NCBI GenBank assembly: GCA_003136215.1
Contig: PLDO01000526.1
Span: 1-38,590 of the forward strand
Direction of reading: 5' to 3'
From: Bryobacterales bacterium
GTDB taxonomy: Bacteria > Acidobacteriota > Terriglobia > Bryobacterales > Bryobacteraceae
DNA: 38,590 nucleotides
The notes beneath the pieces are model-generated. The model made no database searches and was not told where the DNA came from. It saw nothing but the letters and a program-made list of their open reading frames with translations. Shown piece by piece: positions 1-38,590 of this stretch. Positions within the stretch are counted from its first letter, which is position 1, and every line of letters starts with the position of its first letter. The translations under genes were made by a program, and so were the position numbers.

Positions 1-2242
1 CGGCGCGGTCCAGGATTTCATCGATGGCGTCGCGCGCCTCTTCCGCCCGCTGGCCGATCACGTTGATCTCCTGGTGCACCGGCGCCAGCTCCGGCGCGGG
101 CTTGTAGTTCACGTTTTTGGGCAACTTCCCCGCCCCGCCCCCGCCTTCGGGCAGCACTTCGATCACGTCGTCGATGGAGATCTGCATCTTCATGAAGCCG
201 ACTTCCACTTCGAAGCGGCCGTTGCCCAGGATGCGGCGCACGCGGGCGGGGTCGCGGACGTCCTTCAGGCGCAAACGCGCCCCCTCTTCGATGCGCAGGG
301 GCTGAATGCGGTCCTGCCGGGAATCGTCCTGCGTGGCGAGCACGGTGGTCTGGAAATCCTCGCGCAGCTCGCGCTTGGCTTTGGAGACGCGGCGCTGCGC
401 GTCCTGGTCGGCTTTGCGCCGGTCGCCGCCCTGCGCGATCTTGCCGATGGCGTCCTGCGCCTGCTCCTCGAATTTGGCCAGCGCCTCGTCGGTGCGGCGC
501 TCCAGTTCCTTGATCTTGGCGGTTTCGCGCTTCTCCCACTCGCGGGCGACTTCCTTCTCGCGCCGGTCGAGCTCGATGATTTTCTCGCGCAGGGCGATCT
601 CAAGCGCCTGCGTCTCTTCGATGCGGTGGTGGAGTTCGCCGAGGAAACGTGTGACGTCCTTCTCGCGGTCGCTCATGGAGAGGCGTGCGCGGCGCATGAT
701 GTCCTCGGGCATGCCGAGCCGGGTGGCGATTTCCAGGCCGGCCGACTTGCCGGGCAGCCCCAGTTGCAGATGGTACGTCGGTTCCAGCGTCTCTTCGTCG
801 AAACCCATGGAGCCGTTGACCACGCCAACGGTAGCCGCGCCGTAAATTTTCAGCGCCATCAGGTGGGTGGAGACCAGGGTGAACGCGCCCGCGGCGCGGA
901 AGTGCTCGACGAGTGCGACGCCAAGCGCGCCGCCCTCCTCGGGGTCGGTGGCAGCGCCGAGTTCGTCCAGCAGGACCAGCGAATTCGGCGTAACGTCGAG
1001 CGCCATCTCGCGAATGTTAGAGACGTGCGCCGAAAAGGTGCTGAGGTTTTCCTGGATGGATTGATAATCGCCGATGTCGGCCAGCACCGCGCCGAACAGC
1101 GGGAACTCGGCTTCCGCGGCGGGCACGGGCAGGCCGGCTTGCGCCATCAGGCTGAGCAATCCAACGGTTTTCAGGGTCACCGTCTTGCCTCCGGTGTTGG
1201 GGCCGGAGATCAACAAGGTGCGGCGCTCGTGGGTGAGTTCGAGCGAGATGGGAACGGCGGTTTTGCGGCGGCGGCGCAGCACATCGGCCAGCAGCGGGTG
1301 GCGCGCGTCCTTGAGGTAGAGGCGTTCGCCGAAACGCGGGATTGTGCAATCGAAATCGTTGGCGAACTTCGCCTTGCCGAAGATGAGCTCCAACTCGGCC
1401 ATGGTGAGCAGCGTCTGGCGGATGGAATCGCCGTAGGCGCGCAGACGGTTGGTCATCTCCAGCAGGACGCGGTAGACCTCCTGCATTTCTTCCTCGGTGA
1501 GGCGCACCAGTTCGTTGTTGAGATCGATGGTTTCCAGCGGCTCCACAAACAGTGTGTGCCCGCTGGAGCTGGCGGCATGAATGACGCCATCGATTTTGCG
1601 GCGCTGTCCGGCGATCACCGGGACCACGAAGCGGTCGTTGCGGATGGTGACGAACTCCTCCTGCAGCACGCCTTCCTCGCGGTGGGAGCGCAGGAACCGC
1701 TCCAGCGATTCGTGGATGTTCTTCTTCTGGCGCTCGATGTCGCGGCGCAGGCGGCCGAGGGCGACGCTGGCATGGTCGGCCACGCTGCCGTCGGGCAGGA
1801 TCTTGCCATCGAGTTCGCGCAGCAGGGCGCGGAACTCGCCGATGGAGGCGGCGCGGCGTCCTAGCAGGGGAAAGCGCTCGGCGGCCGCCGCCAGATGCGA
1901 TTTGGCGTCGGCGGCCACATCCAGCAGGGTGAACAGCTCGAAGATTTCCATGGGCTCAAGCCCCGCGCCTTCGATGCGCAGTTTGTGGACGGCGGGTTCC
2001 ACGTCGGGGATGCCGCCGAACTCGATGCGCAGGGCGGCGCCGCGACCGGCGGGTTGCGGGTGGAGGGCGGCGTGCAGGTATTGAATCGCTTCTCCGGCCT
2101 CGGCGAGCGCGGTGTCGAGTTGCACGCGGTCGGCAAACGGGCGCACCTTTTCCAGTTCGCGCTTGCCCAGGGGGCTCGCGATGTAGCGGCCGAGAAGTTG
2201 CCGCAGGGCTTCGAATTCGAGGACTTCAGCGCTTGTCTTCAT
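1..2242 (-). CDS. mutS2: Endonuclease MutS2 (partial, C-terminus off the left edge)
   Basis: MutS2 is a MutS-family ATPase that, by family knowledge, suppresses homologous recombination or rescues collided ribosomes; it lacks the mismatch-recognition domain of MutS1. About 747 residues are visible. The N-terminal core and clamp helices are followed by an ATPase with Walker A GPNTGGKT at residues 347-354, then a Walker B segment LVLLDELGAATDP. A long charged coiled coil follows. The last visible residues (INVIGQRAEEARDAIDEIL) are the start of the Smr nuclease domain, which is cut by the window edge. The start at 2242 is the only one of three duplicated ATGs that is in frame with the gene. The start region is repeated at 2342 and 2442 by a 100-bp tandem duplication, so the gene has been pushed about 200 bp away from the NUDIX stop codon that its ATG probably once overlapped. 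Confidence 0.95.
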   Translation of the reverse strand, partial: MKTSAEVLEFEALRQLLGRYIASPLGKRELEKVRPFADRVQLDTALAEAGEAIQYLHAALHPQPAGRGAALRIEFGGIPDVEPAVHKLRIEGAGLEPMEIFELFTLLDVAADAKSHLAAAAERFPLLGRRAASIGEFRALLRELDGKILPDGSVADHASVALGRLRRDIERQKKNIHESLERFLRSHREEGVLQEEFVTIRNDRFVVPVIAGQRRKIDGVIHAASSSGHTLFVEPLETIDLNNELVRLTEEEMQEVYRVLLEMTNRLRAYGDSIRQTLLTMAELELIFGKAKFANDFDCTIPRFGERLYLKDARHPLLADVLRRRRKTAVPISLELTHERRTLLISGPNTGGKTVTLKTVGLLSLMAQAGLPVPAAEAEFPLFGAVLADIGDYQSIQENLSTFSAHVSNIREMALDVTPNSLVLLDELGAATDPEEGGALGVALVEHFRAAGAFTLVSTHLMALKIYGAATVGVVNGSMGFDEETLEPTYHLQLGLPGKSAGLEIATRLGMPEDIMRRARLSMSDREKDVTRFLGELHHRIEETQALEIALREKIIELDRREKEVAREWEKRETAKIKELERRTDEALAKFEEQAQDAIGKIAQGGDRRKADQDAQRRVSKAKRELREDFQTTVLATQDDSRQDRIQPLRIEEGARLRLKDVRDPARVRRILGNGRFEVEVGFMKMQISIDDVIEVLPEGGGGAGKLPKNVNYKPAPELAPVHQEINVIGQRAEEARDAIDEILDRA

Positions 2243-2342
2243 GGCGGTCACTTTCTCGAAAGCGGGGTCTCAGGGCAGAAGAACTGGCAGGCTGAAGCCT
2301 GCCCCACCAGACCAGATCGAGGACTTCAGCGCTTGTCTTCAT
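2226..2342 (-). other. Small overlapping ORF created by the duplication (38 codons, downstream copy)
   Basis: This is the same 38-codon layout as the ORF starting at 2442, from the second ATG copy to a TGA at 2226-2228. It differs from its sister by one Arg/Cys codon. Its end overlaps the first 17 nt of the true mutS2 start at 2242. Together the two ORFs make an unbroken chain of overlapping stops and starts from nudix to mutS2. Confidence 0.3.
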
Positions 2343-2442
2343 GGCGGTCACTTTCTCGAAAGCAGGGTCTCAGGGCAGAAGAACTGGCAGGCTGAAGCCT
2401 GCCCCACCAGACCAGATCGAGGACTTCAGCGCTTGTCTTCAT
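2326..2442 (-). other. Small overlapping ORF created by the duplication (38 codons, upstream copy)
   Basis: This ORF begins with the third copy of the mutS2 ATG, which overlaps the NUDIX stop as ATGA (2442-2439). It runs 38 codons through the palindrome and stops at 2326-2328, 17 nt inside the next duplicated ATG (2342). Its first eight codons equal those of mutS2. It is unlikely to encode a functional protein. It may act as a coupling relay between nudix and mutS2 (inference). Confidence 0.3.
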
Positions 2443-2903
2443 GGCAGAAGGCTTGAAGAAATTGGCAGGCTGCCACCAGAGCGGAAGGCTTTTTCAATCA
2501 CGCCGAGGGTGCCTTCGGTGATTTGAAGGTCCTTCAGGCCCTCCTGCTTCATCCATTCGACGCGGCAGACGTCGTCGCCCGCGCAGAGGACGCCGCCGGT
2601 GACGCGGCAGATGTAGTCGATCAGCACGTAGTGGTACTCGGCTGCGCCTGTTTCGTCGCGCATGATGCGCTCGAAGATTTCGAAAACGCGGAGCGGCTCG
2701 ATTTCGAGGCCGGTCTCTTCGCGAACTTCGCGGCGGACGGCGAAATCCAGGCTCTCGCCCACTTCCAGGGCACCGCCGGGCAGCGACCACCAGCCCTTCA
2801 ATGGCTCCTTGCCGCGCTGCGCCATGAGGATGCGCCCGCTTTCGAAGATCAGCGCGCCCACCCCCACCAGCGGACGCTTGGGGTAGCGGCGGTCGTCGGT
2901 CAC
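2439..2903 (-). CDS. NUDIX hydrolase
   Basis: NUDIX hydrolases cleave nucleoside diphosphates linked to another moiety; the substrate cannot be read from the sequence. The protein has 154 residues. The NUDIX box G-x5-E-x7-REVREETGL spans residues 44-66 and all catalytic glutamates are present. The GTG start at 2903 overlaps the stop of the upstream SMP-30 gene (GTGA), and the longer open frame upstream lies entirely inside that gene. The last residues (about SGGSLPISSSLLP) are coded by a degenerate palindrome remnant at 2464-2474, so the natural C-terminus appears to have been altered by repeat insertion. The TGA overlaps a duplicated mutS2 ATG. Confidence 0.9.
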   Translation of the reverse strand: MTDDRRYPKRPLVGVGALIFESGRILMAQRGKEPLKGWWSLPGGALEVGESLDFAVRREVREETGLEIEPLRVFEIFERIMRDETGAAEYHYVLIDYICRVTGGVLCAGDDVCRVEWMKQEGLKDLQITEGTLGVIEKAFRSGGSLPISSSLLP

Positions 2904-3760
2904 TGGGCTTCCGGCCGCATCCGGAAGACCACGGCGCGCGCGGTGAGAAACAGGGTCTTGGAATCCGCCTCGCCGAACGCGAGGCTGGAGACCACGTCGT
3001 GCATGTCCATCCAGTGGACACGCTTGCCTTCGGGACTGTAGACGCCGATTCCCTTGCCGGCCACCCACAGGTTGCCTTTCTCGTCCACGGCGATGCCGCC
3101 GGGAGCGCCTTCGATTTTGGCGGCCAGGACACGCTCGCCAGCAGGCTCGCCGTTGCGGTCCACGTCCCAGGCGCGGATGTTGTGATCGTCGACGTTGGAA
3201 ACGTAAAGCGTGCGTCCGTTGGGCGACAGGGCGATGCCGCGCGGCCGGGAGGCGGACCTGGCTACGAGCGTCATGGGGCCTTTGGGCGGGATGTGGTAGA
3301 CGCCGTGGAAGTCGAGTTCGCGGTGGTCGCTTTGTTCGCCAAAGGCGGGATCGGTAAAGTAGACGTGGCCATTGCGGGAGACCACAATCTGCGACGGAGC
3401 GTTCAGACGCTTGCCTTCCCAAGTTTCGGCCAGCACCTCAATTCTGCCGTTCTTATCGGTGCGCGTGACGCGCCGCGTACGGGTTTCGCAAGTGTAGAGG
3501 CGGCCCTGGGCGTCGAAGGCATTGCCGGCGGGACCGTGGGCATCGGTGCGGTAGACCGTGACATCGCTGCCCGGCACCCATTTGAGGAGGCGGTCGCTCG
3601 GGGTGTCACTGAATATCAGATAGCCATCCTTGGACCATGCCGGCCCTTCGGTGAAACGGTAACCTTGCGAGAGGCGTTGGATCTTCAGCTCATCGAAATC
3701 CTGGGCAAGCACGGGCAGCGTAAGCGCGAGGGTGGCCAGGAAGAGGACAGGGCCGGTCAT
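2900..3760 (-). CDS. SMP-30/gluconolactonase/LRE family secreted protein
   Basis: This 286-residue protein has a cleavable signal peptide (residues 1-19, ending LPVLAQ) followed by a six-bladed beta-propeller of the SMP-30/gluconolactonase family. Such proteins hydrolyse sugar lactones with a divalent metal. Candidate metal and active-site residues are visible: E38 (TEGPAW), N120 (RLNAPSQ), and N189/D191 (YVSNVDD). The YFTDPAFG motif near 138 is typical of the family. The ATG at 3760 overlaps the BON gene stop (ATGA). Its stop overlaps the NUDIX GTG, placing it firmly in the phoH-mutS2 operon even though its likely periplasmic role is unrelated to RNA or DNA metabolism. The exact substrate is unknown. 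Confidence 0.88.
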   Translation of the reverse strand: MTGPVLFLATLALTLPVLAQDFDELKIQRLSQGYRFTEGPAWSKDGYLIFSDTPSDRLLKWVPGSDVTVYRTDAHGPAGNAFDAQGRLYTCETRTRRVTRTDKNGRIEVLAETWEGKRLNAPSQIVVSRNGHVYFTDPAFGEQSDHRELDFHGVYHIPPKGPMTLVARSASRPRGIALSPNGRTLYVSNVDDHNIRAWDVDRNGEPAGERVLAAKIEGAPGGIAVDEKGNLWVAGKGIGVYSPEGKRVHWMDMHDVVSSLAFGEADSKTLFLTARAVVFRMRPEAQ

Positions 3761-4062
3761 TTCCCCGGGATTCGCGACTTGATCACGATTTGGTTAACCA
3801 CCTGCTTCACGCCTTTGACCTTGTGCGTGATGCTGCCCGCCTTGTCTTTCTGGGTCTGCGAATCCACGGAGCCAGAGAGCGTGACCACCCCATTTTCGAC
3901 CTTCACCTCCAGGGCGCCTCCCTTGACGATGGGGTCGCCGGCCAGTTTGATGCGGACCTGGTCGGTAATGGCGTCGTCGGTCAGTACCTTGGGGTCTTTT
4001 GCCAGGCAAACCGCCTGCATCAGGAATAGTGCGAGGAAAACGGCCAAAAGTTTATGCATCAT
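3757..4062 (-). CDS. BON-domain periplasmic protein
   Basis: This 101-residue protein has an N-terminal signal peptide (about residues 1-21, ending VCLAKD) and a single BON domain (about 30-95). It shows the typical pattern: an acidic helix DDAITDQVRIKL, then VKVENGVVTLSGSVDSQTQKDKA, ending VVNQIVI. BON domains bind phospholipid or surfaces and are found in OsmY-like and secretin-associated proteins. No transmembrane segment follows, so it is probably periplasmic. The start at 4062 lies 11 nt inside the 3' end of era, and its stop overlaps the SMP-30 start, so it is translationally coupled on both sides. Its physiological role is unknown. Confidence 0.85.
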   Translation of the reverse strand: MMHKLLAVFLALFLMQAVCLAKDPKVLTDDAITDQVRIKLAGDPIVKGGALEVKVENGVVTLSGSVDSQTQKDKAGSITHKVKGVKQVVNQIVIKSRIPGK

Positions 4063-5020
4063 CTTCTCCGGTCATTGTAGTACGCCAGTCGAGCGCGTTG
4101 AGAAAGCTGCGGTTCTCGCGCCAGTTGGGCTGCACGCGAACGTGCAGGTCCAGATAGATCTTCAGGCCGAAGAGGCGCTCCATCTCCTGGCGGGCCTGGG
4201 TGCCGATCTGCTTCAGCATGGCGCCGCCGGTGCCGATCACGATGGCCTTCTGTCCGTCGCGCTCCAGGTGAATGGTGGCGTATATGGTGGTCATCTTCGG
4301 ATTGTCTTGCCATTTGTCCACCGTAACGGCAACGGAGTGCGGCACTTCCTGGCGCGTGGCGCGCAGCACCTTTTCTCGAATCAGCTCGCCGGCCAGAAAA
4401 CGCTCCGGCTGGTCTGTGACGTGGTCCTCGGGAAAATAGAGCGGCCCCAGCGGAAGATATTTAAGGATGACCTTGAGCAATTCGGCTGTGCCGCCGCGCT
4501 TGACGCTGGAAACGGGAACGTAGTCGGCGAATTCGTACACCGCTTTATATTGTTCGATGAGCGGCAGCAGGAGCGACTTATCCTTTATGAGATCCATTTT
4601 GTTGAGCGCCAGCACACAGGGCGTGTCGGTGCGGCGCGCCACGTCGATGGCATGGCGGTCCTGTTCGTTGAACCTGCGCGCGGCGTCGGCCACAAACACC
4701 AGCAGGTCGCGTTCCTCCAGCGAGTTGCGCACGGTATCCATCAGGCGCTTGTTGAGCTGGGAGTTGGCGCGATGGATGCCCGGCGTATCGATGAAAACGA
4801 TCTGCGCTTCCGGCAGGGTGACCACGCCCTGGATGGACGTGCGCGTGGTCTGGGGCTTATCGGCGACGATGGCCACTTTCTGGCCCACTAAGGCGTTCAG
4901 CAGCGTGGACTTTCCGGCATTCGGCCGGCCGATGATGGAGACGAACCCCGACTTGAATTCCGGCTTGGACTCCGGCTTGGACTCTGTATTCGATTCTGTA
5001 TTCATTGAGGCTTTATTCAT
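4052..5020 (-). CDS. era: GTPase Era
   Basis: Era binds the 3' end of 16S rRNA and assists maturation of the 30S subunit. The 322-residue protein has an N-terminal G domain with G1 GRPNAGKS (31-38), G3 DTPG and G4 NKMD, followed by a C-terminal KH domain with the GxxG-like IGTGGAMLKQIG segment. The first 24 residues (NTESNTESKPESKPEFK) are a low-complexity extension not expected in Era. At DNA level they are two 12-bp tandem duplications (4959-4982 and 4983-5006). The ATG at 5020 overlaps the CorC stop; an alternative ATG lies at 5005. Its gene neighbours ybeY and phoH are the classical ribosome/RNA maturation partners of era. Confidence 0.97.
   Translation of the reverse strand: MNKASMNTESNTESKPESKPEFKSGFVSIIGRPNAGKSTLLNALVGQKVAIVADKPQTTRTSIQGVVTLPEAQIVFIDTPGIHRANSQLNKRLMDTVRNSLEERDLLVFVADAARRFNEQDRHAIDVARRTDTPCVLALNKMDLIKDKSLLLPLIEQYKAVYEFADYVPVSSVKRGGTAELLKVILKYLPLGPLYFPEDHVTDQPERFLAGELIREKVLRATRQEVPHSVAVTVDKWQDNPKMTTIYATIHLERDGQKAIVIGTGGAMLKQIGTQARQEMERLFGLKIYLDLHVRVQPNWRENRSFLNALDWRTTMTGEDDA
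4959..5006. repeat. Two back-to-back 12-bp tandem duplications in the 5' end of era
   Basis: TCCGGCTTGGAC is exactly repeated at 4959-4970 and 4971-4982. It is directly followed by TCTGTATTCGAT and TCTGTATTCATT at 4983-4994 and 4995-5006. Both lengths are multiples of three, so the reading frame is kept and only the N-terminal extension of Era is lengthened. Confidence 0.85.
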
Positions 5021-6276
5021 TGAGCAACTGTTTGGGACTTACCGATGCGGACCTGGCCGACGCGCAACCCGTCGCTCACCAGCACTTCGAGGCGTATGCC
5101 GTCGCGATCGACGCTCTCGCCGGCCTTGGGCACACGGCCCAGCCATTCGCTGACCAGGCCGCCCACCGTGGTGGATTCGATATCTTCCTCGCGGTGGAAG
5201 GCGGCCACGAGGTCGGAGATGCGGTCGAGATCGAAGCTTCCGGAGACGATGAAACCGCCGTGGCCGTCCTCGGTGACGTCGCTATCGGGTTCGTGCTCGT
5301 CGCGGATTTCTCCGATGATGACTTCCAGCAGGTCTTCCATGGTGGCCAGGCCGGCGGTGTTGCCGTACTCGTCCACCACGATCACCATGTGGCTGTTCTC
5401 CTGCTGCATCTGGCGCATCAGGTCGCTCACCGGCTTGGTCTCCGGCACGACGCGGATGGTGCGGACGAGTTCGCGGACGGTGCCATGCTCGCGCTCTTCT
5501 CCCTCCAGCTCGAACATGTCGCGCACGTGGATGAAGCCGATCACGCGGTCGATGGACTGCTCGTAGACCGGAATGCGCGAGTACTGCTCGGTGATGACGA
5601 GCTGGCGCAGTTGCTCCAGGGTGGCATCGGCGGAGATGGCGACAATGTTGGGGCGAGGCGTCATGACTTCGCGGACCACCTTGTCGCCGAACTCGACCAC
5701 GGACTGGATCAGCTTGCGGTCTTCCTCCTCGATCAATCCCTCTTCGGTGCCGGCGGAAATGAGGGCTTCGATGTTTTCCGCCGAAGTCGGTTCGTCGGCG
5801 GGAGAGACGGCATCGTCCGTCAGGTCGATCAGCGACTGGAAGAATTTGAGCAGGGCCACGCACGGGCGCGCGATCAAGGCGAAGAGGCGGAGCAGCGGGA
5901 CCAGCGGGAGAAGCCACCGGCCGCTGGTGCGGCGGTAGAGCAATTGGGGCAGCGCGAAAGAGACCGCAATCATGGTGAGCACGACGGCGGCGACGGCTTG
6001 CCAGAGGACCGCGGCGTGCCACGGGGCGTCATCCGCGAACCAGGCGAAGTAGAGAATGCCGAGGGCGCAGAGCAGGGTGTGTTTGACCAGCGAGAAGGCA
6101 CCCGCGCCATCCTCGGTAGGGATGCCGACTCTGTCTTCGAGCGTCTCCTTGAAGAATTTCAACGAGGGCAGGTCGCGGGTACGAAGACGCAGACTTTCGA
6201 GGTAGAGAACCTGCACGAAAGTCACGAGAGCGCGCAGCGGAATGGTGACCCACAGGACGACGAGCAGCAGGATCAT
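5017..6276 (-). CDS. CorC/HlyC (TlyC) family CBS-domain membrane protein
   Basis: This 419-residue protein has several hydrophobic segments in its first 150 residues (a CNNM/DUF21-type membrane region). A paired CBS domain follows (about 205-325, with EVMTPRPNIVAI and GFIHVRDMF), then a C-terminal transporter-associated CorC_HlyC domain (about 335-412, with ESTTVGGLVSEWLGRVP). Family members are linked to Mg2+/Co2+ efflux; older 'hemolysin' names are historical. CBS domains usually bind adenine nucleotides. The ATG at 6276 overlaps the ybeY stop, and its own stop overlaps the era ATG. The gene order ybeY-corC-era recurs in other bacteria, which supports the call. Confidence 0.92.
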   Translation of the reverse strand: MILLLVVLWVTIPLRALVTFVQVLYLESLRLRTRDLPSLKFFKETLEDRVGIPTEDGAGAFSLVKHTLLCALGILYFAWFADDAPWHAAVLWQAVAAVVLTMIAVSFALPQLLYRRTSGRWLLPLVPLLRLFALIARPCVALLKFFQSLIDLTDDAVSPADEPTSAENIEALISAGTEEGLIEEEDRKLIQSVVEFGDKVVREVMTPRPNIVAISADATLEQLRQLVITEQYSRIPVYEQSIDRVIGFIHVRDMFELEGEEREHGTVRELVRTIRVVPETKPVSDLMRQMQQENSHMVIVVDEYGNTAGLATMEDLLEVIIGEIRDEHEPDSDVTEDGHGGFIVSGSFDLDRISDLVAAFHREEDIESTTVGGLVSEWLGRVPKAGESVDRDGIRLEVLVSDGLRVGQVRIGKSQTVAQ

Positions 6277-6803
6277 GACCGCACCCGTTCGATCAGGCCG
6301 TTGGGCAGGCCGAGTTTGGCACGCCAGCGTTTTTCAGCGCGCGCCATGGCCCCGGAATCGGTTTCGTGATCGTGGCCACAGAGGTGGAGCACGCCGTGCA
6401 GCATGAGGATCTGGATTTCCTGTTCGATCGAGTGGCCGAATGCGCGCGCCTGGGCGCGGGCGCGGCCGAGGGAGATGGCGATGTCGCCGAGGAAGGCGGA
6501 AGAGGCAGGCGGAACCGCCTGCCCCACCATTGCGGGCACACGAGTGGCAGGCGGAACCGCCTGCCCCACCATTGCGTTGGTGGGGCAGGCTGTCGGGAAG
6601 GAGAGCACGTCGGTGGGGTAGTCCTGGCCGCGGAAGTCGCGGTTGAGGCGGCGGAGTTCAGCGTCGCCAGAGATCAAGGTGTCGAATGGGCGGCCTTTGG
6701 CGACTTCCTTTTGCAGGGTGCGGGCAAAGCGGGCGATGGGCGCACGGCGCAAAGTCGCGGGGACGCGACGGAACGCAACGCTACTGCCTTCGGGAGACGG
6801 CAT
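6273..6803 (-). CDS. ybeY: Endoribonuclease YbeY with in-frame palindromic-repeat insertion
   Basis: YbeY is a zinc metalloprotein needed for 16S rRNA 3'-end maturation and 70S quality control. The 176-residue product has the signature HGVLHLCGHDH with zinc ligands H136, H140 and H146, and the conserved TDVLSFP before it. Between TDVLSFP (64-70) and FLGDIAIS (104-111), where family members have only a few residues, about 32 residues are inserted. They contain the peptide AMVGQAVPPA twice and are encoded by two identical 31-bp palindromic repeats. The frame stays open and all catalytic residues follow the insertion, so the gene is probably still functional. It starts 8 nt after phoH and its stop overlaps the CorC start. 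Confidence 0.93.
   Translation of the reverse strand: MPSPEGSSVAFRRVPATLRRAPIARFARTLQKEVAKGRPFDTLISGDAELRRLNRDFRGQDYPTDVLSFPTACPTNAMVGQAVPPATRVPAMVGQAVPPASSAFLGDIAISLGRARAQARAFGHSIEQEIQILMLHGVLHLCGHDHETDSGAMARAEKRWRAKLGLPNGLIERVRS
6504..6590. repeat. Palindromic (REP-like) repeats inside ybeY
   Basis: Two identical 31-bp units lie at 6504-6534 and 6546-6576, period 42 bp (14 codons). Each has a perfect 9-bp stem, GGCAGGCGG/CCGCCTGCC, and then CCACCATTGCG. An inverted partial copy follows: GCCTGCCCCACCA (6559-6571) pairs perfectly with TGGTGGGGCAGGC (6578-6590) around a 6-nt loop. The core GGCAGGC-n4 to n6-GCCTGCCCCACC is shared with the repeats at 2286-2310 and 2386-2410. Confidence 0.9.
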
Positions 6804-6811
6804 GGCGGGCC

Positions 6812-7882
6812 TCAGTCCAGCGGGGCGGTCTCGGCGGCGGGAATTACCACCTTGACCTCGCCGTTCCCGTTGCCGTTGCCGTTGCCATTCTCGGCTGGAG
6901 GCTCGGCCAGCGGCAGGGTGAGCTGGCGTCCGGCGCCGATGGCCTCGTTGTAGCGCTCGTAGGCTTTGACGATGCGCTGCACCAGGACGTGACGCACCAC
7001 GTCTTTCTCGTCGAACTGCACGAAGCTGATGCCTTCGACGCCCCTGAGCACTTCCGTGGCGTCGACGAGGCCGCTGCGCCTGCCGGCGGGGAGATCGATC
7101 TGCGTGACGTCACCGTTGACCACCATCTTGGAGTTGAATCCCTGGCGCGTCAGCACCATCTTCATCTGCTCGACGGTGCAGTTCTGCGCCTCGTCGAGGA
7201 TGATGAAGCTGTCGTTGAGCGTGCGCCCGCGCATGAAAGCGATGGGCGCCACTTCAATCACGTTGCGCTCCAGCAGTTTCTCCACGCGCTCGCTATCCAG
7301 CATGTCGTAGAGGGCATCGTAGAGCGGGCGCAGGTAGGGGTCCACCTTCTCCTGCAAGGTACCAGGGAGGAAACCCAGGCGCTCGCCGGCTTCCACCGCG
7401 GGACGGGTGAGGACGATGCGCGCCACCTGCTTGTTCATGAGCGCGGAAATGCCCATGGCGACGGCCAGGTAGGTCTTGCCGGTACCGGCGGGGCCGATGC
7501 CGAAGACGAGGTCGTTGCGCTCAATGGCTTCCAGGTAGCGGCGCTGGTTGACGGTCTTGGGCGCCAGCACCTTCTTGCCGAAGTTGCGCTGCTTGCCGGA
7601 GTTCACCAGGGCGCGAAGGGACACTTCGCGGTCGCCGGTGACCACGCGCAGGTAGCTGTTCAAGTCGCCGTTGTTGAAAACGTGGCCTTCGCGCAGGAGG
7701 GTGTTGTAATCCTCCAGGATGTTGGCCGCGCGGCTGACGTTCTCCGGCTCGCCTTCGATTTCGAGGTTGTTGTCGAGAAGGTGAGTCTGAACACCGAGCC
7801 CGGCTTCGATCAACCGGATGTTTTCATCCCGGGTTCCGAAGAGGCTCTCTACGCCTCGGCTGATGCGGACGCTGGATTTCAT
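6812..7882 (-). CDS. phoH: PhoH-family ATPase (YbeZ-like)
   Basis: This is a PhoH/YbeZ-type RNA-associated ATPase that works with YbeY in rRNA processing (family knowledge). The chosen ATG at 7882 gives 356 residues beginning MKSSVRISRG. A KH-like N-terminal region is followed by Walker A GPAGTGKT (130-137), then RPAVEAGERLGFLPG and a Walker B motif, SFIILDEAQN. A TTG start at 7927 is possible, but it only adds 15 unconserved residues. GGAGGT lies 16 nt before the ATG, so the ribosome site does not decide. The C-terminus carries an NGNGNGNG tract encoded by a gttgcc-type hexanucleotide repeat near 6861-6890. It is the first gene of the eight-gene operon running to mutS2. Confidence 0.94.
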   Translation of the reverse strand: MKSSVRISRGVESLFGTRDENIRLIEAGLGVQTHLLDNNLEIEGEPENVSRAANILEDYNTLLREGHVFNNGDLNSYLRVVTGDREVSLRALVNSGKQRNFGKKVLAPKTVNQRRYLEAIERNDLVFGIGPAGTGKTYLAVAMGISALMNKQVARIVLTRPAVEAGERLGFLPGTLQEKVDPYLRPLYDALYDMLDSERVEKLLERNVIEVAPIAFMRGRTLNDSFIILDEAQNCTVEQMKMVLTRQGFNSKMVVNGDVTQIDLPAGRRSGLVDATEVLRGVEGISFVQFDEKDVVRHVLVQRIVKAYERYNEAIGAGRQLTLPLAEPPAENGNGNGNGNGEVKVVIPAAETAPLD

Positions 7883-8003
7883 CAAGTGGGTGTTGGATAC
7901 CTCCAAGCAGGGGAAAATCGACGACAAGGCTTACCGATCAACTGGGAAGGATTCGAAACTTCGACCGCCCGCTGGCACGGGCTGCAGAACACCATCCGCC
8001 ACC

Positions 8004-8009
8004 ATTATA
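8004..8009 (-). promoter_or_regulatory. phoH: Candidate -10 element of the phoH operon
   Basis: On the minus strand a perfect TATAAT lies about 120 nt upstream of the phoH ATG. No convincing -35 is found at 16-18 nt; the nearby TTGACG is only 8 nt upstream. This is therefore a position guess from one hexamer. It is the only such box between the hybrid kinase stop and phoH. Confidence 0.35.
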
Positions 8010-8272
8010 CCGCGATCCGTCAAGGCCCCGGTTGACGGAGCGCAAGGGGTCGGGCGCTGGGACACAGGTTGGGGCGGGACGGCGGATGGGGTTGGCGGAA
8101 CGAAGCCAATTTGGGGCGAAGTGGCTCGCGTCCGAGCTTCGCTCGGATGGACAAGGCAGAGCCTTATCCCACTTTGAGGATAGAAGAGGGATTTGGGGGG
8201 TTCGGGAGTGGAGGGCTGTAAGTGGTTGGAAACAGGCTGACAATATCGGCAGTGTTTGTAAAATGCTGCTAC
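8010..8272. other. Intergenic region between hybrid kinase and phoH, with twin hairpins
   Basis: No credible gene was seen here. The region holds two adjacent palindromes: TCCGAGC-TTC-GCTCGGA (8131-8147) and AAGGC-AGA-GCCTT (8153-8165). They lie downstream of the hybrid kinase stop on the minus strand, but no T-tract follows, so an intrinsic terminator is not supported. The paired hairpins look more like a dispersed palindromic element. No second copy occurs in this window. Confidence 0.5.
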
Positions 8273-11200
8273 TCACGAAGATCGGGTGTCCAGCATTCCG
8301 CGGACTTCGCAAGCCAACTGGGCGGGGCTGAACGGCTTCTGGATGAAGCCAACTCCCACGCGTAACGCCCCCGGGCTGGCGATGGCGTCGTGCGCATAGC
8401 CCGACATGAACAGCACTTTGATGTCCGGCCAGCGTCTTGCCAGCCGGTCGGCAAGTTCCCTGCCGCTCATGTTGGGCATGACGACGTCGGTGACGACCAG
8501 GTCCATGTGCTCCGGCTCCCGGTCGCATAGCCTTAGGGCTTCGCTCGCGCTCTCCGCCTGGATCACTTTGTAACCGTACGAACCCAGCACGTCGGCCGCA
8601 TACTTGCGGACCTCCGCCTGATCCTCCACCACCAGCACAGTCTCCTCTCCCCTGAGCACACGAGCTGGAACGACTGCCGGTTCTCCGCCTCCGGCCGGCG
8701 CACTCTCCAGCGAGGGCAGATAGATTCGGAAGGTGGTCCCGAGTCTGGGCTCGCTTTCCACCTCAATGTGCCCACCGCTCTGCGCCACGATGCCCTGGAC
8801 CATCGCCAGCCCGAGCCCGGTCCCCTTGCCGATTCCCTTGGTAGTGAAAAACGGCTCAAAAATCCGATTCTTCGTGGTTTCGTCCATGCCGACACCGCTG
8901 TCGCTCACCGACAGCATGACGTAGCGACCGACAGGCGCATCCGGATGGGACGGGGTAAAGCTCTCGTCCCGCACCACGTTGGCCGTCTCGACGAGCAACG
9001 TGCCGGCGCCGGGCATGGCGTCCCGGGCGTTGACCACGAGGTTCATCACTACCTGCTCCAACTGGTGCGGATCAGCGTGAATCATGCCGCCCTCCGCGTG
9101 AAGAGCGAGACGCACCTCGATGTCCTCCCCCACCAACCGCGCCAACATGGGCCGCATCTCCCGCACCACGCGGTTGACATCCAACGTGCGTGGCGCAAGG
9201 ACCTGCTTGCGGCTGAAGGCCAGCAGTTGCCGGGTCAGACCAGCGGCGCGTTCCCCGGCCTTGTAAATCTCTTCCAGGCTGTCCCGGTCCGGTTCGTCCC
9301 AATCCTGTTTGTCCAACAGCATCCGGCTGTAGCCGTTGATCACGGTCAACAGATTGTTGAAGTCGTGGGCCACGCCACCCGCCAAACGTCCGATCGACTC
9401 CATCTTCTGGGCCTGGCGATATTTTTCCTCGAGCGCGACTTCGCGGGTGATGTCACGTTTGACGGCCACGTAGTTAATGATCCGGCCCGCGGTGTCGCGG
9501 ACGGGCGAGATGGTGGCCTCTTCCTCATAGAGCGTGCCGTCTTTGCGTTTGTTGATGAAACGGCCATTCCATACCTGACCGGCGAGCAGCATGGCCCACA
9601 TGTTCCGATAGAAGGCTGTATCCTGTTTACCGCTCTTGAGAATACTCGGACTCCGGCCGAGGGCTTCCGCGCAAGTGAAGCCGGTGGTTTTCTCGAAGGC
9701 CGGATTGGCGTAAAGGATGGCACCTGCCGGGTCGGTTATGACAATCGTCTCGCCGGCCTGTTCGATGGCAGTCACCAGCCGTTGCTGAGTTTCCTCCGCC
9801 CGCTTGCGCTCGGTGATATCGCGTACGATCCCCTGCAATATCACCGAACTTCCGAGTCCCACGCCGTTCAAACTCACTTCGGTGGAGAATATCGTACCGT
9901 CGAGCCTGGCGTGCACCCATTCGAAACATTGCGCCCGACCGGCCAAGGCGGCGGTGACCTTCTCGGTGGCAAACTCCCGTGAGTCCCGACCGTTCGGTTG
10001 GGACGGCGGAGAGAACTCGTAGGGATGATGCCCCTGGAGCTGGTCGCGAGTCCGGCAGCCGAACACGTCCAACGCACGGGCATTACAGTCAATTACCAGG
10101 TCGTTCTGCGTGATCAAGATGGCATCGCCGGCGTTCTCAAAGAGCGTGCGGAAACGCTGCTCGCTCTCCCGCAGGGCATCTTCCGTTGTCTTGCGGTCGC
10201 TAATGTCACGCTCGCTGCCTTGTACGCCGACTTGACGCCCGGTATCGTCAAAGATCGGTCCCCAGGAGGCAGCAGCCCACCGCTGCCGGCCATCCTTAGT
10301 GATCAGACGGTACTCCTCCTCCGCAAATGCCCCTCCATGGAAGAGTCCATCCCAACGCCCCAGCATGCGAGCCCTATCCTCAGGATGAACCCAACAGATG
10401 AATTGTTCCTGGCGGAGAGATGCCACAGAGTAGCCTGTGAGCTTCTCTACCGCCGGGTTGGCGTAAACGAGCGAGCGGTTCATGTCATAGGCCAGCACCA
10501 TCTCGCTCAGATTGGCGGTGAGCAACCTGAGATTCTCCTCCGCTTTCCGGAGCGACTGCTCCGACAGGTTGCGTTCATGGAAGAGCAAGGCCAGGGTTAT
10601 GCCAACGATGGTTAGCGCCAGCAGGAACATCCACAAATTGTTGAGGTTGAACTGTGCGGGATCGGAGGAGAAAAACCCGGTGCCCAAGACCGCACCGGCC
10701 AGCGCCTGGAGCGCCGCCATGACAACCAGTAACAGGGCGCCGTGGCGGCCGAAACGCACCGCTCCCCAGGTGACAAAGAGAAACGCCAAATGGCCGAGAG
10801 GAGGACGGCCGAACACACTTTGGCCCCATCCAACAAATGTGATCTGCCCGAGCAGGGCGGCGAGTCCGAAGCAGGCGATGGTCTCCACGACTCGCATGCG
10901 GGTGAACCACCCGCCCGGTAGCCGGCGCCAAACCAAGATAGTCGGCGTCAGCAGCAGAATACTGAGTATGTCTCCCTGATACCAGTGCAGCAAACTGCCG
11001 GCAACGGCCGGCGGCGCAATACGGCCCGCCAGCAACAAGGTGCCGACCCCGGTCAATGCGCTGGCGCATGTGCCGGCGGTTCCCGCAAGGAATATCCTCA
11101 GGTAGTCTTCCGCATGCATCAGCGCGACCTGGAAGCGATGACTCCGCAGCAGCAGCCAGGCACCGATCAGCGCCTCCAGTGTATTGCCTGAGGCCAAACC

Positions 11201-11464
11201 CAATTGACGCCAGAGCGGATAGCCCTCGGTACTCAATGAAGCCAGCGAGCCGGCGAACACAGCGGGCCAGTATTTGAGCCCGCCCATCAGCAACGCGGCC
11301 AGCGCGAGGCCGCTGGGCAGCCATAAGACGGAGACGCTACCTTTGATGGAAAGGTTGTCCGATGTCCAGATGGCAAGAAACAGGTAGAGCAGCGCCAGAC
11401 CCGCCAGCCTGGGCAGATCGGACCAGCGGTAGAGGCGGCTAATGGCCTGAGTGGATCTCGTCAT
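8273..11464 (-). CDS. MASE1-PAS-PAS-PAS hybrid histidine kinase with C-terminal receiver
   Basis: This 1063-residue membrane sensor starts with a multi-pass MASE1-type region (about 1-300, VLWLPSGLALAALL pattern). Three PAS/PAC modules follow (about 305-430, 435-555 and 560-690), each ending in a DITERK-like PAC motif. The HisKA domain has phospho-accepting H700 in GGVAHDFNNLL. An HATPase_c domain carries the N box (NLVVNARDAM), DSGVGM and GTGLGLAMV. A C-terminal receiver has phospho-acceptor D993 (VVTDVVMPN) and a conserved KPF lysine. The hybrid layout implies internal phosphotransfer or feedback to an unlinked partner; the ligand is unknown. It starts 18 nt after the aldo/keto reductase stop, so the two are probably co-transcribed. 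Confidence 0.93.
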   Translation of the reverse strand: MTRSTQAISRLYRWSDLPRLAGLALLYLFLAIWTSDNLSIKGSVSVLWLPSGLALAALLMGGLKYWPAVFAGSLASLSTEGYPLWRQLGLASGNTLEALIGAWLLLRSHRFQVALMHAEDYLRIFLAGTAGTCASALTGVGTLLLAGRIAPPAVAGSLLHWYQGDILSILLLTPTILVWRRLPGGWFTRMRVVETIACFGLAALLGQITFVGWGQSVFGRPPLGHLAFLFVTWGAVRFGRHGALLLVVMAALQALAGAVLGTGFFSSDPAQFNLNNLWMFLLALTIVGITLALLFHERNLSEQSLRKAEENLRLLTANLSEMVLAYDMNRSLVYANPAVEKLTGYSVASLRQEQFICWVHPEDRARMLGRWDGLFHGGAFAEEEYRLITKDGRQRWAAASWGPIFDDTGRQVGVQGSERDISDRKTTEDALRESEQRFRTLFENAGDAILITQNDLVIDCNARALDVFGCRTRDQLQGHHPYEFSPPSQPNGRDSREFATEKVTAALAGRAQCFEWVHARLDGTIFSTEVSLNGVGLGSSVILQGIVRDITERKRAEETQQRLVTAIEQAGETIVITDPAGAILYANPAFEKTTGFTCAEALGRSPSILKSGKQDTAFYRNMWAMLLAGQVWNGRFINKRKDGTLYEEEATISPVRDTAGRIINYVAVKRDITREVALEEKYRQAQKMESIGRLAGGVAHDFNNLLTVINGYSRMLLDKQDWDEPDRDSLEEIYKAGERAAGLTRQLLAFSRKQVLAPRTLDVNRVVREMRPMLARLVGEDIEVRLALHAEGGMIHADPHQLEQVVMNLVVNARDAMPGAGTLLVETANVVRDESFTPSHPDAPVGRYVMLSVSDSGVGMDETTKNRIFEPFFTTKGIGKGTGLGLAMVQGIVAQSGGHIEVESEPRLGTTFRIYLPSLESAPAGGGEPAVVPARVLRGEETVLVVEDQAEVRKYAADVLGSYGYKVIQAESASEALRLCDREPEHMDLVVTDVVMPNMSGRELADRLARRWPDIKVLFMSGYAHDAIASPGALRVGVGFIQKPFSPAQLACEVRGMLDTRSS

Positions 11465-11482
11465 TCGGCCTAATTGGGCGCA

Positions 11483-12421
11483 CTATGGCAGCGGTTTGCC
11501 GGCGTGCGGCGCAAGGATGCCATCCACCTTTGTCAGATCGCCTTCGGTGAGCTTCCAACCCGCCGCACGCGCGTTCGCTTGAGCCTGTTCGGGCGACTTC
11601 GCGCCGGCGATAACGGAGGCCACCGCGGGGCGTGACGCGAGCCAGGAAAATGCAAGTTCCAGCAGCGAGTGGCCGCGCGATTCCGCGAACTCGCGAAGGC
11701 AGTCCGCAACTCTCAGGTTCTCTTCCATGAAGACCTTCGGCCCCCAGCCGGCCTCGCCGCGACTGCCGGGCGGAAGCGCCTGGCCGAGCCGGTATTTGCC
11801 GGTCAGCAGCCCGTTGGCCAGCGGGAAGTACGGAAGGAAAGCCAGCCCGAGGCGCATGCACTCAGGTAGCACGTCCGTCTCTGGTTCGCGGTGCATGAGG
11901 CTGTACTCGTTCTGCACGGCGATGAAGCGGGCGGCGCCGTGGCGCACCGCGCCGCCGGCTTCACGGATCTGCTGGGCGGAGAAGTTCGAGGCGCCGATCT
12001 CCCGCACCTTGCCCGACCTCACCAGGCCATCAAGCGCCTCGAGCGTGTCGGCAACGGGCGTGTTCGGGTCCGGGCGGTGCAGTTGGTACAAGTCGATGCG
12101 TTCCGTACCAAGGCGCCGCAACGAGTCCTCCACAGCGCGCCGGATGTAGTCAGGTTTGGCGCCCTGCCGTTGGTCGTCCAACTTGCCGCCGAACTTGGTG
12201 GCGATGACCACACGGTCCCAGCGGCCCTTTAGCGCCTGGCCGAGAAACTCCTCGCTCTGGCCGTCGCCGTAGATATCCGCGGTATCGAGGAAGTTGATGC
12301 CGGCATCCAAAGCTGAATCCACGACGCGCGCCGTCGCAGGTGCGTCGATGCGCCATCCAAAGTTGTTGCAACCCAGACCTACGACGGAAACTTCGAGCGA
12401 GCCGATTGTCCGTTTTTCCAA
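11483..12421 (-). CDS. Aldo/keto reductase
   Basis: This is an NADPH-dependent aldo/keto reductase of about 312 residues. It has the TIM-barrel signature GINFLDTADIYGDGQSE with catalytic Asp and Tyr, the Lys in VIATKFGG, and His in LYQLHRPD. The C-terminal cofactor-binding motif VIAGAKSPEQ is also present. I chose the TTG at 12421 because AAGGAGGA stands 5 nt upstream and translation then begins LEKRTIGSLEVSVVGLG, as in family members. The longer open frame to 12478 adds 19 unconserved residues. The physiological substrate is not evident. The hybrid kinase follows closely. Confidence 0.9.
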   Translation of the reverse strand: MEKRTIGSLEVSVVGLGCNNFGWRIDAPATARVVDSALDAGINFLDTADIYGDGQSEEFLGQALKGRWDRVVIATKFGGKLDDQRQGAKPDYIRRAVEDSLRRLGTERIDLYQLHRPDPNTPVADTLEALDGLVRSGKVREIGASNFSAQQIREAGGAVRHGAARFIAVQNEYSLMHREPETDVLPECMRLGLAFLPYFPLANGLLTGKYRLGQALPPGSRGEAGWGPKVFMEENLRVADCLREFAESRGHSLLELAFSWLASRPAVASVIAGAKSPEQAQANARAAGWKLTEGDLTKVDGILAPHAGKPLP

Positions 12422-12594
12422 CTGATCCTCCTTCGCGGGCCGCTGCGTTGTATTCCGTCCGGCCCACCTCACACTCATTTTCCTCTACAGTACCCGATTA
12501 GACCGGATGTTTGCAGCACGGCGATGGAAAAGTCCCATGGCGATCCTCCGGCAGAGGCAGCCTGGAAATGCACCCCGCAGGGAGGGGGGCACAA

Positions 12595-13320
12595 CTACCG
12601 GATGTTTTCAAGTCCGCCGGTCCTGGCTTCGGTGAACCTGTAGCCGAGGTGACTGTCGGTCAACAAATAGGTTGGTTCGGCAGGATCGTCTTCGAGCTTC
12701 TTTCTCAACTGACGCACGAAAGTCCGCAGATATTCCAACTCGCCCCCGTACTCAGGACCCCACACTGCATGCAGGAGCCGCGCGTGGGTAATCGGCAGAC
12801 CGGCGTGCGCCATGAGATAGTGCAACAAGTCAAACTCCGTCGGCGTAATGTGAACCGGCTCGCCGCCTTTGCGAACCACTCTGCGAGCCGGATCAAGTTC
12901 GATATTCCCAATTCGGATTACCGCGTTGGGATCGACATGGGAAGCGGACGAACGCCGCACCGCGGCCCGGATGCGCGCCGCCAGCTCGCGGATGCTGAAT
13001 GGCTTGGTAACGTAATCGTCCGCACCGGCATCGAGCGCCGTGACTTTGTCTTCCTCGCGGTCGCGCACCGTCAGCATGAGTATCCCCAGGTGGGGCATGC
13101 TCTTGCGCATCTCGCGGCACGCCCGGACACCGCCGATCCCTGGCATGTTGATGTCCATGAGAACGACATCGTATTCGGCTTCACGCACGCGATCGAGCGC
13201 GGCTTCGCCGGAAACGGCATCGTCCACCTCGAACCCCATACCGTGAAGCGTATTGTGCAGCGCGCGCCGAATCGCACTCTCGTCATCAACGATCAGAACT
13301 TTGCCGTGCGACTGACTCAT
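12595..13320 (-). CDS. KdpE-like OmpR-family response regulator (regulator 1)
   Basis: This 241-residue protein has an N-terminal receiver with phospho-acceptor D56 (VVLMDINMPG), LTVRD and KPF motifs. The C-terminal winged helix (about 135-230) is of the OmpR/PhoB class. A ribosome site, AAGGAG, lies 6 nt before the ATG, and the start overlaps the upstream kinase gene by 35 nt, marking a coupled two-component pair. The DNA-binding domain is nearly the same as that of the plus-strand regulator at 16891. The recognition region GGELEYLRTFVRQLRKKL is identical, so both may bind the same operator. KdpE controls K+ uptake in model bacteria, but no kdpFABC is present here. Confidence 0.93.
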   Translation of the reverse strand: MSQSHGKVLIVDDESAIRRALHNTLHGMGFEVDDAVSGEAALDRVREAEYDVVLMDINMPGIGGVRACREMRKSMPHLGILMLTVRDREEDKVTALDAGADDYVTKPFSIRELAARIRAAVRRSSASHVDPNAVIRIGNIELDPARRVVRKGGEPVHITPTEFDLLHYLMAHAGLPITHARLLHAVWGPEYGGELEYLRTFVRQLRKKLEDDPAEPTYLLTDSHLGYRFTEARTGGLENIR

Positions 13321-14842
13321 CCCGTCTCCTTGGGCCGCGTGGCAGCGCGAAGAAGAACGTGGTACCGGCTGCTTCTTCGCTCACTACCCAGGTGCGGCCG
13401 CCATGGGCTTCAGCGGCCTTTCTTGCAATGGAAAGGCCGAGTCCGGTGCCCGACGCCCGATGCCCCGATCCTTCGGCTCGATAAAACCGTTCGAATATCC
13501 GCTCCCGATCCGCCGCCTGGATGGGCGGACCCTGATTGTGAACACCGATGACAATCTCCCCCAGGTTTTCCTCGGCTGTGACGGAAACGGGAGATCCGGG
13601 CGCCGAATACTTGGCCGCGTTGTCGATGAACTGCTCCAGCGCCGCCGCCAGTATCTTGCGGTCGCCGTAGACCTCCAGATCAGCCGCGCGATCGGCCACG
13701 GTCACGCGCCGGCCCTGCAACTGTTCGCGATACCGGGCAAGGACGTTTTCAACCAGCGTGAGTACCCCTACGCGCTCCCGCCGGAGGGTGACTTCGGCGG
13801 CGTCGATTCTCGCCATCTGCAGGAGTTCGGACGTCAGACGATTCAGGTGCTCCGCCTGCTCGTCGATCAGCGCCGCCAGTTCGGCGTCATCCGTGGACAG
13901 GCGCCCAGCTTCCAGCAGTCCCGAGCTTGCGGTCCGTATCGCCGTCAGCGGCGACTTGACTGAATGTGCGAGGGCGTCCAGTACCGCCGTTCGCAGCTGC
14001 TCGGTCTGGCGCGCCGCTTCAGCTCCGCTTTCTTTTTCGAAGGAACGCGCGCGCTCCAGTGCAATCGCCGCCAAGGATGCGATCGATACGATGGTGAGCC
14101 GTTCCACTTCCGGGCCGCAGAGCGCGAGTCCGCCGGCCGGCCTCGATCCCAGCCGCAGCACGTGCGCCCACGCGCGCGTATCGGCCCCTTCCAGCGTTCT
14201 ATCTTGGAAACAGGCACTCCGCGCGAGTTGTTCGAGATCGTTTGCGTGGGAACCGATGGCATCCATACGAGCCGAATCGGCGTCGAACAGGGCCACGGAT
14301 TCGGTTCCGAAGATCTCATGAATCAGAGACACGATCTGCGGCCCGATCGTTTGGCGACGATCCAACAGCAGGATGCGGCGGCTCAGCTCGTACAGCTTCT
14401 GGACCTCCACCCGCTGCCGCGCCTCCGCTCGTGCCTGGTCCTGCGCACGCGTGGAGAGGCGGCTCACCGTCAGTGCGGTGATCTCGAAGGCGGCGAGAGC
14501 AACCCAGTTCTGCGGATCCGACACCGTCCAGGTGAACACTGGAGGGACAAAGAAGTAATTCAGGCAATTCACCGCGATCAGCGAGGTAACACTGCCTTCC
14601 CAGAAACCCCAGATCACCGAAACCATCACCACAATCAGGAAGTAGAGGGACCCGGAAGTAGAGAGGTTCAGATTCAGCCGCAGCCCGCAGACGGTCACCA
14701 GGCCAACCGCCGTCAGCCCGGCCAGGCATCCGCGCAGAATCCCTAATCGAGATCGCACGGGTTCCCAATAGCGCATCCGGCTATTCATCCTGGCCCCGAC
14801 TTTCGGTTCGGCGGCGATGCCGGGAGCGAGTTCAGCTTTCAC
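13286..14842 (-). CDS. KdpD C-terminus-like sensor histidine kinase (DUF4118-GAF-HisKA-HATPase)
   Basis: This membrane sensor kinase has 518 residues. It has four hydrophobic segments of the KdpD/DUF4118 type (about 30-140, including NYFFVPPVFTW), a GAF-like region (about 150-265), and a HisKA domain with H293 (ALAHSVKSPLTAI). The HATPase_c domain contains FIDNAAKYS, FERFYR and GTGLGLSIARK. It lacks the KdpD N-terminal sensor ATPase and Usp domains, so it corresponds only to the C-terminal half of E. coli KdpD. The start at 14842 is GTG; an ATG at 14788 (MNSRMRYWEP) is an alternative. It is coupled to regulator 1 and lies 84 nt downstream of the VWFA gene on the same strand. Confidence 0.9.
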   Translation of the reverse strand: MKAELAPGIAAEPKVGARMNSRMRYWEPVRSRLGILRGCLAGLTAVGLVTVCGLRLNLNLSTSGSLYFLIVVMVSVIWGFWEGSVTSLIAVNCLNYFFVPPVFTWTVSDPQNWVALAAFEITALTVSRLSTRAQDQARAEARQRVEVQKLYELSRRILLLDRRQTIGPQIVSLIHEIFGTESVALFDADSARMDAIGSHANDLEQLARSACFQDRTLEGADTRAWAHVLRLGSRPAGGLALCGPEVERLTIVSIASLAAIALERARSFEKESGAEAARQTEQLRTAVLDALAHSVKSPLTAIRTASSGLLEAGRLSTDDAELAALIDEQAEHLNRLTSELLQMARIDAAEVTLRRERVGVLTLVENVLARYREQLQGRRVTVADRAADLEVYGDRKILAAALEQFIDNAAKYSAPGSPVSVTAEENLGEIVIGVHNQGPPIQAADRERIFERFYRAEGSGHRASGTGLGLSIARKAAEAHGGRTWVVSEEAAGTTFFFALPRGPRRRDESVARQSSDR

Positions 14843-14926
14843 GTCTATGCCTGCTGCCTAAGGCAACAACATTCACCTAAGTATTATGCACGTTGATGGG
14901 CGGCTTGTGCGCCCCGCCTGCGCCCG

Positions 14927-15868
14927 TCAGTCCAGACGATACCCCGTACGAGCATACACCCTCAGCCCCGAGCCTTCCACTTTAACCTTGATTCTACGCC
15001 ACTGGCCCCCGCGCCCATCGCCAAGGGGAACAAAGCCGATGGTGTATTGATTCCGCAGCGCCCGGCCAATGCTGGCGGCCGCCGCTGCAATGTCCGTCTG
15101 GCCACGGACGACGAAGCTCATCCCGCCCGTCTTCGCGGCCAGTTCATCCAGAAATAGAAGTCCCCGACTTTCTTCCATCCGCGCCATGGGCTTGGCAAAC
15201 GCCGGCGCGTTGTCTACCGCAATGGTGTAAATCTGTGCGTCGGATTCCACGGCCCGATCCAACAGCTCTTCTCGCGAGAAGCGGCTGTGGTTGTCCATTC
15301 CGTCGGAAATCACCAGCAACGCCTTCCGGGTATGGATACCGGAACGTAACTCATGCAAACTGCCGTAGATCGTATCGATCAGAGCCGTGTCTCCGCCGGC
15401 CTTTTCGAATGCCACCCGGCTCAGCACTTCATCGAAATCGTGCGTGAAGCCGGCGTACTCCCGCGGCCGTGTCGACACAGTGTTGAGAAATGCTTCGTCG
15501 GCTGGATTGGCATCCTTCAGCAGTGCGCGCAGAGACTCTTTGGCTTGGCAGAGAACCCCTGTCATGCTGCCGCTCAGGTCAAGCACGATTCCCAACGAGA
15601 CCGGCACTTCCTCCTCGGCGAACGAATGTACTTGCTGCCGAACGCCGTCCTCGGTCAAGGTGAAGGCTCCGCTCGCCAATCCATTGACAATCGCGCCGCC
15701 GCGGTCGACCACCGTTACCGGAACCAGGACCAGGGTGGCGTCAGCGCGGAATGCCGTGGAGTTAGAAGCCTGGCGCGTCTGCGCACCGGCAAACCACGTA
15801 GCGGCCACGGCGAGAGCGATCACGGCAGACATCCTACCGGCCGGCAATTTGATGCTATGCAACCGCAT
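14927..15868 (-). CDS. Secreted VWFA-domain protein (acidobacterial VWFA-related family)
   Basis: From the ATG at 15868 the protein has 313 residues: a signal peptide or membrane anchor (1-30, ending FAGAQ), a beta-rich stretch, then a von Willebrand A domain. The MIDAS motif DLSGS is at 97-101 and ISDGMDNHS lies further on. The pattern matches the VWFA-related family that is abundant in acidobacteria, whose function is not established. An in-frame ATG at 15949 would add 27 residues and overlap the preceding gene by 95 nt. The 15868 start overlaps it by only 14 nt and puts the signal peptide at the N-terminus, so I prefer it. Confidence 0.85.
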   Translation of the reverse strand: MRLHSIKLPAGRMSAVIALAVAATWFAGAQTRQASNSTAFRADATLVLVPVTVVDRGGAIVNGLASGAFTLTEDGVRQQVHSFAEEEVPVSLGIVLDLSGSMTGVLCQAKESLRALLKDANPADEAFLNTVSTRPREYAGFTHDFDEVLSRVAFEKAGGDTALIDTIYGSLHELRSGIHTRKALLVISDGMDNHSRFSREELLDRAVESDAQIYTIAVDNAPAFAKPMARMEESRGLLFLDELAAKTGGMSFVVRGQTDIAAAAASIGRALRNQYTIGFVPLGDGRGGQWRRIKVKVEGSGLRVYARTGYRLD

Positions 15869-16619
15869 GAGAAACGCGCTCCTCGCCGCGTACAAGCGGT
15901 TCGTGTGTAAGACTGCCATTGCCACTTTGGGAAGTAATGAAGAAGGCATCCCTCCGTTCGCTGGTTCGCCCGACCTCGAGAGCGGCCAACGTTGCGGTTC
16001 TCAGATCGCGCAGATGCGCGGCGGCGCGCACCCAGAACTCACCGCGCCATTCCTCGCAGTGCGCGACGGCTGAATCAAGGGCGGCAACAAGGCCCGCACC
16101 CTCGCCAGGCGAAAAGGCGGACCCGCCTGACGCCCGCGTGGCGCGCCACGCTCCTCCAGCCCCCATATCCAGGGCCGCACGCGGCAACGCGTGAGGAACG
16201 TTACCGACCAGAGGCCTAACCGTCCCCAGCCGGCCGGCTTCCATGCCGTCATCGATTCCGCATTCGACCTCGCCGCGACAGCATGCCTCGAATGCCTCCG
16301 CATCGATCACCTGAACGTGACCGAGCGCCATGGCTCGGACCGACCACGCATTCAGAAGGCTCCATACGCGGTGATTGGGCACATGAAACCGCTCGGCGAT
16401 ATTCGCCGCGCTCCAGCCGCGAACAAAGAACAATAGAACCATGCGCCACTGCATCTCCGCCTGGGGACGCTTCGGGAAGATCGGAATTTGCGAGGGGAAG
16501 GACACGATGTTGGCGCGGACGGCCCGACGCAGGATTCCGCAGCCGGGATGCAGGGGTATCTTCGGGCGCTCACCGCCATGGGTTTCCGGCGTCTCCAGTT
16601 TGTCATCCATGAAGTGCAT
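15855..16619 (-). CDS. Uncharacterised helix-turn-helix protein
   Basis: I do not recognise a named family. The 254-residue product has a conserved-looking block at about 25-105: CGILRRAVRANIVSFPSQ, then EMQWRMVLLFFVRGWSAANIAERF. This resembles a sigma-region-4 or resolvase-like helix-turn-helix in which helices at about 60-80 and 84-97 would contact DNA. The rest is low in recognisable features. The start could be 16619 or 16610 (both ATG). A candidate -10 hexamer ends only 5 nt before 16619, so the mRNA may be leaderless. It overlaps the VWFA gene and may lead a four-gene unit with the kinase pair. It may be a transcription regulator (inference). Confidence 0.7.
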   Translation of the reverse strand: MHFMDDKLETPETHGGERPKIPLHPGCGILRRAVRANIVSFPSQIPIFPKRPQAEMQWRMVLLFFVRGWSAANIAERFHVPNHRVWSLLNAWSVRAMALGHVQVIDAEAFEACCRGEVECGIDDGMEAGRLGTVRPLVGNVPHALPRAALDMGAGGAWRATRASGGSAFSPGEGAGLVAALDSAVAHCEEWRGEFWVRAAAHLRDLRTATLAALEVGRTSERRDAFFITSQSGNGSLTHEPLVRGEERVSHAVA

Positions 16620-16624
16620 AGGGC

Positions 16625-16656
16625 AGTCTAGCCCGGCGGAAATGAGGAAAGCATAA
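16625..16656 (-). promoter_or_regulatory. Shared direct-repeat box plus -10 upstream of the HTH gene (site 1)
   Basis: On the minus strand TTATGCTTTCCTCATT has half-sites starting at 16656 and 16645, 11 bp apart. TAGACT (16630-16625) begins 15 nt after the start of the second half-site. The same spacing is seen at two plus-strand sites (16831 and 17684). The geometry is that of OmpR/PhoB-family boxes replacing a -35 element (established for PhoB). Binding by the local regulators is inference. Confidence 0.6.
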
Positions 16657-16827
16657 GTGGGCGCTAAGTGAAACGCCCCGATGCCCAGTTATAAGCTCCC
16701 GGTGGGCGGAACTATTGGTATAAGAAAAGTTGACCACGGCCATCAAAACTTTAGATACGGCCGGCAAGTGCAGGCGATGCAGCCACTTATCGTGAGTGGG
16801 GAGACCCGCGTAAGGGAAGGCGCCGCC
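16657..16827. other. Divergent intergenic core between the HTH gene and regulator 2
   Basis: No gene was seen. The stretch is AT-richer than its surroundings and carries two TATAAG hexamers and a TTGACC with only weak partners. No promoter can be assigned here beyond the boxed sites at either end. Confidence 0.4.
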
Positions 16828-16830
16828 ATC

Positions 16831-16863
16831 TTCATGCATTCCTCATGCGGCATCCCGCACAAT
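16831..16863 (+). promoter_or_regulatory. Shared direct-repeat box plus -10 upstream of regulator 2 (site 2)
   Basis: TTCATGCATTCCTCATG has TCATG half-sites at 16832 and 16843 (11 bp apart). CACAAT (16858-16863) starts 15 nt after the second half-site. Predicted transcription would begin near 16870, leaving about a 20-nt leader before the ATG at 16891. The match to site 3 is 19 of 20 positions over 16828-16847 versus 17681-17700, which suggests autoregulation by the regulator it precedes. Confidence 0.65.
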
Positions 16864-16890
16864 CGATCCTGACTTACAGATCAGCGGGCC

Positions 16891-17658
16891 ATGACACGAG
16901 AAGAATCCAATACCGATCAGCCGCCCGAGCACGAAAACGGCATAAAGGGGAAACTGCTGATCGTGGACGACGAGGCGGCGATCCGCTGGGCGCTGCGGAG
17001 AACCCTGCAGCGCATGAACTTTGAAATCGCCGAGGCTGAGACCGGCGAGCAGGCGATCGCGCTGATTCGCACGGTTCGCTTTGACGCCGTGCTGCTGGAC
17101 ATCTCCATGCCAGGTATGAATGGCATCGAGGCATGTAGAAGGCTGCGTAAACTGATGCCCATGCTCGGGATTGTGATGCTGACGGTGAGAAACGCCGAAG
17201 AGGACAAGATTCAGGCGCTTGACGCGGGTGCGGACGACTACATCACGAAACCCTTTCACGTCGGGGAGTTGGCGGCACGGCTTCGCGCTGTCGTGCGCCG
17301 CGCCTACGCGTCCCAGACGGACGAGGCCGCCGCCATCAGGATCGGAGACGTCGAACTGGACCCCGCCCGGCGGCTGGTGCGGAGGGCGGGAACGCCGATT
17401 CACGTGACGCCCAAGGAATTCGAGCTGCTTCATTTCCTGATGTCGCACGCCGGTCTGCCTCTCACGCACGCGCGAATTCTGGCAGCGGTCTGGGGACCGG
17501 AGTATGGAGGCGAACTGGAGTATCTCCGAACATTTGTCCGGCAACTAAGGAAGAAACTCGGCGACGATGCCGCCTCTCCGAAGTACCTTCTCACCGATTC
17601 TCAGGTTGGCTACCGCTTCAGAGCGGGGGCTGATATGGCGCCCGGAGGGCTGGCGTGA
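16891..17658 (+). CDS. KdpE-like OmpR-family response regulator (regulator 2)
   Basis: This 255-residue response regulator has a receiver with D70 (AVLLDISMPG), the LTVRN and KPFHVGE motifs, and an OmpR-type winged helix. The effector domain is closely similar to regulator 1: an identical GGELEYLRTFVRQLRKKL and the same GPEYGG turn. The paralogues thus arose by duplication and may share targets and the kinase at 13286. No kinase gene adjoins it on this strand. Its promoter carries box site 2, and site 3 lies 23 nt after its stop, ahead of the porin-efflux genes. I infer that it controls that operon and itself. Confidence 0.93.
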   Translation: MTREESNTDQPPEHENGIKGKLLIVDDEAAIRWALRRTLQRMNFEIAEAETGEQAIALIRTVRFDAVLLDISMPGMNGIEACRRLRKLMPMLGIVMLTVRNAEEDKIQALDAGADDYITKPFHVGELAARLRAVVRRAYASQTDEAAAIRIGDVELDPARRLVRRAGTPIHVTPKEFELLHFLMSHAGLPLTHARILAAVWGPEYGGELEYLRTFVRQLRKKLGDDAASPKYLLTDSQVGYRFRAGADMAPGGLA

Positions 17659-17683
17659 TCCAGAGATATATTTCCGGAGCATC

Positions 17684-17716
17684 TTCATGCTTTCCTCATG
17701 AATCATGGCGCATACT
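17684..17716 (+). promoter_or_regulatory. Shared direct-repeat box plus -10 upstream of the porin-efflux operon (site 3)
   Basis: TTCATGCTTTCCTCATG has TCATG half-sites at 17685 and 17696. CATACT (17711-17716) begins 15 nt after the second half-site, the same offset as at sites 1 and 2. A further TCATG at 17703 is out of phase. Predicted transcription starts near 17723, giving a leader of about 188 nt before the porin ATG at 17911. I saw no clear riboswitch or attenuator in that leader. Confidence 0.65.
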
Positions 17717-17910
17717 CGATTCCGTCGTCAGAGGTATCGAAGCATGTAGCGCAGTCACCATGTTTGCGGCGCGCTGGACGGAACCGCCACCGTAAAGCGC
17801 GTGGCGCAATCGCAAGACCAGCCGCCCACGCAGGCGGCACCGGCCGCGCCGAGCCCGCGCATAGGAACCCCACGAACAGAAGAACGCGACTGCTCTCAGA
17901 AAGGATACTT

Positions 17911-19869
17911 ATGACTCGCAACTTACTACTTTTCGCCGTAGTGCCATCCTGCATCGCAATGCAACTTACAGTGGCTACCATCACCGCTTCCGGGCAGGAG
18001 GTTTCAGGCGGTGTTGGCGGAGTAACCCGGGACTCCACCAGTAAACAACCGTTGGCGCAGGTGCGAATTACCGCGCACAGCGTAAGGAAAGGCACGGACC
18101 GAACCGCAATCAGCGGCCCGGATGGCGCCTTCGCCGTACTGGCCCTCGAACCGGGACTCTACCAGGTTGCGGCGGCGAAAGAGGGATTCACCGAATCGAC
18201 GACTAACGTGTATGTGGCCACGCCAAGGCCCTACCGGGTCGATCTCCTGCTGGCGGCTGACAACCCGCCGGCTCCGGCAGCGAAGACCTCTCCCGCGCCA
18301 GCCGATTCAACCACGACAGCGGTCGAGGAGGAGCTCGCCGCGCTGAAACTGCGCATTGAGCAACTCGAGGCGGCGCTACACGCTCGCGCGGCTGCGACGC
18401 CCGCGGAAACTGCCGCGGCGGCGCCTTCGCCTTCCGCTGCGCCCGCTCCGCAACCAACGGCGGCGGCCCCCGCGCCACCGGCGCATGTCCTTCCGGAAGC
18501 CCTGGAGGCTCCTGACGCCACCACCGGAGTGGACAACTTCACCCCGTTCGCGTTTGGCGACTTTACCTGGCTCAACGGTACGCCGCGCAACAAAGACACC
18601 GTGCTGGATACGAAGTTCTTCACTCCGGAAGTCCGCTTCGACACCCACTATATGGTGGACTTTAATCAACCGGTTGACCACACCATGGGGGGATCCACCG
18701 AGTCCTTCCGGTCCGGCGAGTTCCAGGAGGAGCAGATCAGCGTGGGTGGCGATTTCCATTGGCAGAATGTGCGAGGCCGCGTACTGTATATGAACGGATT
18801 GTTCGCCACCACCACGCCGCGCAATGACGGCAGCGCCGGCGTCGGCCAATGGGACCTCCGCAACGCTTACCGCTACGTCTCCGAAGCTTGGGGCGGTTAC
18901 CACTTCAACGTGAGCCATGGCCTCAACGTCGATGCCGGGATTTTTGTGTCGTACATTGGCCTGTTCAGTTACTATAACTTCGATAACTGGACGTATCAGC
19001 CGTCGTTCGTGTCGTCCAATACGCCATGGTTCTTCAATGGCCTGCGGATTCAGTGGTTCCCCACCAAGAAGCTGAAAATCGAGCCCTGGATCATCAACGG
19101 ATGGCAGTCTTACGCGAAGTTCAATGGGCACCATGGCTTGGGAGGCCAAATCTTATACCGCCCGCACGAGTGGCTTTCGCTGGTGTTCAACAACTACGGC
19201 AATGGTACGGATACGTTGGGCAACCCGGGCCGGTCCCGCATCCACACCGATGACAGCGTCGAAGTGAGGTATTACAACAAGCCGGACCAGGATAAGGGCG
19301 TCAGCAAAATGGCGTTCTCCTTCACCGCCGACGCGGGCTGTGAATACGGTGGTGGGGTAACTTGCCACGGGGGCAAGGGCGGCCCGAAGCAGGACTTCCT
19401 GGGTTGGATGGTCTACAACCGGATTTGGTTGAACAAGGACAAGTTTGCAGTTACGCTCGGCGGCGGCCAGATGACCAACCCGGGCCGCTATCTGACGCTG
19501 CTGCCTCCCATCAATGGAGCCGACGCCATCTCCGGTTCGCCCTACTTCACAGCGAATCCCGGGGACAAGGCCCACATGTGGGACTCCACGATTACGCTTC
19601 ACTATATGCCCAAACAGTACATCACATGGTGGGCGGAGGCCGGATACCGGCATTCCGACGTTCCCTATTGGTCCGGCCGCGGCGGCATCACCCCTCCCGG
19701 CGGAAATAACGGCTCGCCCGCGCAATACGTCTGCGCCAGCGGCGCCCCGTCCGGTGCAAACGACCTCCCGACGGCAACTGCGAATTGCGGCGGACCCGGC
19801 AGTGTCTGGTTCCCCGATCTTCGTCGCGGCCAGGCCACCTTCAGCCTCGGCGTCATGGTCAAGTTCTGA
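17911..19869 (+). CDS. OmpL-like outer-membrane beta-barrel porin with N-terminal regulatory-like domain
   Basis: This outer-membrane protein has 652 residues. The start is the ATG at 17911, with AAAGGA 5-10 nt upstream and a signal peptide (1-29, ending TASGQ); the frame stays open back to 17698, but that start would lie within the promoter box. Residues 30-115 form a carboxypeptidase-regulatory-like beta-sandwich (DGAFAVLALEPGLYQVAAAKEG). Residues 135-160 are a short coiled coil, followed by an Ala/Pro linker to about 200. From 210 to the end is a BBP2/OmpL-like barrel ending GVMVKF, with the terminal Phe expected for barrel assembly. The coiled coil may trimerise the protein or span the periplasm. 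It heads the efflux operon and sits 31 nt before the adaptor gene. Confidence 0.85.
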   Translation: MTRNLLLFAVVPSCIAMQLTVATITASGQEVSGGVGGVTRDSTSKQPLAQVRITAHSVRKGTDRTAISGPDGAFAVLALEPGLYQVAAAKEGFTESTTNVYVATPRPYRVDLLLAADNPPAPAAKTSPAPADSTTTAVEEELAALKLRIEQLEAALHARAAATPAETAAAAPSPSAAPAPQPTAAAPAPPAHVLPEALEAPDATTGVDNFTPFAFGDFTWLNGTPRNKDTVLDTKFFTPEVRFDTHYMVDFNQPVDHTMGGSTESFRSGEFQEEQISVGGDFHWQNVRGRVLYMNGLFATTTPRNDGSAGVGQWDLRNAYRYVSEAWGGYHFNVSHGLNVDAGIFVSYIGLFSYYNFDNWTYQPSFVSSNTPWFFNGLRIQWFPTKKLKIEPWIINGWQSYAKFNGHHGLGGQILYRPHEWLSLVFNNYGNGTDTLGNPGRSRIHTDDSVEVRYYNKPDQDKGVSKMAFSFTADAGCEYGGGVTCHGGKGGPKQDFLGWMVYNRIWLNKDKFAVTLGGGQMTNPGRYLTLLPPINGADAISGSPYFTANPGDKAHMWDSTITLHYMPKQYITWWAEAGYRHSDVPYWSGRGGITPPGGNNGSPAQYVCASGAPSGANDLPTATANCGGPGSVWFPDLRRGQATFSLGVMVKF

Positions 19870-19900
19870 AACAACCAGTTCGAACGGATAGGAGTCTCTT

Positions 19901-21043
19901 ATGAAAAACAACGTCTTGAAGATTGGTCTTCTCCTGGCACTCGTCCCGGCGGCGCTGCTGCTCGACGGCTGTCAGGGAATGCGGGCGGACACTAAGGAGG
20001 AAGCGCCGCCCGCGGCGAAGATCGTCCCCGGATTCGATGTTAGTGTTTTCTCGGTGGAACATCCGGAGCAGTTCCCGGTGGCCACGGCGACGGCGCAGGC
20101 CACGGCGCCGGAGTTGGTGGTCACCGGCACGGTGAATCCCGACATCTCCCGCAACGTCCCGGTGATTTCGCTCGCCTCCGGGCGCGTCGTCTCCATTCAG
20201 GCGCGGCTCGGCGACACCGTGAGCAAGGGCCAGTTGCTGCTCACCGTTCGTAGCGACGACATCTCCGGAGCCTTCGGGAATTACCGGAAGGCCGTGGCGG
20301 ACGAAGTCCTGGCGCGCACCCAGTTGGAGCGCGCCAAGGACCTGCACCTCCACGGCGCCATCGCCCTGAACGATCTTCAGGTCGCCCAGGACACCGAAGA
20401 TAAGGCCAAGGTGGACGTGGAAACCATGTCGGAGCATCTCCGCCTCTTGGGCAACGACCCCGATCGCCCCAATGGCATGGTCGATATCTTTGCGCCGGTA
20501 TCCGGAGTCATCACCGACCAGCAGGTGACCACCGCTGCGGGCGTGCAGAGCCTGACTACCAATCCTTTCACTATCTCCGACCTTTCCAGCGTCTGGATCG
20601 TCTGCGATGTCTATGAGAACGACCTGCCCAACGTGCACATTGGCGACACCGCCGAGATCCGCCTGAACGCCTACCCCGACCGCGTGCTCAGGGGATCGGC
20701 CAGCAACATCGGCGCTATCCTCGATCCGAACATCCGCACTGCCAAAATTCGAATCGAGGTGGCCAATCCGGGCATTATGCGCCTGGGCATGTTCGTCACC
20801 GCCACCTTCCGTGGCCTAACGAAGGAGGTGCACACGGTGGTGCCGGCATCGGCCATCCTCCATCTGCACGACCGCGACTGGGTCTACGTGCCGGCGCCGG
20901 ACAAGAAGTTCCGGCGTGTCGAGGTAGTCGGCGGCGATCCCCTGCCGGGCAACCTCCAGCAGATCAAGTCTGGCATAAAACCGGCCCAGCAAGTGATCGC
21001 CAACGCCGTGGTCCTCGAGCACGTAATAGCGATCAGCCAATAA
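19901..21043 (+). CDS. RND efflux periplasmic adaptor (HlyD/CusB-like)
   Basis: This 380-residue membrane-fusion protein would link the RND pump to the outer-membrane factor. The N-terminal signal ends LLLDGC at about residue 24, a probable but atypical lipobox with Asp at -2. A lipoyl-like half (SLASGRVVSIQARLGDTVSKGQLLLTV), a short alpha-hairpin (about 125-180) and the second lipoyl half (DIFAPVSGVI) follow. A beta-barrel domain contains VWIVCDVYENDLPNVHIGD, and a membrane-proximal domain completes it. This order matches CusB/CzcB-type adaptors. AGGAG stands 8 nt before the ATG. The short hairpin suggests CzcB/CusB rather than AcrA class. No metal-binding Met/His cluster is obvious at the N-terminus, so the substrate is uncertain. 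Confidence 0.93.
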   Translation: MKNNVLKIGLLLALVPAALLLDGCQGMRADTKEEAPPAAKIVPGFDVSVFSVEHPEQFPVATATAQATAPELVVTGTVNPDISRNVPVISLASGRVVSIQARLGDTVSKGQLLLTVRSDDISGAFGNYRKAVADEVLARTQLERAKDLHLHGAIALNDLQVAQDTEDKAKVDVETMSEHLRLLGNDPDRPNGMVDIFAPVSGVITDQQVTTAAGVQSLTTNPFTISDLSSVWIVCDVYENDLPNVHIGDTAEIRLNAYPDRVLRGSASNIGAILDPNIRTAKIRIEVANPGIMRLGMFVTATFRGLTKEVHTVVPASAILHLHDRDWVYVPAPDKKFRRVEVVGGDPLPGNLQQIKSGIKPAQQVIANAVVLEHVIAISQ

Positions 21044-21086
21044 GTACCACTACATACCGCCTCGCACTCTCGCTCGGATAACTCAA

Positions 21087-24000
21087 ATGATTCGTGCCCT
21101 GGTAGATTTTGCGCTCAACAACCGGTTCGTCGTCATCGCGATTGTTGTGCTGTTAACGGCGTGGGGTGTCGTGTCCTTTCACAACCTGCCGGTGGAGGCA
21201 TATCCGGACATCGCCGACAACTATGTGACGGTGATTACGCAGTGGCCCGGACGGTCCGCGGAGGAGGTGGAACAGCAGGTCACGATTCCGGTGGAAATCC
21301 AGATGAACGGGATCCCCCACCTGCAGTTCCTGCGCTCTGAATCGATCTTCGGTCTGTCGTACGTGATCATGATCTTCGACGACAGCTCGGTCAACGACTG
21401 GAACCGGCAGAAGGTACTGGAGAGGCTCACGCAGGTGAACTTACCCTCCGGGCTGCAATCGCAAATTGGCACGGACTGGAGCACCGTTGGTCAGATCTAC
21501 TGGTACACGCTGCGCAGCACCAATCCGAGATACGACCTGATGGAGCTCCGGTCTATTGAAGATTGGACGCTGCTCAAAGAGTTCAAGTCCGTTCCGAACG
21601 TGGTGGATGTCTCCGATTTCGGGGGAGCGGTCCGGGAATACCAGGTGCGCGTGGACCCTAACAAGCTGGTGTCCTACGGCTTGAGCATCGGCCAGGTGGA
21701 GCAGCAACTCTCCAGCAACAATATCAACGCCGGCGGCAGCTTCGTGGAGACGGGCCTGCAGCAGATGAACGTCCGCACGCTCGGCCTTTTCGGCAATGTC
21801 AGCGACATCGAGCAGACCGTCCTGAAGACGCAGAAAGGGACCGCCCTGCGGGTGAAGGACATCGCCGAGGTGGCGCAAGGCCCCAAGATTCGTCTGGGCC
21901 ACATGGCCAGGGCTAACCACATGGAGGACGGACACATCGTCGACGAACCCGACGTCATTCAGGGCGTCGTGCTGATGCGCAAAGGCGCCGACGCGGGGCC
22001 CACGCTGGAGGGCATCCACAAGAAGGTGGAAGAGCTCAATAACGGCATCCTGCCTCCCGGCGTGAAGGTAGTTCCCATGCTGGATCGCGCCGATCTCCTG
22101 CGCTATACCCTGCACACGGTGATGCACAACCTGGGTGAAGGCATGATCCTGGTGACCATCGTGCTTCTGCTGTTCCTGGGCAATATCCGCGCCGCTTTGA
22201 TCGTGGCCCTCACGATTCCGTTCTCTTTGCTGTTCGCCTCCATCTGGCTCGACGTCAGCCATATTCCGGCCAACCTGCTTTCCCTCGGTGCGCTCGATTT
22301 CGGCATGGTGGTGGATGGCGCGGTGGTCATGGTGGAGAACACCGTTCGCCACATCAATCGAAACAGTGCGGCCACGTCCCCGAGACCCGTCACCCAGGTG
22401 ATCCGCGACGCTACCCACGAGGTGCAGCGCCCGGTGTTCTACGCCATCGCCATCATCATCACCGCGTACCTGCCCATCTTCACGCTGCAGCGCGTGGAGG
22501 GCCGGCTATTCCGGCCCATGGCGCTGACCGTCGCCTTCGCGCTGCTGGGCGCGCTACTATTTTCCATCCTCATCGCGCCGGTCCTGTCCAGCGTGTTCTT
22601 CCGCAGGGGAGCTCGCGAATGGCACAACCCGGTGGTGGCCTTTTTGACCGCTCGTTATCGAAGCAATCTGCGCTGGGCGATCGGGCATCGTTGGATCACG
22701 CTGGGCGTTGGACTTGTCGCCCTCGGCGCATCGGCATACCTGGCGTTCAGCGGGGTCATTGGTTCGGAGTTCCTGCCGCACCTGGACGAAGGCGCCATCT
22801 GGGCTCGCGGCACTCTGGCCGACAGCACCAACCTCACCGAGGGCACCCGGTTCGCCGATCAGTGCCGCCTGGTTTTCGCCGCCTTTCCAGAGGTCACCAA
22901 GGTGGTGTCCGAAGTGGGACGGCCCGACGACGGCACCGACACCGGGGGATTCGGCAATACCGAGTATTTCGTGGATCTCAACCCAAAGGAGCAGTGGCGG
23001 CCCGTGTTCCATCGGGACAAAGAAGAACTGATCGCCGCCATGAGCCGCGAACTCGAAAAATTTCCCGGCGCCCTTTGGAATTTCTCCCAGCCCATCGAAG
23101 ATAACGTGGGCGAGACCGTGACCGGCACAAAAGGTCAACTGGCGCTCAAACTATTCGGCAAGGATCTGAGGACGCTCGACGACAAGGGCGACGAAGTCAC
23201 CGCCGCCATGGCGCGCGTGCCCGGCCTCAAGGACCTCAAGTTCTTTCACACTCTCGGCCAGCCGAATCTGAACTTCACCATCGATCGAATGCAGGCGGCC
23301 CGGTTTCAAATCAATGTGGCCGACATACAAGACGCCATTCAGACGGCTGTGGGCGGCAACGCTGTCAGCCAGGTACTGCTCGGCGAAGAGCGATATGACG
23401 TGGTGGTGCGATACCAGGCGGCGTATCGCGACACCCAGAAGGCGATCGCCAATGTCCGCCTGCTCTCCCCGTCCGGCGAACGCGTATCGCTGGCACAGCT
23501 AACCAAAGTGGCGGTCAAAGACGGCGCCTATGACATCTACCGCGAAGGCAACAGCCGCTACGCCGCCATTACGTTCAACGTGCGAGGCCGCGATCTGGGA
23601 AGCACCGTGGCGGACGCCATGAAGCAGGTCCAGCAGAAGGTGAAGCTGCCGCAAGGCTATCACCTCGAGTGGTCCGGAGAGTACGAAAGCGAAAAGCGGG
23701 CGGAAGCGCGGCTGCTGATCGTCGTTCCGCTGACCATTCTGTTGATCGTCATCATTCTTTACACCATGTTCCGTTCCTTCAAATGGGCCATGCTCATTCT
23801 GGTCAACGTGGTACTCGCCCGCGTAGGCGGTTTGCTGGCGCTCCTGGTCACCCACACCAATTTCAGCGTGTCTTCGGGCGTCGGCTTTCTGGCGCTGTTC
23901 GGCGTTTCCGTACAAACCGGGGTGATCATGCTCGAATACATCAACCAGCGCCGCGCGCGCGGCCACACCATCGTGGACGCCGCCGTGGAGGGCGCAGTTC

Positions 24001-24230
24001 TCCGCCTTCGTCCGATCATGATGACCATGCTGGTGGCGACGCTGGGCTTGCTGCCTGCCGCGCTGTCGCACGATATCGGCTCCGACTCGCAGCGGCCCTT
24101 TGCCATTGTGATCGTCGGCGGCCTGATTTCCGACCTGGTGATGAGCATTGTCCTGCTGCCAACTCTGTACGTGTGGATGGCGCGGGAGGGGGACACGCTC
24201 CCCGCACCGGAGGAATCCCTTGAAAGCTAA
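21087..24230 (+). CDS. CzcA/CusA-type (heavy-metal efflux class) RND permease
   Basis: This inner-membrane proton-driven RND transporter has 1047 residues and the usual 12-helix layout with two large periplasmic loops. The opening MIRALVDFALNNRF, then LPVEAYPDIADNYV and QVTIPVEIQMNG, are typical of the CzcA/CusA class. The TM4 signature DFGMVVDGAVVMVEN gives D404, D410 and E417, the spacing of the essential acidic residues in CzcA. Many Met residues are present, but I cannot align a CusA-type Met triad by eye, so metal specificity (Co/Zn/Cd versus Cu/Ag) stays open. The gene lies 43 nt after the adaptor, and its stop overlaps the outer-membrane-factor start by 11 nt. Confidence 0.95.
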   Translation: MIRALVDFALNNRFVVIAIVVLLTAWGVVSFHNLPVEAYPDIADNYVTVITQWPGRSAEEVEQQVTIPVEIQMNGIPHLQFLRSESIFGLSYVIMIFDDSSVNDWNRQKVLERLTQVNLPSGLQSQIGTDWSTVGQIYWYTLRSTNPRYDLMELRSIEDWTLLKEFKSVPNVVDVSDFGGAVREYQVRVDPNKLVSYGLSIGQVEQQLSSNNINAGGSFVETGLQQMNVRTLGLFGNVSDIEQTVLKTQKGTALRVKDIAEVAQGPKIRLGHMARANHMEDGHIVDEPDVIQGVVLMRKGADAGPTLEGIHKKVEELNNGILPPGVKVVPMLDRADLLRYTLHTVMHNLGEGMILVTIVLLLFLGNIRAALIVALTIPFSLLFASIWLDVSHIPANLLSLGALDFGMVVDGAVVMVENTVRHINRNSAATSPRPVTQVIRDATHEVQRPVFYAIAIIITAYLPIFTLQRVEGRLFRPMALTVAFALLGALLFSILIAPVLSSVFFRRGAREWHNPVVAFLTARYRSNLRWAIGHRWITLGVGLVALGASAYLAFSGVIGSEFLPHLDEGAIWARGTLADSTNLTEGTRFADQCRLVFAAFPEVTKVVSEVGRPDDGTDTGGFGNTEYFVDLNPKEQWRPVFHRDKEELIAAMSRELEKFPGALWNFSQPIEDNVGETVTGTKGQLALKLFGKDLRTLDDKGDEVTAAMARVPGLKDLKFFHTLGQPNLNFTIDRMQAARFQINVADIQDAIQTAVGGNAVSQVLLGEERYDVVVRYQAAYRDTQKAIANVRLLSPSGERVSLAQLTKVAVKDGAYDIYREGNSRYAAITFNVRGRDLGSTVADAMKQVQQKVKLPQGYHLEWSGEYESEKRAEARLLIVVPLTILLIVIILYTMFRSFKWAMLILVNVVLARVGGLLALLVTHTNFSVSSGVGFLALFGVSVQTGVIMLEYINQRRARGHTIVDAAVEGAVLRLRPIMMTMLVATLGLLPAALSHDIGSDSQRPFAIVIVGGLISDLVMSIVLLPTLYVWMAREGDTLPAPEESLES

Positions 24231-25494
24231 CCGTTCCGTTCCGCGCGCCGCGCTGGCCTGCGCGCTGCTCTGGCATCTTGCGCTGGGGCAGACGCCTTCG
24301 GCGCCGGTCGCCGTCACCCTCGACCAGGCCATCCAGACGGCGCTGCAGCACAACCACAATCTGTTGGCCGCGCGCACCACGGTGCAGCAGAGCGAGGCGC
24401 AGGAGGTCACCGCCAATCTGCGCCCCAACCCGACGCTGTTCACCGACTGGGAATACCTGCCGCTGGTCAACCCCGGCGGCAGCCTTCTCGATTACCTCCA
24501 TAACTCCACCGAGGGCGACATCGGCTTGAGTTACCTGTTCGAACGCGGCAAGAAACGGCAGCATCGCCTTCAGGCGGCGAAGGACGCGACGGCGGTGGCC
24601 CGCTCTCAGGTAGCGGACAACGAGCGCGGCATCACGTTTCAGGTGGCCCAGCTATTCATCAATGTGCAACTTGCGCAATCCACCCTGGATCTGGCGCGGC
24701 AGGATCTAAAAAGCTACCAGGATACGGTGGACATCAGCGAAACGAAATTCAAATCCGGCGGCATCAGCGAGAACGACTTCCTGAAAATCAAACTGCAAGC
24801 GCTGCAGTTTGAGCAGGACGTTCAACAGGCGCAATTGGCGAAGACCCAGGCGCTATCGGACCTCCGCCATCTGCTGGGTTACGAATCCGTGCCCGCCGAT
24901 TATGATGTGGCGGGCGTATTCGATTACCAGCCCCTCAAGCTCACGCCCGCCGACTTGGAGGCGAAAGCCCTGGAGAATCGTCCCGACCTGCGCGCGGCCG
25001 TGCAGGGGGTTACCGCCGCCGGCAGCCAACACGAGCTCGCCAAAGCCAACGGGAAAGTGGACGTGACCGGCTCCGGCAACTATTCGCACGTCAATGGCCT
25101 CAGCGCGGTTACGTTCAGTGTGCAGATTCCGCTGGCGATTTTCGATCGCAATCAGGGCGAAATCGCGCGGACGCATTACGCCATCAATCAGGCGCAGCAC
25201 CAGCAGGCATCGGCGCGCGGGCAGGTAATGACCGACGTGCGGGACGCGTATGAGGCCCTCGAAAGCAGCGACCGGGTGGCGCAGTACTTCCGATCGGGTT
25301 ATCTCGAAGTGTCGCAGAAGAACCGCGAGATCAGCGAATATGCGTATCGGCGCGGCGCCGCGAGCCTGCTGGATTTCCTGGACGCGGAACGGAGCTATCG
25401 CGCCACGCAACTCGCCTGGCGGCAGACTATCGCCGCGTACCTGACCGCGCTGGAACAGCTTCGCGAGGCCGTGGGAACCAGGAGCCTGCCATGA
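24220..25494 (+). CDS. Outer-membrane efflux factor (TolC/CusC/CzcC-like)
   Basis: This 424-residue protein has a signal peptide (1-23, ending LALGQ) and two OEP repeats of coiled-coil helices. The helix patterns ALQHNHNLLAARTTVQQSEAQ and AKALENRPDLRAAVQG are diagnostic. It would form the trimeric outer-membrane channel of the tripartite pump. I chose TTG at 24220: GGAGGA stands 7 nt upstream, the frame begins LKANRSVPRAALACALLW, and it overlaps the pump gene end. The open frame upstream to 24148 lies within the pump gene and lacks a signal sequence. Its stop overlaps the next ATG as ATGA. Confidence 0.93.
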   Translation: MKANRSVPRAALACALLWHLALGQTPSAPVAVTLDQAIQTALQHNHNLLAARTTVQQSEAQEVTANLRPNPTLFTDWEYLPLVNPGGSLLDYLHNSTEGDIGLSYLFERGKKRQHRLQAAKDATAVARSQVADNERGITFQVAQLFINVQLAQSTLDLARQDLKSYQDTVDISETKFKSGGISENDFLKIKLQALQFEQDVQQAQLAKTQALSDLRHLLGYESVPADYDVAGVFDYQPLKLTPADLEAKALENRPDLRAAVQGVTAAGSQHELAKANGKVDVTGSGNYSHVNGLSAVTFSVQIPLAIFDRNQGEIARTHYAINQAQHQQASARGQVMTDVRDAYEALESSDRVAQYFRSGYLEVSQKNREISEYAYRRGAASLLDFLDAERSYRATQLAWRQTIAAYLTALEQLREAVGTRSLP

Positions 25495-26156
25495 CACGAG
25501 CGGAGGTCCGCACCCGCATCGAGGAGGTCGGCATCTTGCCCGCGATTCGCGTATCGTCGTCAGCCGAGGCTCTCTTCGCGGCCGAAGCGGTCTACCGTTC
25601 CGGGATCCCCACGGCTGAAATCACCATGACGACCCCTGGCGCCATCGACGTGATTTCCCGCCTGACCAGAGATTTCCCGGAGATGATTGTGGGGGCCGGC
25701 ACCGTCCTCGATGTGGACACGGCCAGCCGCTGTTTGGATGCTGGCGCGCTGTTTCTGACGAGTACCGGCTTGGTGTTGGAAGTTGTGGAGTTCGCCCTGA
25801 AGAACGATGTCGTTGTCTTTCCCGGTGCGCTGACGCCCACTGAGGTCATCGCAGCGTGGAGAGCCGGTTCCGACTTCGTCAAGGTCTTCCCGTGCTCGGC
25901 CAATGGCGGCCACAGCTACGTCAGGGCACTGAAGGTGCCCTTTCCTCAGATTCCGATGATCGCCTCGGGCGGTGTGAACCAACTCACGGCCGTTGATTTC
26001 ATCCTGGCCGGCTCGGCCGCGCTGGGCATCGGGGCGGAGTTGATGCCTCCCGAGGCTCTTCGGATACGGAACGAAAGGCAGATTCGCGAATTGGCGCGAA
26101 GGTTTCTGGGCATGGTGAAAGAGGGGCGCGCGCTGAAGACAGGAGGCAAGCCGTGA
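25491..26156 (+). CDS. eda: KDPG/KHG aldolase family protein
   Basis: This 221-residue class I aldolase belongs to the 2-dehydro-3-deoxy-phosphogluconate / 4-hydroxy-2-oxoglutarate aldolase family (Entner-Doudoroff and sugar-acid catabolism). Schiff-base lysine K131 lies in DFVKVFPCSANGG and the general acid/base E43 in AEITMTTP. GAGTVLD and ASGGVN (phosphate loop) are conserved. Family members usually read EITLRTP and FKFFPA; the differences here (ITMTTP, FVKVFPCS) suggest a divergent subfamily, perhaps with another 2-oxo acid substrate. It is coupled by ATGA to the outer-membrane-factor gene, with AGGAG 7 nt upstream. That neighbour is unusual for an aldolase. Confidence 0.85.
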   Translation: MTRAEVRTRIEEVGILPAIRVSSSAEALFAAEAVYRSGIPTAEITMTTPGAIDVISRLTRDFPEMIVGAGTVLDVDTASRCLDAGALFLTSTGLVLEVVEFALKNDVVVFPGALTPTEVIAAWRAGSDFVKVFPCSANGGHSYVRALKVPFPQIPMIASGGVNQLTAVDFILAGSAALGIGAELMPPEALRIRNERQIRELARRFLGMVKEGRALKTGGKP

Positions 26157-26887
26157 CTCGAGGACTGACGACGCTTCTCCTCGCCCTGAACGCACTGGGA
26201 GTTCTCCTCCCGGCGTTCGGCGGTGAGACGTCCGCACGGACGGTTAAGGTTGTCCAGACGGAGCGGGTGAGTTTCGCGCCCGGGGGCGTCATCCACGTGC
26301 CGCACTCTTTCGGCAGCGTAACCGTGGAAGGCTGGGACCGGCCGGAAGTCGAAGTCACAGTGGTCAAATCCCGAGAGCGCCACTACGAACCCGAGCGGCA
26401 CGAGCAGGCCGCACGCGGTCTGGAGCGCGTCCGTGTCGTCGCCGAACGGCAATCCGACAGCGAATTGACGATTTCGACCATCGCTCCCCACAAGCGATTT
26501 CCTTACTTGTGGGGCGGCAAGGGCGGCGTGAAGGTGGAATACCTGATTCATGCGCCGCACGATTCGCGGCTGGTAATCCAGCACGGCGCCGGCTATGTAT
26601 TGGTAAGCGACATGACGGGAAATGTGGAAGCCACCAGTCACAGCGGCGACATCCTGCTGATGTTGCCGGATTCGGGCACGTACTCCATAGACGCGCGATC
26701 CAAGCTCGGCGTTGTCTCTTCCGATTTTGCGGGGGCCGCCCACCGCCGGTATCTCGTGGGCTCGGGCTTCGCCCGCGCGACTTCGTCTGCATCGCACCGG
26801 ATCTATCTCCGGACGCGAATCGGCGGCATCACGATCAAGTCCGTTCCGGTGGAGGCTGAAGCGCCCGCCGGAACCCAAAACAGGTAA
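26153..26887 (+). CDS. Secreted DUF4097-like beta-helix protein
   Basis: This 244-residue protein has a signal peptide (about 1-22, ending LPAFGG) followed by beta-strand-rich sequence. The repeats HVPHSFGSVTVEGWDRPEVEVTV, RLVIQHGAGYVLVSDMTG and NVEATSHSGDILLMLPDSGTYSIDARSKLG fit the DUF4097 / putative adhesin fold, in which short strands stack as a beta-helix. The function of that family is unknown; members often sit with anti-sigma or envelope-stress genes. The GTG start at 26153 overlaps the aldolase stop (GTGA), with AGGAGG 7 nt upstream. It is therefore the last gene of the porin-efflux operon. Confidence 0.75.
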   Translation: MTRGLTTLLLALNALGVLLPAFGGETSARTVKVVQTERVSFAPGGVIHVPHSFGSVTVEGWDRPEVEVTVVKSRERHYEPERHEQAARGLERVRVVAERQSDSELTISTIAPHKRFPYLWGGKGGVKVEYLIHAPHDSRLVIQHGAGYVLVSDMTGNVEATSHSGDILLMLPDSGTYSIDARSKLGVVSSDFAGAAHRRYLVGSGFARATSSASHRIYLRTRIGGITIKSVPVEAEAPAGTQNR

Positions 26888-26960
26888 AAGCGGACGAGGA
26901 GCATGGAATGAGGGGATTGACGTTGTCCGGACTGGAGTTGGCCCTTCGGCTGGGCTGAGG

Positions 26961-27443
26961 GTCGAGGTTGAGCGAGCGGCCGGCGATATGGGTATCGCTG
27001 CCAAGCCGCCCACGCCAGAAACCGTAACTGACCACGGCGACGGGGCGGCCTTCATCGGCCTGGGAGTAGAGCCGGCCGGCCGACGCGCCAACGCCAAGGA
27101 CATCGAAGAAATTGGCGCTGGTGATCATCTGCCAGGCGGTTTCGCCGTGCGTGCCCGAATTCCAGTTGATATCGTTGAGCCAGACGTTGAAAGCCAAATC
27201 CTGAAATACGCCGGCCTGGCGGAGTTCGCGATAGCGGGCATAGGGAATCTCGGCGGAAACGCGCGCCAGGCGGTCCGGTTGCCGGGCGCTGAGGTCGTCA
27301 AGTACCATCTCGCGCACGACGCTGTAAATGGTGACATTGACGCCAATGCCCAAGGCCATGGAAGAAACGGCAACAGCCACGAGCGCGGGCGCACTACGAA
27401 GGCTTCGCAAGGCGCGGCTAAGGTCGGTCACTAGAGGCAGCAT
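26961..27443 (-). pseudogene. Truncated ABC-type permease (acidobacterial orphan permease, MacB-like N-terminus)
   Basis: From the ATG at 27443 the frame reads LSRALRSLRSAPALVAVAVSSMALGIGVNVTIYSVV. This is the first transmembrane helix and start of the periplasmic core of MacB-PCD/FtsX-like permeases of the kind duplicated in acidobacteria. The homology continues through SANFFDVLGVGASAGRLYSQADEG and VVSYGFWRGRLGSD to GRSLNLD at 26961, then stops abruptly. The open frame goes on only to 26835 with unrelated sequence that overlaps the DUF4097 gene end. Full proteins have about 800 residues and eight helices; only about 161 remain. It is a 3'-deleted remnant. Confidence 0.8.
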
Positions 27444-27558
27444 CTGGTTTGTGTGACGCAGGTCGAAGCGGAAATGCGCAGATCCATCATACACAGGTTG
27501 CAAGTTCCGGCACGAACGCGGCGTCCAAAGAGGCCTGCGCCGGCGGAAGCACATTCAA

Positions 27559-29952
27559 CTAGAAGGGGCGCGGCGCGGCCGCCTGGGGCGCCGGGCGGGA
27601 TTGCGGAGGCTCCGTCAGAGCGAAAGTCATGATGGTCGAGCCCGCCGCCATGCCGATGTACTGCCTGCCATCAACGACGTATGTCATGGGGCCGGCCTTC
27701 CAATTCTGCCCGGTATTAAAGTGCCACAGCAGTTTTCCGTTGCCGGCGTCGGCCGCGACAAACGCGCCGCCGCCGTCGCCATAGAAGATCAACCCGCCGG
27801 CGGATGCCATCAGGCCGCTCGCCAGAATTCCGCCGCCGATGTCCGGAATCTCCCAGACGGTCTTCCCGGTCTGAATATCGATGGCCTTCAGAATCTTGCC
27901 GCCGCCATCGGGCGCGCGCCGCGTGCCACCACCGTAGAACGATTTGCCCGCCTCCCACCACTGGTCGTTTTTGCTGTAGATGTTGCACGATTCCTCGGCG
28001 AACATGTAGTAGAGGCCGGTGGCCGGATTGTAGGCGCTGGACGGCCAGTTCGCCGCCCCCTCCACCGAGGGACATGTCAACTGGCCTTGCACGGACGGCT
28101 CATTGGCCGGCAGCAGAATGGGGCGTCCGTCAGGGCCGATGCCGCTGGCCCAGGTCAGCTTCCTGACGAACGGCTCCGCCAACAGCAGCTTGCCGGTGAG
28201 CCGGTCCAACACGTAAAAGAAGCCGTTGCGATTTCCATGCAGCAGAAGCTTGCGCGGCCGGCCGTGAAAATTCGCGTCCACCAGCAGCGGCGTTTCCGTG
28301 GCGTCCCAATCGTGCAGATCATGCGGCGTGAATTGGTAATACCACTTCAGTTTTCCCGTGACGGGATCGAGCGCCAGCACCGATGCCGTATAGAGGTTGT
28401 CGCCTATCCGCTCGTCGCCGTTGTAGTCCGGGCACGGATTGCCGGTGGGCCAGTAGAGCAGACGGGCTTCCGGGTCGTAGGTACCGGTGAGCCAGGTCGC
28501 GCCACAGCCGTGTTCCAATGCGCGGCCGCTCCACGTCTCCGACCCGGGCTCGCCGGGCGCTGGAATCGTCCAGAAGCGCCAAACCCGTTCGCCCGTCGAT
28601 GCCTTATATGCGTCCAGAAATCCGCGAACCCCTTCGTCTCCGCCGGAAACGCCCGCCACCACGAGGTCGTTTACCACCAGCGGCGCACTCGTGGAGCCGT
28701 AATTCTGCCGGGAATCGGCCATTTCGACGTCCCAGATGAGCTGTCCGGTAAAGCGATGCAGCGCGAACAGGTGCGCGTTATCGGAGACCATGAACACACG
28801 GTTTCCGAGCACGGCGACGCCGCGGTTGATTCCACTGGCCGCATCGCCGGCGAGCCCCTGGCTGCGCGGCCGGCGATAGTGCCAGATTTCGCGACCGTTT
28901 CGCGCATCGAGCGCGTACGCCTCATTGACCGTGGTGACGTACATCACGCCGTCCACCACGACCGGCGTCGTCTCGAGCGCGCGCGGAGCGCTGGGAATCG
29001 GAAAGATCCACTGGGGCGCCAGCCGCCGCACGTTGCCCGTATCGATCTGGTTGAGCGGGCTGAAGCGGTTGCCGGTCAGGTTGCCGTCGTAGGTCGGCCA
29101 GGAGCCCGGCTTGGGCTGCGCCACGTCGGCGAACGGTACGCCCGGTCCCAGCCCGGCCGTGGCGAGCATTGCCTTGGCATTTGGGTCGGTGGAAAGCCGG
29201 CTGAGGTAGGCGACAAGGTTGCGCATCTCCCCGGGAGTTGCTTCGACCTTCGGCATCAGCGATTTTTCGCGCACGATTTCCGCGACCTGCTCTTTCGACA
29301 GCAAATGCAGCGTGCCGTCCACCGACAGCAGTTGCAGGTCGTATGCGCTCTCGTTCTTCGCGATGCCCCGCAGTGTCTGCCCGTCTTTCAGGCGCACGGT
29401 AACCGCCCGATAGGTTGGCGCCGCTCCGCGTCCTTCGCGTCCCGGTGGGGCGGCGGAGGCAGATCCGGGTTCGCGCAGCGCCTGTTCAATCTGCGCCGGC
29501 CCGCGGTCGCGGCCGACGTTGGACAGATCGGGGCCGGGCACTCCACCGCGGCCGCGCACCATGTGACAGCTCGCGCAGTTTCCTTTTCCGAAAAAGAAAC
29601 GCTCCCCGGCCATGGAGTCGCCCGCAGCGGCGCCACCTGCTTTGACGGCGGGCTGCTTCAGGGTCATCACGTGAGCTGCAATGGCGTCCGCCTGCTCATC
29701 GGGTATTTTGAAGGCGGGCATGCCGCCATCGGGGATGCCCTTGAGAATCAGGTTGCGCACCTCCCCTTGCGACGTAGCGCGCTGGCGCCGGGCGTCCAGG
29801 AAACCCGGACCATGTCCTCCGCCCGACCCGTCCTCGCCATGACAGCTGCCGCAGAGAACCAGATATTGCCGTTTTCCGGATTCGACCGTCTGGGCAGGGG
29901 CGGCGGCTGGGTATAGGGCGATACAAATGGCGAGCGCAAGATTCCACTTCAT
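27559..29952 (-). CDS. PQQ-dependent dehydrogenase with two N-terminal cytochrome c domains
   Basis: This periplasmic quinoprotein of about 797 residues has a signal peptide (1-20, ending AAAPAQ). Two cytochrome c domains follow: CGSCH (C34, C37, H38) and CASCH (C126, C129, H130). Next is a short insert (YRAVTVRLKDGQTLRGIAKNES) seen in heme-binding domains of acidobacterial and planctomycete proteins. An eight-bladed PQQ propeller fills the rest, with W-motif strands and catalytic D550 in HDLHDWDATE. The residue two after this Asp is Thr, not the Asp that marks lanthanide-dependent (XoxF-type) enzymes, which suggests Ca2+ use. The heme-propeller order is reversed compared with quinohemoprotein alcohol dehydrogenases, whose cytochrome is C-terminal. 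The start is the ATG at 29952; a TTG at 29961 is less likely. Substrate is probably an alcohol or sugar. Confidence 0.9.
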   Translation of the reverse strand: MKWNLALAICIALYPAAAPAQTVESGKRQYLVLCGSCHGEDGSGGGHGPGFLDARRQRATSQGEVRNLILKGIPDGGMPAFKIPDEQADAIAAHVMTLKQPAVKAGGAAAGDSMAGERFFFGKGNCASCHMVRGRGGVPGPDLSNVGRDRGPAQIEQALREPGSASAAPPGREGRGAAPTYRAVTVRLKDGQTLRGIAKNESAYDLQLLSVDGTLHLLSKEQVAEIVREKSLMPKVEATPGEMRNLVAYLSRLSTDPNAKAMLATAGLGPGVPFADVAQPKPGSWPTYDGNLTGNRFSPLNQIDTGNVRRLAPQWIFPIPSAPRALETTPVVVDGVMYVTTVNEAYALDARNGREIWHYRRPRSQGLAGDAASGINRGVAVLGNRVFMVSDNAHLFALHRFTGQLIWDVEMADSRQNYGSTSAPLVVNDLVVAGVSGGDEGVRGFLDAYKASTGERVWRFWTIPAPGEPGSETWSGRALEHGCGATWLTGTYDPEARLLYWPTGNPCPDYNGDERIGDNLYTASVLALDPVTGKLKWYYQFTPHDLHDWDATETPLLVDANFHGRPRKLLLHGNRNGFFYVLDRLTGKLLLAEPFVRKLTWASGIGPDGRPILLPANEPSVQGQLTCPSVEGAANWPSSAYNPATGLYYMFAEESCNIYSKNDQWWEAGKSFYGGGTRRAPDGGGKILKAIDIQTGKTVWEIPDIGGGILASGLMASAGGLIFYGDGGGAFVAADAGNGKLLWHFNTGQNWKAGPMTYVVDGRQYIGMAAGSTIMTFALTEPPQSRPAPQAAAPRPF

Positions 29953-30000
29953 AGCAGGCAAGTGCTGATAGTCTATCCGATTTACTGCCAGCCGGCGTCA

Positions 30001-30032
30001 TCGAATAATCGAGCAATCGAATAATCGAGCAA
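30001..30032. repeat. Perfect 16-bp tandem repeat in the divergent PQQ-dehydrogenase/DUF5054 intergenic region
   Basis: TCGAATAATCGAGCAA occurs twice without interruption. Each unit holds the inverted pair TCGA...TCGA. The block is flanked by CAGCCGG (29989-29995) and CCGGCTG (30033-30039), which form an inverted repeat around it. It lies about 45 nt upstream of each divergent start and could be an operator or a cruciform-forming element. Confidence 0.7.
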
Positions 30033-30079
30033 CCGGCTGCGACGCACGGTAGATTGAAGGGTGAAGGTCTGAACGCGAT

Positions 30080-32173
30080 ATGAGACGACGTCAGTTTATG
30101 GGAAATCTGTTGGCGGCGGGCGCCCTCCGCGGTGTTAGTCCGGAAGCTGCGCTTGCCGGCCAGCCGCAGGAAGCTTTGGTATCCGACCCCACGATCAAGC
30201 GCGTGCTGGTGATGTTCAAGTGCCACTTCGACGCGGGCTTCATCGATACGCAGGCAAATGTGGTGCGGCGATACTTCGATCAGCATTTTCCGCGCGCCAT
30301 CGAAACATCAGCCGCCCTGAAACGCAAAGGGAGCGACCGTTACGTCTGGACTACCGGGTCATGGCTGGTCTATCAGTACCTCGAGAAGGCCTCCCCGGCA
30401 CGGAAGAAGGAGATGGAACAGGCCATCGCCGCGGGTGACATTGCGTGGCATGCGATCCCGTTCACGTGGCAGACAGAACTGATGGATCGTTCCCTGATCG
30501 CCGGCGGGATCGGCTTCTCCCATTCCCTGGACCGCCGTTTCGGGCGCACCACGACCGGCGCCAAAATGACGGACGTTCCGGGACATACCCGCGCCATCAT
30601 CGGTCCGTTGGCGGAACAGGGAGTGAAACTGCTGGATATCGGCGTGAACTCGGCGAGCACGCCGCCGGACGTACCGCCCGCCTTTCTCTGGAACGACGGC
30701 GCCGGCCATTCCCTCGTCATTCTGTACCATCTGCACGAGTACGGCGGTGTGGTGAAGATTCCCGGCTCCGATCTGGCGATCGATGTCGAGGTGCGCGACG
30801 ACAATGCCGGACCCCATACTCTGGAGGAAATCGACAGGATTTATGCGACCTTGCGGAAACGATTTCCCAATGCCAGCGTGGCCGCAACCAACCTTGCCGG
30901 CATCGCCGACGCCGTGGAACCGTATCGCGGCCGGTTGCCGGCGTTCACCCAGGAGATCGGCGATACGTGGATCTATGGCGTGCCGAGCGATCCTCTGAAG
31001 GTGGCGCGGTATCGCGAAGTGGCGCGTTTGCGCCGCGAGTGGATCGCCGGCCGGAAGCTGGAGCCTGGGGATGCGACCGATCTTGCCTTCCTCAACAGCT
31101 TTCTTCTGGAAGTGGAACATACCTGGGGCACCGACACCAAGACCTGGCTGGATTTCGACCACTACCGCCCGCGCGATCTGGCATCCATGCTGGGTCAGCC
31201 GAAATACAAGGTGGTGCAATCCAGCTGGGTGGAGAAGCGGCAGGATCTTTTGGATGCGATTGCGACGCTTCCGCCGCCGCTGCGGGCGCAGGCGTCGGAG
31301 CGTGCGCGGGACATCGACGCGGTGGAACCGGACGGCAGCGGATTGACGGCGCATCCCGCCGGGGAGGCGATTGAAACCAGGCATTTCACGATTGCGCTCG
31401 ATCCCGGGACAGGCGCGATTCGCAGCCTGCGGCATAAGAAGACGGGCCGGGATTGGGCATCCGCGCGGCAGCCTTTGGCGCTGTTCGCCTACCAGACGCT
31501 TTCCAAGAGCGATTACGACCGGTTTTTCGATGCCTATTTGAAGAGCAAGGCAGATTGGGCGCCGAAGGACTTCGGCAAGCCCAACATCGAGCGGTTCGGC
31601 GCGGCGAGCCGGACCTGGCTGCCGGCGCTCGCCGAATGCAGGCACGGCAGCGATGCCAAGGGCCACCGGATCCTGGCGCAGGTGAAAATCGAAGATGCCG
31701 AAACGGAGCGGAGAGGGGTGGCGGCCTGGCCGCGCCGGATGTTCCTCGAACTGGTGTTGCCCGATGCCGAGCCGGTTGTCGATATTCACTTCTCGTGGTT
31801 CGGCAAAGCGGCGAACCGTATGCCGGAGGCCCTGTGGCTCACGTTTCAGCCCGCGGTTTCCGACCCTCGAGGCTGGCTGCTGGACAAATCGGACGGCGCG
31901 GTTTCCCCATTCGATGTGGTAACCGGAGGGAATCGCGCGATGCACGCGGTTCTCGGCGGATTGCGCTACCAGGGACCGGAAGGCGCGCTGCGCATCGAGA
32001 CGCTCGATGCTCCGGTGGTGGCGCTGGGCGAACGGATGCCGGTCAACTTCACGAGGAATCAGCCTGACCTGTCGAAAGGCCTCCACTTCTGCCTGTTCAA
32101 CAACGGCTGGGGCACGAACTACGTGCAGTGGTTTGGGGAGGACATGCGGTTCCGGTTCCGCATCTCCGTGTAG
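30080..32173 (+). CDS. DUF5054 protein, GH38-like glycoside hydrolase
   Basis: This 697-residue protein has a twin-arginine-like N-terminus (RRRQFMGNLLAAGAL), so it is probably exported folded. Residues 40-380 resemble the N-terminal catalytic domain of alpha-mannosidase family GH38. FKCHFDAGF with H49 and D51 stands where GH38 has its zinc-binding HxD, and TDVPGHTRAI and EVEHTWGTD follow. The C-terminal half is a beta-sandwich (DPGTGAIRSLRHKKTGRDW) as in GH38-related proteins. The whole corresponds to DUF5054, which is not biochemically defined to my knowledge. Glycosidase activity is inference from fold resemblance. It is divergent from the PQQ dehydrogenase. Confidence 0.8.
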   Translation: MRRRQFMGNLLAAGALRGVSPEAALAGQPQEALVSDPTIKRVLVMFKCHFDAGFIDTQANVVRRYFDQHFPRAIETSAALKRKGSDRYVWTTGSWLVYQYLEKASPARKKEMEQAIAAGDIAWHAIPFTWQTELMDRSLIAGGIGFSHSLDRRFGRTTTGAKMTDVPGHTRAIIGPLAEQGVKLLDIGVNSASTPPDVPPAFLWNDGAGHSLVILYHLHEYGGVVKIPGSDLAIDVEVRDDNAGPHTLEEIDRIYATLRKRFPNASVAATNLAGIADAVEPYRGRLPAFTQEIGDTWIYGVPSDPLKVARYREVARLRREWIAGRKLEPGDATDLAFLNSFLLEVEHTWGTDTKTWLDFDHYRPRDLASMLGQPKYKVVQSSWVEKRQDLLDAIATLPPPLRAQASERARDIDAVEPDGSGLTAHPAGEAIETRHFTIALDPGTGAIRSLRHKKTGRDWASARQPLALFAYQTLSKSDYDRFFDAYLKSKADWAPKDFGKPNIERFGAASRTWLPALAECRHGSDAKGHRILAQVKIEDAETERRGVAAWPRRMFLELVLPDAEPVVDIHFSWFGKAANRMPEALWLTFQPAVSDPRGWLLDKSDGAVSPFDVVTGGNRAMHAVLGGLRYQGPEGALRIETLDAPVVALGERMPVNFTRNQPDLSKGLHFCLFNNGWGTNYVQWFGEDMRFRFRISV

Positions 32174-32235
32174 GCGCAGTTTCTATCCGAACTCTACGAT
32201 CTTCATAGAGGAGCGGGCCTTGCGGCGGGCCGGGC

Positions 32236-33537
32236 CTATCTTGCGCTGACGCCAGCCGAAGGCGGGGCCGCGTAATCGCGGACCAGTGTGAGGTCGCCGG
32301 CCACGGCAGCGGCCAGAACCGGACCCATGTAATCGTCCACCTCCTCCGGGCGAAGCGGCACTGGCATATTCTCGAGCTTCATGCGCAACTGCGGGTTCTT
32401 AGCGGCGGTGAGCGCCCGATCAATGTGCCGCGGCGAGAAGCCCGGCACCTCGCCTAAGGTCGCCGGATTGCCGACGACCCGCTCGAGAGAGATCAGGGCG
32501 TTGGCTACCGCTTCCGCCAGCGCCCTGCCGCTCCGGCTCTCCATGGCCGCGGCGCCCATCCCGAAGCGGGCACACAAAACCGCCACGGCGCGCAGTTGCG
32601 CCTGAACCGCGGGCGAGTAGAAAACCATGTAGTACGGATTCATCAAAGCGCAGGCACGTCCGTGCGAGAGGATGTCGATGAGCGAAAAGCTGGTAAGGTG
32701 GGCACCGTTGGTTCCGCCCAGCATGATGGAATAACCGCCCAGGTCGGTAGCGTACCCCAGCCCCTCGCGTGCCTCGCGATCCCGCGGATCGCGGATGGCG
32801 CGCGGCAGGTATTCCATGACCAGCGCGATGCCGGTGAGCGCGACCTCTTCGATGTGGGTATAAGCGGGCTTACCGGTGGCTCCATAGTAGACTTCAAGGC
32901 AGTGCGCCAGTCCATCGAGCGCGCCGTCGGCGGTCAGCGACTCCGGCGCGTCCAGCGTGACGGCATAGTCGAACAGGGCGCGTGCCGGCACGATGGCGTC
33001 GTCGACGATCAGCTTCTTTTGGCCGGCCGCGACGTCTGTGATGTTGGAGTACTTCGTCAAGTGGGCGGCGGACGACGCGGCGGACTGAATCGCGAGGTGG
33101 GGCGCCAGACGCGCGCCCGAAGCCTGCAACTTCGCGGTTACCAGCCCCGTGCCAAAATAGTCGTCGATCGGGCCTCCCAGAGAGCGCAGCACCTCAGCCG
33201 CTTTGGTGCAATCGATGGTGCTACCGCCACCGAAACTCACAATCACGTCCGGATTGTAGGTCCGCAGATCCGCTGCCACGCGGGCCAGGTCCGCCAGCGG
33301 GGCGTTGGGCGCGGCGCCGGGAATCGTAGCCGCGATCTCCACTCCAGCCGCCAGAAGGGACGCTACAATGGCATCTACGTGACGTTCCGATCCGGGGAAC
33401 ACGTCGCGCACCAGTACGGCCCGGCGGCCGAGTGCCGCGCACAGGCGCCCGGCTTCCGGCAGCACGCCGAAACCGGACACGAACGTGTCTCCCTTGAATT
33501 GCCACAGCAGGTCGCGAGCCGTTTCAAACATCGTCAT
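32236..33537 (-). CDS. Iron-containing alcohol dehydrogenase (group III)
   Basis: This 433-residue cytosolic dehydrogenase has the NAD(P)-binding motif SFGGGSTIDCTKA (101-113) of group III alcohol dehydrogenases. Predicted metal ligands are D208 and H212 (ALDGLAHCLE), H280 (GGTNGAHLTSF) and H292 (LSHGRACAL). The typical all-helical C-terminal domain follows. The ATG at 33537 overlaps the esterase stop (ATGA), so the two are translated together. Family members reduce aldehydes or oxidise polyols, glycerol-like alcohols or maleylacetate. The context with an esterase and a hexosaminidase points to sugar-derived alcohols, but no substrate can be named. Confidence 0.92.
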   Translation of the reverse strand: MTMFETARDLLWQFKGDTFVSGFGVLPEAGRLCAALGRRAVLVRDVFPGSERHVDAIVASLLAAGVEIAATIPGAAPNAPLADLARVAADLRTYNPDVIVSFGGGSTIDCTKAAEVLRSLGGPIDDYFGTGLVTAKLQASGARLAPHLAIQSAASSAAHLTKYSNITDVAAGQKKLIVDDAIVPARALFDYAVTLDAPESLTADGALDGLAHCLEVYYGATGKPAYTHIEEVALTGIALVMEYLPRAIRDPRDREAREGLGYATDLGGYSIMLGGTNGAHLTSFSLIDILSHGRACALMNPYYMVFYSPAVQAQLRAVAVLCARFGMGAAAMESRSGRALAEAVANALISLERVVGNPATLGEVPGFSPRHIDRALTAAKNPQLRMKLENMPVPLRPEEVDDYMGPVLAAAVAGDLTLVRDYAAPPSAGVSAR

Positions 33538-35702
33538 TTTGCCACTGTAACGCCATTCGGTGTAGTCGCGCCACCGCGCGATTGCGAACTGAGGAAGCGC
33601 TCCAGAATCGGCGCGAACGGCTGTTCCTCCCGATCGCGCACGCCGATCTGGCTGGCGGAACGCCCATACTCCTGGCGCAACCGGCCGATGGTAAGTTCCT
33701 GCCCAAGCGGATTGACGCCGTTGAAGACGGCTACTCCGCGGGGCGCGATGGCCGCGACGAGATCCGGAAGATCGAAGTATTTCAGCGCCGACGGAATGAT
33801 CTGATCGACGATGCCCTGATGGATCCTTTCCTTCACGACGGCCTCGTAGGACACCAGCATGCCGTCGAGCGCCAGGCTCTTGATGCGATTGTCGAAGAGG
33901 GTCCCTAACAAGGCCGGAATTGCGGCGGCGCCACGGCCAACAGCAACAATCCGGGACGGATCAACGTCATTCCGCGCCGCCAGCAGATCGACGCCGCGGA
34001 CCACGTCGGCGGCGCGCATCCCTACCATCGTCTTGCCGATTAATAGCGCCGTGAGGGTGTCCTTGTAGTCTCCGAAGTAGCGGACGAAGGAGTCTCGCCG
34101 ATCAAGCGCCGGCTGCGTTTCGCCGAAGCCGCGCAGATCCGGGACGAGCGCGATGTACCCTTTCGCTGCCAGTTGCTCCGCCTCGGCTGCCGCTGACGAT
34201 TTGCCGCTGCCGTCGGCGAATACGATTGCGGGTTTGCGCGCGGGATCGCCATTGGGGACGAAAAGCAGCGCCGGGATCGAGATACCAAGTTCACTCTCGT
34301 AAGCGATTTTTTCGACGCGGCACTCGGGACGCCCGGTCTCTCCGAAGCGCGTAATGCGAACCGGCGCGGTTGCGGCGTCATAAAAGCTCAACTCACGAGC
34401 GAATCTGCGGACGTTCTCAGGTGTGGGTTTTCGGCTGACGCGCAATTGCTCCGCCAGCTTGCGATTCATGGCAAAAACGTCGGTCGACCCCGGAAACTCG
34501 GTCTGCACCTGGCCGGTGCGCGTGCACTGCAGCTCTTCAACGGTCGCGAGGGAGAGCGGCGCTTCAGGCTCGGTATTTTCCGCTCCCTGCAGCCAGCGTG
34601 TGAACCAGCGGTACGCGGCCTCACGGCGGGGCTGGGTGTAGCCGTGGCCATCATCGGCTTCGAACATGGCGATCCGATCGGCGATGCCGAGTCTTCCGTA
34701 CACCTGCCGTGCCTCTTCGAAAGTTGCACGCGCTCCGGCGATCGGGAAGAAGTCGCGAATGGCGGTCAGCATGAGGTACGGCTTGCCGCCGAACGCGTAC
34801 AGATAGTCGGGGTAGTCCAACCCGTCCTTCAGCCAGAGCGGGAACACCTGCTCGGCATCCTGCGGGCCGATGCTCTCCAGCATCCGTTTCCACGACGTGA
34901 TATAGCAGGAAGGCGCCGCCGCCTGGATCCGATCATCCAGACCCGAAAGATACGCGGTGTGCGTACCTCCGCCGGAGTTGCCCGTGCAGCCGACACGCTT
35001 CGCATCCACTTCCGGCCGGGAGAGCAGATAGTCGAGCGCACGGATTCCATCCCAAATGGTGTATTGCGCGATGTGCGTCCCAGTGAGCAGGCATTGTATC
35101 CCGATGATGGTGTGTTCCACGGTGGAGGCTTGCACTTTCGAATCGTGCCAATCCTCGTCGTACATCTGCACCCGCTCTCCCTGTCCGATGGGATCCCATG
35201 TCAGGGCGACGAAGCCGCGCCGTGCCAGTCCGGCGAGGCACCGCTGCCAGGCCTGATGCGCCTTGGCGCCTTCCTCGTGGCCGAGCGGAAACAGGATCGC
35301 CGGATAGGGAGGCTTCCCTTTGGCCGGCAGATAAAGGTTCGCCGTGACGTAGAATCCGGGCCGGCTCTCGAAGATGATCCTTTCGACGCGAAAATCGCCG
35401 CGATCGACGGCGCCGACGACTCGCGCGTTCAATGGCGTGCGTTCGGGCCGATCGCCCAAGTAACTCCACATACGTTCGCGCCAGTATCGCTGGCGCGCCT
35501 GCAGATCGGCCATGGTGTCGATGCTTGCTATCGCGCGCCGCCGATCGTCGAGCAGCGCGGCGGCTTTGTCCTTGAGATACGAGGGCAGCATTCCGTGCAC
35601 ATCGCGGAAGATCGAGGGGTCGGAGAGGAAACTCCAGCCGTCCCCCGATTGCGCAAATACAGGCGCCACGGAAAGCAGAATCAAAAAGAGAGTGGACTGC
35701 AT
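33534..35702 (-). CDS. Secreted two-domain alpha/beta-hydrolase (acetyl-xylan-esterase-like)
   Basis: This 722-residue protein has a signal peptide (1-18, ending APVFAQ). The first alpha/beta-hydrolase domain (about 85-400) has nucleophile S243 in GCTGNSGGGTHTAYL and a likely catalytic His in DDGHGYTQPRREAAY. The lid and core strands (PAILFPLGHEEG, GFVALTWDPIGQGER) resemble acetyl-xylan esterases and related secreted esterases. A second alpha/beta-hydrolase-like half (about 470-715) includes ALLFVPNGDPARKPAIVF and GYIALVPDLRGFGET. There the nucleophile elbow reads VGRGAAA, with Gly591 in place of Ser, so it is probably non-catalytic. Its stop overlaps the alcohol dehydrogenase start. The GH20 gene lies 160 nt upstream on the same strand. 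Confidence 0.85.
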   Translation of the reverse strand: MQSTLFLILLSVAPVFAQSGDGWSFLSDPSIFRDVHGMLPSYLKDKAAALLDDRRRAIASIDTMADLQARQRYWRERMWSYLGDRPERTPLNARVVGAVDRGDFRVERIIFESRPGFYVTANLYLPAKGKPPYPAILFPLGHEEGAKAHQAWQRCLAGLARRGFVALTWDPIGQGERVQMYDEDWHDSKVQASTVEHTIIGIQCLLTGTHIAQYTIWDGIRALDYLLSRPEVDAKRVGCTGNSGGGTHTAYLSGLDDRIQAAAPSCYITSWKRMLESIGPQDAEQVFPLWLKDGLDYPDYLYAFGGKPYLMLTAIRDFFPIAGARATFEEARQVYGRLGIADRIAMFEADDGHGYTQPRREAAYRWFTRWLQGAENTEPEAPLSLATVEELQCTRTGQVQTEFPGSTDVFAMNRKLAEQLRVSRKPTPENVRRFARELSFYDAATAPVRITRFGETGRPECRVEKIAYESELGISIPALLFVPNGDPARKPAIVFADGSGKSSAAAEAEQLAAKGYIALVPDLRGFGETQPALDRRDSFVRYFGDYKDTLTALLIGKTMVGMRAADVVRGVDLLAARNDVDPSRIVAVGRGAAAIPALLGTLFDNRIKSLALDGMLVSYEAVVKERIHQGIVDQIIPSALKYFDLPDLVAAIAPRGVAVFNGVNPLGQELTIGRLRQEYGRSASQIGVRDREEQPFAPILERFLSSQSRGGATTPNGVTVAK

Positions 35703-35862
35703 TTTAGGTTCTCGCGTGCGTCTAGTGAGCGAATGCCCGCAGAAGATCGGTACCGGCCGTGGTTGGGCCCCAGTATTTCCCGGTGTATTCGATCACCAGC
35801 TGCGTGCTTGCATGCTATCACGACGTGGCCGGACGTTGGTCTCTTTGTGTGCTGTCAGGCGG

Positions 35863-37983
35863 TCACGGATGCAGCGCGTCCGCCAGTACCTTCACGGGGC
35901 GGCACGCGGCCAGCAGAACATCCGCCGATGCGCCCTGTGTTCCGCCGCCGGCACTTCCGCGTGCCGGCGGCCGCGACAACCGCGCCAGTTCGGCATTCAG
36001 CTTAGCGAGCCAGTCCGCCTGGGCCGCCTGCGCCGCCTTTTGCGTCGCCAGTTCCGCCTTACCCGGCTTCTTGACCTTCATGTGCCGCGCGTCTGGCGCA
36101 GGCGGATGCGGCGCAAGGTAGTCCAGCAATTTGAGTCCGGCATCCCCGAGCGCCGAGAGGTCCTTGGACAACGGTTTGACCTCCTCCAGCAGACTGTTAT
36201 TCTCCGCCAGGGGTTGGAAGAGCGCGTCGTTGGCGGCCCAGGTTTCGAACTGCCGCCGCAGCATGGCGGCATCCTCCTTGTCGCCCGCCGGGTTGGCCAC
36301 AAATCTCTTCGTGGCGAGTTCCATGGACCGCACCAGTTCGCTTTCGGGTTGACAAGCATCCACGAACCGGTTCAGCGGCATCGTTCCGGTGGGCCGTCCC
36401 CGGCGCCCCGTGCCCAACCCGAGCGCTTCAACCGCGTCCGCCAGAACCCGCAGCGGCGCGGCAGGCTGATCTCCGGCGAGCCGGTCCACCATGGGCTGGT
36501 AGTAAAGGCGATGGGTCACGCCGGTAAACTCGAGATTCCGGCTCACCGCGTCCAGGCGCGCGTACATCGCGTCCACGTCCGTGACGTCCTTCGACGACCA
36601 CAGCCTCTCCGCAATGACGGCCATGCGCGGCCAGATGCGCGAGTCCACCGTTTCCTGCCCGACCAGTTCAGCCCACATGCAGGCCTCGCCACCCATGATC
36701 CGCGCAGCTTGCTCGGGTGTGAGGTTAGCGGCATCGGGGCCGCCCAGCGGGTCCACGCCGTAATGAAACGACGCCGGGCGCAAATGATCCAGATAGTATC
36801 CCCAGGAGAGGATTCCGCGATACCCCTTCGCAGCCGCGTCGGACAACGACTTCTGCCCGCGCCAGGATTGGATCACAGCGTCCGTGGGAAGCCCGGGAAC
36901 CAGAATCTCGTCCCATCCCACCATTGTCTTGCCGTACTTCTGAACGATCTTCAGAAGGCGCTGGTTGAAGTAAACCTGGATGGCGGGCGCATCCGCCAGC
37001 CCATGTTCCTTCGCGAAGGCTTGAATGCTCTCGGACTGGTTCCACGCCCGTGGGTTCACTTCGTCTCCCCCTACGTGAAAGTACGGGTCGGGGAAGAGTT
37101 GCACCATCTCGCCGATAAAGCCATCGAGGAAAGCATAGGTGCTCTCCTTCGATGGGTCCATCACCGCGCCCCTGGTGGCTCCCAGGATGAAGGGGCCCGG
37201 CGCAGAGGCCAGTTCCGGATAACCGGGGAGCCAGGCGCCAGTGTGCCCAGGCACGTCGAACTCCGGGACCACGCGGATGCCGCGGTCTCGTGCGTAAGCC
37301 ACGATGGCCCGAATCTGGTCCTGCGTGTAGTAGTCGCCGTTCGAACCCATTTGGTGAAGCCTCGGGTAGCGCAGGCTCTCCACGCGGAAGGCTTGATCTT
37401 CGGAAAGGTGCCAGTGCAGCACATTGAGCTTCACGGCGGCCATGGCGTCAAGATTCCGCTTGACGAGCTCAACGGGCATCCAATGGCGGCAACTGTCCAG
37501 CATCAATCCGCGCCAGGGGAATCGCGGGCGGTCTTCGATATGTACGCCGGCGACCTGGAAACCATCCGGGCCGGGCCGAATCAGTTGAGCGAAGGTCGCC
37601 AGCCCGTGGATGGCGCCTTCCGCGGTGGCGGCCTTGATACGGGCCTGCGTGTCGGAGACGTCCAGGGTGTAAGATTCATCCTCTCCAAGAGCCGGATACT
37701 CCGGTCCGCCTGCGCAGTCGATCACCAGTTGCCGCGCATCCGCCTGTGCCGGGGGCTGCGGCGCGTAGAGCACGCCGGTCTGGCGCGACACACGGTCCAG
37801 AAACGATTTCACCGCCGGCGCCAGGCGGGTGCCTGCGCCGCCAACGGTCGACACCACGAAATTCGCATTGATGGCAAGTTTCCCGGACGTAGGTTCCACT
37901 TTGACCGGCACCGGCATGAGAGCCGGTCCGGCTGCGAAGACGGCCTGGCAAGCACCGGCCAATAACATCGTTATGAGACGCAT
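35863..37983 (-). CDS. Beta-N-acetylhexosaminidase, GH20
   Basis: This secreted or periplasmic GH20 enzyme has about 706 residues and releases terminal GlcNAc or GalNAc. The ATG at 37983 has AGGAGG a few nt upstream and starts a signal peptide (1-17, ending AVFAAG); the open frame extending to 38328 overlaps the next gene and is rejected. A GH20b domain spans about 25-150. The catalytic TIM barrel follows, with WRGLMLDSCRHWMP, HWHLSEDQAFR and PEFDVPGHTGAW. The catalytic pair is D307-E308 in HVGGDEVNPRAW, needed for substrate-assisted catalysis. An extra helical C-terminal region of about 190 residues ends in a Lys/Ala-rich stretch. It lies 68 nt downstream of the partial gene at the right edge. 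Confidence 0.94.
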   Translation of the reverse strand: MRLITMLLAGACQAVFAAGPALMPVPVKVEPTSGKLAINANFVVSTVGGAGTRLAPAVKSFLDRVSRQTGVLYAPQPPAQADARQLVIDCAGGPEYPALGEDESYTLDVSDTQARIKAATAEGAIHGLATFAQLIRPGPDGFQVAGVHIEDRPRFPWRGLMLDSCRHWMPVELVKRNLDAMAAVKLNVLHWHLSEDQAFRVESLRYPRLHQMGSNGDYYTQDQIRAIVAYARDRGIRVVPEFDVPGHTGAWLPGYPELASAPGPFILGATRGAVMDPSKESTYAFLDGFIGEMVQLFPDPYFHVGGDEVNPRAWNQSESIQAFAKEHGLADAPAIQVYFNQRLLKIVQKYGKTMVGWDEILVPGLPTDAVIQSWRGQKSLSDAAAKGYRGILSWGYYLDHLRPASFHYGVDPLGGPDAANLTPEQAARIMGGEACMWAELVGQETVDSRIWPRMAVIAERLWSSKDVTDVDAMYARLDAVSRNLEFTGVTHRLYYQPMVDRLAGDQPAAPLRVLADAVEALGLGTGRRGRPTGTMPLNRFVDACQPESELVRSMELATKRFVANPAGDKEDAAMLRRQFETWAANDALFQPLAENNSLLEEVKPLSKDLSALGDAGLKLLDYLAPHPPAPDARHMKVKKPGKAELATQKAAQAAQADWLAKLNAELARLSRPPARGSAGGGTQGASADVLLAACRPVKVLADALHP

Positions 37984-38051
37984 AAGTCCTCCTGCTACTG
38001 GGGCAAAACCGCTCCCTAACGGTCGGGGCTCGGTTTGGGGGTTGACGACAT

Positions 38052-38590
38052 TCACTTGTTCATGCCCGAAATCTCGCGGCGATTCGCCAGCACACCATCG
38101 GGGACCACCACGGCGACCCATGGCGTATCGCCTGCGACGACTTTCGCGCGCCACACGGCAACCTGCGGGCGGCCGGGCTGCAGCTCGAGTGTTTGCTCCG
38201 CATGTTCGACATTCAGGTTGTCCACCCGCATGGTGAACGTATGGCGGCCGGCCCCTTCCGCCGATACACGGAGAGTGAGTTCGCCCGGCCCACCCGCCAC
38301 GGAAGTTACTTTGAAGTCCAGGACACACTCAGGACGCAGATCGACGCGGCGGACGCCGCCGGGCAACAGGGTCAGGGACACGTGGCGATCGCCCTGCCGG
38401 ACGGTGTAGCGGCCCTCGGGCAGGGTGGCGCGGAACTCGCCGCGAGTCAGGTCTGCGGCCACAGTGGTGATCTGCCCGGTGGTCTCCTCGCGGAATTCCA
38501 CGGGCTCGTCCGCGGCGGGCTTCACCAGGCCTTCTACGGAAGCCGGCCTGGATATATCCTGCATCAGGTAGAGCCATCGCGAGGTGGAGT
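38052..38590 (-). CDS. C-terminal part of an unidentified secreted protein (partial)
   Basis: The frame is open to the window edge (reading ...TSRWLYLMQDISRPASVEG), so the ATG at 38564 is internal and the true start lies outside. The visible 178 residues are all beta-strand-like: REETTGQITTVAADLTRG, GRYTVRQGDRHVSLTLLPGG and DFKVTSVAGGPGELTLRVSAEGAGRHTFTMRVDN. They fit one or two Ig-like or fibronectin-like beta-sandwich domains, as found at the C-terminus of large glycoside hydrolases. I cannot name the family. Its stop is 68 nt upstream of the GH20 gene on the same strand, so a shared transcript is likely. Confidence 0.75.
   Translation of the reverse strand, partial: STSRWLYLMQDISRPASVEGLVKPAADEPVEFREETTGQITTVAADLTRGEFRATLPEGRYTVRQGDRHVSLTLLPGGVRRVDLRPECVLDFKVTSVAGGPGELTLRVSAEGAGRHTFTMRVDNLNVEHAEQTLELQPGRPQVAVWRAKVVAGDTPWVAVVVPDGVLANRREISGMNK

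Follow-up and report, generated by a model that had tools for sequence, protein, structure and literature searches.

An aldolase of the KDPG/KHG family as a recurrent member of a putative metal-efflux operon in Acidobacteriota

The closest described relatives of the locus presented here are the ZneCAB and CzcCBA operons of Cupriavidus metallidurans, in which genes for an adaptor, an RND pump and an outer-membrane factor are found together with an adjoining two-component regulator, a set that our locus shares. HME pumps of this kind expel metal ions that they pick up mainly in the periplasm (PMC8277102). A different arrangement is found in the ArsJ–GAPDH pair of arsenate resistance, where the product of the enzyme is the exported compound (PMC9601151). 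For a KDPG aldolase paired with RND efflux, we found no description in the open-access literature. The operon described here, in a window of 38,590 nucleotides from a Bryobacterales bacterium (the whole stretch of DNA analysed), has such an aldolase, with the fold of the KDPG/KHG aldolase (Eda) family (e.g., Thermotoga maritima 1wa3; TM 0.85–0.94) and the same catalytic glutamate and lysine. A carbon-metabolism enzyme thus appears as a recurrent member of what is probably a metal-efflux operon in the Acidobacteria, a large and little-cultured group of soil bacteria.

Operon layout and neighbouring regulators

Six genes occupy positions 17911–26887 of the plus strand, at coordinates that a reading-frame check returned as first given; they and the nearby regulators are:

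12595..13320, minus: second KdpE-like response regulator (tblastn 67.9% over 224 aa to the regulator at 16891)
13289..14842, minus: KdpD-like sensor kinase (DUF4118-HisKA-HATPase_c by Pfam; tblastn 45% to the kinase of locus L060)
16891..17658, plus: KdpE/PhoB-type response regulator, directly upstream of the six genes (PF00072 5e-33, PF00486 1e-21)
17911..19869, plus: BBP2 (OmpL-like) beta-barrel porin (PF07642 1e-33)
within 17911..19869, plus: porin N-terminus, a CarboxypepD_reg domain (PF13620 4e-11), then a coiled-coil/Ala-Pro linker
19901..21043, plus: HlyD/CzcB periplasmic adaptor (PF16576, HlyD_D23, 3e-35; TIGR01730 5e-35)
21087..24230, plus: CusA/CzcA-family (HME) RND pump (TIGR00914 919.8 bits, cut-off 701)
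24220..25494, plus: TolC-type outer-membrane factor (PF02321, OEP, 2e-52)
25491..26156, plus: KDPG/KHG-type class I (Schiff-base) aldolase (PF01081 2e-38; TIGR01182)
26153..26887, plus: secreted DUF4097 (Toastrack) protein, signal peptide in front (PF13349)

The adaptor, probably a lipoprotein judging by its LLLDGC motif, is thus joined in one operon by an RND pump of the CusA/CzcA subfamily and an outer-membrane factor. Coordinates and profiles bear out the preliminary description of an aldolase inside an efflux operon with three overlapping junctions: 11 nt between the TTG start of TolC at 24220 and the RND stop at 24230, ATGA at 25491–25494 between TolC and the aldolase, and GTGA at 26153–26156 between the aldolase and the DUF4097 gene. 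Scans for promoters and terminators returned no more sites than in shuffled sequence.

Two functional labels given at the outset found no support. The last gene had been called adhesin-like, an identity that we dropped, as the sole match behind the signal peptide is to DUF4097, and this is weak (24.0 against a cut-off of 22.9 bits, residues 154–228 only). The porin had been proposed as a companion outer-membrane pore, a role left unsupported because complete operons come with an exit duct of the TolC type, and because the porin is missing from operons of the TolC-HlyD-RND-aldolase type. Its domain pair, PF07642 with PF13620, is also present in locus L120.

A response regulator is found in the equivalent place in loci L041/L084 and L043/L120, and a kinase of the KdpD-like family lies beside 20 of 80 related loci among the matches listed. 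The kinase at 13289..14842 possibly regulates the operon, with the regulator at 12595..13320, outside the operon itself, as its possible partner. In two loci (L106:11437-17650 and L112:7248-13520), the operon is followed directly downstream by KdpA and other genes of a Kdp-type ATPase, which fits the KdpDE-like regulators seen at other loci. Elsewhere in the window, the minus strand encodes a MASE1–multi-PAS hybrid sensor kinase with a receiver domain (8276–11464), adjoined by an aldo/keto reductase (11486–12478), and what appears by eye to be a PQQ-type quinoprotein dehydrogenase with a fused cytochrome c domain (27559–29961). Four long reading frames (449–630 aa) at 74–8032 of the plus strand have no Pfam match and are possibly spurious.

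The aldolase branch and its linkage to the pump

The aldolase passes the curated cut-offs of its family profiles (TIGR01182, 171.8 against 156.05 bits; PF01081, 132.5 against 27.8), and its AF2 model (pLDDT 96.1) has KDPG aldolases as its closest folds. The enzyme is cytosolic. Aldolases from 100 relatives fall into two groups, one mostly 53–73% identical to that of the window and the other, of housekeeping type, at no more than 48%; the efflux-linked group was picked by similarity, not by neighbours, and then aligned. In the tree, it forms an Acidobacteriota branch separate from the housekeeping aldolases (support 100/99, 82 sampled copies). The catalytic E43 and Schiff-base K131 are kept in 82/82 branch copies, so the enzyme is likely, from its sequence, to be catalytically active, while the substrate side differs. 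The branch carries the signature T90, A158, Q164 and L201, positions mostly occupied by V, P, L and R in housekeeping copies; the threonine corresponding to E. coli T161 is replaced by alanine or serine in 69/82 copies; and residue 182, aligned to a serine of the Thermotoga enzyme, is variable. We take both of the latter positions to have active-site roles. KDPG is therefore not a likely natural substrate, and the database name “KDPG aldolase” probably covers a different function in this branch. A wide spread through the phylum was considered and rejected: in 30 loci read from a 297-genome sample, the T90/A158/Q164/L201 signature was confined to the copy of the window genome itself.

Across 237 genomes from the family of the window, the branch aldolase occurs in 65 copies, of which 37 lie on the same strand as a pump of the window's branch and no more than 3 kb from it. 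This is a lower bound, since the best three pump candidates per genome were scored. Chance would place about 0.07 such pairs there, which rules out a chance neighbourhood. The pumps closest to that of the window carry the aldolase in 13 of 15 cases, and the more distant pumps of the same branch in 24 of 125; the other 101 do without it, so the aldolase is not needed for pumping as such. The two exceptions among the 15 are a genome (G432) with DUF4097 and no branch aldolase within 3 kb, and one (G394) with pump and aldolase on different contigs. Family-wide, 21 of 63 DUF4097 homologues adjoin the aldolase and 26 of 63 the pump.

The same picture emerges from a single pattern scan of 84,980 species genomes, which gave at least 80 related loci, many of them in metagenome-assembled genomes with short contigs. 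Among the matches listed, an efflux-operon gene is directly upstream in 65 of 81 aldolase copies (RND 30, TolC 24, DUF4097 5, HlyD 3, BBP2 3), with a gap of at most 100 nt in 53 of the 65. The remaining 16, some at contig ends, have no efflux gene there, and no common alternative context was found for loci without RND neighbours. In the tree set, 62 rows lie near RND, HlyD or TolC on the same strand and three more near BBP2 only, and all 62 + 3 fall inside the 82-row aldolase branch. All loci among the matches listed are titled Acidobacteriota except L080, titled Betaproteobacteria, which bears an acidobacterial TolC-HlyD-RND-aldolase operon, perhaps through mis-binning or else through transfer. 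Far from the aldolase and DUF4097 being unlinked to efflux genes in every relative, the aldolase is linked to them in dozens of genomes, and for this reason we regard the link between aldolase and pump as meaningful.

Two operon types were distinguished. Type I, that of the window, has (kinase, regulator), BBP2, HlyD, RND, TolC, aldolase and DUF4097; type II consists of TolC, HlyD and RND, and many of its 24 aldolase-linked operons place the enzyme behind RND. As to whether the six-gene order is conserved, the aldolase–pump link is kept while the position of the aldolase varies: TolC-ALD-DUF4097, RND-ALD, HlyD-ALD-RND (L087), RND-ALD-TolC (L098, in Granulicella sp. L46, whose record bears no MAG label) and a tandem RND-ALD-RND-ALD (L129:2752-10660). 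On one contig (G403:C175:4429-5803), two aldolase genes of the branch sit on opposite strands, back to back and separated by about 100 nt. The window-type pumps are monophyletic (SH-aLRT 100), but a single clade of their aldolases is rejected (AU p 6e-6), which indicates refilling of, or recombination at, the aldolase slot. Distances among pumps and among aldolases are nonetheless correlated (Mantel r 0.55; 0 of 2000 permutations as high).

Pump substrate and possible role of the aldolase

The closest solved structure to the window RND pump is ZneA (4k0e). The TM4 motif D-F-G-x-x-V-D/E-G-x-V-V-x-x-E-N is present, with D404 and E417 in 69/69 pumps and position 410 occupied by aspartate in 59 and glutamate in 10. 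D615, D618, D672 and E676, likewise invariant in 69/69, align with E599, D602, D654 and D658 of ZneA, while the position of ZneA E136 is glutamine in 65 pumps, including that of the window, and serine in four; these five residues are presumably the metal site of ZneA, a divalent-cation pump of the HME3a class. In the alignment, the window residues matching the methionine triad of CusA, M573-M623-M672 (PMC8092243), are not methionine, and a Cu(I)/Ag(I) pump of the CusA type was rejected on this basis. The four acidic residues aligned with ZneA and the missing triad together make divalent cations the likely substrate, as far as sequence can tell.

We give about an even chance to the following reading: that this is an HME-RND operon under KdpDE-type regulation, probably for a divalent metal, to which a cytosolic class I aldolase of the pyruvate type, from a dedicated branch, has been added in the Terriglobia as an accessory of the metal response. 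Rising metal would cause the regulator to induce pump, porin, DUF4097 protein and aldolase together; adaptor, RND pump and TolC would take the ion from the periplasm out of the cell; and the cytosolic aldolase, via a Schiff base on Lys131, would make or split a 4-hydroxy-2-oxo acid, serving as a stress-specific isozyme or shifting the pool of metal-binding oxo acids. Class I aldolases work without metal, and hence no direct chemical link between aldolase and metal is evident. In a bolder version, to which we assign a small chance, the trimeric aldolase is coupled to the trimeric pump and produces a 4-hydroxy-2-oxo acid (or adduct) that binds the metal and leaves the cell with it; if true, this would be a so far undescribed, metabolite-assisted mode of RND efflux. 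A possible link between oxo-acid chemistry and metal tolerance is testable.

Other readings have to be set against this one. The enzyme may be an ordinary KDPG aldolase that serves the breakdown of sugars or uronic acids and is co-expressed because plant-derived acids and metals reach peat soil together, for which the family fold, the catalytic residues and the many loci from peat and soil genomes can be cited. We consider this unlikely: an Edd above the TIGR01196 cut-off is absent from all 20 branch-bearing genomes searched (weaker dehydratase paralogues only; 2 of 14 control genomes pass), so that an Entner-Doudoroff role was rejected as improbable on sequence grounds; most of the 20 carry another aldolase elsewhere; no sugar-acid genes were identified next to the branch aldolase in the loci examined; and the changes at the T161 position and residue 182 point the same way. 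That the aldolase is a passenger metabolic gene, held in the operon by chance and shared descent, would accord with the low share of linked distant pumps and with branch copies located elsewhere, yet it is improbable given a linkage some 500 times over chance in many genera, one that survives several changes of gene order and a refilling of the window-type slot by another aldolase lineage.

The pump might instead export an organic acid or related metabolite that the cytosolic aldolase makes or clears, much as the preliminary description proposed for a 2-oxo acid. Enzymes linked to pumps often act on the pump substrate, and in ArsJ with GAPDH an exporter is already known to be accompanied by an enzyme of central metabolism (PMC9601151). 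The idea that the built-in aldolase is meaningful stands; the export role itself we judge rather unlikely, since the pump belongs to the HME type and its conserved acidic residues, which line up with ZneA, point to divalent cations, and since such pumps move metal ions drawn mainly from the periplasm (PMC8277102), whereas the aldolase is cytosolic.

Comparison with known systems

Compared with ZneCAB and CzcCBA, the window operon adds an aldolase, a DUF4097 protein and a BBP2 porin, and its regulator is KdpDE-type, while its pump keeps four acidic residues of ZneA. Within the Eda family, the aldolase stands as a separate branch with changed substrate-side positions, linked to efflux genes and not to sugar-acid genes. 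In the ArsJ–GAPDH pair, too, the gene for an enzyme of central metabolism adjoins that of a toxic-ion exporter, but both exporter family and enzyme differ from those of the window.
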